From assembly GCA_026004035.1 (NCBI GenBank), contig BPII01000002.1, forward strand, positions 124,001 through 188,000: a stretch of 64,000 nt of DNA, given 5' to 3'. Each line of letters opens with the position of its first letter. Positions within the stretch are counted from its first letter, which is position 1. The position numbers and the translations under genes are program-made. Of the stretch, positions 1 through 64,000 are shown one piece after another. Source of the stretch: Candidatus Sericytochromatia bacterium. GTDB lineage: Bacteria; Cyanobacteriota; Sericytochromatia; UBA7694; JACMQJ01. The notes under the pieces are model-generated. The model saw nothing but the letters and a program-made list of their open reading frames with translations, had not been told where the DNA came from and made no database searches.

Positions 1-2748
1 TGGATAATATGACCAAAATTCTAAATCTAAATGATTATATTCTTTTGCAATTTGATTTAAAATTTTAAAATATTTTGAATTATTATCTAATTTTTCACCA
101 AGCCAAGCTATAGCATCTTCTCTTATAAAAGAGCTAAAACCATAAGCCCATATTAAATGTTTCGGTAATTTATCAAAGTTTTTTTCCATTATATCCACTG
201 CTTCTTCCATATCTTTTACTAATTGTCTAAGTCTTCCTGTAGTAAGAAGACCATTTAATCTTCCAAAAAGCATAAGAGCTCTTACTAGAGTATTATTAAA
301 ACTAGTATTCTCTATTATTGGATTTGTAATTGAAAAAGCTTTTTCATTTTGTCCCATCATTGTATAACTTGAAGCTCTTATGCTTTCAAATTCAGCAGTT
401 GAATTAATATCAAATCCTTTTGATTTTAAATAATTTATTAAATTTTCTGAAGTATCAAGACATATTTTAGGTGCAATCATGTAACTTATCCAAGCTAATT
501 TTCTATAAGATTTTTCCAAAACTAATTCTTTAGAAACTTCTTGATCTATTTCTGAATTATTTAAGATTATTGATAAATATTCTTTTAAATTTTCTGTTGA
601 AATATTTTCTTCTTTTTCTAATAAATCATTTGCTTGTTTTATTAATTGTGATGCTTCCATTCTTACAGGAGAAGAAAAACCAGCTATAAATAAATATTTT
701 ATAGCTTTCTGAATATTTGTACTTTTACTATAATGATAAGCTAATTCACCAGCTACATTAACTAAATTATTTATATTTTCATTTTCTATAGTTTGAGCAA
801 CTTTTAAATGTAGTTCTTTTCGTAAATTTTCATCTAATCCATCATAAAGAGTTTCTCTAACTCTATCATGAGGAAATATATATTCATTTTCAAATTTATT
901 TAAAAATTGTCTTTCTATTAATTCATCTATTGCATTAAATATTTCTTCTTCTTCATAATTGCTTACAGCTTTAAATAATGAAAGTTTTAATTTTCTTCCA
1001 GCAACAGCAGCAAGTTTTATTAAATTTAAAGATTTTTCACTTAAAGTTTTAAGTCGTCTTGTTACAGTTGCTTCTATACTATTTGGTAATTCCCAATTTG
1101 TATAATCTGTTGGTATAAACCAAGTACCAAATCTTAATTGTAAAATATTTTCTTCTATAAGAAATCTCATTAATTCACTTATAAAAAAAGCGTTACCACC
1201 TGTTGCGTCTTTTATTTTTTCTACAAAATCTTTTTTTAAATCAATACTTCCAAGCATTGCTTTTATAAGCTCTTTTATATTTTCTAAAGTAAAAGGTTCT
1301 AGTTTTATTAAATTTGTTATTTCTTCGTCTATTGTCTGCCATAGTGGATGTCCTGCTTGAACTTCATCATCTCTAAATGTAGCAAGAAACATTATTCTTG
1401 ATTTCTTTAAGTCTCTTATACAAGTATTTAATAAATCAATACTTGCTTGATCTATCCAGTGTAAATCATCTATAAATATAACTATAGTTTCTCTGCTTGA
1501 TATACTAGATAACCAAGCTGTAATAGTATCAAAAAGTCTTAATTTTTCTGATATACCTTTAAGATTTGGTAGTGGTTCAAATCCTTTCTCCTTTAATTCA
1601 GGTATTATTTTTACTAAAATATTGCCGTATTTTTCTAACTCTTCTTTTGATGTTAAAGGTATTAATTGTTTTAGTGCATCAGCTATTGGTTTATATGCTG
1701 ACATACCTTGTTCAAAACAATGACCAGTTACAAAAGGAATCTCTGCTAATTGAACATGTAATTTAAACTCTTGAATAAGTCTTGATTTTCCAACACCAGC
1801 AGGAGCACCTATAAATACAGCTTTACTATACGATTTATTAACTTGATTTAAAGCATTTTCAAGTATCTTTAACTCATTATCTCTACCTATTATTAAACTA
1901 CTATTTAGATAACTTTTTTTTTGTTCTATATTTTCTATAGCTATTTCTTCATTTGTTAATTCAGATAAATCTTTTATTAATTCAGAACAATTTTGATATC
2001 TATCGGCTTGTTTCTTCTCTAAAAGTTTTAATATTATTTTTTCTAATTCTTCAGGTATATCAGGCTTTAAAACTCTTGGAGGAATAACAGGATTATTTAT
2101 ATGAGCTCTTATTACTTCTAAAATAGAATTACCTGTAAATGGTAATTTACCTGTTACCATTTCATAAGCAACCACACCAACAGAATATAAATCAGAGCTT
2201 TCATTTATAATCCCACATGTTGGTATTTCAGGAGGTAGATAATCAACTGTTCCTGTTATTTGACCACTACTCCTTATTCCAAGTTGCTTCATTAATCCAA
2301 AATCCATTAGTTTAACAGTTCCATCATCTCTTATTCTAATATTTTGAGGTTTTATATCACAATGAACTAATAATCTTGAATGTATAAAACTTAATGCTTG
2401 TGCTATTTGTATAAGAATTTTTATTATTTGATTATAATCTAAATTTTTTAACTCTGAAAGTTCTTTACCAGGGACCACTTCCATTGTCAAATATGGTGAT
2501 TTATCAGGCATTAATCCATAATCATAAACATTTACAGTATTAGGATGCTTAAGTTTATTCATTACTCTGAATTCTTGTTTAAACTGTAATAATGTATCTT
2601 GAGAATCAGCTATTTGTTTTGACAAAATTTTGAAAGCTACTATATTTTTATTTATAGTATCTTCAACTTGGTACACTACTCCCATACCACCTTCACCAAG
2701 TTTTTTTATTACTTTATATCTATTTGCTAAAATATTCTCTTGTAACAT
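1..2748 (-). CDS. Ser/Thr protein kinase fused to an AAA-like ATPase and helical-repeat tail (partial)
   Basis: The frame is open from an ATG at 2748 to the left edge (916 codons, no stop), so the 3' end is outside the window. Residues 1-270 are a Hanks-type kinase: glycine loop GEGGMGVVY (about 18-26), lysine in VAFK (K40), catalytic loop HCDIKPQN (129-136) and DFG (149-151), all intact. Next comes a signalling ATPase domain with Walker A GAPAGVGKS (about 314-322) and a Walker B region ending IFIDDLHW (about 423-430). The rest is helical, probably TPR-like. This layout matches the PknK/ATPase multidomain kinases, where the ATPase and helical regions are thought to sense or scaffold; the signal is unknown. 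No output domain is visible yet, but many relatives end in GAF, histidine-kinase or cyclase domains, which would lie beyond the edge. It stands alone on the minus strand, divergent from the porin. Confidence 0.9.
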   Translation of the reverse strand, partial: MLQENILANRYKVIKKLGEGGMGVVYQVEDTINKNIVAFKILSKQIADSQDTLLQFKQEFRVMNKLKHPNTVNVYDYGLMPDKSPYLTMEVVPGKELSELKNLDYNQIIKILIQIAQALSFIHSRLLVHCDIKPQNIRIRDDGTVKLMDFGLMKQLGIRSSGQITGTVDYLPPEIPTCGIINESSDLYSVGVVAYEMVTGKLPFTGNSILEVIRAHINNPVIPPRVLKPDIPEELEKIILKLLEKKQADRYQNCSELIKDLSELTNEEIAIENIEQKKSYLNSSLIIGRDNELKILENALNQVNKSYSKAVFIGAPAGVGKSRLIQEFKLHVQLAEIPFVTGHCFEQGMSAYKPIADALKQLIPLTSKEELEKYGNILVKIIPELKEKGFEPLPNLKGISEKLRLFDTITAWLSSISSRETIVIFIDDLHWIDQASIDLLNTCIRDLKKSRIMFLATFRDDEVQAGHPLWQTIDEEITNLIKLEPFTLENIKELIKAMLGSIDLKKDFVEKIKDATGGNAFFISELMRFLIEENILQLRFGTWFIPTDYTNWELPNSIEATVTRRLKTLSEKSLNLIKLAAVAGRKLKLSLFKAVSNYEEEEIFNAIDELIERQFLNKFENEYIFPHDRVRETLYDGLDENLRKELHLKVAQTIENENINNLVNVAGELAYHYSKSTNIQKAIKYLFIAGFSSPVRMEASQLIKQANDLLEKEENISTENLKEYLSIILNNSEIDQEVSKELVLEKSYRKLAWISYMIAPKICLDTSENLINYLKSKGFDINSTAEFESIRASSYTMMGQNEKAFSITNPIIENTSFNNTLVRALMLFGRLNGLLTTGRLRQLVKDMEEAVDIMEKNFDKLPKHLIWAYGFSSFIREDAIAWLGEKLDNNSKYFKILNQIAKEYNHLDLEFWSYYP

Positions 2749-2807
2749 AATAAATATTTTAACTTAAGAGTTATAAAAATTTTTCTTTTTGAAGAATATT
2801 TCATATA

Positions 2808-2945
2808 GACACTGGGCTAATGTTTTTTTGATAAGCTTAAAATCCATTAATAGTAATCATTTTGAAGATTTATATTAAAATATACTTTAAATTCTGTATT
2901 TATAAGCTTTTGAAGTAATTTTTTTCTATAACTTAATCCCAGTGT
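2808..2945 (+). repeat. MITE family 1, copy 1 (complete)
   Basis: A 138-bp non-coding element starting GACACTGGGCTAATG and ending TTAATCCCAGTGT, so its ends are imperfect inverted repeats (ACACTGGG... on both strands). Near-identical copies lie at 35489-35628, 35629-35751, 39351-39480 and 53560-53699. The right end matches the surviving end of the dead IS1-like element at 48046. It fills part of the 467-bp gap 2749-3215, which also holds repeat family 2 and an FNR-type box. Confidence 0.85.
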
Positions 2946-3040
2946 ATAAAATTGGTTTACACTTTTTTAATTTCTATAAAGCTTTACTATTCAATATTTT
3001 AGTTCTTGAAAACATGCAAACTTCAGAAGTTTGAGTATAA
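2946..3040 (-). repeat. Repeat family 2, copy A
   Basis: Read on the minus strand this is TATACTCAAACTTCTGAAG... followed by a stretch ending CCAATTTTATAC. It matches 24298-24400 over about 95 bases with few differences. It contains the odd palindrome CAAACTTC-N-GAAGTTTG (3017-3033). It directly abuts MITE copy 1, and its outer end is shorter than in copy B, as if the MITE inserted into it or next to it. Confidence 0.75.
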
Positions 3041-3116
3041 AATTTAAATCTTATTAAATTTATCAACTAATTAGAAAACCATTACCTAAAAATATTAATT
3101 AAAATCAATAAAAAAA

Positions 3117-3130
3117 TTGATATAAATCAA
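3117..3130. promoter_or_regulatory. FNR/DNR-type operator
   Basis: TTGATATAAATCAA is an exact TTGAT-N4-ATCAA palindrome, the consensus of FNR-family regulators. It lies 86 bases before the porin ATG, at a usual activator distance. A further ATCAAT half site lies just upstream. It suggests that the porin and the molybdenum-cofactor genes behind it respond to low oxygen or nitrogen oxides. No complete FNR-type regulator with a DNA-binding domain is in the window. Confidence 0.6.
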
Positions 3131-3215
3131 TCTATTATTTATGAAAACTCATTAATTTAAAACTTATTCTATAAGATAATTATAAGTAGTTTAAAAAATT
3201 ATGTGAGGTAAAAAT

Positions 3216-4493
3216 ATGAAGAAAAAACTATTATATGGCGCTATTTCTAGTTTTTTTATTTTAAGTAATACATATGCTTTTGCAGAGGATGAATCTATAA
3301 AAATAAATGGAAATATTCTATTAAGAAGTGAATTTGATGCAAGAGATTTTAATAATAATACAAGTTCATTATTTTTTACATCTATGAGAACTTCTTTATC
3401 AGCTGAAAAAGAATTTTTTGATAAAGTAAAGTTTTTTGTTCAAATAAGAGATTCAAGAATTATGGGACAAGAAAAAGATACATTATCAAATAGTGCTAAT
3501 ATAGATTTACATCAAGGTTATATTGAATTTAAAAATATATTTTTTGACGGATTTTCAGCAAAAATTGGTAGGTTTGAAAATAATTTTGGGACACAAAGAT
3601 TTATAGGAGCTGTTGACTGGCACTATATTGCAAGATCTTTTGATGGTGCAAGATTAAGCTATTCTAATAAAGATCTATTAAATTTAAAAATAGATGCTTT
3701 TAGTTTTATGCATAATACTAATACACCTTATATTGGTAATGCTAATCCAAAAATTTATAAAGATACTAATCCTTTAAATTATGATTTACATGGTTTGTGG
3801 GCAAATTTTGAGTTTAATGAACATGCTAAATTAGATTTATTTACAATATATCAAAGAGATTCAAGACAGACTAACCCTAACATAAGTGATTTAAATTTAT
3901 TAACCTTAGGTTTAAATTATAAAGGAAATTACGGCAATTTTTCTTCCTTAGTTGAATGTGCTTATCAATCTGGTAATACAAAAAATTTATCTACTAATGC
4001 ATATCTTTTATCAGCACAAGGCTTTTATAACATATTTGATTTTAAGTTTGGTATTGGTGCGGATATATTATCAGGTAATAATCCCAATAGTAAAAATACA
4101 TTCAACGTTTTTACAGTTCCTTTTGGAACTAATCATTTATTCTATGGATTTATGGATTATTTTATAAATATTCCAGCTAACACTATGAATTTAGGATTAA
4201 ACGACTATTATTTTACATCTTTATGGAAACCAACATTTTTACCTGTTAATTTTGGATTAAATACACACTATTTTACTTCAAATCAGCTTTCTAATGATAA
4301 TAAAATCAATTTTGGACAAGAGATAGATTTTACAATAAACTATCCTTTTACAATGAATAATTTTAAAAACAGTATTACTTTTGGTACAAGTGTATTTAAT
4401 CCAGGTGAATTAATGCGAAAAGATGAAATGTTTGGAAATAATGTAAACTCTCCTGGTGTTTGGAGTTATCTTATGTTAGTATCTAATTTTTAG
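3216..4493 (+). CDS. Outer-membrane porin, alginate-export family
   Basis: A 425-residue protein with a clear Sec signal peptide (cleavage after AFA, residue 23) and a C-terminal phenylalanine (MLVSNF), typical of beta-barrel proteins. The body alternates aromatic and polar residues. The block LHQGYIEFKN, IGRFENNFGTQRF, and a tryptophan then FDGARL is the signature of the alginate_exp barrel family. Substrates of that family vary, so no substrate is claimed. The start has a fair ribosome site (GAGGT, 9 bases upstream). The moeA start lies 7 bases after the stop, so it is probably the first gene of the molybdenum-cofactor operon. This suggests an anion or nitrogen-compound porin for the same pathway, though that is inference from position and from the FNR-type box upstream. 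Confidence 0.85.
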   Translation: MKKKLLYGAISSFFILSNTYAFAEDESIKINGNILLRSEFDARDFNNNTSSLFFTSMRTSLSAEKEFFDKVKFFVQIRDSRIMGQEKDTLSNSANIDLHQGYIEFKNIFFDGFSAKIGRFENNFGTQRFIGAVDWHYIARSFDGARLSYSNKDLLNLKIDAFSFMHNTNTPYIGNANPKIYKDTNPLNYDLHGLWANFEFNEHAKLDLFTIYQRDSRQTNPNISDLNLLTLGLNYKGNYGNFSSLVECAYQSGNTKNLSTNAYLLSAQGFYNIFDFKFGIGADILSGNNPNSKNTFNVFTVPFGTNHLFYGFMDYFINIPANTMNLGLNDYYFTSLWKPTFLPVNFGLNTHYFTSNQLSNDNKINFGQEIDFTINYPFTMNNFKNSITFGTSVFNPGELMRKDEMFGNNVNSPGVWSYLMLVSNF

Positions 4494-4500
4494 GTAAATT

Positions 4501-5709
4501 ATGGTTAGTGTAGATGAAGCTGAAAAAATAATTCTTGATTCAATCATAAATACTGATTTAGTAGAAGATATATCTTTAGTCAATTGTTACAATAGAGTAT
4601 TAGCAGAAGATATTAAAGCAGATAGAGAACAGCCCCCATTTGATAGAGTAGCTATGGATGGTATAGCTATTCCTTATAAATTGTTTGAAAAAGGATTAAG
4701 AAAATTTAGAATACAAAAAAATATTCAAAGAGCTGGTATCCCTTCATATACGTTAGAAGATAACTTTGATTGTATAGAAGTTATGACTGGTGCAAAAATG
4801 CCAAATAATACTGACACAGTAATAAAATATGAAGATTTAATCATTGAGAACAACGTAGCATATTTGAAAGGAAATATTAAAGTTGATTACAAACAAAATA
4901 TTCATTTTAAAGGTAGTGATTATTCGAAAAATCAAATCTTGCTACAAAAAGGAGTTAAGATTGGTCCTATACAAACTTCAATTATTGCAAGTATAGGTAA
5001 ATCAAAAGTAAAAGTATTTAAAATACCTAATATAGCTATAATAGCTACTGGTGATGAATTAGTTGATATAGATAAAGAACCTCTTGATTATCAAATAAGA
5101 ATGTCAAATGCTTATGCTATTCAATGTGGATTAGTAAATAATAATTTTATAAATTCTCAAATTTTTCATTTAAATGATGATAAAGATATACTTTTAAATA
5201 AGATGAGAGATATTTTAAATAATTTTGACTTTTTGATAATGAGTGGAGGAGTTTCTGTAGGTAAATTTGATTTTATTCCTGAAATACTTAAGACATTAGA
5301 AGTTAAAGAATTTTTTCATAAGGTTAAACAAAAACCAGGGAAACCTTTATTTTTTGGAAAAAGTAAAAATAATGTTCCAATATTTGGCTTACCAGGAAAT
5401 CCTATTTCAACAATAGTTTGTTTTTATAGATATGTAATTCCTTGTTTATATAAAATTTGTAATAAAAAATATTTTCAAAAATATGTAACAATTTACCACG
5501 ATTTTAATTTGAAAAATCAACTTACAAATTTTTTACCTGTGAAAACATTTTATGATGATAATTATAATTTTAGTGCAAGTGTCATAAAAACAAATGGTTC
5601 AGGTGATTACTATTCAGCTTTTGAAAGTAACGGATTTATTGAAATAAAAGAAAATACTAATTTTGTAAAAGCTGGAACTATTTTAAAATATTTTGAATGG
5701 AATATTTAA
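4501..5709 (+). CDS. moeA: Molybdopterin molybdenumtransferase MoeA
   Basis: MoeA inserts molybdate into adenylylated molybdopterin, the last general step of molybdenum-cofactor synthesis in the cytoplasm. The 402-residue protein has the family length and motifs: QPPFDRVAMDG (residues 44-54), SGGVSVGKFDF near 248 and GLPGNP near 296, with domains I-IV in the usual order. It follows the porin by 7 bases and is followed by moaA, whose ATG begins 1 base after the MoeA stop. No mogA/moaB-type adenylyltransferase gene is seen here, so that step must be encoded elsewhere. Confidence 0.96.
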   Translation: MVSVDEAEKIILDSIINTDLVEDISLVNCYNRVLAEDIKADREQPPFDRVAMDGIAIPYKLFEKGLRKFRIQKNIQRAGIPSYTLEDNFDCIEVMTGAKMPNNTDTVIKYEDLIIENNVAYLKGNIKVDYKQNIHFKGSDYSKNQILLQKGVKIGPIQTSIIASIGKSKVKVFKIPNIAIIATGDELVDIDKEPLDYQIRMSNAYAIQCGLVNNNFINSQIFHLNDDKDILLNKMRDILNNFDFLIMSGGVSVGKFDFIPEILKTLEVKEFFHKVKQKPGKPLFFGKSKNNVPIFGLPGNPISTIVCFYRYVIPCLYKICNKKYFQKYVTIYHDFNLKNQLTNFLPVKTFYDDNYNFSASVIKTNGSGDYYSAFESNGFIEIKENTNFVKAGTILKYFEWNI

Positions 5710-5710
5710 T

Positions 5711-6679
5711 ATGAACACAGAAGTAAGGGTAAAAGAAAATAAACTTATTGATTCATATCAAAGATTAATACATAAACTTAGAGTTCAACTTACAGATGCA
5801 TGTAATTTTAGATGTTTTTACTGTATGCCTTTAGATATGAAATTTAAACCTCATTCAGAATTATTGACATCTGAAGAAATATACCAAATATGTTTTATTT
5901 TAAATCAAGACTTTGGAATTGATGAATTAAGAATTACAGGTGGAGAACCTACAATAAGACCAGAGTTTGAAGAAATAGTTTATAAGCTTTCTTCTTTAAA
6001 TCTTTCAAAATTAGGCTTGACTACAAATGGTTTTATACTTGATAAAAAACTAGATTTTCTTAAAACAACAGAATGTAAAAACATAAATATTAGTTTAGAT
6101 AGTTTAAATGAAGAAACTTTCAATTATATCACTAGAAGTAAGTATTTTAAAAATACTCTTAAAAGTATTTTAAAAGCAAAAGAATTGGGTTTCAATATTA
6201 AAATAAATACTGTTATGTTAAAAGGTATTAATGACAATGAAGTAGAAGAATTTATTAATTTTTCAGCAAAATATGATATAGAAGTAAGATTTTTAGAACT
6301 TATGAAAATAGGAGAAGCATATTATAATAACGATAAATTATTTATATCAGCTAAAGAATATATTGACAAGATAAAAAAGAAACATAATTTACATCCCATA
6401 AAAGTAGAAATTGATTCTACATCTTTTAAATATAGATTAGAAAATGGAGCTAAAATAGGATTTATAGCATCTGAATCAATGCCTTTTTGTAACTCTTGCT
6501 CAAGACTTAGATTAAGTGCTACTGGAAAGCTTAGATCTTGTCTTATGTCTAATAATGGAATAAATTTAAAAAATTTACAAAAAGAACAATATAGGGAAGT
6601 TTTATATTCTGTTATATCAATGAAACCATATACAAGAATTCATCACATAGAAGAAAATATGAATCAAATAGGAGGCTAA
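5711..6679 (+). CDS. moaA: GTP 3',8-cyclase MoaA (radical SAM)
   Basis: MoaA converts GTP to 3',8-cyclo-dihydro-GTP, the first step of molybdopterin synthesis. The radical-SAM cluster motif CNFRCFYC is near residues 30-37, with GGEPTIRP after it. The C-terminal second cluster motif CNSCSRLRLSATGKLRSC is present, and the protein ends in the GG tail needed for activity. The ATG at 5711 is preferred: it follows the moeA stop at once and gives the usual N-terminus. An in-frame start at 5693 would overlap moeA by 17 bases. The stop abuts the moaC ATG, which indicates tight translational coupling. Confidence 0.97.
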   Translation: MNTEVRVKENKLIDSYQRLIHKLRVQLTDACNFRCFYCMPLDMKFKPHSELLTSEEIYQICFILNQDFGIDELRITGGEPTIRPEFEEIVYKLSSLNLSKLGLTTNGFILDKKLDFLKTTECKNINISLDSLNEETFNYITRSKYFKNTLKSILKAKELGFNIKINTVMLKGINDNEVEEFINFSAKYDIEVRFLELMKIGEAYYNNDKLFISAKEYIDKIKKKHNLHPIKVEIDSTSFKYRLENGAKIGFIASESMPFCNSCSRLRLSATGKLRSCLMSNNGINLKNLQKEQYREVLYSVISMKPYTRIHHIEENMNQIGG

Positions 6680-7153
6680 ATGTTAAGTCATATTGATGAT
6701 AACAATAATCCTACAATGGTTGATGTAGGATATAAAGAAATTACAAAAAGAACAGCAAAAGCAAAAGCTACGATTATTCTTAATCAAGAACTAATTAATA
6801 TGTTTGATGGTAATGATATAAAGAGTAAAAAAGGACCAGTTTTTCAAACAGCTATAATAGCAGGTATTATGGCAGTAAAAAAAACTTATGAATTAATACC
6901 AATGTGTCATCCTATAGGATTAGATAATTGTAGAATAAATGTTAATCTTGATAAAGAAAACATGATAGCAAATATAGAATGCTTTGTTTCTGTACATGCA
7001 AAGACAGGTATTGAAATGGAAGCTCTAACAGGAGTAAGTATAGCTGCATTAACAATATATGACATGTGCAAAGCTATATCACATGATTTAATAATAAAAG
7101 AAATAAAGCTAATTGAAAAAACTGGAGGAAAAAGTGATTTTAAAAGAGAATAA
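6680..7153 (+). CDS. moaC: Cyclic pyranopterin monophosphate synthase MoaC
   Basis: MoaC rearranges the MoaA product to cyclic pyranopterin monophosphate. The 157-residue protein has the family motifs MCHPIGLDNC and KTGIEMEALTGVSIAALT, and DMCKA near the C-terminus. Start and stop are tightly packed: ATG directly follows the moaA stop, and the next gene begins inside its last codons. A ribosome site for that downstream gene (GGAGG, 7124-7128) lies within the moaC coding sequence. Confidence 0.97.
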   Translation: MLSHIDDNNNPTMVDVGYKEITKRTAKAKATIILNQELINMFDGNDIKSKKGPVFQTAIIAGIMAVKKTYELIPMCHPIGLDNCRINVNLDKENMIANIECFVSVHAKTGIEMEALTGVSIAALTIYDMCKAISHDLIIKEIKLIEKTGGKSDFKRE

Positions 7154-8228
7154 TAACTATTTATTTAACAATTATGAAATATTTTTCTGTGGTTTTTCAG
7201 GTTCTGGTAAAACAACTTTAATAAGTAAATTGACAAAATATTTCTCAAAAATTTATTCTGTTGGATATATAAAACATGACGCACATAAATTTTCTATTGA
7301 TTATGAAAATAAAGATACTCATATTATTTATAATTCTGGTGCTAACAAAGTTTTTATAAATGATAATACTCATTTTGCATTTATTGAAAAAAGTAATTAT
7401 AATCAAAGTTTAATTAAAAGTATTTTTAATGATTGTGATTTTGTTTTTGTTGAAGGATATAAGTATTTAGATAATCCAAAAGTTTTAATTATTGATGAAA
7501 ATAAAAAAATATTAGAAGAATATAATAGTGGAAAAATAAATAATGTTTTATGTTTTGTAGGAGAAGATAGCTATTTAGATTTAGATAAACCTTATTTTAA
7601 TAGAAATGATATTACAAGTATAAGCAATTTTATACTAAATTATTTTAATAGTTTAAATAAAAAAGTTAATCTTTATGGTCTAGTTTTAGCTGGTGGTAAA
7701 AGCACTCGTATGGGTAGAGATAAAGCTGAATTGGAATACTATGGTAAGAAACAGGTAGAATATACTTGTGATTTACTATATAATTATTGTAATAAAGTGT
7801 TTATTTCAACTCGAGATAAAGTTTATTCATCAAGATATGAAAGTATATTTGATACTTTTTTAAATATAGGTCCAATAGGTGGTATATTATCAGCTCAAAC
7901 ATTAATCAATAATACAGCTTTTTTTGTTATAGCTTGTGATATGCCATATATAAATAGTGAAACAATAGAAAAATTAATAATGAATAGAGACTATTTTAAA
8001 TTTTCTACTTGTTATATAAATCAAGAAAATAATTTACCTGAACCATTATGTGCAATTTATGAGCCCAAAAGTAAATATGCTTTAATGAGTTTTATAGCTG
8101 AAGGTTTCTCGTGTCCTAGAAAATTTTTAATTAAATATAACTCTAAGAAAATTCTTCCAAATAATCCTATTGAAATGAGTAATATAAACTATATTGAAGA
8201 ATATAATGAAATAAAGGGTAGAATATGA
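7134..8228 (+). CDS. MobB-MobA fusion: molybdopterin-guanine dinucleotide synthesis
   Basis: A two-domain protein. Residues 1-160 are MobB-like, a GTP-binding adaptor with P-loop GFSGSGKTT. Residues 175-364 are MobA, the guanylyltransferase that makes the dinucleotide cofactor, with LAGGKSTRMGRDKAEL and later ACDMPY. The GTG start at 7134 is chosen because GGAGG sits 5 bases upstream; a TTG at 7113 would lack this. It overlaps moaC by 20 bases and the moaD ATG by 4 (ATGA). The MobB-first order implies one polypeptide handles both jobs, so the organism's molybdoenzymes probably use the guanine dinucleotide form (DMSO-reductase family, such as nitrate reductase). Confidence 0.93.
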   Translation: MILKENNNYLFNNYEIFFCGFSGSGKTTLISKLTKYFSKIYSVGYIKHDAHKFSIDYENKDTHIIYNSGANKVFINDNTHFAFIEKSNYNQSLIKSIFNDCDFVFVEGYKYLDNPKVLIIDENKKILEEYNSGKINNVLCFVGEDSYLDLDKPYFNRNDITSISNFILNYFNSLNKKVNLYGLVLAGGKSTRMGRDKAELEYYGKKQVEYTCDLLYNYCNKVFISTRDKVYSSRYESIFDTFLNIGPIGGILSAQTLINNTAFFVIACDMPYINSETIEKLIMNRDYFKFSTCYINQENNLPEPLCAIYEPKSKYALMSFIAEGFSCPRKFLIKYNSKKILPNNPIEMSNINYIEEYNEIKGRI

Positions 8229-8467
8229 AGAAAATAACTTTAAAATATTTTGCTAAACTAAAAGATGATATAGGAAAAAGTTCTGAAACATTGGAAATAG
8301 AAGCAAAAACTTTATCAGATGTTTATGACTTTATATCAAATAAATATTCCCTGTCATTATCAAAAGAATTTTTAAAAGTAGCCTTAAATGATGAATTTTC
8401 TGACTGGGATACAGAAATTGAAGATAGTGATACAATAGTGTTTATCCCACCTGTTGCTGGAGGTTAA
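8225..8467 (+). CDS. moaD: Molybdopterin synthase small subunit MoaD
   Basis: An 80-residue ubiquitin-fold protein ending PPVAGG. The terminal GG is the site that is adenylylated and thiocarboxylated to carry the sulfur that MoaE puts into molybdopterin. It starts within the mobBA stop (ATGA overlap). The codons for the terminal GG double as the ribosome site GGAGG for moaE. Confidence 0.94.
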   Translation: MKKITLKYFAKLKDDIGKSSETLEIEAKTLSDVYDFISNKYSLSLSKEFLKVALNDEFSDWDTEIEDSDTIVFIPPVAGG

Positions 8468-8468
8468 T

Positions 8469-8897
8469 ATGTTTTACTTTTCTTATGAAAAAATAAATCC
8501 AATTGAATTAAGAAATAAATTAATTAATAAATCAGCAGGTGCTTTTGTTTGTTTTGAAGGGTGGGTAAGAGATAATAATGAAGGTAAAGAAGTGATAGCT
8601 CTTGATTATGAAGCTTATGAAGAATTAGCTTTAAATGAAGCAAAAAAAATAATAAATGAAGCAAAAGAAAGATTCAAAGTATTTGATATTATATCAGTTC
8701 ATAGAATAGGAAGCTTGAAATTAGAAGATATTGCTGTATGGGTAGGTGTAAATTCAAGACATAGAAAAGATTCTTTTTTAGCTTGTGAATATATTATAAA
8801 TCAGATAAAAGTAAGACTACCTATATGGAAAAAAGAATATTATATTAATGGTGATAGTGGATGGGTTAATTGTGAAAATTGTCATAAAATTCATTAA
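8469..8897 (+). CDS. moaE: Molybdopterin synthase large subunit MoaE
   Basis: MoaE pairs with MoaD to sulfurate cyclic pyranopterin monophosphate. The 142-residue protein has the family core GAFVCFEGWVRDNNEGKEV near residues 25-43, HRIG and the RHRKDSF active-site region, and a KEYYINGDSGWV end. ATG at 8469 is chosen because GGAGG at 8459-8463 lies 5 bases before it; an in-frame TTG at 8454 lies inside moaD. It is the last gene of the operon. Confidence 0.96.
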   Translation: MFYFSYEKINPIELRNKLINKSAGAFVCFEGWVRDNNEGKEVIALDYEAYEELALNEAKKIINEAKERFKVFDIISVHRIGSLKLEDIAVWVGVNSRHRKDSFLACEYIINQIKVRLPIWKKEYYINGDSGWVNCENCHKIH

Positions 8898-9031
8898 AAC
8901 TCTTGTACTTAAATTAATAAAGAAATTAAATTAAAAATAAAACATATAGATTTTTAAAACAAATATTAAAACAAATATTAAATAAAGTTAAACTACACTA
9001 TTAGTAGCTATTATAAATTTTTACTGATAAA

Positions 9032-9040
9032 TGATATAAT
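9032..9040 (+). promoter_or_regulatory. Extended -10 promoter (TGATATAAT)
   Basis: TGATATAAT is a textbook extended -10 element with no strong -35. It ends 67 bases before the 9108 start, leaving a leader that holds the hairpin at 9061-9088. The same TGaTATa(a/c)T motif precedes several other genes here. Confidence 0.6.
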
Positions 9041-9060
9041 GTTTTAGTTATTTTATTTTT

Positions 9061-9088
9061 TTTTGTTAGCTAAAAACAACTAACAAAA
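9061..9088 (+). terminator. Leader hairpin, attenuator-like
   Basis: TTTTGTTAG, a 10-base loop, then CTAACAAAA make a perfect 9-bp stem in the untranslated leader, followed after a few bases by TTTTTT (9093-9098). It lies between the promoter and the ribosome site GGAGG (9099-9103). It could end transcription early or mask translation; alternatively it is just a structured leader. Confidence 0.4.
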
Positions 9089-9107
9089 TAAATTTTTTGG
9101 AGGAAAT

Positions 9108-9617
9108 ATGGAAAAATCTAAAAATATTGAACATTTAACTAGAATAGAAAGACTTGGAGAGTTATTAGTAAGATTAAATGCTTTAAAGTTATCTCAATTA
9201 ACAGAACTTATAGAAGAACAAAAGAAAAATCCAGGCGTTAAACTAGGAGAACTTATAGTTAGTAAAGGGTTAATGTCGAGAGATGAAATTGTAAAGTATC
9301 TTGAGATGCAAGTAAAAGAAGGAAAAGTTATAGATGATACATTAAAAGAAATTGAGCAACTAGAAGAAAATGAGAAGTGGAATAGATTAGTTCAGCATGA
9401 AAGATTGGGAGAGATATTATTAAGAAAGAAAGTTTTAAAACTATCTCAATTATCTGAAGCAATGGAGGAACATTCTAAAAATAAATCTAAACCATTAGGA
9501 CAATTACTTTTAGAAAAAGGAATTATAAATGAAAAAGATTTACAAGAAGCTCTTGAATTTCAAGAAAAACAAAATGAAACTTTGAAAGAAACAGTAGAAG
9601 AAATAAAAAGTGTTTAA
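9108..9617 (+). CDS. Protein with two GspE/PilB N-terminal-like (MshEN) repeats
   Basis: A 169-residue soluble protein made of two copies of one unit: RLGELLVRLNALKLSQLTEL...GELIVSKGLMSRDEIVKYL and RLGEILLRKKVLKLSQLSEA...GQLLLEKGIINEKDLQEAL. This unit (a helix pair with a LG.ll...g.l...ql pattern) is found at the N-terminus of type II secretion and type IV pilus ATPases, where some members bind cyclic di-GMP. No ATPase domain follows. It may be a free adaptor or nucleotide sensor for pilus or secretion machinery, by inference. It has a strong ribosome site and its stop is 3 bases before the helicase gene. Confidence 0.7.
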   Translation: MEKSKNIEHLTRIERLGELLVRLNALKLSQLTELIEEQKKNPGVKLGELIVSKGLMSRDEIVKYLEMQVKEGKVIDDTLKEIEQLEENEKWNRLVQHERLGEILLRKKVLKLSQLSEAMEEHSKNKSKPLGQLLLEKGIINEKDLQEALEFQEKQNETLKETVEEIKSV

Positions 9618-9620
9618 AGA

Positions 9621-12362
9621 ATGTCTCGTTTTAATATACTAAATGCTAAAATAAAAGAAATTAATTCAGATAAAATAAATATATCTTTTAATGGTAAAAG
9701 TTTATCAATTTTACTAAAAGATTTATGGAAAGATTCAATAAACTATTTATGGGAAGAAGCTAATATTAATTTATATTATTTAAAGGAAGAAAATAATATC
9801 TTTTTTTTAGATGCTGAAGGTTATCTTATATTAGAACCAAACATATTAATAAGTCCTACTGATATAGGAAATACAGATAAATGTATAAGAAAATACTATA
9901 TAAACAAAAGAATTGGTTTAGCACTAGCAAATTATGAAATGATAAGAGGAACTCTAATTAATAATGCTTTTGATTTACTTATAGAAAATAAAATAAAAGA
10001 TTCAAATGAAATAATTGAGAAAGTACTTGAAGAAAAGATAATTGATATATCTACTTTAGAAGAATCAGAAAATAAAAATTTTGATACTTTGAAAAATGAA
10101 TTAGAAACAAATTTTACTGCTTTGAAATTATGGGCTACACATGAAAATTTCAAACATGCTGTTGATAAAAATACAGAACCTTCATTCATATCAAATAAAT
10201 ATGGACTATCAGGTAGAATAGACTTACTTACTAATAATGGCAGTGAATATACAACTTATGAACTAAAGACTTCTAAACCGCCTGAAAATGAACCTTGGTT
10301 AAATCATAAACAACAAGTAGCTTCATATCAGTTATTATTAGAATCTTCTTTATCTTATAGAAATCCTGAAAGCTATTTAATTTATTCTAAAGGAAATGCT
10401 AATCAGTTGCTTCAAAGATGTTATATAGATAGTTACTTTAGAAGAAAAATAATAAATATTAGAAATCAAATAGTAGCAATAGATTATGCTTTAACTCAAG
10501 ATTATAAAAGTGATATTTATAGAAAAATTATTCCAAAAGCAGGAATTGGTAAAGATATTTGTCAAAATTGCTATAAAAGACTAGATTGCATTAATATTGC
10601 AAATTTGTTAGATGAAGAAACTGAAGATATATTTAGAGATATTTTAGAATATTCAGAAAATAATAAGCTAGATAGTGAAACATTAGAATATTATCATAAA
10701 TACTTTAGAATGGTAGAACTAGATAGAATGGAAAGTAGAAAGATTTTTTCAAAAGTATTTTATGATGAAGAAGAATTAATAAATTCTGGTAAATTAATAA
10801 AAGATTTAGATTTTCAAAAAATTAATTCAAAAGAATTGTATTTAAAATCAGAAAATGTATTGGAGTCAGAAATAAAATCGGGTGATATAGTAATAATATA
10901 TACCGGTCAAATAAATCAATGTGAAATAGTAAAAGCAACTGTTAAAGGTATTGATAGATATAATGTTTATCTAGATTTGAAAAAAGAATATAAAGAAGAG
11001 TTTTTTAAAGGTAAAAAGTGGAATGTTTTTATTGACTTTATGGAAACATCTTATAATACTATGAATTCAGCATTATATAGATTGATAACTGCTAATACAA
11101 AAATTAAAGATTTAATATTTGGAAGATTAAAACCAACTTTTAAAGAAATAGATAAAAATCTAATTTTAGATAATTCTTTAAATGAAAGTCAGAAAGAAGC
11201 TATAAGAAAGGCATTATCATGTAATGATTACTTGCTTATACAAGGCCCACCAGGAACAGGAAAAACTCATACATTAGCACATTTAATAAAAGAATTAGTA
11301 AAAAAAGGTGAAAAAGTTTTATTGTCAGCTTTTACACATAAAGCAATAGATAATGTTTTAATAAAACTTATATCTAGTGGGTTTGAAAATTTCTTGAGAA
11401 TAGGAAATCATGAATCTGTATCAAAAGAAATACATAAATATTTAGTTCAAGAAAAATTTAAAAATGTAAGGTACAGTGATATAAGAAATTTAAAGAGTAA
11501 ATTAAATGAGTATCCACTTATAGCTTGTACTTCTGTAAGTGCTATAACTTCTAATCTTGTTAATAGCATGAATTTTTCTTATGCTATTGTAGATGAAGCA
11601 GGACAATTAAATGAACCTTCTACAATATCAGTAATATTAAATGCTGATAAATTTATACTTGTCGGTGATCACAAACAATTACCACCTGTAATACAAAGTG
11701 AAGAAGCAAGAAGAAATAATTTTGATAAATCGTTATTTGAAAGACTTATAAATTTAAATGAAAATAATAATGAAGTCTTAATTACTTTAAATGAACAATA
11801 TAGGATGAATAATAATATAGTAAAGTTTTCAAATGAAAAATTTTATGAAAGAAAATTAAAAACTCCTGATAAAATAGCAAATCAGAAGATAGAAATATCA
11901 TGTTATGATAATCCTATAATTAATCCTGAAAAAAATCTCTTATTTGTTAATATAAATAAAAAAGGAGATGTTAAAGTTAATACTTATGAGGCTAATATTA
12001 TAAAGAATATTCTTAATTTATTTTTTGATAAAAAAGTGTTACCATCTAATATTGGAATAATAGCTCCTTTTCGTTCCCAAGTAGCAGAAATAAGAAGAAA
12101 AATAATGGAAATTGGAAATTTTGATGAATTAACAATAGATACGGTAGATAGATTTCAAGGTAATGATAGAGATTTAATAATATTTTCTAGTGTTGTGTCT
12201 GATAGCCATCATTTAACAGAATTTTTTGAAGATGAGAGAAGACTAAATGTTGCTATAACTAGAGCAAAGAAAAAATTTATTATGGTAGGAAATATGCAAG
12301 TTTTATCTATTTCTAGACTATTTAGAGAGTTTTTAAAATATTGTGAAATAATAAATATTTAA
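9621..12362 (+). CDS. Dna2-like fused RecB-family nuclease and SF1 helicase
   Basis: A 913-residue protein. The N-terminal half has a RecB/Cas4-type nuclease: GRIDLL then YELKTSKP supply the acidic and lysine residues, and four cysteines at C88, C314, C317 and C323 are spaced like the iron-sulfur staple of Dna2, Cas4 and AddB. The C-terminal half is a superfamily 1 helicase of the Upf1/Dna2 type: Walker A GPPGTGKTHT near residue 540, VDEAGQLNEP, GDHKQLPPV, NEQYRMN, DRFQGNDRDL and NVAITRAKKK. Eukaryotic Dna2 processes flaps and DNA ends; a similar end-resection or flap role is inferred. It is co-directional with lipB. Confidence 0.85.
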   Translation: MSRFNILNAKIKEINSDKINISFNGKSLSILLKDLWKDSINYLWEEANINLYYLKEENNIFFLDAEGYLILEPNILISPTDIGNTDKCIRKYYINKRIGLALANYEMIRGTLINNAFDLLIENKIKDSNEIIEKVLEEKIIDISTLEESENKNFDTLKNELETNFTALKLWATHENFKHAVDKNTEPSFISNKYGLSGRIDLLTNNGSEYTTYELKTSKPPENEPWLNHKQQVASYQLLLESSLSYRNPESYLIYSKGNANQLLQRCYIDSYFRRKIINIRNQIVAIDYALTQDYKSDIYRKIIPKAGIGKDICQNCYKRLDCINIANLLDEETEDIFRDILEYSENNKLDSETLEYYHKYFRMVELDRMESRKIFSKVFYDEEELINSGKLIKDLDFQKINSKELYLKSENVLESEIKSGDIVIIYTGQINQCEIVKATVKGIDRYNVYLDLKKEYKEEFFKGKKWNVFIDFMETSYNTMNSALYRLITANTKIKDLIFGRLKPTFKEIDKNLILDNSLNESQKEAIRKALSCNDYLLIQGPPGTGKTHTLAHLIKELVKKGEKVLLSAFTHKAIDNVLIKLISSGFENFLRIGNHESVSKEIHKYLVQEKFKNVRYSDIRNLKSKLNEYPLIACTSVSAITSNLVNSMNFSYAIVDEAGQLNEPSTISVILNADKFILVGDHKQLPPVIQSEEARRNNFDKSLFERLINLNENNNEVLITLNEQYRMNNNIVKFSNEKFYERKLKTPDKIANQKIEISCYDNPIINPEKNLLFVNINKKGDVKVNTYEANIIKNILNLFFDKKVLPSNIGIIAPFRSQVAEIRRKIMEIGNFDELTIDTVDRFQGNDRDLIIFSSVVSDSHHLTEFFEDERRLNVAITRAKKKFIMVGNMQVLSISRLFREFLKYCEIINI

Positions 12363-12371
12363 AAAACAAAA

Positions 12372-12983
12372 ATGTCAATCAATATAATAGATTTAGGTTT
12401 AAAAGATTACAAAGAAACTTTAAATGTACAATATGACTTAATAGAAAAAAGAAAAAATAATCTTATAAACGATACTCTTATACTTGTAGAACATAACCAT
12501 GTTATAACTGCTGGAAGAAAAACAAATCAAAATAACATTATAGATAAGTCTTTACCTATTTTTTATGTTGAAAGGGGAGGCGATGTTACTTATCATGGGC
12601 CTGGTCAATTAGTTGGTTATCCTATAATAGATATAAGTAAAAGTAAGGATGTAAATTTATTTATAAGAAAAATAGAACTATTTATAATAAATGTATTAAG
12701 TAAATTTCAAATAGTTGCTAATACCAAGGAAAAACACACTGGTGTTTGGGTTGATGATAAAAAAATAGCATCAATAGGAATAGCTTTTAAGAATTGGATA
12801 AGTTACCATGGGTTTTCAATAAATGTAAATACAAATATGAGTTTTTTTTATAAAATAAATCCTTGCGGTTTAGAAGCTTCTGTTATGACATCAATGCAAT
12901 TAATTTTAAATAAAGAAATAAATATTGATGAAGTTAAAAAAGTAGTGTCTAAATTATTTACAAAATATTTTGATAAAATTTAA
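12372..12983 (+). CDS. lipB: Octanoyl-[ACP]:protein octanoyltransferase LipB
   Basis: LipB moves octanoate from acyl carrier protein to the lipoyl domains of 2-oxoacid dehydrogenases and the glycine cleavage H protein. The 203-residue protein has the conserved blocks LVEHNHVITAGRK, ERGGDVTYHGPGQLVGYPI, the lysine in DDKKIASIGI and the catalytic cysteine in NPCGLEAS. It lies 9 bases after the helicase gene. A second lipoyl-transfer enzyme (33806-34516) and a stub of a third gene (22428) are also in the window. Confidence 0.95.
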   Translation: MSINIIDLGLKDYKETLNVQYDLIEKRKNNLINDTLILVEHNHVITAGRKTNQNNIIDKSLPIFYVERGGDVTYHGPGQLVGYPIIDISKSKDVNLFIRKIELFIINVLSKFQIVANTKEKHTGVWVDDKKIASIGIAFKNWISYHGFSINVNTNMSFFYKINPCGLEASVMTSMQLILNKEINIDEVKKVVSKLFTKYFDKI

Positions 12984-12990
12984 CAATTTC

Positions 12991-12999
12991 TGATATACT
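12991..12999 (+). promoter_or_regulatory. Extended -10 promoter (TGATATACT)
   Basis: TGATATACT lies 31 bases before the ATG at 13031 and would drive the small lysine-rich gene and the phosphodiesterase and kinase genes behind it. The same motif and spacing recur before valS, eno, wecC and the biotin carrier gene. Confidence 0.55.
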
Positions 13000-13030
13000 T
13001 TTATTTGAATTATTTTTTATAGGTTAAATT

Positions 13031-13165
13031 ATGATAGATAAAAATAAATTAAAAGAAAAAAGAGAAAAAGAAAAAGAAGAATCTGTTAATTTATGGAACG
13101 CTTTTATAGAAGATAATAAAAATAAAGAAGAAGAAAATAAAAAAGAAAATAAAAAGGAAAAGTAA
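13031..13165 (+). CDS. Small highly charged protein, 44 residues
   Basis: A short frame of 44 codons starting ATG 31 bases after an extended -10 promoter. It has a charged start (MIDKNKLKEKREKEKEES), the centre VNLWNAFIEDN, and a lysine/glutamate-rich tail. It would be a single helix. The stop is 7 bases before the phosphodiesterase ATG. The tail composition could arise by chance in AT-rich DNA, but the promoter and the ordered centre support a real gene. No function is recognised. Confidence 0.55.
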   Translation: MIDKNKLKEKREKEKEESVNLWNAFIEDNKNKEEENKKENKKEK

Positions 13166-13172
13166 TTTGACT

Positions 13173-13655
13173 ATGAGTTTTAAAATACTTATAATAAGTG
13201 ATACTCATGGCTCTTTTAAAGAAATACCCTATGTTTATAATTTAAACGAGTATAGTAATATACTTTATTTAGGTGATGGTTTTGATGAAGCTTATTCTTT
13301 TGTTTCAAGAAAGAATAGTTTAGATAAATTTATTTATGTTTCTGGTAACTGTGATAATGCCCCTGAAGTTCCAAGGAAAAGATTTATAAATATAGATGGT
13401 ATAAAAATATTTATGACTCATGGTGATTTATATGATGTAAAAACTTCCTATGATAAAATAATAAAACATGGTTTTGATATAAAGGCTGATATTATTATGT
13501 TTGGTCATACTCACTATGCTGAAAACTTTCAAGTAGATAATTTAAGAGTTTTTAATCCTGGAAGCATTTTTCCTAGAAAAAGGGATTTTGCTTCAATTGG
13601 TTATTTAGAAATAAATAATGGTCAAATAATTGAATTAGAACATTTAAAGTTTTAA
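13173..13655 (+). CDS. YfcE/MJ0936-type metallophosphodiesterase
   Basis: A calcineurin-like phosphodiesterase of about 160 residues. The metal ligands are visible: SDTHGSF, LGDGFDE, SGNCDN, THGD and FGHTHYAE, followed by NPGS. Family members hydrolyse phosphodiesters in vitro; the natural substrate is usually unknown. The ATG at 13173 gives the family N-terminus MSFKILIISDTHG. A TTG two codons earlier has better spacing from AGGA (13155-13158) and is a possible alternative. Its stop overlaps the next ATG (TAATG). Confidence 0.85.
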   Translation: MSFKILIISDTHGSFKEIPYVYNLNEYSNILYLGDGFDEAYSFVSRKNSLDKFIYVSGNCDNAPEVPRKRFINIDGIKIFMTHGDLYDVKTSYDKIIKHGFDIKADIIMFGHTHYAENFQVDNLRVFNPGSIFPRKRDFASIGYLEINNGQIIELEHLKF

Positions 13656-14767
13656 TGAATGTTATAAAAGTTCCAGGTAAATTAGTCCTACTTGGAGAAT
13701 ATGCTGTATTAGAAAAAAATATTCCTGCTGTTTCATGTGCAATAAATAAATATATCTACTTACTTATAGAAGAGAATGAAAAAATAATTTTTACATCAAA
13801 AAGAATAGGAGTATCAAAAATAGAATTAAAATACAATAGTAATAAAATAATTTTAGAAAAAGAAAATAAAATACTTAATTTTGTAAAAAATTCTATAGAG
13901 ATAACGTTAAAATATTTAAAAGAAAACTCTTATAAAATAAAGTTTTTTAATATAAATATATTATCTGATTTAAATGATAATCAAGGAAATAAATATGGTT
14001 TTGGAAGTAGTTCCGCTGTTTGTGTTGCAACAGTAAGCTCAATACTTTTTTTACATGGTTATGATATAAAAGACTATAAGAATAGAGAAATAATTTTTAA
14101 ATTATCATCAATAGCACATTTCATTTCTCAAGGTTCAGGAAGTGGAATTGATATAGCTTCTTCTGTTTTTGGTGGATTATTTATATATAAAAGTTATAAT
14201 CAAGATTGGTTAAATGAAAAATTAAAAAAATTACAAAATATAAGTATTTTAGTAAATGATAAATGGGAATATTTTTATTATGAAAAAATAAATCTATTAA
14301 TTGATTTTTATATTTCTTTATTTTGGACAGGATATTCTGTAAATACATCTCACTTTATTGAGAAAATAAAAGATTTTAAAGAAAAAGATTTTAATAAAGA
14401 ATTTTATAACAAATTTATTAATTCAATGAATAAAATAGTTGAATCTTTTAAATATGGAATAAGAAATAATAAAAGGGAATTAATTAATAAATCAATAGAT
14501 ATTAATAGAAAATTACTTTTGGAGCTTTCAGAGAAAGCATGTTTAGATTTAGAAACTGACAAAATAAAAAAATTTATTCGATTATCAAATAAATTAGGCT
14601 ATTCTGCTAAATTTTCAGGTTCTGGTGGTGGTGATTGTGTTTTTGCAATAGTTTATGATAAAGAATCAGATAAAAAATTAAAAAAAATAATGAAATCTCT
14701 TGAACTTATACCTATAGATATTGAAATAGATTTTGAAGGTGTTATAAATATTAATTCTTTTAACTAA
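13655..14767 (+). CDS. GHMP kinase, phosphomevalonate-kinase-like
   Basis: A 370-residue GHMP-fold kinase. The start PGKLVLLGEYAVLE, the ATP loop GFGSSSAVCVAT, QGSGSGIDIASSVFGG, and the C-terminal FSGSGGGDCVFA fit the phosphomevalonate kinase (ERG8/MvaK2) branch better than mevalonate or galactokinases. Phosphomevalonate kinase makes mevalonate diphosphate for isoprenoids. No other mevalonate-pathway gene is in the window, so the pathway is not shown to be present, and another sugar or polyol phosphate could be the substrate. It overlaps the phosphodiesterase stop by one base. Confidence 0.65.
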   Translation: MNVIKVPGKLVLLGEYAVLEKNIPAVSCAINKYIYLLIEENEKIIFTSKRIGVSKIELKYNSNKIILEKENKILNFVKNSIEITLKYLKENSYKIKFFNINILSDLNDNQGNKYGFGSSSAVCVATVSSILFLHGYDIKDYKNREIIFKLSSIAHFISQGSGSGIDIASSVFGGLFIYKSYNQDWLNEKLKKLQNISILVNDKWEYFYYEKINLLIDFYISLFWTGYSVNTSHFIEKIKDFKEKDFNKEFYNKFINSMNKIVESFKYGIRNNKRELINKSIDINRKLLLELSEKACLDLETDKIKKFIRLSNKLGYSAKFSGSGGGDCVFAIVYDKESDKKLKKIMKSLELIPIDIEIDFEGVININSFN

Positions 14768-14862
14768 AATTTAACCTTAAAATAATATCTTATTAAGAAA
14801 GTTTTTAAAAATATTTTTTATATATAACACATAGGTTAGGTTATTAAAAAAAGGAGAAAAAA

Positions 14863-15060
14863 ATGAAAAATTTATTTTTAAATTTAGTTAAAGATGAAGA
14901 AGGTCAAGGCATGGTTGAATATGGTTTAATCATAGCTTTGATTGCAGTTGCTTTAATAGCTACATTGCAAACAACAAAAGGTAAAATAGCAGAAGTGTTT
15001 GGTAGAGTTGATGCAGGTTTAGATTCAGTTGGTAGTGGTGGTTCTAATCCAAATCCATAA
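14863..15060 (+). CDS. Flp/Fap-type pilin
   Basis: A 65-residue class IVb prepilin. After a short charged leader comes the processing motif G|QGMVEYGL with E at +5 and Y at +6, then a hydrophobic helix IIALIAVALIATL, and a glycine/serine-rich tail ending GGSNPNP. It matches Flp pilins of tad (tight adherence) systems, which polymerise into thin fibres. The ribosome site AAAGGAG is strong. No tad assembly genes flank it, so the machinery must be elsewhere. Confidence 0.92.
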   Translation: MKNLFLNLVKDEEGQGMVEYGLIIALIAVALIATLQTTKGKIAEVFGRVDAGLDSVGSGGSNPNP

Positions 15061-15100
15061 TTTAATTTTTTTTATGTTAAAAGTTTACTATAAAAATAAG

Positions 15101-15478
15101 TTAAAAATTTCTAAATAAATTCAAAATTTCATTTTTATTATGTATTTCTTCATAATATCGTGTTTTACTTATGTAAAAAACATTAGATTTTGTTAAAGTA
15201 ATAGATGTTGTAGAATATTTTTCATTTTTTATAAAAGAATCATAACCTAAAATAATAGGTGCTTTTGCTATAACTTTATTTCTTTTACTTTTTTCAATTA
15301 AAATTTCTCCATCTGATACAATAAATATTCCATAAGGATAATGTCCTTTGTAATATATAACTTGATTTTTATCTAAACTATGCAAAGTAGCATAATCTTT
15401 TAGAGAATTGCAAACGTCAAAAGAAATAATTTTAATCTCCTTACTAAAAATTCTACTTTTTAACACAACAATTTCCAA
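15101..15478 (-). CDS. Stand-alone cyclic-nucleotide-binding domain (CRP/FNR sensor-like)
   Basis: A 125-residue protein resembling the cNMP-binding beta roll: LDKNQVIYYKGHYPYGIFIVSDGEILIE, then PIILGYDSFI and STTSITLTKSNVFYIS. It lacks the long dimer helix and the helix-turn-helix of CRP/FNR proteins. The glycine/arginine phosphate cassette for cAMP is not evident. It may be a sensor that partners another protein, or a truncated regulator. A near-perfect FNR-type box lies 83 bases upstream of its start, so it may be controlled by a CRP/FNR-family protein. It converges with the Flp pilin gene. Confidence 0.6.
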   Translation of the reverse strand: MEIVVLKSRIFSKEIKIISFDVCNSLKDYATLHSLDKNQVIYYKGHYPYGIFIVSDGEILIEKSKRNKVIAKAPIILGYDSFIKNEKYSTTSITLTKSNVFYISKTRYYEEIHNKNEILNLFRNF

Positions 15479-15560
15479 ATTCTAAATAAAGATAAAGAAT
15501 TACTTAAAATATTTTATTATTAAAATCAAATTAATAAAATGACTAAAATTAAATACATAA

Positions 15561-15574
15561 TTGACTTTTATCAA
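15561..15574. promoter_or_regulatory. FNR/DNR-type operator, one mismatch
   Basis: TTGACTTTTATCAA differs from TTGAT-N4-ATCAA by one base. It lies in the divergent gap between the cNMP-domain gene (start 15478) and valS (start 15664), nearer the former. The other strong box is at 3117. Confidence 0.4.
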
Positions 15575-15620
15575 TAAAATTTGATATTTTTTTAAATTCA
15601 AAAAAAAATGCTTATTTCTG

Positions 15621-15629
15621 TGATATACT
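15621..15629 (+). promoter_or_regulatory. Extended -10 promoter of valS (TGATATACT)
   Basis: TGATATACT ends 34 bases before the valS ATG at 15664. The motif is identical to the one at 12991 and has nearly the same spacing. Confidence 0.55.
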
Positions 15630-15663
15630 TATAGGCTTGTATTAGTAGTATATTAAACTAGTT

Positions 15664-18095
15664 ATGAGTAAAAAATACGATCCAAAATTATCAGAACCAA
15701 AATGGGCAAGAATTTTGGGAAGAAAATAATGTAAATAAATTTGATTTTTCAAATTTAGAAAATATCTATTCAATAGATACTCCACCACCTACAATATCAG
15801 GTAAATTACATATAGGTCATATATTTTCATACACACAAGCAGAAGTAATAGCAAGATTTAAAAGAATGCAAGGTTTTAATGTTTTTTATCCATTTGGATT
15901 TGATGATAATGGATTACCAACAGAAAGGTTAGTTGAAAAGGAAATAGGTAAAAAAGCAACTGATTTACCTAGAAAAGAATTTATAGAAAAGTGTTTAGAA
16001 ATAACTCAAAAATATAGAGATGAATTTAAAAAATTATGGAAATCTATTGGTATAAGTGCTGATTGGTCCTTAGAATATTCTACTATTTCAAGTTATGTAA
16101 GAAAACAATCTCAAAAATCATTCTTAGAATTATATAAGAAAGGTTATATAGTAAGAAAAAATTCTCCTGCTTTGTGGGATACAGAGTTTCAAACATCAGT
16201 AGCTCAAGCTGAAATTGAAGATAAAGAAATGGAGTCATACTTTCATGACATAAAATTTACTTTAGAAGATGGCTCATGCTTTGATAATTTCAACAACTAG
16301 ACCTGAGCTATTACCTGCTTGTGTAGCTGTTTTTTGTAAATCCTAATGATGAAAGATATTTAAATTATATAGGTAAAAAAGTTAAAACTCCTTTAAATAT
16401 AGAAGTTGAAATATTATTGGCTGATGAAAAAGTTGATATAAATAAAGGTTCTGGTGCTGTAATGTGCTGTACCTATGGTGATGAAACAGATTTATACTGG
16501 GTTAAAACATATAATTTACCTGAAAAAATTATAATTACTCAAGAGATGGAAAAATTAAAGATAGTCCAATACAAGAAATGAATGGCGTTAAGAGTAAAGA
16601 AAGCAAGAGAAATTATAGTTGAAAAACTTAAAGAAATGGGTGTCTTTAGTAAATTCAAAACATATAATTGCACACTGTCGGTGTATATGAGAGAAGTGGA
16701 TTGCCTATTGAAATAATACCTGTTCCCCAGTGGTTTATAAAAACTCTTGAATTAAAAGATAAGTTTTTAGAATCTGCTGATAAAATAAATTGGTATCCTT
16801 CTTACATGAAACAAAGATATATAGATTGGGTTGAAAATTTAAAATGGGATTGGTGTATATCAAGACAGAGATTTTTTGGTGTGTCTATTCCTGTGTGGTA
16901 CTCCTAAAATAACAGGTGAGATAATTCTACCTGACGAAGAATCAATTACCTAGTTGATCCTATATTTGACAAGCCTAATAAATTACCTGAAGGTCACACT
17001 TATGATGATATAATACCAGATATAGACGTATTAGACACATGGGCAACATCTTCTATAACGCCTGAAATAAACGCTCATTGGGGTGAAGATAATCCTTTAG
17101 CTAGTAGATTAAGACCAATGACATTAAGACCTCAAGCACACGATATTATAAGAACATGGGCATTATATACAATAATAAAAAGTAAATTACATCATGATGA
17201 TATACCTTGGAAAAATATTATGATTTCAGGACATGTTTTATTTAAAAAAGGTGAAAAAATAAGTAAATCAAAAGGTCAAGCTATGCTTACCCCTGAAGAG
17301 TTAATAAATAAATATTCAGCTGATGCAGTAAGATTTTGGGCATGCAGAGCTTCTCTAGGTAAGGATGTTCAATTTGATGAAAATGAAATACAAAATGGTA
17401 AAAAATTGATAACAAAATTATATAATGCTTGTAATTTTGTATTCATGAATTTAAGCGATTATAATTATAGTACAATTGATGTTAATCTAGAACTTACCGA
17501 TAAGTGGATACTTTATAGAACTCAAGAAACTGTTGATAAAATGAATTCATATCTTGAAAAATTTGAATTTGGTATTGCTATGTCTGAATTTGAAAAATTT
17601 TTCTGGAGTGATTTTTGCGATAATTATTTAGAATTAGTAAAAGATAGGATTTATAAACCTGAAAAATATGGAAATGATAAAAAATTAGCAGGACAATATA
17701 CCCTTTATAAAACTATGAATACAATAATTAAATTATTAGCACCTTATTTACCACATATAACAGAAGAACTTTATCAAGAATATTTTAGAAAAAATGAAAA
17801 TACTATAAGTATTCATCTTACAAAATATCCAAGTAATGTATTTGAATATCAAGATGATAAAGATTATATTTATAAAGGTATTGATGTTTCTTTACAAATA
17901 GTAGAATTAGTAAGAAAATTTAAAACAGAAAACAAAATTTCTATGGGAAAAGAAGTTGAAAATATTATTATAAAATCTAATAAAGAACAAATAGAGTTTC
18001 TTAATAAAATTAAAGATGATATTATAGGTATTACTAGAGCAAAAAATATAAATTTCTTAGAAAACGATTTATTAGAAGTAAATGTTATCTTATAG
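15664..18095 (+). pseudogene. valS: Valyl-tRNA synthetase, interrupted by several frameshifts
   Basis: Valyl-tRNA synthetase charges tRNA-Val. All parts are readable in shifting frames: KLHIGH (HIGH at 15809-15820), YPFGFDDNGLPTER, the editing region (STTRPELLPACVAV), the WCISRQR block, KISKSKG (about 17255-17270) and the anticodon-binding and coiled end. From 17118 to the stop it is one clean frame of about 325 codons. Between 15700 and 16980 at least six indels break it: an extra G in GGG near 15707, shifts near 16275, an extra T in the run near 16335, and shifts near 16545, 16587, 16660 and 16905. Because the enzyme is normally essential and the pieces are otherwise well conserved, sequence error is more likely than decay. 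The 3' end overlaps the convergent flagellar gene by 11 bases. Confidence 0.9.
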
Positions 18096-19209
18096 TATTA
18101 TTTAAATCATCTTGAGCTGATAAAACTACTTTTAGTGCTGACATTGTAGATGGGAAAAATCTTTGCAATATACCTAAATTACTTAAACTATCAACAACAT
18201 TAGAATTACTATTTTCAAGACTTTGATCTCTTATTAAACCAAATCCTGTTTTATCAGGACTATCAATCATCATTTTACCAGCTGCTGATGTTGATTCATA
18301 AACACTTCCACCAATTCTTGAAGCTATTAAACCTTGTGGATTTGCAAACCTTGCTAAAACAAGTTGTTTTCCATCTTTTGATAATTGTGAATCATTAAAT
18401 AATATTCCATTAGCTGAAAAATGGAATTCATCAGTTACAGAACCTAAACCATCAAAAGTTTTTTTATCTATTTTTATTAAGTTACCTGTTTTAGGATCTC
18501 TACCAGCAACAAACAAACCATTTTCATTAACTAAAAAACCATTATCATTAAATTTAAAATTACCATTCCTTGTAAAATATAACTTCTGAACACCAACAGG
18601 AGAGCCTACAGGTGCATTACTTACTAAAAAAGTATTACCATTACTTTCACTTTGTAAAGCACTACCTAACACTCTTGAAACGTCAAGAAAATTAGATGTA
18701 CCAGATAATAGATTTATTGGTCCATTACTTCCAGAGTTATTAACAAGTTTTAGTTCATTTAGGGTTTCATTATATTCACCTGTTATAACTCCACCTGTTG
18801 CTAATGAAATATTATTTAAAACATCATTAAAAGAATCAGTATTTACATTTACATTTACAACATTACCATTTACTGTAAATGTTCCACTTGTAATAGGTGG
18901 CTTAAAATATCCTTTTTCATTTAATTCAGATAATTTTTTATTTGGGTCAAAAGATGCTTTAGCTGTGTCATCAAAAAGGACAAAAAAACCTTCACCTTGA
19001 ATAGATAAATCACTTTTAAAACCTGTTTGAGTTAATGAACCTTGTCTATAATCGGTACTAGATATAAATCTGTCTCCTATACTTCTTAAAGAATCACTAC
19101 TTGAACTAATACTTCCTTGTTTTCTTTTATAACCTGTAACATTAGCACCAGCTAAATTAGCTGATTCGTTATTTATAGCATTCATAATGCTTCTTAAAGC
19201 ATCTAACAT
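18085..19209 (-). CDS. Flagellar hook/rod protein (FlgE/F/G family) with a flagellin-IN-like insert
   Basis: A 374-residue axial flagellar protein. The N-terminus MLDALRSIMNAINNESANLAGANVTGYKR is close to the flg-rod-N signature, followed by LTQTGFKSDLSIQGEGFFV and FTRNGNFKFNDNGFLVNENG, typical of FlgG/FlgF/FlgE. The C-terminus has QSLENSNSNVVDSLSNLGILQRFF and an amphipathic helix. Between about residues 95 and 155 lies GTFTVNGNVVNVNVNTDSF followed by a VLNNI stretch, which looks like the flagellin IN motif. That insertion is unusual in a rod protein. No other flagellar gene is adjacent. AAAGGAG precedes the ATG. Confidence 0.8.
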   Translation of the reverse strand: MLDALRSIMNAINNESANLAGANVTGYKRKQGSISSSSDSLRSIGDRFISSTDYRQGSLTQTGFKSDLSIQGEGFFVLFDDTAKASFDPNKKLSELNEKGYFKPPITSGTFTVNGNVVNVNVNTDSFNDVLNNISLATGGVITGEYNETLNELKLVNNSGSNGPINLLSGTSNFLDVSRVLGSALQSESNGNTFLVSNAPVGSPVGVQKLYFTRNGNFKFNDNGFLVNENGLFVAGRDPKTGNLIKIDKKTFDGLGSVTDEFHFSANGILFNDSQLSKDGKQLVLARFANPQGLIASRIGGSVYESTSAAGKMMIDSPDKTGFGLIRDQSLENSNSNVVDSLSNLGILQRFFPSTMSALKVVLSAQDDLNNTIR

Positions 19210-19322
19210 TTAAAACTCCTTTTATATTATATGGAATAGATATATATAAATATTATTTCACAAGTATTTAAAATTTATAATAAATCTATATTAAAAAATT
19301 GTATTTTATATTTAAATTATAA

Positions 19323-20639
19323 TTAATTTTTTTTCAAACTTGATAATATAGAAGATATTGAACTAATAGGTTGATTAGTTATTATATCAAAAGCTAGTTT
19401 TATTTCATGTTCAGGTATATCTAAAAAAGCATCTACAACTTGAGGATCAAACATTTTTCCTGTGTATCTTCTTATTTCATGTCTTGCGTAATTATCAGGT
19501 AAAGCTTTTCTATATGCTCTATCTGAAGTCATAGCATCATAGGCATCAGCTACAGCTATAATTCTAGCTCCTAGTGGTATATCATCTTTTACTAATGAAT
19601 TTGGATAGCCTTTACCATCGTATCTTTCATGATGATATTTGGCAAGTGGTGCTACTTCCTTTAAAGTTGTAAAATTTTCTATAAGAACACAAGATATTAC
19701 AGGATGTTTTTTTATTATTTGATATTCTTCATCGTTTAAACTACTTTCTTTATCTAAAATGCTTCTTGATATACCTACTTTACCAGAATCATGTAAAAGT
19801 GCTCCTTGCTCAATTAAAGTTCTATAATTTTTATCAAGTCCCATCCTATCAGCTATTAAACTAGCTAAAGCCATAACTCTTCTTGAGTGTCCATGAGTAT
19901 ATTTATGTTTAGCATCAATTACTTGTGCTATAACATTTAAAGCTATCTCAACATAATCACCTTTAACATCTTGTAATTTAGCTATTTCAAATGCATCCAT
20001 ACCAATAGCTGTCCATTTTACTTCATCAAAGTTTTCTGGTGTCCATAATTCTTCATTTTTATAAAGTTTTAAAAACTTCTCTATTATTTCAGGATTAAAT
20101 CTTGTTCCTTTCATTTTTTCTAAATAAGATATTAAATCATCTTTTTTATCTGTAATTGTTTTTATAACATAAAAAGCATCAAATAAACTTACAATAGCTG
20201 CTTCAATAGGTATTTGTTCTCCTTTAAGTCCATCAGGAAAACCACTACCATCCCAACATTCATGGTGCCATCTTATTATTTTTGTTACTCCGTCTAGTGT
20301 TGGTATTAAAGATACTATTCTAGAACCAAAAATTGTATGTTGATTTGGTTTAATATCATGTATATATTGATTTATTTTATTTTCATTTTCTTCTAATAAG
20401 CCAACTTCTCCTACATCGTGCAACAATCCACCATAAAAAACATTTCTTATGCTATCGACACTAAGAGATATTTCACTAGCTAACTGAACTCCTGATAATG
20501 CTACTCTATAATTGTTTTGAAATTTATAACCTTCGGCTAGGTCTATAACCATAGCTAGAAATTTGATTATATCCTTAAACTTTCTTCTTTCATTACCAGG
20601 TATAAATCGTGATATAGTTAGTTCTTTTTTAGGTAACAT
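19323..20639 (-). CDS. Tandem HD-GYP domain protein (cyclic di-GMP phosphodiesterase)
   Basis: A 438-residue cytoplasmic protein with two HD-GYP-type domains. The first (about 35-195) has LLHDVGEVG and HHECWDGSGFPDGLKG, with GFP in place of GYP. The second (about 225-420) has LLHDSGKVG and HHERYDGKGYPNSL, with a full HD and GYP set. HD-GYP domains hydrolyse cyclic di-GMP or related dinucleotides. The first may be regulatory or act on a different substrate. It has no transmembrane or receiver domain. It is upstream of the flagellar gene on the same strand, a sensible link between cyclic di-GMP and motility. Confidence 0.88.
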   Translation of the reverse strand: MLPKKELTISRFIPGNERRKFKDIIKFLAMVIDLAEGYKFQNNYRVALSGVQLASEISLSVDSIRNVFYGGLLHDVGEVGLLEENENKINQYIHDIKPNQHTIFGSRIVSLIPTLDGVTKIIRWHHECWDGSGFPDGLKGEQIPIEAAIVSLFDAFYVIKTITDKKDDLISYLEKMKGTRFNPEIIEKFLKLYKNEELWTPENFDEVKWTAIGMDAFEIAKLQDVKGDYVEIALNVIAQVIDAKHKYTHGHSRRVMALASLIADRMGLDKNYRTLIEQGALLHDSGKVGISRSILDKESSLNDEEYQIIKKHPVISCVLIENFTTLKEVAPLAKYHHERYDGKGYPNSLVKDDIPLGARIIAVADAYDAMTSDRAYRKALPDNYARHEIRRYTGKMFDPQVVDAFLDIPEHEIKLAFDIITNQPISSISSILSSLKKN

Positions 20640-20708
20640 TATTATTCCTTTAAAAAATTAATCATAATAAAATATTATCTAAAGTTTTTATAAATAAATT
20701 CTTAATTT

Positions 20709-21350
20709 CTAAAAAATATTTAAACTTAATTGTTCTTGAATAATATTTTTGCAAAAAGTTATCCTATGAATATCACTTAAACCATTTTTTTTTATCTGTT
20801 CTATATGTTCTTTTGTCCCATAACCTTTGTTTTTTTGAAAAAAATATTTAGGATATTTATTTGCTATTTTTATCATAAATTTATCTCTACAAACTTTTGC
20901 AATTATAGAAGCTGAAGCTATGCTTATACTTTTAGAATCTCCTTTTACAATAGTTTTTTGCTCTATACCGATATCAGGTATTTTTTTATTTCCGTCTAGA
21001 AGAATAATATCTGGTACAATTTTAAGTTTATTTATACATTTTTTCATAGACAAAAATGTAGCTTGTAGAATATTTATTTCATCTATTATTTTTGAATTTA
21101 TAAAAGTTATTGAATAATCAAGACAATTATTTATTATTATATAAAATAATTTTTCTCTTAATTTACTATTCAATTTCTTAGAATCATCTACCAAAGATAG
21201 TTTTTCTAATATTTTTTTATTGTTTGGTAATATTACACAAGAAGATACAACAGGACCAGCTAATGAACCTCTACCAACTTCATCTATTCCAGCTATATAT
21301 TTATTATCTAGTTTCCAATAATAATTTTCGTATTTTAATAAATTACTCAT
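20709..21350 (-). CDS. rnhB: Ribonuclease HII
   Basis: RNase HII removes ribonucleotides from DNA. The 213-residue protein has the catalytic set: GIDEVGRGSLAGPVV (D and E), then LLDGNKKI (D) and SIASASIIAKVCRD (final D). It ends soon after the conserved KGYGTKEH. It sits 10 bases downstream of the Nudix gene in a minus-strand cluster. Confidence 0.96.
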   Translation of the reverse strand: MSNLLKYENYYWKLDNKYIAGIDEVGRGSLAGPVVSSCVILPNNKKILEKLSLVDDSKKLNSKLREKLFYIIINNCLDYSITFINSKIIDEINILQATFLSMKKCINKLKIVPDIILLDGNKKIPDIGIEQKTIVKGDSKSISIASASIIAKVCRDKFMIKIANKYPKYFFQKNKGYGTKEHIEQIKKNGLSDIHRITFCKNIIQEQLSLNIF

Positions 21351-21360
21351 AAAAGTATAT

Positions 21361-21936
21361 TTACTTTGTTAAAAAACTTTTTAAAGTAACAAAATCTGAT
21401 AATTCATATTTTTTAGATAAGATAATTTCATAAACTTTTTTTAGTTCATTTAAATCATTTATATTTAATACATTTTCTAAAATATTAGAAGTAAATAAGA
21501 TTTTTTCTAGGTTATAAATAGCTTCATCTATAATTTTATTATGATCAAAAGCTAATTCAGGTAAATTTTTTACATCAAAAAAAGAAATATTCTTTGCATC
21601 ACTTTTAGCTTTAAAATTAATATTATTTTTTACAAAGCATATATAAGAAATAGTTACTGTCCAACCTCTTGGATCTCTTCCATAATCTCCAAAAACTTTA
21701 AATTCATACAAATTATTAATATCTACGTTTATATTTGTTTCTTCCTTTAGTTCTCTTATAGCTGCATGTCTAATGTTTTCTTTTGAATTGACAAATCCAC
21801 CAGGTAAAGCCCATTTATTTTTATAAGGCTCATTTTTTCTTTGAATAAGTAAAACATTTAGAAAATTATTTATTAATGACAAAACAATAATATCAACAGT
21901 TAATGAAGGTCTTTCATATTCATAGCAAAAAGTCAT
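21361..21936 (-). CDS. Nudix hydrolase (ADP-ribose pyrophosphatase type)
   Basis: A 191-residue protein with a complete Nudix box: GGFVNSKENIRHAAIRELKEETNI, preceded by YKNKWALPGGF and followed by FGDYGRDPRGWTVTISY. The latter resembles the ADP-ribose pyrophosphatase branch, including the NrtR group of NAD regulators. A C-terminal segment of about 60 residues could be the start of the NrtR winged helix but is short and unconvincing. Likely role: hydrolysis of ADP-ribose or similar nucleotides. It lies 7 bases after the unknown gene at 21944. Confidence 0.85.
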   Translation of the reverse strand: MTFCYEYERPSLTVDIIVLSLINNFLNVLLIQRKNEPYKNKWALPGGFVNSKENIRHAAIRELKEETNINVDINNLYEFKVFGDYGRDPRGWTVTISYICFVKNNINFKAKSDAKNISFFDVKNLPELAFDHNKIIDEAIYNLEKILFTSNILENVLNINDLNELKKVYEIILSKKYELSDFVTLKSFLTK

Positions 21937-21943
21937 AATATAT

Positions 21944-22426
21944 TCAACTTAAATTATTTTCATATTTTATTACTTCATATATTATTTTATAAATGCATTC
22001 TCTATCTGTTTTTCCTTCAGCTTCTATTATTACATTTTTAGGTTTTATAAAACCTATTCTTATATACTCATCATTTCCTATGGGATCATAATGAAAATTT
22101 AGTAAATAACCTTTATTTTTTAACCAAGTTCTAGCTTCTTCCCAAAGAGGAAGTAATATTAATTTATCAAAAGGTATTCTTACAAATGATGTATCAGTGC
22201 TACCTTTACATAAAACATTTTCTTCAGTTATGGAAATAATATTTCTAATACAACTATATTCAGTATCTATTGCAAAAGAAGAAATCATATCTTTAGGTGA
22301 TATTATATTTTTCTCATGAATTAACTTAGATATGTATATTTCATTTACTGAAAAGCTTATATCAGTATTATTTACAAAATCTAATGAAGGAGTTTCTTTT
22401 ATAACTATTCCATCTAATCTAATCAT
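21944..22426 (-). CDS. Unknown protein, 160 residues
   Basis: Not recognised. The protein starts MIRLDGIVIKETPSLDF and is soluble, with no signal peptide or membrane span. Beta-rich stretches alternate with charged loops, including FAIDTEYSCIRNIISI and IRIGFIKPKNVIIEAEG, and it ends in a helix (IYKIIYEVIKYE). It lies directly upstream of the Nudix gene, so the three genes to rnhB probably form one operon. The lipoyl-transferase stub at 22428 ends one base before its ATG. Confidence 0.6.
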   Translation of the reverse strand: MIRLDGIVIKETPSLDFVNNTDISFSVNEIYISKLIHEKNIISPKDMISSFAIDTEYSCIRNIISITEENVLCKGSTDTSFVRIPFDKLILLPLWEEARTWLKNKGYLLNFHYDPIGNDEYIRIGFIKPKNVIIEAEGKTDRECIYKIIYEVIKYENNLS

Positions 22427-22427
22427 T

Positions 22428-22505
22428 TTATATTTTATTAAAGGATTTATAAGTAAATTCTATACTAAAATATTTTCTAAAATCTTTTATTATACAATTC
22501 TTTAT
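22428..22505 (-). pseudogene. 3' stub of a second LipM/LplA-like gene
   Basis: On the minus strand, this reads IKNCIIKDFRKYFSIEFTY followed by KSFNKI and a stop. It matches the end of the intact gene at 33806 (IKGFREYFNIEFTYKSFNEI). About 65 bases are nearly identical (22440-22506 against 33817-33883). It is the tail of a duplicated, otherwise deleted copy, left between the 3' end of the LysR-like gene at 22505 and the unknown gene. Confidence 0.8.
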
Positions 22506-23353
22506 TATTTATAATTACTACTTTCAAAAACTAATTTAATTTTATCTAACAATTTTTTTCTATTGCTTATTAAATAAACTTCAAGGTTTTCATTTTTATA
22601 TTCTGAATTTAAATCTTCATATTTACTGATATTTTTATCAATAAATAATGATTTACCTAAATTGTTCTTGACAAATTGCATTCTTAACAAATCATTATCA
22701 ATTGCAAACCTACTTTCATTAATTATATTATCATCAAACTTTTCCTTTATTTTTTCTTGAATAATTAGGTTTGCTTTAGGATATGATTTAAGTATTATTT
22801 CTTTATTTTCTTTAAAAACTTCTAATATTCTTATGTCAAAAATTTTAGTAATAAACAAATCATTTTTTTTTACATACTTTATCAATTTTTTTAGTTCTAC
22901 TTGATCCTCCATAAGAAGAATAGATATATCTGAATTTATCAAATTATTTGTTATAAAATCTTTGTTATAAAAATTAAAAATTAATTTGTAATTTTTAACT
23001 ATATCTATAAGTTTTGAGATTATATTATCATTAAAATAAAGTCTATTATCAATAAAAAATACAAATCTATTATTATAAAAAATAATATCTGTATATGCTA
23101 TTTCTTCACATATTTTTTTAGCTATTTCTGTTAAAATTATTTTATTTTTTTGAATACTTATAAGTTTTTCTTTTAAAATTTTCTCTAATCTTTTCAAAGA
23201 TACAATTATAGTATTTTTATCATAATTAACTGCTTCTTCTAAATCATAAATATCATTTATTTCATAGGCTTTTTTCAAAAAAAATAATGAGTTAGTTGGT
23301 ATTTTTGATAATAAATTATCTGAATGAATTAAAATTTTTTTAACTATTTTCAC
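22505..23353 (-). CDS. LysR-like transcriptional regulator (divergent)
   Basis: A 282-residue protein. Residues 10-75 look like a winged helix: LFFLKKAYEINDIYDLEEAV, then DKNTIIVSLKRLEKILKEKLI, as in LysR proteins, where the second helix is the recognition helix. The rest resembles a weak periplasmic-binding-like sensor with alternating beta strands and helices. The start is GTG at 23353, overlapping the upstream regulator's end by 14 bases, so the two are translationally coupled. It is much diverged; LysR is the nearest known family I can suggest. Likely target: the divergent surface-fibre locus at 24544. Confidence 0.5.
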   Translation of the reverse strand: MKIVKKILIHSDNLLSKIPTNSLFFLKKAYEINDIYDLEEAVNYDKNTIIVSLKRLEKILKEKLISIQKNKIILTEIAKKICEEIAYTDIIFYNNRFVFFIDNRLYFNDNIISKLIDIVKNYKLIFNFYNKDFITNNLINSDISILLMEDQVELKKLIKYVKKNDLFITKIFDIRILEVFKENKEIILKSYPKANLIIQEKIKEKFDDNIINESRFAIDNDLLRMQFVKNNLGKSLFIDKNISKYEDLNSEYKNENLEVYLISNRKKLLDKIKLVFESSNYK

Positions 23354-24149
23354 AGAATAAGCTTTTAATAACCTTTATAAATAAATTATGTGTGTCATTA
23401 ATAATTCTACTATTATAAGTAAGATACAAATTTGTATTAATATTGGTTTTTTCTAAAGTTAATAATTGTTCATCTTTATTACTAATATAATCAGGTAAAT
23501 AAGATGCTAGTTTATTAGTCTTTATACACTCTAAAATAAAATCCAGATTATTTGACTTGATTATTACATTTTTATTTAAAAAGAGTTCTGAAATAAATTT
23601 ATAGATATATTGAGCATAACCATAAAAATCATCTTTTTTTGAGTATAAATTCCATTTAAAACTTAAATAATCCAATTTAATATATTCTAAATAAAAATAT
23701 TCTTGGTTTATATATGAAACTACACCAAAATCTAACTCGTTTAAATAAACTAATTTCAAAATTTCATCTTCTTCAAATAAAGTAAATGATAATTTCAAAA
23801 ATGTATTTGTATATACGTATTTACATAAATTTAAAATATCTTTTTTTGATAAAAGTTCTAAATATCCAATATCTAGAAAATTTTTTTTAAAATAAAAAGT
23901 TTTTTTTAAAAGTATTAATAAATTATAAGAATAGTCAAAAAAAGTTTTTCCATCATCTGTTAAATAATAATTCCTTCTATCTATAAATAAATTTAACCTA
24001 AAATTTTTTTCTATATTGTTTAAAGCTTGTAAGAAAGATGTTCTACTAACTGAGAAATAATTACAAGTTTTATTAACATCCTTAAAAAGAACAAAAAATA
24101 AAAATATTCTAATAAAATCAATATTTTCTCTAAGAAGCTCTTTTTTCAT
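23340..24149 (-). CDS. LysR-like transcriptional regulator
   Basis: A 269-residue protein with an N-terminal winged helix: IRIFLFFVLFKDVNKTCNYF, then SVSRTSFLQALNNIEKNF and LFIDRRNYYLTDDGK. This is the LysR pattern (A..l..sq.a.S..i..LE..lg..LF.R......T..G). An effector-like domain follows. It shares gene order and overlap with the second regulator at 22505. ATG at 24149 is preferred over a TTG two codons upstream. It is divergent from the 24544 locus, with a 388-base gap carrying repeat B, a promoter and a palindrome. Confidence 0.65.
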   Translation of the reverse strand: MKKELLRENIDFIRIFLFFVLFKDVNKTCNYFSVSRTSFLQALNNIEKNFRLNLFIDRRNYYLTDDGKTFFDYSYNLLILLKKTFYFKKNFLDIGYLELLSKKDILNLCKYVYTNTFLKLSFTLFEEDEILKLVYLNELDFGVVSYINQEYFYLEYIKLDYLSFKWNLYSKKDDFYGYAQYIYKFISELFLNKNVIIKSNNLDFILECIKTNKLASYLPDYISNKDEQLLTLEKTNINTNLYLTYNSRIINDTHNLFIKVIKSLFCENS

Positions 24150-24297
24150 AATCAAAAATAAAAAAATAAACGAATAAACAAAGCTTAAAATAATAATCTT
24201 TGTTTTATTGAAAAAAGATATTTTTAAACGTGAAAGGGAAGTATAATATATCTTGATTTTAGTTACTAAACTATTTAATAAAATTTAATAATTTTTT

Positions 24298-24400
24298 TAT
24301 ACTCAAACTTCTGAAGTTTGCATTTTTTCAGAAACTGAAATATTGAACAGTAGAGCTTTATAGAAATTAAAAAATTGCAAACCAATTTTAGTTTAGTATA
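24298..24400 (+). repeat. Repeat family 2, copy B
   Basis: A 103-base element starting TATACTCAAACTTCTGAAG and ending TTTTAGTTTAGTATA. Its ends are inverted (TATACTcAAACT against TATACTaAAACT), like a miniature transposon. The odd palindrome CAAACTTC-T-GAAGTTTG is at 24304-24320. Copy A is at 2946-3040 inverted, and a partial copy is at 63037. It lies in the 388-base regulatory gap between the regulators and the surface locus. Confidence 0.75.
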
Positions 24401-24436
24401 ATAAAAAAAATTTTTTTAGAATTAATATTTTTTTTT

Positions 24437-24464
24437 TTGTTTTTCAATTGAATTCATTTATAAT
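24437..24464 (+). promoter_or_regulatory. Promoter of the surface-fibre locus
   Basis: TTGTTT (24437-24442), a 16-base spacer and a perfect TATAAT (24459-24464) form a sigma-70-type promoter. It is 79 bases upstream of the 24544 ATG, so the transcript would have a leader holding the palindrome at 24486 and a strong AGGAGG ribosome site. Confidence 0.6.
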
Positions 24465-24485
24465 TAAATATGTGATTAATTTAAC

Positions 24486-24507
24486 ATCAATAAATTATAC
24501 TATTGAT
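24486..24507. promoter_or_regulatory. Palindrome, possible operator
   Basis: ATCAATA, 8 bases, TATTGAT: a perfect 7-bp inverted repeat just downstream of the promoter TATAAT. In this position a bound protein would block transcription. The adjacent LysR-like regulators are the obvious candidates. It could also be an RNA stem in the leader. Confidence 0.35.
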
Positions 24508-24543
24508 ATTTATATGTATTTCTTAGGAGGAGAAGATTAATAA

Positions 24544-27338
24544 ATGAAATGTAAAAATGAAAAGCTATTTGCTTTATTTCTGTCTGTATTATTATCTGCT
24601 TGTTCTGTTAATCAGAGCTTAAATCTTCCTAATGACAAAAAGCTATCTAATGTTAATAAATTAAATACTTTTAAAACAAAAGTTGAAGGTAATATTATGA
24701 ATTTCTCAGGAACATGGACGACAGATAATAATGGAGCTTTTTATTCAATAGATGAAAATGTTACTTTGAATGGATCTTGGGAGGTAAAAAATGAAAACCC
24801 AAATGATAATTTGAACACTGCTAATTCAAATTTTTATGAAAGTTCATCATCTGTTTTGTATCATAATACAAATCAAGTAAGTTATTTAGGAAATGGTTGG
24901 TTAAATACCACTTTTCCAAATACTAGTATGCAAACATATTATTCATATAATGCAGGTAATCCTGTATCTATACCATACTATAATACTTCATTAGCTCAGA
25001 TAAAGTTTTATAATTCTATTTATCCGCAAGGAACAGTTTATTCTACATCTATGTCAGGTTGGACATTTACAGGATCTTTAAACTCATCTATAACTACCTC
25101 TGAAATAGGTTCAAAAATAGAAATAATACCAAATCAAGAATTTACAAATTTCCATATAGTACACAGAAAAGGACCTAATAGAGGAAGCTTTAAAGTTTCT
25201 ATATATAGTAATTTAGATACCTTAGAAAAAGAATTTATATTGAATGGTTATAATACTACAAATTCTTTATCTAAACAAGAAATTTATGGTTTACCTAAAG
25301 GTATGCATAAAATTGTAATAGAAAATCTTGGTGGTACAAATGGAAATATAATGGATTTTGTAGATATTAAAATATATCCTTCTATAGTAGCTTCTGTAAA
25401 TGGTACAAATTTTGATTGGTATGCTTATGTTGGACCAAATTATGGTAAAGCTTATTTAAGTATAGATGGTCAGGGTTATGGTTATATAGATTTGTATGAT
25501 GCAAACTCTACTATCAAAAAAGTATATTCTATTGATACTCTAAGTAATCAAGAACATACTGTAACTATTGATTTAACAGGTTATAAAAGTACTAGTAGTA
25601 GTGGTTTCAGAGTTTCTTTTGCTACCATTGGTAATGAAAATTCTGTATCAGGTTCATTTGAAGGTAATAAAATTGCATTTAATTTCATAAAGGGCCCAGA
25701 TGCAGGAATACTTGATGTTTTTATAGACAATAATTTTGTTAAACAAATAAATTTATATTCTCCAACAAAAGAGTATTATAGTGATTTAATTACAGGACTT
25801 TCAAGCGGTAACCATACATTTAAAATTAGTTCAAAAAGAGAAAAAGATCTTCTTGCGAGAGGAAATAAGATTATGATAGATGGAATAAGTGAAGAATCTA
25901 AACTCGATTATTCTTTTAATGGAATTGGTATTAGATTTAAGAATAATTTACTTGACAATAGTGGAATGTTTTATATAGATCCAATAAATTATAGTTATGA
26001 TATATTTTTCTCCATTTAAAGTAGAAAATAATAATCAGTTTATATGTTTAAGTGAAAAAAATCAATATCATTCACTTAGATTTGTTATTCCTCTAGAGAA
26101 ATCTCCCGAGAGTAAAGGATATTTAACTAACTTTTCATCTATTGAACCTATAAAAGCTTTGTTAAAACAAAAAGCTATCTTTAAAGATGGTGAAAATTTA
26201 TACTATAGAGATCCAAAAGCAGAAAATGAAATTAAGCTAGTATCTGACCAGGTTTCCGAAGCTGACATTACACCAAATAATAATTTTATTTTTTATACTA
26301 AATATGATGATCATTTATACTTGTATAATACTACTAGTTCTAGCTTAGTTGATTTATCAGAAAGATATTCTTTACAAGAAGCTTATAGGATTTATGGAAT
26401 AGATGATAATTGGATATCATTTACAGCAACTAAAGATGGTTTAGAATATGATGTATATGCTTACTCATTAGCAGAAGATAAACTATTTAACTTATCTGGT
26501 AGTGCTACTAAACTATATGATGACTTATCTACTGGTATTAGTGGTCTTATTGGATCTAAAATTGCTTCTCCTTCATTTGTTTGGTTTAATTGGGAGGGTG
26601 GTTTAAGAAAACTTTATTATTCTAATTTAGATACTATAATTAATATTAATGATATTACGCATATACCACCTGATATTTTTCCAGCAATAATAAAACCATA
26701 TATATTTAAACTTTCTTATGCTGATCCAAAAATGGCTTTTACTACTCAAAAAGTAGCTTGGATTTCTAAAAATCCAGAGCAACCATACATTTTATATGTT
26801 GCAGGTCTAGATGGTAGTTATGTATCTATAATAAATGTACCTTATATATATTCACCTCCATCAGGTAGTGGCTTATATTATGTTAAGCAAGACGGTAGTC
26901 TTTATCTATTTAAAGATGGAATAAATGATATACTAATAGATAGAGATTTATCTCTTTATATTTCAGAATTAGCTAGTGATTCTTCCGGTAGAATAGTAGC
27001 TTATACAAAAGGCGGAAAACTTGTACTTCTGGGATGGTAATACTTCTACACAAATAACTAATTCAGGTCAAGTTATGAGTTTATCTATGGCACCTGATGG
27101 ATCGTATATAACTTATCAAGAAAATAATGAAGTTAAAGCTTATGAAATTGCTACTAATAGTACATACACTTTAAATACTAATTCTACTAATATTTTGGAT
27201 ATTGGTAATAACTTGTTTGATACAGGAGAATGTGTTTTTTATAAAAAAATTATACCAAAGGAGCGAGAAATTATACCAAGGGGATCAAGGGGATATAGGT
27301 ATGCCAGAAGGAACCATAATCCTAAATTTATTAAATAA
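24544..27338 (+). pseudogene. Large surface lipoprotein with jelly-roll-like and beta-propeller parts (frameshifted)
   Basis: Starts with a lipoprotein signal (LFALFLSVLLSACS, lipid cysteine about residue 20). The N-terminal half has three beta-sandwich-like repeats. Each has an opening such as SGSFEGNKIAFNFIKGPDAG, a middle of the type DVFIDN, and an end like GLSSGNHTFKI, resembling carbohydrate-binding jelly rolls. From about 26150 the pattern changes to short repeats of the DGENLYYRDPK / NNNFIFYTKYDDHLYLYN kind, as in TolB/WD40-like propellers. Two frameshifts split it: near 26005 (T run; deleting one T restores YDIFSPFKVENN) and near 27022 (one extra base; KLYFWDGN restored). The end is uncertain; another frame gives TIILNLLNK near 27338. 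First gene of the surface locus, probable adhesin; function not known. Confidence 0.7.
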
Positions 27339-27391
27339 GTAGTTATTTTTATATTTTATTATTTATAATTTTATTATAAGGAGGTTTTTTT

Positions 27392-28043
27392 ATGAAAAAG
27401 TTTTTACTTTCTGCTGTATCAGCTATGGTAATAGCTGGTATAAGCTACCAAGCAAATGCAGCTTACACTGATGCATACTTTGATGTAAATTGGACATTAG
27501 ACACTGGTTTTTAGAGTTGATATAATAGCTCAAACTACAGCAAATTCTATTAATAGTACTGTTGATACACAAAACACTGGAGTAAATATAGGAACCTTAG
27601 ATTTAGGAAATGTTGATGCTTTATGTTTTAATTCAGGAGATGCTTCAAGTTGTTATACTAATTCATCTGGAGCAGGTTCTACTTATGTATATACAGATGG
27701 TATTCAAATTACAGGAGTATCAGGAACAACTGATCCAATAACTATAGATGTATCAGCAACTGGTGGAAATAATACAACATTGTCATTTGGTGCTTCAAAT
27801 AGTATAAATTCATATTTAGGTGGTTCAGCTACTCATAGTGATGCAGTTACTCCTAATAATACAGGAGATTTTGCAATAAATTTTGATTTCGCTTTAAATG
27901 TATCACCAAATGATAATGCAGGTGCTTTCAGTGATACAGTTACACTAACATTTGATAATGGTTTAATAATTAATTCTATTATTCTTAATTTTAATTTAAA
28001 AAATTCTAAGTTACAATGTTTTCGTTTTGCATATTTGTTCTAG
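27392..28043 (+). pseudogene. Secreted pilin-like structural protein (frameshifted)
   Basis: MKKFLLSAVSAMVIAGISYQ opens a perfect signal peptide cleaved after ANA, then AYTDAYFDVNWTLDTGF. Here one extra T in TTTTT (27508-27512) breaks the frame; deleting it gives RVDIIAQTTANSINSTVDTQ and runs on to 28043. The mature protein is small, threonine/serine/asparagine-rich and beta-like, ending SDTVTLTFDN, as pilins of the spore-coat-U/archaic fimbrial kind do. It has a strong AGGAGG ribosome site. The end is uncertain: NGLIIN may be the true terminus, because the frame overlaps the next gene. Role: probable subunit of a fibre. Confidence 0.6.
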
Positions 28044-28788
28044 TATTTTTAAATACTTTTGTTGCCAGTTTATTCATTAACTATAGTTCCACAAAAAATT
28101 TAATATATCAGCAATTGATAATAATACAATTAAAAAAAAGTTATTTATAAGAAATGATTATAATTTTAAATGTAAATTTTTTATTAATAAACATGACTTA
28201 ATATTTAAAAATTCAAGAAAAGAATATGTTAATCCATCTAAATTTTCATTCATAAAAAATGTAGAAATATTGCCAAATGAATTTATATTAGAAGGAAAAC
28301 AAACAAAAAGAAATAGATATAATAATAAATACACCAGAAAATTTTAGTGGAAGTTATCAAGGTGCTTTTTCTATTACATCCATGCCTTTTATTGATAAAA
28401 AACCTAAAAATAACTTTTTGCAATTTAATGCAAAAAGGTAATGATACCTTTTTTATTTGAATTAGAAGGAACAACTAGTGTATCTGCAAGAATAAAAAAA
28501 GTAGAACTAAATAAAAAAGATTTTTTAAATATAGATTTTCAAACAATAGTTCAAAATAAAGGAGATTCAAATTTGGAAGGAATAGTGTTTATATCTATAT
28601 TAGATGAGAATTATAATTTTATAACAAAATTACAGTCTAAGAAAAAAACAATTTATCCTTATCAAGAATGTTCTTTTAATAATAGTATAAAATATTATTT
28701 TCCTAAAGGAAATTATCATGCTATAATTACATTTGTATACAAGGATAAAAGTGTCTCAATTGATAAACCATTTGAAATTAGTAAATAG
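28016..28788 (+). pseudogene. Periplasmic two-Ig-domain chaperone-like protein (frameshifted)
   Basis: A signal peptide (FCIFVLVFLNTFVA) is followed, after frame changes, by VYSLTIVPQK and NISAIDNNTIKKKLFIRNDY, an Ig-like domain. A conserved-looking Y-x-GAF segment (FSGSYQGAFSITSMPF) follows. A second Ig-like domain (28441-28788) includes GIVFISILDENYNFI and GNYHAIITFVYKDKSVSI. Frameshifts lie near 28062, 28095 (A run), about 28300 and 28436, so only the last third is one clean frame. Two tandem Ig domains between a pilin and an usher is the layout of fimbrial chaperones (or WxL-type DUF916 binders); the sequence match is weak. It would escort subunits in the periplasm. Confidence 0.45.
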
Positions 28789-31564
28789 TATAATTTTTAT
28801 ATTTTTTTTTATTTGTTTATTTTGCTTTGCAAGTGAAAATAGTAGTATATACATAGGTATAAACGAAAAAATAGAGATAAATACTGATGAATACATCAAA
28901 CATTTAGTAATTGAAGAAAATGGAAAAATTAGACATCAGATTATTGGAAATAAAATAGAAATTTATGGTGAAAAACAAGGTAATGTAATATTATATCTAT
29001 GGGATAAAAAAGGATTTACATCTTATTTAATAACCATAAATAAATCAATTTATAAAAAAAGACATTAATGCAAAAACTATCAGTAATAAAAAAAAAAATA
29101 AAAAACAAACAATAAAAGCTTTATTAAATCAAAAATTAATAAATAACCATTTTCAAAATAGTAATGTTTCTTTTTCTTAGTAATAATTTAAAAATTTCAT
29201 TTCCAAACAAGTTCATTAATGATGGTATTTTTGATATAAATTTTAATCTTCTTAACTTACTACCATTTACTACAAATATAAATTCATTTAATACTAATAC
29301 TGAATTCAACTTGTTTAATATAACTTATAAAGAAAGAATATTTAACTTTCAGCTATTTGATATATTGAAACCAAATGGTGCATCATTTTTGCAAGAGCAT
29401 TTTGTTAGGAACAATGGAGGTATAAAAGGTTTTGAAATTAATTATTTATTAGATGAAAAAACATCATTTAACATTCTAACAGGATTTTCAAGAGGTTTAT
29501 TTCAATTTATTAATCCTTTTAGAACAAATAATGATTTGCTTATTTCTACAAATTTAAATTATAAAATCAATAATAAAAATGATTTTTTATTATCTTTTAT
29601 TTATAAATCTCCAGATTACTTAAATAAAAATAGTATAGTATCTTTAAGCAGTGGTATAAGTTCTAATCTATTTGAAAATTTTTTTCTAAAAACAGAAGTT
29701 TTTACAAATTTTGATAAATTTGGATTTATGACAAATTTAAACTATAAATATTTTTTTGATTCTAATAAAAATGAAAGCATTGATATATTACTAAATAATT
29801 ATGTTTTTCAAGATAATTACTATAAATTTATAAATTCATTTAATAGAGTTAATAAAGCTTTAGCTTCTTTCAATATAAAAAATACTAAAGTAAATGTAAA
29901 TTTTTCATCAGTAAATAATAATTTTGCTAATAATAATAATTTTAAGATAACTTTAAAAAGTTATATAAATGAATTTTTTTTTCCTAATGTTTCTTTTAAT
30001 TTCTCTGAAATTTTAGATGGTAAAAGCTATATAGCAAGATTGGGATTTGGAAATAAAATTAATACATTTTTAGAACCAGAATTTAAGTTTTTTATTAATC
30101 AAACTTCAACTGGAATTTTGTATAACAATACATTTTCGTTAAATTTAATAGAAGATAAAAATTATTCTTTAAGGTTTATAAATAATAATCTAATAAATAC
30201 TTTTAATAATTTTAATTCAAATTTTTCATTAAGAGGTAATATGAACTTAGATAACTTAAAGTTTAACTTAGGATTATCATATTTAATCTCTAATTCAGGA
30301 ATAAATAATTATTTAACTAATGGTTTTGGTATTAATTTAAATTTTAACTATGCATTAAGTAATTATACTAGTATTCTTGGATCTATTAGAAGTAACTATT
30401 TTAATAATAATTTTCAAAGTAACTTTTCTATAAACTATATTTATAATTTTTCAGATTTTATATCATCCTTATTTAATTATAGCTTATCAGGATTAGTATA
30501 CTTAGATAACAATAAAAACAATTTTTTTTGATGAAGGAGATGAGGTTCTTAAAAATGGTGAAATATTATTTAATGATAATTATTATAAAATAGAAAATGG
30601 TAGATATTTTATAAATAATATAAAAGAAGGTATATATGAAATACAAATAAATGAAAATAAATTAAATAGTAGTTATAAAGCAGCTATAAAAAAAGCTCAA
30701 ATAGATGTACCTACAGAAAAAACTTTTGATTTTCCTATATTAAATGATAATTTTAAAAATGTAACTATTAATGTTTATGGAAATATTTCTAAAACAAAAA
30801 CCTTAAGAAAAGTTAAAGTCTATGCTAATGGTGAAGAAAAAATTACCAATCCTTCAGGAAGTGCAGATTTTTATCTAGAAAAAAATAAAGAATATAAAAT
30901 TTCATTAGATTATAATACAATACCAAGTGGATATGTATTTCCAGAAACTTACAAAACAATTTTTCTAGATGATGATAAAAGTGTAGATTTTATTTCATAT
31001 CCATTAATTTCTGTAAAAATCAACTTTTTATATAATAATAAAAATAAAATTAATTACATTAAGAATTTAAACGTAAAATGCACTTATATAGATTACGAAG
31101 ACAATAAAAAATACTATAATTTAAAAACTAATAATGAAGGTTATATATTGATAACAGATATAAAAACAGCAGGTACTCTAAAAGTAGAATATGAAAATAT
31201 GGAAGAACCTTTACTAATACAAATTCAAGACAAGCCAGGTAACATCGAATTAGATGTGAAATTATCAGAAATTATTTTTAATACAAATGAAAGTAATAGT
31301 AATAAAAGTAATAATATAAAAAAAATTAATAATTTAGAAAATTATAAAAGCTTTTCTAAAAATAATTCTAGTAATATAAATAAAACTGAAAAAAACAAGT
31401 TTATAAAACACAAAGTTACTAAAAATGAAACTTATTTTTCTATATATAGAAAATACTATGGAAATAATTTTAAATTTATAAAAAAATTTTTGAAATACTT
31501 TAAAAATAAAAAATTAAAAGCTAATAGTATTATTCTAGTTCCAAGCAAGGATTTACTAAAATGA
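28772..31564 (+). pseudogene. Outer-membrane usher-like barrel with CpaC-like N-terminus, SdrD-like domains and LysM (frameshifted)
   Basis: Starts at a TTG (28772) with a signal-like helix (IIFIFFFICLFCFA). The first 80 mature residues, IGINEKIEINTDEY...GEKQGNVILYLWDKKG, match the pilus/secretin N-terminal domain of CpaC. A long asparagine-rich beta barrel follows (29164-30531). At its end, SGLVYLDNNKNNFF, one extra T in a T8 run breaks the frame; deleting it continues FDEGDEVLKNG...KEGIYEIQI, an SdrD-B-like domain seen in ushers and surface proteins. A further Ig-like part follows, then a C-terminal LysM (VTKNETYFSIYRKYYG...SIILVP). A second frameshift is near 29060-29165. Role: probably exports and assembles the fibre. 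Not a standard FimD: no PapC-type plug signature was recognised. Confidence 0.5.
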
Positions 31565-33793
31565 AAAACATTAAAATTATTAGTATTACCTTATTTGTTT
31601 ATTTTTTTAATCTCATGTTCAGCTCCTAATAATCTAAATAAGGGAGTAAATACTAAAATATCTTCTAATCAAAATAAATCTGACAAATATCAAAATAGTT
31701 TTCCAGAAAAATTTGAAATGAATACAAAAAATCTTACTTTTAAAATAAATGAAGATAAACTAATTGATTTTAAACTTTATGATTCCAATGATAAACAATT
31801 AAATGATTTAGAGTTTATTTCTGAAAATCAAAATATATTACAAAATATAGGTTCAAATAAGTTTAAAGGTATATCAGAAGGTTTAACATATATTATAGTT
31901 TTTTCAAAAAAATATAAAGAAAAAACTTTTATAATACCAGTTTATGTTACTAAAAAAATTGAAAGAAATATTAATTTTATAAGAATAAATCCTCCAGTTT
32001 TAATAATAAAAAAAGGAGATAATAAAAAATTTTATTCTGAAATTTATTTTAGTGATATATCAACACCAGTAAAAGATTATAACAATTGGACAGTGGAAAG
32101 TAAAAATGTTGGTGATATAAATTCAGAAGGCAACTTTTTAGCTATTAATAAAGGCGAAACTTCAGTGTTTTCATTTTTTAATAATGATACTATTTATAAA
32201 AGCCAATCTAAAGTATTTGTAAAAGAATCAGAAAAAGATTTAATTGCTTTAGAAGATATATACATAGATCAAATAACTTCTTCCTATAAAGAAATAATAG
32301 GTAATGTTGGTTTCTCAGATAAAATAGAATCAAAAATAAAGTTTAACTTTGGAAGAATATCTCATTTTCCATATTTTTTATCAGGTAATGAATCAATAGT
32401 TAAAGTTTATCAAGATGGTAGTTTTGAACTTATCGGTGAAGGAGAAACATTTATAAAAATAACAAACTTATATGATTATTCAAAACCTTATTTTATACCA
32501 GTAAAATCAATTAAGTTTGATTCTAAAATAAAATGTATAAATACTGAAAAAAAAATAATAAATCTAAAGTTAAATAGTGATTATGAAATAAGCTTGGATA
32601 ATAATTATGATTATGAAATAGAAAATAATCAAATTTGTAAGCTAATTAATAATAAATTAACTGGAATGAAAACTGGTACTACAAAGTTAATTTTAAAAGA
32701 TAAAAGTAATAGTTCTTTAAAATCATATATACCAATTAATGTTTTCTCAGATAATGATCCAAATACATTTTTAAACAAATTAGATGTCTATGGTAAATAT
32801 AATTCATATAACGTAAAATTAAACTGGGAAAAAATACCTGGAAACTATGAATATCAAGTTTTTAGAAATAATACTTTATTATATAAAACAAAAGAAAATT
32901 ACTTTGAAGATAAAAATTTAAATGGTAATATGTTTGTTTATAAAATAAAAGTATGTAATGACAAAGTATGTAATGAATCAAATTCAAGAACAGCTAAAAG
33001 ACCTGCTCCTGAATCTCCTAGAATAATAAATGCTTATTCAAAATATATAAATGAAAATTTATTAAATTATATAGAATGGGAAAATTTAAATGATTCTAAC
33101 ATAACTTATCAAGTATATAGAGATAATAAATTAATAGCTAAAGTAAATACAAATTCGTTTCAAGATACTTTCAAGGTTAATACAGATAAATCTACATATA
33201 AATATAATATAAAGTCCTGTATAGATAATATTTGTTCTGAAGAAGAAAAAAGCTATTTTTTAAATATACCTTCACCTGAAAATACTGAATTTATTAGTGT
33301 TAAAAAAGAAGATAATAAGTATATTTTAAAATGGAAAGTTCCTTTAAATAATATGCCTTCAACTTACTATAAACTTTATAAAGATGAAGTTTTAATATAT
33401 TCAGGAATTCAAAACTCATTTGAATATTATTATGACAAAAAAGGTTATTTTACATACAAGTTACTATCATGTAATCATTTTTCATGTTCATCTGGTACAA
33501 TCTATAAATTTAGTAGTAACAATTTGCCTTTAGAAACAGAAATTTATCAACCTAAAGTAGTGAGAGTTAATAATAATAGCTATAATATTTCTTTATCTTG
33601 GAAGGATGTTTTATCAAAAAGTAATGATACGAATGAATATTATAAATTATATAAAAACGATACTTTGATTTACCAAGGCAAGCTAAATATATTTGTTGAA
33701 GATACTAATACTTTAGAGAATTACTATTATGTTGAAACTTGTAATATTTTTGGTTGTAGTAAATCTAATGTCGTAAAAAGTTCTTTATTATAA
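31561..33793 (+). CDS. Surface lipoprotein with Ig-like and four fibronectin-III repeats
   Basis: About 740 residues. The ATG at 31561 overlaps the usher stop; deleting one A of AAAAA after it gives MKTLKLLVLPYLFIFLISCS, a lipoprotein signal with lipid cysteine in ISCSAP. As written, translation could begin only at the TTG at 31595. Ig/Big2-like segments follow (about 40-390), then four fibronectin-III-like repeats. Each repeat ends in a C-x4-C pair: CNDKVC, CIDNIC, CNHFSC, CNIFGC. The repeats open with the pattern YQVFRNN..LYK/YKLYKDE. It lies at the end of the locus and would sit on the outer surface as an adhesin or fibre anchor. It ends 12 bases before the convergent gene at 33806. Confidence 0.75.
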
Positions 33794-33805
33794 AGAAAAA
33801 CTTTT

Positions 33806-34516
33806 CTATATTTCGTTAAAGGATTTATAAGTAAATTCTATATTAAAATATTCTCTAAAACCTTTTATTATACAATTCTTTATTGTTTCATAATCAGGTA
33901 TGTATCCTAAATTAAGATAAAAACTTGTTAGTTTAAATTTTAAATTATTACTGAAAATACCTTTTAATAATTCAAAATCTTGATTTAGAATGATTGAACC
34001 ATGTTGTAAAAAATAATCCCCTTTTCTAAACTGAGCACTTCCTACTATTTTTTTTCCATTAATATTTATATCAGATATAGTAGAACTTTCAAAACAAAAA
34101 GCCTCTTTTGAATAGTTTCTAGTATTTTCTTCACCTATTTGTAAATTTAAATTAGGGAAAGCTAATTTTAGACTATATATTATAGCTTTACTTATTTTAA
34201 GATATGATTCGTGTATGTTTGTAGAAAAACCATCTTTTTTTGAAGCTACTAAACTATAAGTAAAATCTCCTTGATGAAAAACTGCCTTACCTCCTGTTGG
34301 TCTTTTTAATATTCTTATATTATTTTTTCTACAAAAATCTATATTAATATCATTTATATCTTGATTTCTACCTAAAGATATCGTTTTTTTTTTCCAAGAA
34401 TAAAATCTTAGTATAGGAACTTGTAAATTATTTATATACTTATCTAACAAAATTAGATCTATATCCATGTTACTTAAAGAATATTCAGAAAGTTCTAGAA
34501 GTATCCATTTACTCAT
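33806..34516 (-). CDS. Lipoyl/octanoyl transferase of the LipM/LplA family
   Basis: A 236-residue protein of the biotin/lipoyl-ligase fold. KRPTGGKAVFHQGDFTYSLV is the family core. AFCFESSTISDININGKKIVGSAQFR and LQHGSIIL resemble LipM octanoyltransferases, whose catalytic cysteine is in the CF(D/E) position. The protein lacks the C-terminal accessory domain of E. coli LplA. It would load octanoate or lipoate onto lipoyl domains, alongside LipB at 12372. Its last 22 codons are duplicated at 22428. Start codon ATG overlaps the stop of the upstream gene (34513) by 4 bases. Confidence 0.8.
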   Translation of the reverse strand: MSKWILLELSEYSLSNMDIDLILLDKYINNLQVPILRFYSWKKKTISLGRNQDINDINIDFCRKNNIRILKRPTGGKAVFHQGDFTYSLVASKKDGFSTNIHESYLKISKAIIYSLKLAFPNLNLQIGEENTRNYSKEAFCFESSTISDININGKKIVGSAQFRKGDYFLQHGSIILNQDFELLKGIFSNNLKFKLTSFYLNLGYIPDYETIKNCIIKGFREYFNIEFTYKSFNEI

Positions 34517-35409
34517 TTTTTATATATTGATATATAGGAATTAACTTTTCTACCATCAGTTTTTGCAATATCTTTATTTTTTACAATCATACTAGTAGAA
34601 CCACCACCATCAAGTATAAAAGCAGTTTTTACATTTAATTTCTTAAGTATTTCTATACTTTCATCAAAACTTGCTCCTTTATTTCTTTTTGAACCTTCAC
34701 CAATAGTTATAAGAACTAGTTTATTATTTTTATCTATTCCTATAAATGTTCTTGCTATTGATGAATTTTGAGAGTCCCCACCATAAGAATCTTTGTAAAT
34801 CTTATTATCATCATATAGCCTTAATAATCCTCCTATAAAAAATTTTGTTCCTTCTGTAATATTTTCTTCTAATCCTCCCTTACCATAATTAATATTTCCA
34901 TTATTATCTATTGAAATGAAAAATCTATTATCAGTTATTTTATCGTAATTATTTTTATCAGTATAAATTTTATTTTCTGATTTAATATCACCTAGTAATA
35001 TACCATTAGCAAAAAATTGACCATTTATACAAGCTAGAAAGTTTTTATTTTCAATAAATCCTTTTGTATTAATAGAACTACCATCATTATTAAATTCAGC
35101 TGAAACATTAACTTTTGATACATCAACAAATAAAGCTCTAACTATACCACCATTTCTAGTTCTTATGGAATTATAATAATAAACTCCATCATAAATTTTT
35201 TCAAATTTGTTATAGTTTTCTTCTTCATCAAAGAACAGTTCTTTAGGAGGTGTCAAATTTTTACTAGTATTGCTCGATAAAACGATAGCGTCTTTTAATG
35301 GTACTGAAGTTACGTTATTTTGATTATTATTATTACTATTTACTTTATTTTGAACTTTATCTTCTTTAAGTTCTAAAAGTTTAAAATATTCTTTTTTATT
35401 TACTTCCAT
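34513..35409 (-). CDS. Phosphodiester glycosidase (NAGPA/DUF2233) family protein
   Basis: A 298-residue protein. About 60 residues at the N-terminus are low-complexity (Asn/Lys). The rest is a NAGPA-type domain: VYYYNSIRTRNGGIVRALFVDV, CINGQFFANG, IARTFIGID and the conserved LDGGGSTSM motif near residue 268. Such domains remove N-acetylglucosamine phosphodiesters or are found on exopolysaccharide-degrading proteins. No signal peptide was seen, so the enzyme may be cytoplasmic or leave by another route. It is upstream of the lipoyl transferase and coupled to it. Confidence 0.8.
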   Translation of the reverse strand: MEVNKKEYFKLLELKEDKVQNKVNSNNNNQNNVTSVPLKDAIVLSSNTSKNLTPPKELFFDEEENYNKFEKIYDGVYYYNSIRTRNGGIVRALFVDVSKVNVSAEFNNDGSSINTKGFIENKNFLACINGQFFANGILLGDIKSENKIYTDKNNYDKITDNRFFISIDNNGNINYGKGGLEENITEGTKFFIGGLLRLYDDNKIYKDSYGGDSQNSSIARTFIGIDKNNKLVLITIGEGSKRNKGASFDESIEILKKLNVKTAFILDGGGSTSMIVKNKDIAKTDGRKVNSYISIYKK

Positions 35410-35488
35410 AAATGTTTTATAGAATAATTTATAAAAAACTTTCTAAAATATTAATTAAATTTAATTTAATGTTTTACTATTAATTTTT

Positions 35489-35628
35489 GACACTAGGCTA
35501 ATGTTATTTTTTGATAAGTTTAAAATCCTTTAGTAGTAAGCATTTTAAAGATTTATATTAAAGATACTTTAATTTAGTATTTATTAGCGTTTCAAGATAA
35601 TTTTTTTCTATAACTAAATCTCAGTGCC
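35489..35628 (+). repeat. MITE family 1, copy 2a
   Basis: GACACTAGGCTAATG start and TCTCAGTGCC end match the copy at 2808-2945. It lies in the 441-base gap 35410-35850 and is joined directly to copy 2b, sharing the CAGTGCC junction. No gene was seen in the gap. Confidence 0.85.
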
Positions 35629-35751
35629 ATTTTTTGATAAATCTAAAATCCTTTAATAGTAAGCATTTTAAAGATTTATATTAAAATATACTTATAATTT
35701 AGTATTTATAAGCTTTTGAAGGTATTTTTTTTATAACTCAATTCCAGTGTC
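35629..35751 (+). repeat. MITE family 1, copy 2b (left end lost)
   Basis: Same orientation as 2a. It begins at the internal TTTTTTGATAA, so the left terminal repeat is missing, and it ends AATTCCAGTGTC. The tandem array looks like insertion of one element into another, or unequal recombination. Confidence 0.85.
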
Positions 35752-35850
35752 GCAATATCAATTTAATAAATTGCTATTAGTTTAGTATAAAATTAAAAAT
35801 ATTTAAAATTATGATAAGATAAAATTATATAATTTTATACAGATACTTTA

Positions 35851-36537
35851 ATGAATATGAAAGAAAAAATTTTAATAATAGAAGATGATAAAGATATATC
35901 TAGTTTTATAGCTACTGAATTAAAATATGAAAATTATGATATTTACCAAGAATATAATGGAATAAAGGGCTTATCTAAATTTAGAGAGATAAAACCAGAT
36001 CTTGTAATATTAGATAAATTATTACCAGATTTAAATGGACTAGAAGTTTGTAAAAGAATAAGGGAAACATCAGATACTCCTGTAATTATTCTCACAGCAT
36101 TGGGTGAAATAAAAGAAAAAGTGGAAGCATTAGATAATGGTGCTAACGATTATATAGTTAAACCTTTTAGTTTAGATGAGTTACTAGCAAGAATAAGGGT
36201 ACAACTAAGACAAAAAGAAAAATTAAATAAGAAAATATTTGAATACTATGATTTATATTTAGATATTTCAAAAAGACTAGTAAAAAGAAATAATAAAATA
36301 ATTAATTTAACTCCAAAGGAGTTTGATATATTATATTTGTTAATTCAAAATCCTGAGAATGTTGTAAGTAAAAAAGATATTATAGAGAAAGTTTGGGGAT
36401 GGAATTTTGATGGAGATTATAATATATTAGATGTTTCAATACATAATCTAAGAAGTAAAATAGAAACAGAGAATTTACCTAAAATAATATTTAATGTCAG
36501 AGGTATAGGATATATATTAAAAAATAGTGAAAATTAA
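35851..36537 (+). CDS. OmpR/PhoB-family response regulator
   Basis: A 228-residue two-domain regulator. The receiver domain has acidic EDDKD, the phospho-acceptor D in LVILDKLLPDLNG (about residue 51), T in VIILTALG and K in VKPFSLDEL. The C-terminal winged helix contains LTPKEFDILYLL, SKKDIIEKVWG and DVSIHNLRSKIE. It is paired with the histidine kinase that overlaps its 3' end. No ribosome site is seen upstream; the start codon may be near the transcript start. Confidence 0.94.
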   Translation: MNMKEKILIIEDDKDISSFIATELKYENYDIYQEYNGIKGLSKFREIKPDLVILDKLLPDLNGLEVCKRIRETSDTPVIILTALGEIKEKVEALDNGANDYIVKPFSLDELLARIRVQLRQKEKLNKKIFEYYDLYLDISKRLVKRNNKIINLTPKEFDILYLLIQNPENVVSKKDIIEKVWGWNFDGDYNILDVSIHNLRSKIETENLPKIIFNVRGIGYILKNSEN

Positions 36538-37867
36538 ATTAAAGACTACAATAATACTATACTACATAGTAACAAGTTCATTAATAATTATATCTTCAAC
36601 TTTTTTGACTTTGTATAGTCTAAAAATAGAAAGTGAAAATATAATAAAATTTGAAATAAAAAATAAATTTGAAGAAATAAAGTCTATAATTAAATATATA
36701 TCAAAAGATAAAAATATAAATAAAAAAGAAATTTTGATTTTAAACAATATTTTTAAAAATGATTTAATTCAAATTATTGAAAATAATAAAATTTTGTTTA
36801 AATCAACAAGTTTAAAAAATAACTTATTGCACATTAAAGAACAGAATAATTTTTATAAAAAGAAAATAAAAGACGGTGAAATTATTTATTATTCTAATTT
36901 TATATATCCTAATATAATTCTTCAAGTTGGATTATATAAAAATAATATTGAAATATTTAAAAAAATTATATTTTATGAAACTATAGAATTAATGTTTGCT
37001 TTATTATTGACAATATTATTTTCAATTTTAATTGCTAAATTAATATCAATACCTATAGAAAAAATTATTTATGATATAAAGAATATTAAAATAGATAATC
37101 TCAATGAAAAAATAGATTTTTCTTCTTTTTCAAATTATGAAATAAGCGAATTAGCTAAAGAATTTAACAAGCTAATAGATAAAGTGTACTCTTTAATAAG
37201 AGCTCAAAGAATATTTTTATCTAATGTTTCACATGAACTAAGAAGTCCTCTAACATCAATAATTGGACATTCTGAGCTTATAAAGAAAAGAGGAATATTA
37301 AATAATCAAATTATTGAAAATAGCTCTGAGATAATAATAAAAGAGGCAAACAGATTAGTTAATCTAGTCAATGAACTTATATCAATTGAAAAAATTCAGT
37401 CAAAAGACTTTACACTAGAAAAAGTCAATTTATATAATTTATTAAAAGATATTTATGAGATATTTTATCCAATATGTCCTAGAATAAATTTTAAAAGCTT
37501 ACAGAAAAATTTAGAAGTATTAGGAAATGAAGATTATCTTAAAAGAGCTTTTATTAATTTAATAGATAATGCTATTTACGCAACTAAAAATAAGGGAGAA
37601 ATAAGTATTTCTATTGATAAAATAGATAATTATGCAAAAATAATAATAAAAGATACAGGTATAGGTATAGAGCAGGAGAAAATTAAATATATATTTGATA
37701 GGTTTTATAAAATTGATACAAATAATAGTAATCACAATAATAAAATTGGTTTAGGATTATCTATTGTCAAAGAGATAATAGAAAACCATAATGGTAAAAT
37801 ATTAGTGAATAGTATTTTTGAAAAGGAAACTACTTTTGAAATATTTTTACCAATAATTACAAATTAA
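36527..37867 (+). CDS. Membrane sensor histidine kinase
   Basis: A 446-residue kinase that starts at GTG (36527), overlapping the regulator by 11 bases. It has an N-terminal membrane helix (about 8-30), a periplasmic domain of about 110 residues, a second helix (about 145-170), HAMP-like linker, H-box VSHELRSPLTSIIGH, N-box NLIDNAIYATK and ATP boxes DTGIGIEQEK and GLGLSIV. The sensing domain is lysine/isoleucine-rich with no recognised fold; the signal is unknown. Confidence 0.94.
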   Translation: MKIKLKTTIILYYIVTSSLIIISSTFLTLYSLKIESENIIKFEIKNKFEEIKSIIKYISKDKNINKKEILILNNIFKNDLIQIIENNKILFKSTSLKNNLLHIKEQNNFYKKKIKDGEIIYYSNFIYPNIILQVGLYKNNIEIFKKIIFYETIELMFALLLTILFSILIAKLISIPIEKIIYDIKNIKIDNLNEKIDFSSFSNYEISELAKEFNKLIDKVYSLIRAQRIFLSNVSHELRSPLTSIIGHSELIKKRGILNNQIIENSSEIIIKEANRLVNLVNELISIEKIQSKDFTLEKVNLYNLLKDIYEIFYPICPRINFKSLQKNLEVLGNEDYLKRAFINLIDNAIYATKNKGEISISIDKIDNYAKIIIKDTGIGIEQEKIKYIFDRFYKIDTNNSNHNNKIGLGLSIVKEIIENHNGKILVNSIFEKETTFEIFLPIITN

Positions 37868-37926
37868 TAGTATTTTTTAACAATAAAGTTCTTGTATATA
37901 AGAAATCAATAAATTGAAATTACTTA

Positions 37927-37935
37927 TGATAGAAT
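37927..37935 (+). promoter_or_regulatory. Extended -10 promoter of eno (TGATAGAAT)
   Basis: TGATAGAAT ends 31 bases before the enolase ATG (37967); the ribosome site GAGAGG follows. Same motif class and spacing as at 12991, 15621 and 42584. Confidence 0.5.
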
Positions 37936-37957
37936 GTAATATTAAAATTTATTTTGA

Positions 37958-39250
<1,293 letters not shown>

Positions 39251-39350
39251 TAACTTTTTAAACATTAATCTAAAGTAAAAAAGATATTTTCAGTTAGTTT
39301 TTAATTTAGCTTTTTAATTTTTTAAATATTCTATCCTTTAAAAAGAGAGG

Positions 39351-39480
39351 TATTGAATTATAGAAAAAATTACCTTAAAAAGCTTATAAATACTAAATTT
39401 AAAGTATATTTTAATATAAATCTTTAAAATGCTTACTATTAAATGATTTTAAGCTTATCAAAAAAACAACGTTAGCTAGG
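39351..39480 (-). repeat. MITE family 1, copy 3 (worn ends)
   Basis: In the minus orientation this has the same internal sequence as the other copies (TTTTTTTGATAAGCTTA... TTTATAAGCTTTT), but its terminal repeats have decayed (ends TATTGAATTATAG and GCTAGG). It occupies the middle of the 358-base gap after enolase; the rest has no recognisable feature. Confidence 0.75.
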
Positions 39481-39608
39481 TATTAATTATGCACTGTTTA
39501 TTATAAAAATTGGTATTAGTAAAATTTTTTTGTAAATTGATACTTTGTATTATATCCAATTTCCTATTGTAACTGCCAAGAAATTAAAAGTTAAATTTAG
39601 GTTAAATT

Positions 39609-41929
39609 TTAAAATAAATTTTTCTGACTTTTTACATTAATTTCTTTTCCATCTGTAAGTAAAGAAATTTGACCTAATTCATCTGTTCTATATACATAAT
39701 TACTAAAAGTTTTGACTTTTTGAAGAACTTCATAATTTGGATGTTTATAAATATTATTTTTACCACAACTTATTATTGATATTTCAGGTATTACCTTTCT
39801 AAGAAATTCTTTACTAGATGATGTTTTACTTCCATGATGACCAACTTGTAAAACATCTGATTTTAAATTGTAATTACTATTTATAAGCTTTTTTTCACCT
39901 TCTAATTCAACATCGGACATAAGTAGAAATTTTTTCTCTAAAAATTTAATATCAACAATTAACGAATTGTTATTATTATATGAATTTTCAGTATTTTTAA
40001 ATCCTAAATTAAATGCTTTTATTTCAAAATTATTTTCTTTATAAAATAAATTATTAGTTTTTATATTAATATTATTTTTCAATATACTTGAAAGTAAATC
40101 ACTATACACTCTACTCTCATCTAATTGATTAGAATCCCAAACTTCTTTTACATTAATACTATTTATAATATCTTCACAACCGCCTATATGATCATTATCA
40201 GGATGAGTTAAAATTAAAATATCTATTTGTTTTATACCTTTTCTATTTAAGAATGGTAGTATAGTTTTTTTACCTGAAGAAATTGTAATAATATTATTAT
40301 TTTCTTTAAATTCTATTTTACTTCCACAATCAATTAAAATATTTTTACCTTTAGGTGTTTGTATAAATGTAGAATTTCCTTGTCCTACGTATAAAAAATC
40401 TACTTTAAGATATTTGCTATTATTATACTCTAAATACAAGTTTGATATTAAAAATATTGTTAAAAATAAAAATATAAATGCTTTTCTTGTTCTTAATACT
40501 ATCAACACTATTAGTAAATAAATAAAAATTACATTAAATATGTAAGGTTTAGAAACTTTTAAGATACTAAAATTATAAGAAAGTATATCTGTTATAAATA
40601 TGAAAATATTTAAAGTAAAGTTTGTTAGTAATGACAAGTAATAGGACAAATTAGGAAACATAAAATCTAGTAAAATAATTAATATACCAAGATATGTTAA
40701 TAAAGTAATAAAAATACTAGCTATTATATTAGCTACTAAAAAAATAATAGAAAATTCTTGAAAATAATATATTTGTAAAGGTAAGACTAATAATTGAGCT
40801 GATAATATAATCGATATTATTTTAGAGATTTTACTTGGAATAAAAAACGAAATTTTTTTATTTAAAATAGGATTTAAAGATATAAGACCAAATGTTGCAA
40901 GTAAAGAAAATTGAAAGCCAATATCAAATATTATTAGTGGAGTAATTAATATTATTATTAGTGTTCCAAATAAAAAAGTATTAAAAGTGTCTATAATTTT
41001 ATTATCCTTTTTCAAAAAAAGTATTAATAAGTTAATAAATCCTGCTCTTATTATAGATGCTGGCATATCAGTTAAAAACATATAGAATATTACAGGTATA
41101 GAAATAAAAATTTTTTGAAAAATTGAATTTTTTTTCATAAAAAAAGTTAGTAAGTAACAAATATTTATAATAAAGACAATTTGCATTCCTGAAGCAGCTA
41201 AAGCATGAGATAAACCTAAATTTCTAAAATTAGTTTCTATATTTTCATCTACTGGATTTGCTTTTGAACCAAATATTAAACTTGAAATTAAGTTTGAATA
41301 AGTTTTTGAAAAGTATTTATTAATAGGAGAAATTATTTTTTTCTTATACTTATTAAGTAAGAATACCAATCTACTTTATAATTACTTTTTAAAATAATAA
41401 TTTCATTTGCATTCATAACAGAAAAAATATTTTTTCTTGATAAGTATTCTTTAAATGAAAATTCACCATAGTTATATGAATCTTTTGGAATATTTATTTT
41501 ACCTTTTACTAAAACCTTATCACCGTAGTTTAAGTCTTTAGTATTTTTATTTTCAGTTACTACAAATATATTACCTTTTGCATATAAATTAATATTACTT
41601 ACTTTTACAAGTTTCAGTTCAAACATTGAAAATCTATCACTTCTTTTTATTTCTGAATTTACAATACCATCTATATTTAATTTAATAGGAGTAAATATTG
41701 AAATATCATTTTTTTCTGGCTCATATTTTTGAAATTGACAATTATAGTAACCTATTAAAAAGAAAGAAAATGAGACAAAAAAACTAATAAATACATTAAT
41801 ATTTTTTACTAAATATGATAAAGTTGTTATTATTCCAAATAAACATATAATTTCTATATTTACCAAATCATAGTAATTTGATAATATTCCAATTATATAA
41901 AATATTAGAGAAAATATAAGATTTAGCAT
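39609..41929 (-). pseudogene. comEC: DNA-uptake channel ComEC, split by a frameshift
   Basis: ComEC carries single-stranded DNA across the inner membrane in natural transformation. The first frame (41929-41333) has about four membrane helices and the N-terminal DUF4131 region. The second (41369-39609) has the Competence domain with HALAASGMQIVFI, and about eight helices. A C-terminal metallo-beta-lactamase-like domain follows, with THPDNDHIGG, LMSDVELEGE and VGHHGSKTSS. The two frames overlap by 37 bases. A single missing A in the run near 41350 explains this: restoring it gives VDWYSYLNKYKKKII. It could be error or a true null. The 5' end abuts comEA. Confidence 0.88.
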
Positions 41930-42468
41930 TAGATATAAACTCTCTTTGAAATCTTGATGAATTTCTTTCCACCTATTTTAGGAATATTTTTCAATTCATG
42001 TATTGATTTAAATCTACCATTTTTATTTCTATAATCAATAATACTTTGAGCTAATTTTTTACCTATACCTGGTAATGAATCTAATTCTTCCAATGTTGCT
42101 GTATTTAAATTTATTTTCTGGTTATTTCTTGTCTTATTTCTGTATTTATAGCTATTTATATTTTTATCTTTAAAAGTTATTTGTTGTATTATTTTTTCTT
42201 CCTTTTTAATATCTTTTTCAGAAGGAATATATATTGATAAGCTGTCTTTTATAGGTGCTGCAAAATTTATATCTTTTGTCCAAGCAGTTTTTTTAAGACC
42301 ACCAGCTTTTTTTATAATTTCAGTTAGCCTTGTTCCTTCAGGAACTTTATAAATACCTGGTTTTTTTACTTCACCATATATATAAACATTTGCAATAGCA
42401 TTTATCATTTCAGCTTTTACATGAAAAGAAAATAAACTTATTATTAAAAATGTAATTATTATTTTCAT
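41929..42468 (-). CDS. comEA: Competence protein ComEA, periplasmic DNA receptor
   Basis: A signal peptide (FLIISLFSFHVKA) precedes an SLBB-like part (NVYIYGEVKKPGIYKVPEGT) and a C-terminal helix-hairpin-helix DNA-binding domain: INLNTATLEELDSLPGIG KKLAQSIIDYRNK and FKSIHELKNIPKIG. ComEA binds incoming DNA and passes it to ComEC. The 179-residue length is normal. The final base of its stop is shared with the comEC start region. Confidence 0.92.
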   Translation of the reverse strand: MKIIITFLIISLFSFHVKAEMINAIANVYIYGEVKKPGIYKVPEGTRLTEIIKKAGGLKKTAWTKDINFAAPIKDSLSIYIPSEKDIKKEEKIIQQITFKDKNINSYKYRNKTRNNQKINLNTATLEELDSLPGIGKKLAQSIIDYRNKNGRFKSIHELKNIPKIGGKKFIKISKRVYI

Positions 42469-42583
42469 AAATTCACCCCCATTTAATTTACATAATAGTA
42501 ATTATTAATTTTACAAAAAAGTAAATAAAATAAAAATGTTTTTTTAATAAAAATTAATAATGATTATATACTTCTTGATTTAT

Positions 42584-42592
42584 TGATATAAT
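42584..42592 (+). promoter_or_regulatory. Extended -10 promoter of wecC (TGATATAAT)
   Basis: TGATATAAT ends 32 bases before the wecC ATG at 42625, with the ribosome site AAGAGG between. Confidence 0.55.
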
Positions 42593-42624
42593 TCTTTAGT
42601 TTATTGAGATATAAAGAGGTCAAT

Positions 42625-43899
42625 ATGTTTAATAAAATTTGTGTAATGGGTCTAGGTTATATTGGATTACCTACTTCATCACTATTTGCTACAAATGGTA
42701 TAAAAGTTATTGGTGTAGATATAAATAAACACGTTGTTGATACTATAAACAGTGGTGATATACATATAGAAGAACCTGGATTAAAAACTCTTGTTAGTGC
42801 TGCTGTTAAATCAGGAAATCTTGTTGCAAGTTTAGAACCTCAAGAAGCTGACGCTTTTATAATAGCTGTTCCAACTCCTTTTAAGCATAGTGATAATGTA
42901 ATAAAGGAAGCTGACATGTCTTATGTAGAGTTAGCTATGAAAATGATATTACCTTACCTTAAAAAAGGTAATTTAGTAATATTAGAATCAACTTCACCGA
43001 TAGGTACATGTGAAAAATTATTAAAACCTATTATAGAGAGTGCTAATTTTTCTGTTGGTGAAGATATATATTTAGCTCATTGTCCAGAAAGGGTATTACC
43101 TGGAAAAATTTTAAAAGAAGCAATAAGTAATGCTAGAATAATTGGAGGTATAAATGAAAAATCATCAAAATTAGCTGAAAAATTATATAGAACATTTGTA
43201 GAAGGTGAAATATATCTTACAAATGCAACAACTGCTGAAATGTGTAAGTTAATGGAAAATACATATAGAGATGTAAATATTGCCTTAGCTAATGAATTAG
43301 CTAATATTTGCTCTAAAATAGGTATAAATGCTTGGGAAGTTATAGAATATGCAAATAAACATCCAAGAGTAAATATTCATAGTCCAGGTCCAGGTGTTGG
43401 TGGTCATTGTATTTCTGTAGATCCATGGTTTATAATAGAAAAATTTCCAAATGAAGCAAATATAATTAAGCTTTGTAGAATTACAAATGACAATCAACCA
43501 AAAAATGTTGTTAATTTTATAAAGAAAATTGATCAAGAAATTGAAATAAAGAAAATAACTATAATGGGTATAACTTATAAAGGTAATGTTGATGATACTA
43601 GAGAATCACCAGCAATAGAAGTAATAAATCTTTTAAAAGAAAATTTCGATAACATTTCTATATCAATATATGATCCTCATGTTAAAGATAAAAAATTTGA
43701 AATATCAAATTTAGAAGATGCTTTTAAAAACTCTGATTTAGCTTTATTACTAACAAATCATAACGACTTCAAATATTTATCTCCTGATGAAATAGGTAAA
43801 ATAATGAATAAAAAAATTATATATGATACAAGAAATTGTTTGGATTTAAGTAAATGGGAAAAAGCAGAATTTAGAACTTATCTTTTAGGTAGAGATTAA
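42625..43899 (+). CDS. wecC: UDP-N-acetyl-D-mannosaminuronate dehydrogenase, WecC type
   Basis: A UDP-sugar dehydrogenase of 424 residues that oxidises a UDP-hexosamine to the uronate for surface polysaccharide. Rossmann motif VMGLGYIGLPT opens it; the catalytic cysteine lies in GPGVGGHCISVDPW. Also present are ESTSPIGTCE, HCPERVLPG, MENTYRDVNIALANE and GITYKGNVDDTRESPA. The sequence pattern points to the ManNAc branch rather than UDP-glucose. The ATG at 42625 has an AAGAGG ribosome site; a TTG at 42604 is unlikely. No polysaccharide genes are adjacent. Confidence 0.88.
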   Translation: MFNKICVMGLGYIGLPTSSLFATNGIKVIGVDINKHVVDTINSGDIHIEEPGLKTLVSAAVKSGNLVASLEPQEADAFIIAVPTPFKHSDNVIKEADMSYVELAMKMILPYLKKGNLVILESTSPIGTCEKLLKPIIESANFSVGEDIYLAHCPERVLPGKILKEAISNARIIGGINEKSSKLAEKLYRTFVEGEIYLTNATTAEMCKLMENTYRDVNIALANELANICSKIGINAWEVIEYANKHPRVNIHSPGPGVGGHCISVDPWFIIEKFPNEANIIKLCRITNDNQPKNVVNFIKKIDQEIEIKKITIMGITYKGNVDDTRESPAIEVINLLKENFDNISISIYDPHVKDKKFEISNLEDAFKNSDLALLLTNHNDFKYLSPDEIGKIMNKKIIYDTRNCLDLSKWEKAEFRTYLLGRD

Positions 43900-43909
43900 T
43901 AAATTTTTA

Positions 43910-43918
43910 TGCTAAAAT
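43910..43918 (+). promoter_or_regulatory. Extended -10 (TGCTAAAAT) very close to the allB start
   Basis: TGCTAAAAT ends 7 bases before the allB ATG (43926), and no ribosome site is seen. A start of transcription at the usual 6-8 bases would give a leaderless message. Confidence 0.4.
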
Positions 43919-43925
43919 TTCTTTC

Positions 43926-45260
43926 ATGAAAACAATTTTTTATAGTAAAAATGTTTTTTATCAAAATAAATTTCATAAAGGAAATTTAATAGTAGAAAAT
44001 GATAAAATAATTGATTTTATTTATGGTGATATATTAGATAATGCTATTTCTTATGAAAATGATTATATTATTCCTGGATTAGTAGATACTCATGTTCATG
44101 TTAATGAACCAGGAAGAACTGATTGGGAAGGTTTTGAAACAGCTACCAAATCAGCACTTGCTGGTGGTATAACTACTTTAGTAGATATGCCTTTAAATTG
44201 TATCCCTGTTACAACTTCAAGATATGCACTAGAATTAAAAATGAGAGAGATAAAAAATAAATTACATACCGATTGTGGTTTTTGGGGTGGTATTATTCCT
44301 AATAATGAAAGTAATCTAGAAGAACTTTTAAATTCTGGTGTTTTAGGTTGTAAAGCATTTTTAATACATTCTGGTATAGATGATTTCCCAAAGGTAAATG
44401 AAGAAGATTTAAGAAAGTCTATACCAATAATGAAAAAATATGATTTACCTATTCTAATACATGCTGAATTAGAAAGTTTTGAAGGACAAACAGAAAATTA
44501 TAATAACCCAAGAAGTTATAGTGCTTTTTTAAACTCAAGACCAAAAGAAATAGAGGATAACGCAATAAAATTAATGATAAAACTATGTAAAGAATTTGAT
44601 GCTCATATACATATAGTTCATCTATCGTCAGCAAATTCTATAGATTTAATTAAAAAAGCTAAAGAAGAAGGTTTAAGATTTAGTGTTGAAACTTGCCCAC
44701 ATTATTTAGCAATAAATGCTGAAGAAATACAAGACGGTCAAACAATATATAAATGTTGTCCACCTATAAGAGAAAAAAATAATAATGATTTACTATGGGA
44801 AGCAATAAAAAATGGTATTATTGATATAATAGTATCAGACCATTCACCATGCACAGCAAATTTAAAATTAATAGAAAAAGGAGATATAGAACATGCTTGG
44901 GGAGGAATTTCTAGCTTACAATTTAGTTTTTCTATAGTATGGACAGAATTTAAAAAAAGGAATTTACCTTTAGAGTTACTAATAAAACTAATGTGTAAAA
45001 ATACGTCAAAATTAATAAAAAAGGAAAATATTAAAGGTAGTATAGATAAAAATTATTTTGCTGATTTTATTGTTTGGAATCCAAATGAAAAATTTAAAGT
45101 AACAAAAGATATTATTTTTCATAAAAATAAAGAAACTCCTTATTTAGGAAGAGAACTTTTTGGTAAAGTTAAAAAAGTTTATCTAAGAGGTAAATTAGTT
45201 TTTGATGAGAATAAATTTTCAAATCCATTAGGTAATTTTATTTTAAACGAGGTTATATAA
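43926..45260 (+). CDS. allB: Allantoinase
   Basis: Allantoinase opens allantoin to allantoate in purine breakdown. The 444-residue amidohydrolase has the first metal motif DTHVHVNEPGRTDWEGF, followed by ALAGGITTLVDMPLN. The carboxylated lysine lies in CKAFLIHSG, histidines in LIHAELE and IHIVHLSS, and the aspartate in SDHSPCT. The motif NEPGRTDWEGFETAT is characteristic of allantoinase and separates it from dihydroorotase. The next gene starts at the base after its stop and encodes the next enzyme, which supports the call. Confidence 0.95.
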   Translation: MKTIFYSKNVFYQNKFHKGNLIVENDKIIDFIYGDILDNAISYENDYIIPGLVDTHVHVNEPGRTDWEGFETATKSALAGGITTLVDMPLNCIPVTTSRYALELKMREIKNKLHTDCGFWGGIIPNNESNLEELLNSGVLGCKAFLIHSGIDDFPKVNEEDLRKSIPIMKKYDLPILIHAELESFEGQTENYNNPRSYSAFLNSRPKEIEDNAIKLMIKLCKEFDAHIHIVHLSSANSIDLIKKAKEEGLRFSVETCPHYLAINAEEIQDGQTIYKCCPPIREKNNNDLLWEAIKNGIIDIIVSDHSPCTANLKLIEKGDIEHAWGGISSLQFSFSIVWTEFKKRNLPLELLIKLMCKNTSKLIKKENIKGSIDKNYFADFIVWNPNEKFKVTKDIIFHKNKETPYLGRELFGKVKKVYLRGKLVFDENKFSNPLGNFILNEVI

Positions 45261-46280
45261 ATGGAAAATAGTACTTTTACTTCATCTTTTGCTGGATTAA
45301 CTGAATTAGCATCTGAAAAAGTTGGTGGAAAAGTTTTATTAGCAAGTGATGATTTCTTCGCTGAAAAAGAAAATTTAATAAAAGTTGAAAAGCCTATATT
45401 TATACCTGACAAATATACTGATAAAGGAAAATGGATGGATGGATGGGAAAGTAGAAGAAAAAGAGTTCAAGGTTTTGATTGGTGTATATTAAAATTAGGT
45501 ATAAGTGGTTTTGTTAAAGGTGTTGATATTGACACTAGTTTTTTTATAGGAAATTATCCTCCTTATGCAAGTATAGAAGCGTGTTTTTTTGAAGATGATG
45601 TTACTAATAAAGAATTATTGGGTGCTAATTGGACCGAAATTTTACCAAAATCAAGTCTTAATCCAGGTTCTCAAAACCTATTTTCTTGTTATCAACAAGA
45701 TAAACCTTGGAGTCATTTAAAATTAAATATATTTCCTGATGGTGGAGTTGCTAGATTAAGAGTTTATGGAGAAGTTTTGAAAAAAATTCCAAAAGATAAC
45801 TCTTTATTTGAATTATCAGCTTTGGTTAATGGTGGTAAAGTTATTACTTGTAATGACATGTTTTTTGGCAATAAGGATAATATGATAGCGCCGGGTAAAG
45901 CAAAAAATATGGGGGATGGATGGGAAACAAGAAGAAAAAGAATTATAGAAGGTCCTGATTGGGCTATTATAAAGCTGGCAACAAAAGGAAGCATAAAAGA
46001 ACTATTAATTGATACAAGTTATTTTAAAGGAAACTATCCTGATTCCTGTTGGGTAGAAGGAATATTTGCTACTAATTTAGATGATATAGAGTTTTTTAAT
46101 CCTCATAAACTAGATTGGATAGAAATTTTACCAAAATCTAAACTAGAACCTGATAAAGAACATAAATTTACAGAATTAAAAAATACAGATAAAATATTTA
46201 CTCATTTGAAATTAAACATATTTCCTGATGGTGGTATAAGTAGATTTAGAGCTTTTGGATTTGTTACTAATATAGTATAG
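45261..46280 (+). CDS. alc: Allantoicase
   Basis: Allantoicase hydrolyses allantoate to ureidoglycolate and urea. The 339-residue protein contains two related beta-sandwich halves. The first has LASEKVGGKVLLASDDFFAE, GWESRRKRVQGFDWCILKLG and DTSFFIGNYPPYASIE; the second has NGGKVITCNDMFFG, GWETRRKRIIEGPDWAIIKL and DTSYFKGNYPDSCWVEG. Both end with LKLNIFPDGG. It begins at the base after the allantoinase stop, so the two form an operon for allantoin use as nitrogen. No ureidoglycolase or urease is in view. Its 3' end overlaps the convergent cyclase gene. Confidence 0.96.
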   Translation: MENSTFTSSFAGLTELASEKVGGKVLLASDDFFAEKENLIKVEKPIFIPDKYTDKGKWMDGWESRRKRVQGFDWCILKLGISGFVKGVDIDTSFFIGNYPPYASIEACFFEDDVTNKELLGANWTEILPKSSLNPGSQNLFSCYQQDKPWSHLKLNIFPDGGVARLRVYGEVLKKIPKDNSLFELSALVNGGKVITCNDMFFGNKDNMIAPGKAKNMGDGWETRRKRIIEGPDWAIIKLATKGSIKELLIDTSYFKGNYPDSCWVEGIFATNLDDIEFFNPHKLDWIEILPKSKLEPDKEHKFTELKNTDKIFTHLKLNIFPDGGISRFRAFGFVTNIV

Positions 46281-47862
46281 AAAAAACATTAACTTCGTTT
46301 TGTTTTCCTTTAAGTTTTAGTGGTCCTATTTTTTCAAAGTTATATTTTTCTTTTAAGTTATTAATAACATTTTCAGATACCAATATTTGTTTTGGCTTTG
46401 CATTTGAACATAATCTTTCAGCTGTATTAACACTATCACCTAATATTGTTACTTCTGGTCTTTCCATAGATGCAATATTTCCATAAACTACATTTCCTGT
46501 ATTTACTCCTATACCCATACTTAATTCAATTCCAAAATTCTTAATAAAAACTTCTTTATTCAATTTACTTAATTCTTTTTGCATTTCTATTGCTGTTTTT
46601 ACTGCTAAATCTTCCCTATTATCTTGTTCTATTGGTATTCCAAATATACAAAATATTGCATCACCAATAAATTTATCAATAAAACCATCATATTTAAATA
46701 TAATCTCTGTCATTCTACTAAAATATGTGCTTAGTATTTCAATTACTTGTGTTGGTTTTAATTTTTCTGACATGGGTGTAAATCCTCTTATATCAGAAAA
46801 TAAAATTGAAACATTTCTTTCTTGCCCTTTTTGCTCTAAATTAATGTTATTTTTTATAAGATGTTCAACCATTTTTGGACCTAAAAATCTTTCTAACGAG
46901 TTTTTTACTTTTTCTTGCTGACTTATTTTATTTATTAATTGTCTATTTTTTATATTTATAGCTATTTGATTACTTATACCTGACAACATTTTTAAATCTT
47001 CTTCATTAAAAGCATTTATTTTTTTTGTTGAATCAAGTTGCAATAATCCGTATAATTCATTATCAACTATAAAAGGAACTATCATTGTACATTGTAAATT
47101 TAACAAAACTATTGATTTACTTCTATCTATATCTTGACCACTACTTAAATCTGAAGCAATAAATCCATGTTTTTCATTAGTAGCCATTGAAACAATAGTT
47201 TTTGAATAATTAGCCATTGAAATAGGATATTCTTTTCCTTCTTTCATAAAAATAACAGGTTTCATCTCTCCTTGACTTAAAATAAAAACTAATGCCCTAT
47301 CAGCCGCTGGGAACAATTCAAATATTTCTTTTATTATATTTTTAAATAATTCTTTTAAATCAAAGATACTACCTATTTTTTGTCCAAATGAATAAAGAAA
47401 AGAAAGTCTTTTTGTTAAATTTTTCATGTCATTAACATTTAAATTCTCTTTTAATTCAGTTACCTTATTAAATTCTTTTGGATCAAATTTTGCTAATACT
47501 GTTACATCACCTTTTGAATTTTTTAATAATTCACTTATTGAAGAATAATTATCATCAAAATTTATATTTTCTTCTTTATTAATTCTATATAGTATATTTG
47601 CTTTTCCTAAAGTTAATTTATCACCACTTTGTATTTGATATGATTTTAAAGGAAATAATCTTTTTCCGTTTAATAATGTGCCGTTACTACTATTTAAATC
47701 AACAATTTCTACTTTATCATCAAAATTAGATATAAGTAGATGCTTTGATGATATTGATGGTTCATTAATACAAATATTATTATCAATTGTTCTACCTAAA
47801 ACTTGATTACCATAATTTAGGTTAAAAATATTTTCATTATAGATTAAACTATGTTTTACCAT
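46267..47862 (-). CDS. Class III adenylate cyclase with FHA and GAF domains
   Basis: A 531-residue soluble protein. Residues 1-95 are an FHA phosphopeptide-binding domain (GRTIDNN, SSKHLLI, DLNSSNGTLLNG, LPFK-like end). About 150-310 is a GAF domain. About 345-531 is a class III cyclase: metal aspartates in SILFSDIRGFTPMSE and KFIGDAIFCIFG, and the transition-state block LGDSVNTAERLCS. The lysine in FIDKFIGDA and the threonine in VTILGD match the K/T pair of adenylate cyclases of the CyaC type. FHA suggests recruitment to a phosphorylated partner, possibly a Ser/Thr kinase like that at 1-2748. It may supply cAMP to a CRP-family protein such as the one at 15101. Confidence 0.9.
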   Translation of the reverse strand: MVKHSLIYNENIFNLNYGNQVLGRTIDNNICINEPSISSKHLLISNFDDKVEIVDLNSSNGTLLNGKRLFPLKSYQIQSGDKLTLGKANILYRINKEENINFDDNYSSISELLKNSKGDVTVLAKFDPKEFNKVTELKENLNVNDMKNLTKRLSFLYSFGQKIGSIFDLKELFKNIIKEIFELFPAADRALVFILSQGEMKPVIFMKEGKEYPISMANYSKTIVSMATNEKHGFIASDLSSGQDIDRSKSIVLLNLQCTMIVPFIVDNELYGLLQLDSTKKINAFNEEDLKMLSGISNQIAINIKNRQLINKISQQEKVKNSLERFLGPKMVEHLIKNNINLEQKGQERNVSILFSDIRGFTPMSEKLKPTQVIEILSTYFSRMTEIIFKYDGFIDKFIGDAIFCIFGIPIEQDNREDLAVKTAIEMQKELSKLNKEVFIKNFGIELSMGIGVNTGNVVYGNIASMERPEVTILGDSVNTAERLCSNAKPKQILVSENVINNLKEKYNFEKIGPLKLKGKQNEVNVFSILY

Positions 47863-48045
47863 AAAACTCCTAAGCTACGGGAATATTATTTATTGTATTT
47901 TAATTAAAAAAGTAGCTTTTTCTAAAAAAATAATAAATCAGATTAAAAAAAAATACAATACAATTTTACATTTGAAAAAAATAATTATAATTTTTCACTC
48001 GAAATAAAACACTTACCAATTTTATAAAGTAGATATGACAATAGT

Positions 48046-48590
48046 GGCACTGGGATTGAGTTATAGAAAAGAAATTTGAGAGAGTATTTTATACTTAATT
48101 ATTTTTTTATTTTTTAAGTTATTTTTTGAATCATTAATAATTTTTCGACAGAATAAGGGTTATTAATAATACCTAAAGCCAATGCAGGTACTAATTTAGT
48201 AGTGAAATTAGGTTTCAAATAATTATGAACAATAAAATCAAAAGAGTTGTCTTAAATCTTGTGTATGAAAATCCCAAAAACATTTTATAGATTGATTTCA
48301 AATATGTATAAATACAACTTTCTTAATAACTCTCCTTTTAAAAAACTGTATTTTTATGAATACCTAAACCCTACCTGTACCTCTTTGACCTAAACCCGTA
48401 CTCCTTAGTTTTATACAACTAGCTATCTTACTTATCTCTGTGTTTATTTTAAACATTGGTGTTGAATGTGTCTCCGAAAATTTCTTATTACAAGCTAAAC
48501 ACTTATATTGTTTTCTCCCTACAGCTGACTTTGTATGATATTTACTATGTATTTTAACAATATGGACAGCAAAATATTGGTTCCATTTTC
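48046..48590 (-). mobile_element. Dead IS1-like insertion sequence, one end surviving
   Basis: The left end GGCACTGGGATTGAGTTATAG matches the right end of the MITE family. On the minus strand the transposase remnant reads YHTKSAVGRKQYKCLACNKKF, then SETHSTPMFKINTEISKIA and LRSTGLGQRGTGRV. Here a frameshift occurs, then GIHKNTV, and much later FTTKLVPALALGIINNPYS and a stop at 48114. This is the zinc-finger and helix-turn-helix of an IS1 InsA-like protein plus a C-terminal DDE-type tail. The N-terminal CPxC and the other terminal repeat are missing. The rest of the 809-base gap 47863-48671 (47863-48045 and 48591-48671) holds nothing recognisable. Confidence 0.75.
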
Positions 48591-48671
48591 TTTTAATCCT
48601 TATTATTTAACATTTATATCTTATTATATCTTACTACAATCTATAAATTTTATAAATAATTCTTACATTAT

Positions 48672-49898
48672 TCATAACTTGAGCTCAGTTCTGTTAAAGT
48701 TATAATTCTTGATATTTTTATTAATTTTTACACTTTTATATTTACAATTTTGTATATATGAACTACTGGTAATATTTTTATTAAAAGATTCTGTTTCAAT
48801 AAAAAATGGTATTATTTTAAATCCTTTACTATAGAAGTAATTTAAATTTTCAATATCTTTTTGAGTAACCTTTAAAAAGAAAGCAACAATTATTTTTTTA
48901 TAATTACTTTCATCTATTAATTCAATTATATTTTTATCACTATTAGTATCTAACATAGCCATTTCTGATAAAAATTCTTTATTAGATGTTATTTCAGTTA
49001 ATTTTTTTATTTCATTATTTGAAAAATAAGTTATTTCTACATTATATTTATTTCTAACTAAATATTTAAATATTCCTGAACATATTTTTATCATGTATTC
49101 TAAATTACTACTTTTTAATTCGCCTATTTTATTTTCTTTAAATGTATCCATTATAATTTCAATACTTATTGAACTTTCAGCTTCTAATTCTTTTACCATT
49201 AATTGATTTCTTTTTGCTGTTGCTTTCCAATTTATAAGTTTAAAAGAATCTCCTGTCCTATATTCTCTTACATTATAAGGTATTGAATTATCTTGTAGTT
49301 TTTTAATCTGCTTACTATAGTTAAAATTTCTAGTATCTAATGATAAAATAGATAAATCTAAATTAATATCTTGAACCAATGGAAATATTGTTAATATGCT
49401 ATCTTTTTTTATTAATCTAGTATATTTTATAATTCCAAATGCTCCATATGACGATACTTTTAAATCAGAAAAATTATATAATCCTCTTAAATCTGTTATA
49501 AACTCTGATTTATAAGATAGTCTTGATTTTTTATCTAATTCAATTATAAAAAATTCACCATTTTTAATATTTCCATACTTTTTTTTATCTATTATTCTTA
49601 TAGGTAAAAGATTTTCTACTTTTATAAAATTTAATTTTTTATTTGATTTATTTATTATAATAGTTTCTATTTCTACAAAGTCATTTTCTAATAAATTACC
49701 ATGAAATACTCTTTCAAAATCTATTTTAGATGTTTGATATATTGGATTTATTATTGAATATATTAAAATACTTATAATTAAAGAATCTATTATATAAAGC
49801 CAACCACTTTGTATATTAGAAGCTGCTATAAATAAAAATATTGATATAAAAAACAATACATAAAATTGAATAGTTAATTGAATTTTTAATGAAAACAT
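48672..49898 (-). CDS. DUF58 domain membrane protein
   Basis: A 408-residue protein with two N-terminal membrane helices (about 5-55), then a beta-rich stretch and the DUF58 signature VREYRTGDSFKLINWKATAKRNQLMVKELEAE near residue 215, followed by a VWA-like part (IEIIMDT). DUF58 proteins usually accompany MoxR ATPases and VWA proteins in assembly or chaperone systems, but no MoxR gene is next to this one. It lies 3 bases after hisS. Confidence 0.85.
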   Translation of the reverse strand: MFSLKIQLTIQFYVLFFISIFLFIAASNIQSGWLYIIDSLIISILIYSIINPIYQTSKIDFERVFHGNLLENDFVEIETIIINKSNKKLNFIKVENLLPIRIIDKKKYGNIKNGEFFIIELDKKSRLSYKSEFITDLRGLYNFSDLKVSSYGAFGIIKYTRLIKKDSILTIFPLVQDINLDLSILSLDTRNFNYSKQIKKLQDNSIPYNVREYRTGDSFKLINWKATAKRNQLMVKELEAESSISIEIIMDTFKENKIGELKSSNLEYMIKICSGIFKYLVRNKYNVEITYFSNNEIKKLTEITSNKEFLSEMAMLDTNSDKNIIELIDESNYKKIIVAFFLKVTQKDIENLNYFYSKGFKIIPFFIETESFNKNITSSSYIQNCKYKSVKINKNIKNYNFNRTELKL

Positions 49899-49901
49899 TT
49901 A

Positions 49902-51212
49902 TTAGTTTATATTTACTTTTAAATAATTTATAATTTCATCCAAGCTTCCTTCTATATAAGAATAATCTTTTAAATTTTTTAGCTTTACTATGTTTTTCTC
50001 AAACTCATTTAAAGCATTTGTTATTGCAAATTTTATACCTTTCCTGTCTGCATATTTTAATTGTTTATCGATTTTTTTTTCATCGGTAAAAAATTCTGTT
50101 TTTATATTATTTTCTCTTAATACTTTTGCTATTTTCAAATATTCTTTCACAAAGTTATTATCCATTTTTATTATTATTACATCACTGGTAGTAAATCTAT
50201 TTTCTAATTTATTTAATTCCTCAAGAGCTGATATTAATCTATCTAATCCAATTGATGCTCCAACACCTGGTATTTTATGAGTAGTATATAAACTAGCTAA
50301 ATTATTATATCTACCACCTGAGCATATACTACCTATACTTTTAATATCATCTAAAATAGTTTCAAAAACATTTCCTGTGTAATAATCAAGTCCTCTTGCT
50401 ATACTTAAATCAATTTTTAAGCATTTATTAGGAATTCCTATTGATTCTGAAAACTCAATTACTTGATTTAAATTTTTTACTCCCTCATTATTACTGCCAA
50501 GTTTATTTGAAAGATATTTTATTATATTTTGATTATCATCATTTAAATTTACTAAATCTAATATCTTATTTATATTATCTTTATCTATATTTAAATTTTC
50601 AAGATAAGATTTAATTTTATCTAATGGTTCTTTTTTAATTTTATCTATTACTCTTAATATCTCAACAGATTTACTTAATAAACCTAATTCTTCTAGTAAA
50701 GAATTTAATATTATTCTATTATTTATATGAATACAAAAATTATTACTTTGTATAAGTCCACATATTGAATTATACATTACTTGTATTATTTCAATGTCTG
50801 ACAGGTTACTTTCAGTTCCCAATATATCAAAATCACATTGATAAAATTCTCTGTATCGTCCTTTGTGAGTATTTTCTCCTCGCCAAACTGGGCCTATGTG
50901 ATAAGCTCTAAATGGCACTCCTAATTCATTGTAGTGTTGTGCTATAAATCTAGCTAATGGAACTGTTAAATCAAATCTTAGTGTAACATCTCTTCCTCCA
51001 TTATCATTAAATCTAAATAATTGTTTATCAGTTTCATTTCCTCCTTTACCAAGTAATATTTCAGTATATTCTATACAAGGAGTATCTATTGGAGAAAATC
51101 CAAAACTTTCAAAAACTTTCTCTATGTAAGATATCATTTTCTTTTTATTTATCATTGTTTTAGGTAAATAATCCCTAAAACCCTTTAATACTTTTGGTTC
51201 TATTATATTCAT
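49902..51212 (-). CDS. hisS: Histidyl-tRNA synthetase
   Basis: HisS charges tRNA-His. The 436-residue class II enzyme has GFRDYLPKT at the N-terminus, motif 2 YRAF... FYQCDFDILG, the histidine-binding ARGLDYYTGNVFE and the motif 3 GVGASIGLDRLI. The C-terminal anticodon domain is present. Its start overlaps the upstream stop by 4 bases (ATGA), so it is coupled to the MfnF-like gene. Confidence 0.97.
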   Translation of the reverse strand: MNIIEPKVLKGFRDYLPKTMINKKKMISYIEKVFESFGFSPIDTPCIEYTEILLGKGGNETDKQLFRFNDNGGRDVTLRFDLTVPLARFIAQHYNELGVPFRAYHIGPVWRGENTHKGRYREFYQCDFDILGTESNLSDIEIIQVMYNSICGLIQSNNFCIHINNRIILNSLLEELGLLSKSVEILRVIDKIKKEPLDKIKSYLENLNIDKDNINKILDLVNLNDDNQNIIKYLSNKLGSNNEGVKNLNQVIEFSESIGIPNKCLKIDLSIARGLDYYTGNVFETILDDIKSIGSICSGGRYNNLASLYTTHKIPGVGASIGLDRLISALEELNKLENRFTTSDVIIIKMDNNFVKEYLKIAKVLRENNIKTEFFTDEKKIDKQLKYADRKGIKFAITNALNEFEKNIVKLKNLKDYSYIEGSLDEIINYLKVNIN

Positions 51213-52372
51213 GAGTTTAAATCTTTAAAATCAACATTTAATGGCTCTTTTATTATATCTTCCATAGCTTTTATAGCTAAACCATAAACAGATGTTGCTG
51301 TCCATAAATTGCTTTCCTTATCTTCTTCAATTGTTATTATTTGACTTTTATCAAAACCTGCATTAAGTAAAGCTGGAACTATAAATGCATTTTGTCCAAG
51401 ACCACATGATAAAACTTTTAAATTTTCAAATGATGAAAAATTAGTATTATTCACAATATTTCTTATTATTTCACTTAACTTATAAATCATAATATAGTAA
51501 ATATTTTTAGCAACTTCATATAATTCTTCTTTTGATATAGAATAAATATCTAATCCTAATGTTTCAGCCATTTGAATATATGACAAGTTATCATCATCTT
51601 GTATTTTACTATTTTTATTACTTACATGAACATTAGCAACAGAAGATGGTAATATTCCTAATATATTGCATAAAGTATTAGTTGAGCAACTTCTAAGTAT
51701 AAGATTATAAAAACCTTTATTAGTCTTAACACTTGTTGTAATATAGTTTAAAGGTGTATGCATAGAACCATACCATATATGTTTTCCTGTTATGTATCTA
51801 TGTTTTGTATATCCAGAAGGATTTAATTTAGCATTTGGGTCTATTTCTCTGTTTATAATTGGTATTATACTTGTTGATATTGTCCCCATGTCTATTGCTA
51901 ATCCTTCGTCAAATATTTTTGTTGCAAGTATAGATGTTCCTAAAAAATTAGTTGAATTAAAAGCACTAGCTTCTTTTTCAGAGATATCAAATATTTCTCT
52001 AAGTTTAAACAATTTTCCATCACATCTTATAAAATAAACTTTTTGTCTATTAAAAATCATTTTTAAAACTGATGCCGTATATATAAGACCATCAATAAAT
52101 GATTTAAACATATAGTATGCACCACCTGTGCAAAATATAGTTGATTTTATACTCTCAACATTTAAATTATGATGTTTCAAAAATGCTTCTATAGCTATTG
52201 ATAAACCTTTTGAAAACTCATAATTTTTTTCGTCTATATATTCAAATTCTACCGGTAAAGATGTCCAAGCACCTGTTATAAATTTATTTTCTTTATCTAA
52301 AGATAATAAACAAAGTTTTACCTTTCCTATACTTAAGTCAATCCCAAGAGTATTTATAAAATTATTTGACAT
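51209..52372 (-). CDS. ASKHA-fold protein of the hydantoinase/oxoprolinase-MfnF group
   Basis: A 387-residue protein with ASKHA ATPase-type motifs: LGIDLSIGKVKLCLL at the N-terminus, GLAIDMGTISTSIIPI near residue 158, then KLNPSGYTKHRYITGKHIWY and TPLNYI, and a C-terminal CGLGQNAF. This pattern fits the H4MPT-linked C1-pathway protein MfnF and the hydantoinase/oxoprolinase A family. MfnF joins the furan and tyramine halves of methanofuran, but no methanofuran gene is here, so the substrate is not claimed. It is in a tight minus-strand row ccsB-this-hisS-DUF58. Confidence 0.55.
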   Translation of the reverse strand: MSNNFINTLGIDLSIGKVKLCLLSLDKENKFITGAWTSLPVEFEYIDEKNYEFSKGLSIAIEAFLKHHNLNVESIKSTIFCTGGAYYMFKSFIDGLIYTASVLKMIFNRQKVYFIRCDGKLFKLREIFDISEKEASAFNSTNFLGTSILATKIFDEGLAIDMGTISTSIIPIINREIDPNAKLNPSGYTKHRYITGKHIWYGSMHTPLNYITTSVKTNKGFYNLILRSCSTNTLCNILGILPSSVANVHVSNKNSKIQDDDNLSYIQMAETLGLDIYSISKEELYEVAKNIYYIMIYKLSEIIRNIVNNTNFSSFENLKVLSCGLGQNAFIVPALLNAGFDKSQIITIEEDKESNLWTATSVYGLAIKAMEDIIKEPLNVDFKDLNS

Positions 52373-53340
52373 TATTCAACAGAAAATCCGTAACTATGTA
52401 GTCCTGGCAAATAATTAACACCGTAATAAGTAAATATTATGCTAGCAAAAGCAAGAATAGCTATTATAGCTGATTTTTTACCTTTTATATTCATTCCTAC
52501 TCTTGTATGTATGTATGCGCCATAAAATAACCAACTCATTAAAGAAGCTGTTTCTTTTGGATCCCAGCTCCAATAATTACCCCATGCATGATTTGCCCAC
52601 ATAGCACCTGTTATTATACCAAATGCAAGTATAGGAAAACCTAACAAAATTAATCTATATGTAATATCATCAAAAAACATTAAATTAGCATTACCTTTAT
52701 GAGTATCATTATTAATTCTGTTAGGCTTTTTTTCATCAATATTTGTATCTATAAAAGCAATATTTTGCTCCGCTATTTTTGGACCTGTAGATGCTAAAGA
52801 TATTTTTTTTACTTTTTCTCTTCTTGATATTATAAAATACAAAATTAAATATGCTATTGCTGTTGTTGTTGCTAATAAAAATACTGAATAACTTACTATC
52901 ATAGATGTTGTATGTATTTTTATCCAATAACTTTGTAAAGCAGGAACTAAAGGATCATTTCCTCTAAAATCTTTTGGTAAAATACTTGCTATTCCAATCA
53001 ATATAACAATACCAGGTGGCATAACAACACCTAATATATCATTTTTATATTTTTTATAAACATATAAAAATAAAAATACAGATAATGTTGTCATTAAAAC
53101 CATTGATTCATAAAAATTACTCCATGGAACATGACCGCTAGCTTTCCACTTTGCAAATAAAGCTAATGTAGATGTTATACCAGCAAAAATCATTGTTATG
53201 TAACCTAACATAGAAGTAAGTTGCGATTTCTCAGAATTATTTTTTTTTGTTACTATACTAACTAAGAACAGAATAAAACTTATTAATGAAGCAAAAAATG
53301 TCCCACTAACGAGATTTTCTTCTAAAATAGCATAATTCAT
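52372..53340 (-). CDS. ccsB: Cytochrome c biogenesis protein CcsB/CcsA (ResC)
   Basis: An integral membrane protein of 322 residues with about eight helices. The haem-handling tryptophan-rich motif WGNYWSWDPKETASL lies in the C-terminal half, and the end GVNYLPGLHSYG is typical. System II cytochrome c biogenesis moves haem to the outside of the membrane for attachment to apocytochromes; the partner ResB/Ccs1 is not in the window. First gene of a minus-strand operon. Confidence 0.92.
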   Translation of the reverse strand: MNYAILEENLVSGTFFASLISFILFLVSIVTKKNNSEKSQLTSMLGYITMIFAGITSTLALFAKWKASGHVPWSNFYESMVLMTTLSVFLFLYVYKKYKNDILGVVMPPGIVILIGIASILPKDFRGNDPLVPALQSYWIKIHTTSMIVSYSVFLLATTTAIAYLILYFIISRREKVKKISLASTGPKIAEQNIAFIDTNIDEKKPNRINNDTHKGNANLMFFDDITYRLILLGFPILAFGIITGAMWANHAWGNYWSWDPKETASLMSWLFYGAYIHTRVGMNIKGKKSAIIAILAFASIIFTYYGVNYLPGLHSYGFSVE

Positions 53341-53559
53341 ATAAGAATATCCTTAAAAACAATCAAATTACATTATAACATATATGATGATACAATTTAT
53401 TTATTAATAATATATTCTTAATCTATAAAAAATATTAGCTTATAATTAAATAAAAAGAATATTTTTTATTTATCCTAATATAGTAAAAAATTAATGGACT
53501 TGTTTTAACCTTTAAAATAGAGTTTTTTACAAAAATAGAAAATGGTTATAGTATAATAT

Positions 53560-53699
53560 GACACTGGGATTGAGTTATAGAAAAAATTAACTTCAAAAGC
53601 TTATAAATACTAAATTTAAAGTACTTTTTAATATAAAGCTTTAAAATGCTCACTATTAAAGGGTTTTGGATTTATCAAAAAATAACATTAGTCCAGTGC
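53560..53699 (-). repeat. MITE family 1, copy 4
   Basis: Opposite in orientation to copies 1 and 2: GACACTGGGATTGAGTTATAG at the left and TTAGTCCAGTGC at the right. It fills the middle of the 419-base gap 53341-53759, which also has an extended -10 promoter. The left part of the gap shows nothing else. Confidence 0.85.
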
Positions 53700-53715
53700 T
53701 CTATAAATAAAAAAT

Positions 53716-53724
53716 TGTTATAAT
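53716..53724 (+). promoter_or_regulatory. Extended -10 promoter (TGTTATAAT)
   Basis: TGTTATAAT ends 35 bases before the biotin-carrier ATG (53760), with the ribosome site AAAGG between. It starts 17 bases after the MITE, so the MITE may affect transcription. Confidence 0.55.
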
Positions 53725-53759
53725 TTCATTTATATTATATTTTTCTAAGAAAGGAATTT

Positions 53760-53969
53760 ATGGAAATAAAAAGTAACATGGCTGGAACAATAATTGAAAT
53801 TATGGTTAAACCTGGTGATAAAGTTGATGCAGGACAAGATTTAGTATGTATGGAGTCAATGAAAATGCAAATGTTTATTTCTTCTGAAAATGAAGGAGTA
53901 GTAAAAGAAATTAAAGTTTCTGAAGGTGATTTTGTTAATGAAGGTGATACAATTCTAATATTAGAGTAA
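53760..53969 (+). CDS. Stand-alone biotin/lipoyl carrier domain
   Basis: A 69-residue protein that is a single biotinyl domain with the attachment motif CMESMKMQMF (biotinylated lysine in MKM), between the paired halves IKSNMAGTIIEIMVKPGD and SENEGVVKEIKVSEGDFV. Such carriers serve biotin-dependent carboxylases or decarboxylases whose other subunits are separate. HMG-CoA lyase follows after 2 bases. That pairing is typical of acyl-CoA or leucine breakdown clusters, with the carboxylase missing here. Confidence 0.9.
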   Translation: MEIKSNMAGTIIEIMVKPGDKVDAGQDLVCMESMKMQMFISSENEGVVKEIKVSEGDFVNEGDTILILE

Positions 53970-53971
53970 GA

Positions 53972-54898
53972 ATGTTAAATAATTTGCCTAAAAAAGTTAC
54001 AATTGTAGAAGTTGGCCCGAGAGATGGACTTCAAAATGAAGAAATCTTTGTAAGCACAGAAAATAAAATTGAATTCATAAATAAGTTATCTGAATCAGGA
54101 ATTTCAAAAATAGAAATTACTTCATTTGTTCATCCAAAATGGACACCTCAACTTTCTGACTCTTTGGAAGTAGCTAAAAGAATAAAAAGAAAATCTAATG
54201 TGGAATATACAGCACTATTACCAAACTTAAAAGGATTAGAAAAAGCTATTGATTCAGGTTTAAAAGAAGTAGCTGTATTTATGTCATCTTCAGAATCTCA
54301 TAATAAAAAAAATTTAAATAGAACAATAAGTGAATCTTTAAAAAACATAGAAGAAGTTGTTAATGTTGCAAAAAAAAATAATATTAATGTTAGAGCTTAC
54401 CTATCAACAGTTTTTGGCTGTCCATATGAAGGATACATTAATTTTAACTCTGTTAAAGAAATTGTTCTTAAACTTTTAGATTTAGGTGTTTATCAGGTAT
54501 CATTAGGTGATACTATTGGAATAGCTAATCCTAAACAAGTAAGAGATTTTTTAAATGTTTTATTTGAAGATATAAAAGAAAAAAATAAATTAGCTTTGCA
54601 TTTTCATGATACTAGAGGAATGGCTTTAGCTAATTCTCTTATTGGATTAGATATGGGAATAACAACATTTGATAGCTCGTTAGGAGGATTAGGAGGATGT
54701 CCTTATGCACCTGGAGCTACTGGGAATGTTGCAACAGAAGATTTAGTTAATATGCTTCATTCTATGGGAATAGAAACAGGAATAAATTTAGATAAATTAG
54801 TTGAAATTAATAGGTTTATGGAAAAAGTTTTAGGTAGAGTATTACCATCTAAGTATTCCAAAACAATAAATGCTACTAAAAGAACAAATTTGAATTAA
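53972..54898 (+). CDS. Hydroxymethylglutaryl-CoA lyase
   Basis: HMG-CoA lyase cleaves HMG-CoA to acetyl-CoA and acetoacetate. The 308-residue TIM-barrel protein has VEVGPRDGLQNE, LHFHDTRGMALAN (metal histidines) and SSLGGLGGCPYAPGATGN (catalytic cysteine). It is the end of leucine degradation and of ketone-body synthesis. It sits between the biotin carrier and the ABC permeases; the latter's ATG overlaps its stop by one base (TAATG). Confidence 0.94.
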   Translation: MLNNLPKKVTIVEVGPRDGLQNEEIFVSTENKIEFINKLSESGISKIEITSFVHPKWTPQLSDSLEVAKRIKRKSNVEYTALLPNLKGLEKAIDSGLKEVAVFMSSSESHNKKNLNRTISESLKNIEEVVNVAKKNNINVRAYLSTVFGCPYEGYINFNSVKEIVLKLLDLGVYQVSLGDTIGIANPKQVRDFLNVLFEDIKEKNKLALHFHDTRGMALANSLIGLDMGITTFDSSLGGLGGCPYAPGATGNVATEDLVNMLHSMGIETGINLDKLVEINRFMEKVLGRVLPSKYSKTINATKRTNLN

Positions 54899-55779
54899 TG
54901 AAAAAAGTTATTAATAATGATACATTTTGGGCATTTATTTTTATATTTCCAAGTTTATTAGGAATATTAATTTTTAATTTTATACCTACATTATCATCTT
55001 TTTATATTAGTTTTACAAAATGGAATTTATTAGGAAATCCTCAATTTGTTGGCTTTAAAAATTATATTTCTTTATTTTCAGATCCTTTATTTTATAAAGT
55101 ATTATATCAAACGTTCATTTTTGTATTTTGTACGGTATTTATTGAGGTAATACTATCTATATTTATTGCTGTTTTACTTAATTCATTAATTATAGGAAAA
55201 ACTTTTTTTAGAACTATATATTTTTTACCTGTTATTACTTCAATGATTGCTGGATCTATTTTATGGAATTGGATTTTTGATCCTGCTTATGGTTTTTTAA
55301 ATTATTTTTTATCTTTTATTGGAATAGAAAAAATATCATGGTTAGCTGATGAAAATTGGGCTTTATTTTCAATAATATTGGTTTCTATTTGGAAAAATAT
55401 AGGTTATAGCACTGTTTTAATTGTAGCTGGTTTGCAAACTATACCAAATGAATGCATAGAAGCATCAAAAATTGATGGTGCTAGTAAGTACCAAACATTT
55501 TTTAAAATAGTTTTACCACTATTAAGTCCTACTATATTTATGGTTACTATTGTTTCTTTTATAAACTCATTTCAAACATTTGATTCTGTTTATATATTAA
55601 CTAGTGGTGGGCCTAAAAACTCAACAAATATAATGGTATATTGGCTATATAAAAATGCTTTTGAATATTATAATATGGGAAAAGCAAGTGCAATAGCTTA
55701 TGTTTTATTTTTTATAATTTTATTATTTACATTAATACAATGGAATATTAGAAAAAAATGGGTTTTTTACGAAAAATAA
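54898..55779 (+). CDS. Sugar ABC transporter permease, MalF/UgpA type
   Basis: A 293-residue permease with six membrane helices. The EAA loop ECIEASKIDGASKYQTFFKIVLP faces the ATPase; the N-terminal FIFPSLLGILIFNFIPT is typical of the UgpA/LacF branch. The following permease gene overlaps it. No ATPase or binding protein is adjacent, so they must be elsewhere. Confidence 0.9.
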   Translation: MKKVINNDTFWAFIFIFPSLLGILIFNFIPTLSSFYISFTKWNLLGNPQFVGFKNYISLFSDPLFYKVLYQTFIFVFCTVFIEVILSIFIAVLLNSLIIGKTFFRTIYFLPVITSMIAGSILWNWIFDPAYGFLNYFLSFIGIEKISWLADENWALFSIILVSIWKNIGYSTVLIVAGLQTIPNECIEASKIDGASKYQTFFKIVLPLLSPTIFMVTIVSFINSFQTFDSVYILTSGGPKNSTNIMVYWLYKNAFEYYNMGKASAIAYVLFFIILLFTLIQWNIRKKWVFYEK

Positions 55780-56588
55780 ACTTTATATCATATTTTTTAT
55801 TAACAATAGGTTCAATATTAATGTTTTTACCATTTTTACTAATGATTGCATTAGCCTTTAGTCCTTATGAAAAAAGTTTAACTTATCCACCTATATTAAT
55901 ACCAAGTGATGTGACTATTAATAATTTTAAAGAAGTAATGACTTCAAATAATTTTTTTAGATATTTTTTTAATAGTTTAGTAGTTTCACTCTTTACAACG
56001 TTTGGACAAATAATTACTTGTTCTATGGCTGCTTATGCTTTTGCAAGACTTGAGTTTAAATTTAAAAATCATATTTTTTTATTATTTCTATCAACTATGA
56101 TGATACCAACACAAGTAAATTTAGTTCCTTTATTTTCTATGATGCATAAATTAGGTTGGATAAATACTTATTTTGCTTTAATTATTCCTGGCCTTTTTAG
56201 TGCTTTTGGTATATTTCTTATGAGACAATATTATATTACTTTACCTAAAGAACTTGAAGAATCAGCAAAAATAGATGGTTGTAATCAGTGGAAAATATTT
56301 TGGAAAATCTTTTTTCCGTTATCATTACCATCAATAGTAACATTAAGCATATTTTCTTTTATAACTTCTTGGAATAGTTTTTTATGGCCATTACTTGTAA
56401 TAAATTCTGATTATTTAAAAACTTTACCTGTAGCTTTAGCTTCTTTTAAAAGTAGTTTTAGAGAAGTTATAAATTGGAGTTTAATAATGGCTGGAACTTT
56501 AATATCAGTAATACCTTCTTTATTAATATTTATTTTTGGTCAAAAATATTTCATATCAGGTATAACAACAGGTTCTGTTAAAGATTAA
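55758..56588 (+). CDS. Sugar ABC transporter permease, MalG/UgpE type
   Basis: A 276-residue permease with six membrane helices. The EAA loop is ELEESAKIDGCNQWKIFWKI; SMAAYAFARLEF and FLSTMMIPTQVNLVPLF fit the MalG/UgpE branch. The start overlaps the upstream permease by 22 bases. Together the two make a heterodimeric channel for a sugar or glycerol-phosphate-like solute. Confidence 0.9.
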   Translation: MGFLRKINFISYFLLTIGSILMFLPFLLMIALAFSPYEKSLTYPPILIPSDVTINNFKEVMTSNNFFRYFFNSLVVSLFTTFGQIITCSMAAYAFARLEFKFKNHIFLLFLSTMMIPTQVNLVPLFSMMHKLGWINTYFALIIPGLFSAFGIFLMRQYYITLPKELEESAKIDGCNQWKIFWKIFFPLSLPSIVTLSIFSFITSWNSFLWPLLVINSDYLKTLPVALASFKSSFREVINWSLIMAGTLISVIPSLLIFIFGQKYFISGITTGSVKD

Positions 56589-56666
56589 TTTAAAATATAT
56601 TAATTTTACTTGAATATATTTCAAACTTAATTTAAAATTAACCAATATACTTTAGTTTTTTTTATT

Positions 56667-57182
56667 ATGTTAAGTGTTTGTGCAAACGAACTTTTGTATA
56701 AGAAAAATAATCAAGTTTCTTTTGATATAAATCAAGAGATTGATTTAGAAGATGAAAATGGAATAACTTATACAAAAGGAAATATAACTTTTACGTTAAG
56801 AAATAGTTTTATTTTGTCTAAAGGTAGTTTTATATCTAGTTTAAAACTAACCTGTGATAGGTGTAATAATTCTTTTAATACAGAATTAAAGTTTTCTATT
56901 GATGAGTCAATAGAAGTTATAAATAGGAAATGTAATTACCAAAAAGAATTAGAGTTAAAATTAGATGAAACATTTGAACAAGTACTACATACAGAAAAAA
57001 TAAATGTAATAGATTATATAAGGCAATTTATCATTATCAATATTCCTTACAAAAATTTATGTTCAATTGAATGTAAAAATGATAAAATTAATGCTTTGGA
57101 TTCATATAAAGAAGAAAATAGTATAGATCCGAGATGGAAAGATTTATTATTATATAAAGATAAATTAAAGGAGAATAGTTAA
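56667..57182 (+). CDS. DUF177/YceD family protein
   Basis: A 171-residue protein. SGSFISSLKLTCDRC-like pattern (here LSKGSFISSLKLTCDRCNNS), a mid LDETFEQ and the C-terminal block DPRWKDLLLYKDKL define YceD/DUF177. It almost always precedes rpmF and is linked to 23S rRNA maturation. rpmF follows after one base, as expected. Confidence 0.92.
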   Translation: MLSVCANELLYKKNNQVSFDINQEIDLEDENGITYTKGNITFTLRNSFILSKGSFISSLKLTCDRCNNSFNTELKFSIDESIEVINRKCNYQKELELKLDETFEQVLHTEKINVIDYIRQFIIINIPYKNLCSIECKNDKINALDSYKEENSIDPRWKDLLLYKDKLKENS

Positions 57183-57183
57183 T

Positions 57184-57381
57184 ATGCCACAACCCAAGAA
57201 AAAGACCTCTCATAGTAAACAAGGTCATACAAGACATCATTGGAAAGCAAAAACAGTTACACTAGTAAAATGTAAAAATTGTGGAGAAATGAAATTGGCT
57301 CATAGAGTATGTATGTCTTGTGGTTTCTATAATGGAAGATTTATATTAGAACCTAAAGTAAAAGTTAAAAAAGGTGTTTAG
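57184..57381 (+). CDS. rpmF: Ribosomal protein bL32
   Basis: A 65-residue protein: MPQPKKKTSHSKQGHTRHH, then VKCKNCGEMKLAHRVCMSCG with the four cysteines of the zinc form, and FYNGRF. It pairs with yceD as in most bacteria, and its end overlaps the convergent TIR gene by 4 bases. Confidence 0.97.
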   Translation: MPQPKKKTSHSKQGHTRHHWKAKTVTLVKCKNCGEMKLAHRVCMSCGFYNGRFILEPKVKVKKGV

Positions 57382-58766
57382 TTTTTATTGTATTTAGACA
57401 TAATTATATTAGTAAGAATATAAATGTCAAAGTTACTAATATAATATTTGTTTGTATATTTGCTTATTATATTTTCTAAGATCTCATTTATACTAATAGG
57501 TAAATATATGTCCTTTTTTAGTAGTGTTATTATATAAAATAATCTTATATATAATATGTAAGGTTCTATATAGTAATCTAATCCTAAATAAGACTTTTTA
57601 GATTTAAAAAAATCCTTACAAAATATATCTAATACTTCATTTATAATTCCTTGAATTTTATCTATTTTACTAGAGAATGGTAAGTAGATTATTAATATAT
57701 TTATAGAGCTTATAATCCAATGTAAGTTGCTAAATATACCTTTTTTTGTATTCCATTCATTTATTATAAAATTTTCTGTTTTTAATAAAAGTTCTTCTTC
57801 TAAATCCAGATATTTTTTTATTTTTGATAAAAAGCAAAATACATATAAAGACGACAATAATGATGAATTACTATCTTTATTTATAAAGTCTTTCCAACCA
57901 TTATCATTGCATATATATAATTCTTTGTTTAATAAAAACTCTTGTGTAAATTCAATAATAAAATCAAGATTTTTTTCAGACAATAATAATATTTCTAAAC
58001 TCCATATAGTTTGCTTTATTGATTTAATTGTTTTTATTTCTTTACCGATTTTTTGAACAGGTATTTCTAATATTCTATTTTTTGATAATTTAGAGTGTAA
58101 ATAGTTACTTGTTTTACTATAAAAATCATCAAATAAAAGAGGCGCTAATATTTTAGCTATTTTTAGTCCCCAATAATCAAGGTAGTAATGTTGATTCCTA
58201 TTATCTACAGTTAGTTTTATATGCTCATCATAAACATTTCTTTCATAAATAATATTTTGGTAATATTGATATGCTATAAAAAAATCAAATTTAAGTTTAT
58301 AGAATAAAGATTCGTTTATTTTTTTTAAACTCATTTTTGTTTTTTTAGTTTTAGTTGTTAAGCTTGATTGTAAAATATATTTTATTTCTTCAATAATGTC
58401 ATCTATATCATTGTAAGGATTTTCTATTATATAAAACGATTTAAATAATGGACTTATTCTTTTTTGAGTTATATTTAATGCAATTGTTTTATTTTTTTTT
58501 CCTAAAAGTTCTGTCCAAATTTTATATATTACAAGTAGTTTATCATTGTTTTTTATAACGTTTTCAGAATATATAATCAAATTATATTTAGAGTTTTCTA
58601 ATATTTTGTAAAAATATTCCCATATATTGTAGTATTTTTTATAATCATTATTTTCAAAAAAAACTTTTATATTTAAACTTACTAACTTTTTATATAATTT
58701 TTCTACAAGCAATATATCGGAATCGTTATATGAGATAAATAAATCATATTGATATTCTTTAAGCAA
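57378..58766 (-). CDS. TIR-domain protein with a C-terminal helical-repeat region
   Basis: A 462-residue protein. Residues 5-140 are TIR-like: YDLFISYNDSD, then IKVFFENNDY, NLIIYSENVI and KIWTELLGKKNKT. The glutamate E86, in the W-x-E helix, is where the catalytic glutamate of NAD-cleaving TIRs sits. Residues 150-462 are all-helical in pairs (for example KQTIWSLEILLLSEKN, SSLLSSLYVFCFLSK, HWIISSINILIIYL), looking like an alpha/alpha toroid or other repeat. The start used is TTG at 58766; no ATG is near. It may be joined to the 41-residue frame upstream. Bacterial TIR proteins often act in defence by depleting NAD or making signals, but no partner effector is adjacent. Confidence 0.7.
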   Translation of the reverse strand: MLKEYQYDLFISYNDSDILLVEKLYKKLVSLNIKVFFENNDYKKYYNIWEYFYKILENSKYNLIIYSENVIKNNDKLLVIYKIWTELLGKKNKTIALNITQKRISPLFKSFYIIENPYNDIDDIIEEIKYILQSSLTTKTKKTKMSLKKINESLFYKLKFDFFIAYQYYQNIIYERNVYDEHIKLTVDNRNQHYYLDYWGLKIAKILAPLLFDDFYSKTSNYLHSKLSKNRILEIPVQKIGKEIKTIKSIKQTIWSLEILLLSEKNLDFIIEFTQEFLLNKELYICNDNGWKDFINKDSNSSLLSSLYVFCFLSKIKKYLDLEEELLLKTENFIINEWNTKKGIFSNLHWIISSINILIIYLPFSSKIDKIQGIINEVLDIFCKDFFKSKKSYLGLDYYIEPYILYIRLFYIITLLKKDIYLPISINEILENIISKYTNKYYISNFDIYILTNIIMSKYNKN

Positions 58767-58884
58767 AATAAATTATTCCACTCATATTTTTATGAACAAA
58801 GTCTTCAACAGGAGTTTCATAATAGGATTTTATACCAGAAAAAATATTTTTAATAACCCGACATAATTCATTAAGTTTTGACAT
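58759..58884 (-). CDS. Small protein, 41 residues, or the true N-terminus of the TIR protein
   Basis: MSKLNELCRVIKNIF ... EDFVHKNMSGIIYFA. It has an ATG and a GGAG site (58890-58893), which the TIR frame lacks, and overlaps the TIR start by 8 bases. Deleting one T of the TTTT at its end would continue IIYLLKEYQYDLFIS into the TIR domain. Given the many one-base shifts in this window, the two may be one gene. If not, the small protein is translationally coupled to the TIR gene. Confidence 0.5.
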   Translation of the reverse strand: MSKLNELCRVIKNIFSGIKSYYETPVEDFVHKNMSGIIYFA

Positions 58885-58893
58885 ATATTCTCC

Positions 58894-59835
58894 TCAATTA
58901 CTTAATTGAACTGATAAAATACCTGAACAAACTTTAATAGCTCTTATTACCATATAAGGATTTATATTATCTGGAAATCTTACTATAAAGGAATTAAAGC
59001 CTTTTTTATATAAAATTTTGCCATTTGATTGTTCTATAATCCATTTAATATCTTCTTCTCTATCTGTTTCAAAAGATATTTTTATTTCTTTCTGATAATT
59101 TATAGGTATATTTGTTACTATACCACTATTTAAATAATTAGATAATTCATTTTTAACTTCATTTTTATTTTGATTATTATTATCATTATTATTAGAAGTA
59201 GGTAAATTATTTTTTACAGGTTCAAAAGAGCTTACTAAATCACTATTATTTATAACTGATAATGTATAATCTAGATCTGTTTCCTCTGGTATATTAACTT
59301 TATATAATTTATTCTTATCATCATATTCAAAGTTTGCACCTGATAATAACTTTAAATTATCAATATCTTCACTATTAATATTATCTTTAAACTTAATAGT
59401 GTATTCTTTATTTAAAGGTTGAGAAAATAAATCAGTATTTTCTTTATTTTCTTCAATTATATTTTCTTCATTATCTTTATTTTCTTTATTTTCTTGATTA
59501 TATTTAGGCAAATCATTTCTTATATATATATTTGAGCTAATATTATCATAAGATTTTATAGAAGGTAAAGGAGTGACTTCTTTAACATTTTTAATTATGC
59601 TAAAAAATTCAGAATATTTATCCAATAAATCCTTTGTAACTATTCTATCAATCTTAAACTCATATTCTTTATCATTTAATTTTTTAAATTTTGTTGATGT
59701 TAATTTAGTTATCTTGTTTAAAAAGTTGATATCCACTTTATTTATAAATGTTACTTTAACCGTGTCATGACCTACTTGTGCAATAGCTATTGAAGGAATT
59801 AGTATTAAATATATCAGTAAAAAAAATTTTTTCAT
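58894..59835 (-). CDS. Secreted protein of three degenerate repeats
   Basis: A 313-residue protein with a signal peptide (FFLLIYLILIPSIAIA). Three repeats of about 70 residues start VKVTFINKVDINFLN, YTIKFKDNINSEDID and KEIKISFETDREEDI; each is a strand-helix-strand-strand-helix pattern ending near a VxxVxP or VxSF. An Asn/Glu-rich linker separates the first two. The fold resembles ferredoxin-like inhibitor or prodomains, but no known family is recognised. It is probably periplasmic or secreted. Confidence 0.6.
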   Translation of the reverse strand: MKKFFLLIYLILIPSIAIAQVGHDTVKVTFINKVDINFLNKITKLTSTKFKKLNDKEYEFKIDRIVTKDLLDKYSEFFSIIKNVKEVTPLPSIKSYDNISSNIYIRNDLPKYNQENKENKDNEENIIEENKENTDLFSQPLNKEYTIKFKDNINSEDIDNLKLLSGANFEYDDKNKLYKVNIPEETDLDYTLSVINNSDLVSSFEPVKNNLPTSNNNDNNNQNKNEVKNELSNYLNSGIVTNIPINYQKEIKISFETDREEDIKWIIEQSNGKILYKKGFNSFIVRFPDNINPYMVIRAIKVCSGILSVQLSN

Positions 59836-59919
59836 TATTTTTTAAATGTATTAATTTATATTAAGTATAACATAAAATTTTTAAAAAAAATTGCTTAAGA
59901 ATTTTAATTATATAATGGC

Positions 59920-62900
59920 TTAATTTAATTCTCTTAGCCAACAAAATTTAAACTCTATATTTTTTCCTTTTTCAGGAAATATTAACTCAATAGCCTTTGT
60001 ATAATATTTTTTTTGAACTTTATAGATATGTTCAAGTTTTTCTGTATTAGTAATTTTATTTGTTTTATAATCCATAATTATTAGTTTATCATCTTTTTCA
60101 TAAACTAAGTCAATTATACCTTCTATATATTTATTTTCTTCTTTTAAGGTAAAAGGTAGTTCTCTAAATAAAATTTGTGAATTAGATATTTCATTATAGT
60201 ATTTTGAATTTAAAAAATTAAATAATATTTCTTCAGCTTCTTTAATGATTTTATTACTATATAAATTTTGATATTCTTGTAATTTCTTTATTATTTCCTC
60301 TTTAGCTAAATCTTTATTAGTTATGAAACTAAAACCTTCTAAAATTTTATGAACTAAAGTTCCAAGATTACTTGAATAGTTTTTTTCGTCTTTATCTTCA
60401 TAATAAATAAGCTCATAATCATCTTCATTTTTTAATTTATCTAATTCCATTAATTGTGAAACTGATATTATTTTTTTTATATTGATGTAAGTGTTATAAT
60501 CATTAGTTCTTTCTTCTTCTTTATTTTTGAGTAATTTAAATTCTTCTTCTAAATTATTATCTTTAGAACTAAATAACTTATTACTCCAATAATTACTATT
60601 TTCTGTATATATTTTATCAAGATACTGAATTTTTGCTTTAAAATATCTATTATTATTTTCTTCTATATCCTTAATAAGTTTAGATACTTTTTTTTGTAAA
60701 TCAGTTTTTATATTTTTTCCATTATTAGCCAAAATAATTAATTTTTCTTTAGCTCTTGTAAGTGCTACATATAAAAGTCTTTCTTCTGCATCAATATTTT
60801 TTTGTTTAACAATATCTTCTTTAAAGTTTTCAGATTTTACTACATTTCTTTTTTTATTATCTATTTTTATTTTATTATCTATTTTTACCATTAAACCATC
60901 TATATTATAAAAACCTTCTGTATTAGTATTATCTACTTCAAAAATATATGGAATTATTACAACTTTTGCTTCAAGTCCTTTAGCTTTATGTATTGACATT
61001 AATTTTATAAAACTTTCATCTTCTATTATTATATTTTCTACGTTTTCATCAGTATTTTCTAAAAATTGTATAAAATCTCTTAATTGAAAATTATTTCTGT
61101 CAAAGTTAGAAGAAAGCTTTACAAGTTTTTTTAAATTTTCTACTTTTTGTCTATAATCTGGATATAAAGAAAATTTTTCTACTATTTTAAACTCTTTATA
61201 CAAAATCTTTATCAATTTATGTATAGAATAATTTTCTATATTCTCAATAACATTTTTTATTTTTTGAAACTCTGGTATTGAATAAATATCTAATTTATTT
61301 CTTAAATTATATAAATCTAAGTCAGAGTAACAAAAAATAGGTGATTTTAAAACTGATAATAAATTTAATTCATCAAAAGGATACTTAATTAATTTTATCA
61401 AGTTTAAAACAGATATTATTTCAATTGTATTGTTAAATTGATTTTCCAAATAAGATATAAAAGGAATAGAATTATTTTTCAAAACATCTACTAGTTTTTG
61501 AGCACTTTTATTCTTTCTAAATAAAATTAAAATGTCTCCATATTTATAATTATTTTTTTCTATTAATTCTTTTATTTTATTTAAAATTACATGTTCTTCA
61601 TTATTAGTAAAAATTATTTCTATGTTTTCATCTTCAGCTTTATTATCTGCAATTAATTTATATGTATAATTAGCATTTTTTTTTCTTAAACTTGATAAAA
61701 AATCGCTATTTTCATTTGAAAATATATAGTTATAAAATTCTACTAAGTTTTTATTGCTTCTATAGCAAATGTTTAAATTTTTATTTTCAAAATTATTATT
61801 ACTTATAAATTCTATATAGTCATCTAAATTAGCGTTTCTCCATTCATAAATACATTGCTTAGGATCTCCTAACACAATAAAGTCTGATTTTTCGGATAAT
61901 ATTTTGAAAACTTCTAATTGTATATTATCTGTATCTTGAAATTCATCTACGATAATAGCTTTAAATTTGTTTTGAATTTTTTCTTTTATTTCTTTATTAG
62001 ATTTTAATAAATTCAAAGTCCTTATTAAAATATCATCATTATCAATAAAGTTATTTTCTATTTTTAAATTTTCTAATATTTTATCTAACTTTTTGAACTC
62101 GTTTAAAATTATTAAATAATTCAAATTTAAAACTTTATCTTTTAATAAAACTATTTTATCTATTAAAAGATTTTCTTTTATATTTAAATCTGAATATTCT
62201 TTCTTAATTCTATTTATTATAGTTTTTGCATTATTTGATATATTTTTTTGTGCAAGAAGTCTTGGAAATGTTTTATTGATTTCATTAAAATTAAAACTTG
62301 GTATTTCAATAATTTTATAAATTTCTATTAAGTCTCTTATTCTCAGTAAATCTTTTTTAAAAATTTTCTCTTCTCTTAATTCTATTAACTCCTTGTAATA
62401 AATATTTATAAAATCATTTAGTAATAAAATAGTTTCATTTTTTAAATTTTTTATTTCTTCTTCTTTTTTCTGGATATCATCATAATTTACATTTTTGTTT
62501 AAAATTCTAATCCTTTTTTGATAAAACTTTTTTAAAATATTTTTCAAGATTTTTTTATCTTGTATAAATTTTGAAATTTTATCTATATTATCTTGATTGT
62601 TTAATAAATATGTTTCAAAAGATTTATCAAAATAAATATCAAATTCATAATTGTTTAATACTTTTGTATTTTGATTAACGAATGTTTTATCAGAGTAATT
62701 TTTTAATATTCTTAAAAATAAAGAATGTATAGTTCCAATATATGAATCTTGAATTTTGTATATATTCTCAAAAATATTTTCTTTTTTAATATTACTACCA
62801 TGATATAATTCATTTTTTAATTTACTTATTATCCTGTTTCTTAACTCACCAGCTGATTTTTCTGTAAATGTAGAAATAAATAGTTCATTTATATTTATTC

Positions 62901-62988
62901 CTTTTAACAAATAATTATTATATACTTCTTCTACTAATTTATAAGTCTTACCTGTTCCAGCTGATGCTATGTAATTAACTTTTCTCAT
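59920..62988 (-). CDS. AddA-like UvrD-family helicase with RecB nuclease domain
   Basis: About 1022 residues. Helicase motifs: ASAGTGKT (I), STFTEKSAGELRNR (Ia), AIIVDEFQDTD (II), LGDPKQCIYEWRNA (III), SIHKAKGLEAKVV (V) and YVALTRAKEKLII (VI). The C-terminal nuclease shows EGIIDLVYEKDDKLIIMDYKTN, with the catalytic D, D and K. The combination is that of AddA, which with AddB resects broken DNA for recombination. No addB partner is adjacent, so the complex is not proved. The ATG at 62988 is chosen; an earlier TTG at 63039 overlaps the ATPase repeat tail. Confidence 0.85.
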   Translation of the reverse strand: MRKVNYIASAGTGKTYKLVEEVYNNYLLKGININELFISTFTEKSAGELRNRIISKLKNELYHGSNIKKENIFENIYKIQDSYIGTIHSLFLRILKNYSDKTFVNQNTKVLNNYEFDIYFDKSFETYLLNNQDNIDKISKFIQDKKILKNILKKFYQKRIRILNKNVNYDDIQKKEEEIKNLKNETILLLNDFINIYYKELIELREEKIFKKDLLRIRDLIEIYKIIEIPSFNFNEINKTFPRLLAQKNISNNAKTIINRIKKEYSDLNIKENLLIDKIVLLKDKVLNLNYLIILNEFKKLDKILENLKIENNFIDNDDILIRTLNLLKSNKEIKEKIQNKFKAIIVDEFQDTDNIQLEVFKILSEKSDFIVLGDPKQCIYEWRNANLDDYIEFISNNNFENKNLNICYRSNKNLVEFYNYIFSNENSDFLSSLRKKNANYTYKLIADNKAEDENIEIIFTNNEEHVILNKIKELIEKNNYKYGDILILFRKNKSAQKLVDVLKNNSIPFISYLENQFNNTIEIISVLNLIKLIKYPFDELNLLSVLKSPIFCYSDLDLYNLRNKLDIYSIPEFQKIKNVIENIENYSIHKLIKILYKEFKIVEKFSLYPDYRQKVENLKKLVKLSSNFDRNNFQLRDFIQFLENTDENVENIIIEDESFIKLMSIHKAKGLEAKVVIIPYIFEVDNTNTEGFYNIDGLMVKIDNKIKIDNKKRNVVKSENFKEDIVKQKNIDAEERLLYVALTRAKEKLIILANNGKNIKTDLQKKVSKLIKDIEENNNRYFKAKIQYLDKIYTENSNYWSNKLFSSKDNNLEEEFKLLKNKEEERTNDYNTYINIKKIISVSQLMELDKLKNEDDYELIYYEDKDEKNYSSNLGTLVHKILEGFSFITNKDLAKEEIIKKLQEYQNLYSNKIIKEAEEILFNFLNSKYYNEISNSQILFRELPFTLKEENKYIEGIIDLVYEKDDKLIIMDYKTNKITNTEKLEHIYKVQKKYYTKAIELIFPEKGKNIEFKFCWLRELN

Positions 62989-63035
62989 ATACAATAGTTT
63001 TAATATATTTAAAAAAATAATAACATGATTTATGC

Positions 63036-64000
63036 TCAAACTTCTGAAGTTTGCATTTTTTTAATTAACTTTAAAGAGTTAAATAAAACAATTAGTGAGC
63101 TAAAAGGCATTATTATAGAAGCCACAAAAGGATTTATGTAACCAAGTATTGCGAAAGGTATAGCTAATAAATTATAAGCTAAAGATAAAATTAAATTTTC
63201 TTTTATTATTCCATAAGTTTTTTCTGATATTTTCATTGCTTCAGATAATAAACTGAAATTTTCTCCTAGAAGTATTAAATCAGATTTTAATTTATTCAAA
63301 TCATTTTTAGGTGATATTGTTACTCCTAAATCAGACTGAACCATAGCTGGTGCATCATTTATACCATCTCCTATCATAGCTACCATTTCATTATTTTTTT
63401 GTAATGTTTTTATAAATTCAAGTTTTTCTTCAGGTAAAACCTCGCTTTTAAATTCATTTATATTTAATTCACTAGCTACTTCTTTAACAATATAATCTTT
63501 ATCGCCTGAAAGAATATAAACTTTTTTATTTCTTTTTTTAAGTTCATTTACTAAATTTTTCATATCTTTTCTAATTTCATCTTTCAATCTTATTATTCCT
63601 ATTAAACTATTATCATAAGATACAAATATATTTATAAGATTACTTTCTAATTTGATAGTCATATTTAATATTTACATTATTTTCAATTAAATATTCTAAT
63701 TTACCAATTATTATTTCTTTTACCTTTTAAGTAGCCTCTTATTCCTTTCCCTATTTCATATTTAAAACCAAGATGCTTTTTTTATTTCTAATTTTCTTTT
63801 AGTTGCTTCTTTAACTATTGAGTCAGCTATTGGATGCTCTGAATATCTTTCCAATGATGAGGCAATTTCTAATAACTTCATCTTCAGAATAATTATTAAA
63901 TGTTTGTATATTTACAATATTCATTTTTCCTGATGTTATAGTTCCTGTTTTATCAAAAACAAAATGTTTTATTTTACTCATTTTTTCAAAAGCTTCTGGT
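63036..64000 (-). pseudogene. Heavy-metal P-type ATPase, C-terminal part, frameshifted and cut by the window edge
   Basis: A clean frame from 63662 to 63036 has the hinge MIGDGINDAPAM (residues about 105), the conserved SDLGVTIS and two final membrane helices. Upstream, on the same strand but other frames, lie the phosphorylation motif FVFDKTGTITSG (about 63935), EHPIADSIVKEA (about 63820) and the SGKGIRG-like region. At least four frameshifts break it between 63650 and 63890. It resembles copper/heavy-metal transporters of the CopA/CtpA kind. The N-terminus lies beyond 64000. The last codons fall in repeat family 2. Confidence 0.8.
63037..63053 (+). repeat. Repeat family 2, partial copy (palindrome)
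   Basis: CTCAAACTTCTGAAGTTTGCAT, as in copies A and B, with the palindrome CAAACTTC-T-GAAGTTTG followed by a T run. On the minus strand this is the end of the P-type ATPase gene (codons for MQTSEV and stop). In the plus direction it is hairpin-like with a T tail. Confidence 0.7.

Follow-up and report, generated by a model that had tools for sequence, protein, structure and literature searches.

The window, by which we mean the whole stretch of 64,000 nucleotides that was analysed, stems from a member of the Sericytochromatia, an uncultured, non-photosynthetic relative of the cyanobacteria. The pilin-like protein, the two-Ig chaperone and the barrel protein encoded in its locus likely form a divergent chaperone-usher system that builds a surface fibre. 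This interpretation, first put forward in an earlier note on this DNA, has come through its refuting checks to the extent that these could be applied: the fold predicted for the two-Ig protein, the distinction of the barrel protein from a secretin, and the recurrence of the gene set in other genomes. The description in that note was confirmed in part; most of its elements hold, but the LysM part was not confirmed, the LysR-like genes show weak hints only, and the propeller is seen by eye only. The single direction of the genes at 24544-33793 is borne out by the open reading frame (ORF) calls.

The Locus and Its Genes

22505..24155, minus strand: two divergent genes, weak LysR-type helix-turn-helix hints (HTH_1), putative members only
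24544..26019, plus strand: accessory lipoprotein, 491 aa (ORF), jelly-roll hint near the C-terminus (CE2_N, below cut-off)
25997..27338, plus strand: putative propeller-like part that extends the first lipoprotein through two more frames (ORFs), accessory
27392..28043, plus strand: pilin-like secreted subunit, one frame change (ribosome-binding site, signal peptide, hhalign)
28016..28788, plus strand: two-Ig periplasmic chaperone, several frame changes (profile match, E 7e-25; hhalign)
28772..31564, plus strand: usher-like barrel protein, inferred start codon, frame changes (ends match intact relatives)
31595..33793, plus strand: intact lipoprotein, 732 aa, Big_2 hint, about four Fn3-like repeats, possible adhesin (ORF, Pfam)

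For the first lipoprotein, the jelly-roll hint comes from CE2_N just under its threshold (E 5.8e-6, 26.8 bits against a cut-off of 27.9); no family over cut-off accompanies the propeller. The Fn3-like repeats of the last lipoprotein are substantiated by RGI_lyase and ChitinaseA_N, both over cut-off and repeated in three and four stretches, respectively, with Big_2 below cut-off. A second copy of the locus is present in the same genome (contig C6), where no neighbouring gene resembles this lipoprotein. The proposed control by the divergent LysR-like genes is not supported, their HTH_1 hints being weak (E 0.26 and 0.075).

Frame Breaks

The frame changes suspected earlier do exist; pilin, chaperone, usher and the first lipoprotein with its propeller are each split over at least two frames. 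Splits also affect two genes outside the locus: an aminoacyl-tRNA synthetase at 15866-18095 of the window and, in another part of the contig, an AMP-binding enzyme. This indicates that the assembly contains frame errors where intact genes are expected, and assembly errors are the likely cause of the breaks in the locus. In a frame-change scan, 9 of 35 changes fell inside the locus with a lenient penalty, 3 of 11 with the middle one and none with the strict one; most changes outside the locus lie at ordinary gene junctions, and long homopolymers occur at only some of the locus breaks. Overlapping molybdopterin genes, considered as further breaks, are whole, separate genes. It is rather doubtful, and would in any case be compatible with a chaperone-usher function, that the window holds a decaying locus and C6 the working one: the splitting of pilin, chaperone and usher would fit, as would the whole pilin and chaperone frames of the C6 copy, in which the usher-like gene has one or more breaks, but the synthetase and the AMP-binding enzyme, both expected to be whole, are split too, and the 732-aa lipoprotein is intact.

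Recurrence in Other Genomes

The gene set recurs elsewhere. By a strict rule, chaperone-like and usher-like genes are clustered in 39 of 43 related loci; in one further locus (L082) the usher-like match lies ≈ 4 kb from the chaperone. One usher-like profile drew on just two groups, and some of its matches are confined to the tail. Pilin-like genes are present in the loci that were inspected, the figure of 39 referring to chaperone and usher-like genes only. Among 386 genomes, PF00577 was found in 18 and this chaperone in 43 (threshold E 1e-4); only two genomes have both, at separate places or on separate contigs. A genome-contig scan confirmed a single contig, that of G001, as one of 22 stretches. 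Two weaker chaperone matches were set aside: G000:C2:9220-9567 (E 0.002) runs antisense to an ftsH-like gene, and G016:C87 (E 0.0026, not counted at the E 1e-4 threshold) resembles a regular PapD-type locus, with three presumably DUF4402-like genes beside it.

The Usher-Like Barrel Protein

The usher-like protein consists of a secretin-like N-terminal end, a predicted barrel and a transthyretin-like tail. Both ends of the window protein find counterparts in intact relatives (E 1.7e-7 for the N-end and E 2.2e-24 for the C-end; hhalign 89.5 and 96.8, respectively), and no sequence relative of the barrel piece itself was found by protein searches or hhalign; in protein searches, this piece and the G001 barrel protein retrieved only themselves among the ≈ 8000 candidates sharing most words. 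The CpaC-like N-terminus holds for the relative in G005, in which PF13629 is over cut-off (N-end alone E 1.4e-6, 28.3 bits; whole protein 23.4 against a cut-off of 23), but not for the window or G001 N-ends, where PF13629 is absent even at E 10. Likewise, the SdrD-like tail is over cut-off in G001, in the C6 copy of the same genome and in G005, but is not reported in the window piece, and the LysM part had to be given up, with no match even at E 10. The usher N-terminal domain (PapC_N type) gave no Pfam match in five N-ends (window, G001, G005, L057, L069), and Cu_amine_oxidN1 exceeded its cut-off in two of the three usher-like proteins of group f25 that were scanned.

A secretin identity was rejected for the barrel protein. 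Its G005 representative shares the N-terminal PF13629 with the Tad/CpaC secretins, but PF00263 was seen in none of the 19 usher-like proteins scanned (one of them a piece, the others whole), and a predicted barrel and an SdrD-type tail follow instead; G012 and G016 encode CpaC-type proteins in which the two families occur together. The N-terminal domain of the barrel-like protein was probably acquired from a secretin. That usher and chaperone differ from the standard types was upheld: PF00577 is lacking in the own genome, in the 18 genomes of the class and in the 19 usher-like proteins, and no NCBIfam family exceeded its cut-off, none of ten proteins from relatives being matched at 0.01.

The barrel could instead be a large outer-membrane channel of a different, receptor- or exporter-like kind through which the pilin-like protein is secreted, or by which it is anchored, as a monomer, the chaperone only protecting it. 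A VIA comparison did not separate usher from receptor. Nevertheless, this assignment is improbable, given that Pfam reported no receptor plug domain in the 19 proteins, that Foldseek ranked the best usher (1.1e-9) far ahead of the best receptor (1.1e-3), that in profile-profile comparison half of the six groups having these partners, three in number, can be aligned with PF00577 ushers along both barrel and tail, and that a PapD-type chaperone gene adjoins the barrel gene in 39 of the 43 loci.

The Pilin-Like Subunit

The small secreted pilin-like protein is recognisable in the sequence by its ribosome-binding site and signal peptide. A weak hhalign link (probability 24.8, 83 columns) connects it to three Sericytochromatia pilin-like proteins, and by eye its C-terminal Gly-x-Phe strand resembles other pilin-like proteins, many of which carry a Gly-x-[YFK] strand motif in this position, again as judged by eye. 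No family, including SCPU and the WxL domain, was over cut-off in the pilin-like proteins scanned. Profile comparison did not connect them with EcpA, FimA or the pilins of SCPU loci; besides the weak link of the window protein, only two Gastranaerophilaceae-like pilin types were linked, to each other.

The Two-Ig Chaperone

The two-Ig periplasmic protein is homologous to intact relatives: its pieces match the intact family by hhalign with probabilities of 98.6 (C-terminal half) and 82.1 (N-terminal half), against 0.5 or less for an unrelated control. The model of the G001 relative contains two Ig domains in a predicted PapD/WxLIP-type fold, as in the PapD-like two-Ig periplasmic chaperones that characterise the chaperone-usher pathway. 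A conserved stretch ending in L-Q-E-T-K-G-T lies in the presumed G1 strand. Searched against sequences of solved structures, the chaperone profile retrieved only two ribosomal chains (E 0.53).

In Gram-positive bacteria, WxLIP (DUF916-DUF3324) is predicted to complete the WxL sandwich with a hairpin strand, according to PMC10599100. That the two-Ig protein is likewise a permanent partner, stabilising and anchoring a surface domain and not released during fibre growth, is very unlikely: WxLIP is its first structural match by Foldseek and tied first by VIA, and PF06030 is over cut-off in one member, the G001 chaperone (28.3 against 27.3), but PapD-type chaperones lie within 1 Z unit by VIA, the protein ends with its last Ig strand and lacks a C-terminal membrane helix, the scanned pilin-like proteins gave no WxL match, and the setting is a diderm one with an outer-membrane barrel gene, the usher-like neighbour being present in 39 of 43 loci.

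Comparison with Known Chaperone-Usher Systems

The Synechocystis set CccS/CccP/UshA comprises an SCPU pilin, a PapD chaperone and a PF00577 usher, as given in PMC4390875 and PMC6755745, the latter citing a bioRxiv preprint on a Synechocystis chaperone-usher system. It belongs to the same phylum and fills the same roles, which are predicted here, and PF00577-locus chaperones are related to the present ones by profile (88.4 directly, 97.1 through cyanobacterial members). In contrast, the pilin-like proteins scanned show no SCPU match, PF00577 is missing, and the Sericytochromatia form has a secretin-like N-domain. In archaic (Csu) and alternative (ECP) chaperones a conserved Arg89 binds the subunit C-terminus, according to PMC4654587, whereas seven of eight Sericytochromatia-type chaperones have alanine and one (G005) threonine at this position. 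The position was located by the DGEYR motif found in the cyanobacterial branch and by hhalign to EcpB, the probability of that alignment being very low (0.4); EYR is kept in the cyanobacterial members. Between the usher-like proteins and the E. coli ushers EcpC and FimD, no relationship was detectable in sequence. Searches of open-access PMC found no paper on ushers with Sericytochromatia or Gastranaerophilales, or with SdrD and PapD, and further searches there no title or abstract showing such loci.

Proposed Mechanism and Implications

In the favoured chaperone-usher system, the pilin-like subunit, whose signal peptide is seen, would enter the periplasm by the Sec route, where the chaperone may lend it the G1 β-strand and keep it soluble. 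The barrel protein would then take over the complex; its secretin-like N-terminal domain may dock it as the usher N-domain does elsewhere, and its SdrD/transthyretin-like tail would replace the usher C-terminal domains. Strand exchange would chain the subunits, with the barrel as their exit. An accessory role, perhaps that of an adhesin or an anchor, is presumed for the Fn3-like and propeller-like lipoproteins.

It is conceivable, as a tentative reading, that a separate old chaperone-usher lineage of the Cyanobacteriota is represented here, with a chaperone between Gram-negative PapD and Gram-positive WxLIP and ushers that swap docking domains between branches. Its Sericytochromatia usher, having taken over the N-terminal domain of a secretin, would combine two outer-membrane export machines and receive subunits in a novel manner. 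Equally tentatively, this lineage might have been kept in Sericytochromatia, gut-type Vampirovibrionia and filamentous cyanobacteria.

PF00577 is the common marker for chaperone-usher fibres. Since PF00577 and NCBIfam miss these loci, current counts may underestimate the pathway in a phylum to which gut bacteria and the non-photosynthetic cyanobacterial relatives belong. A secretin-like domain at the usher position makes the requirements on the usher N-domain testable, and the WxLIP match offers a concrete starting point for asking whether the strand-donating chaperones of monoderms and diderms share an origin.

Genes of the locus

The five genes that the earlier note had placed in one direction, with frameshifts, do lie on one strand of the window (G+C 23%), and the frame changes within each of the pilin, chaperone and barrel genes:

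24544-27338, plus strand, lipoprotein (jelly-roll hint, propeller-like part)
27392-28043, plus strand, pilin-like secreted protein, frame changes
28016-28788, plus strand, chaperone (two-Ig periplasmic protein), frame changes
28772-31564, plus strand, large barrel-like protein, frame changes
31595-33793, plus strand, lipoprotein with repeated Fn3-like domains

These breaks may be decay. Their likely cause is assembly error, since an aminoacyl-tRNA synthetase in the window (15866-18095) is also split over frames (one ORF covers profile positions 58-186, the following ORF 336-414), an AMP-binding enzyme outside the window is split as well, and a peroxiredoxin is cut short. The assembly comprises 2.64 Mb in 46 contigs and is 75% complete; by kinship its source belongs to Cyanobacteriota, apart from cyanobacteria and Vampirovibrionia, and is taken to be an uncultured member of Sericytochromatia. 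All comparisons were built only on one-frame pieces of the window genes and on intact relatives. Elsewhere in the window, a molybdopterin cluster (MoeA, MoaA, MoaC and a fused MobB-MobA-like protein, 4501-8228) adjoins an outer-membrane protein with an Alginate_exp domain (3216-4493, E 5.3e-27).

Gene order in relatives

When the window's barrel protein was searched by its tail, a second copy was found on contig C6 of the same genome (E 2.8e-16) and another in the same-family genome G001 (2.9e-14). The C6 copy has the order pilin-like (211 aa), chaperone (255 aa) and usher-like gene, the last with at least one break; in G001 a pilin-like gene cut by the contig end is followed by the chaperone (261 aa), a whole usher-like gene (891 aa), a 154-aa lipoprotein, and an NHL-repeat protein with an Fn3 hint that extends past the contig end. 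The gene set recurs elsewhere; in the relative G005 a cut chaperone precedes a whole usher-like protein (842 aa), and the pilin-like gene comes last. No accessory lipoprotein adjoins the C6 copy, so these genes lie outside the minimal unit. This second set of the source genome (locus L018, 7596-11451) is flanked, by eye, by a murA-like gene and a very large repeat-protein gene with a kinase-like end (12306-15800). In a set of 5.8 billion proteins the chaperone had five further relatives, 40 to 44% identical; the protein-set search with the barrel protein gave no relative among the candidates scored, which were a capped list.

The least supported part of the reading is the pilin-like protein. 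Its position, size and signal peptide and, in many rows, a closing strand (G-x-[YF] and then alternating residues) point to a putative fibre subunit; family and profile tests gave no confirmation of this identity. In family f25 (Vampirovibrionia-like by kinship), seven ends were seen at L061, L062 and L066, all closing YNLVSP or YSLVSP. At these three loci the usher-like gene comes first, and three tandem pilin-like genes lie between it and the chaperone.

Domain structure of the usher-like protein

The CpaC-like N-terminus proposed earlier holds for G005, where PF13629, the N-domain of Tad/CpaC secretins, scores 28.3 bits with the N-end alone and 23.4 with the whole protein (cut-off 23), but a Pfam scan did not find it in the N-ends of the G001 and window proteins, which the family profile ties to G005 (for the window N-end, E 1.7e-7, and 89.5 by hhalign). 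The same profile also matches true secretins of genomes G012 (E 1.4e-5) and G016 (0.006), through the PF13629 domain alone. Secretin domain PF00263 occurs in none of the 19 usher-like proteins scanned, which argues against the barrel being a secretin. In f25 the N-end matches Cu_amine_oxidN1, over the cut-off in L061 and L066 and slightly under it in L079, so that, judged by these domains, the N-domain seems to differ from branch to branch. In some usher-like proteins of cyanobacteria the shared part is preceded by a long N-terminal extension.

N-terminal starts and extensions of usher-like proteins in relatives
L061, 1740-4484, f25, Cu_amine_oxidN1-type start
L066, 1816-4482, f25, Cu_amine_oxidN1-type start
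L079, 2368-5388, f25, Cu_amine_oxidN1-type start
L064, 8767-12912, extension of ~530 aa
L067, 3868-7314, extension of ~310 aa
L072, 5114-8272, extension of ~200 aa
L093, 8988-12110, extension of ~200 aa

The middle of the G001 protein is predicted at low confidence to hold 21 strands (residues 228-597, mean pLDDT 57), and its tail (610-870) folds confidently in the model. The SdrD-like part is borne out, as the tail of every one of the 19 proteins scanned matched SdrD_B, CarboxypepD_reg or CarbopepD_reg_2 with an E of at most 0.01; a LysM part of the barrel protein found no support.

Comparison with known systems

In a profile comparison with cyanobacterial PF00577 ushers, three of six usher-like groups align, namely the Gastranaerophilaceae-like family f9 (96.7 over 755 columns) and two groups from cyanobacteria (503 and 478 columns; 96.3, 94.6), and Sericytochromatia (14.3), f25 (37.4) and f41 (2.1) do not; as controls, FimD gave 97.5 with these ushers, and no group scored above 0.8 with a porin. 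The Sericytochromatia profile aligns in its tail with f9 (94.7) and f25 (96.5). As E. coli EcpC fails to align even with FimD (0.2), a miss by a single sequence carries little weight. For the G001 model, Foldseek returned first Gram-positive surface proteins, matching the tail, and then FimD (from 1.1e-9), PapC (from 7.2e-8) and TonB receptors (from 1.1e-3), and the TM-scores were low throughout; in VIA, receptors (17.2, barrel only, rmsd 7.6) tie with FimD (16.8, residues 211 to 871, rmsd 25.9). On these results, and with PF00577 in none of the 19 proteins scanned, the barrel protein is called usher-like, not an usher by family, in agreement with the earlier view of an usher unlike the standard types.

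A cyanobacterial chaperone-usher set, CccS, CccP and UshA, has been described with SCPU, PapD_N and PF00577 (PMC4390875), and an ushA mutant is reported to flocculate still (PMC6755745); the present loci differ from this set in usher and pilin. NCBIfam matched none of ten proteins of relatives at 0.01, a separate NCBIfam scan gave none over the cut-off, and among the open-access papers listed by the searches no title or abstract describes these loci.

As first suggested, the window locus probably works like a chaperone-usher system, a judgement put no higher because for three of the six groups, one of them the window's own, the link to PF00577 is not convincing and the structural matches are of low TM-score.

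Distribution in the phylum

Among 386 genomes of the phylum, themselves a draw from a larger group, the chaperone profile matched 43 at E 1e-4 or better, in 45 places, of which 43 loci were examined (all except the window itself and G132:C70). A same-strand ORF of at least 500 aa lies within six genes of the chaperone in 39 of the 43, the others being L071, L075, L082 and L094; L082 has an usher-like match ~4 kb upstream, and the genomes of L071 and L094 hold such matches far off or on another contig. All 37 large ORFs taken into an all-against-all BLAST (the remaining two, L060 and L018, are split) match at least nine others at 1e-3; neither EcpC nor FimD of E. coli has a match among them. 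An usher-like profile built from nine proteins of two groups matched 59 of the 386 genomes at 1e-12, part of them by the tail alone. PF00577 is present in 18 genomes and coincides with the chaperone profile only in G031 and G132, there at different places or contigs.

In six of eight f9/f40 loci viewed, two small proteins of secreted appearance (~160-185 and ~230-265 aa) are transcribed as a pair, divergently from the operon:

L058, 10387-11618, divergent small-protein pair
L059, 10530-11728, divergent small-protein pair
L060, 5595-6892, divergent small-protein pair
L063, 5676-6877, divergent small-protein pair
L065, 1915-3191, divergent small-protein pair
L069, 10465-11683, divergent small-protein pair

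In a chaperone tree of 34 rows, midpoint-rooted and carrying a long-branch warning, the rows of Sericytochromatia type, seven in number and including five metagenome proteins, form a single clade (100/100), placed beside the f9 rows with support that is not firm (85/81). This tree is compatible with an old descent within the phylum.
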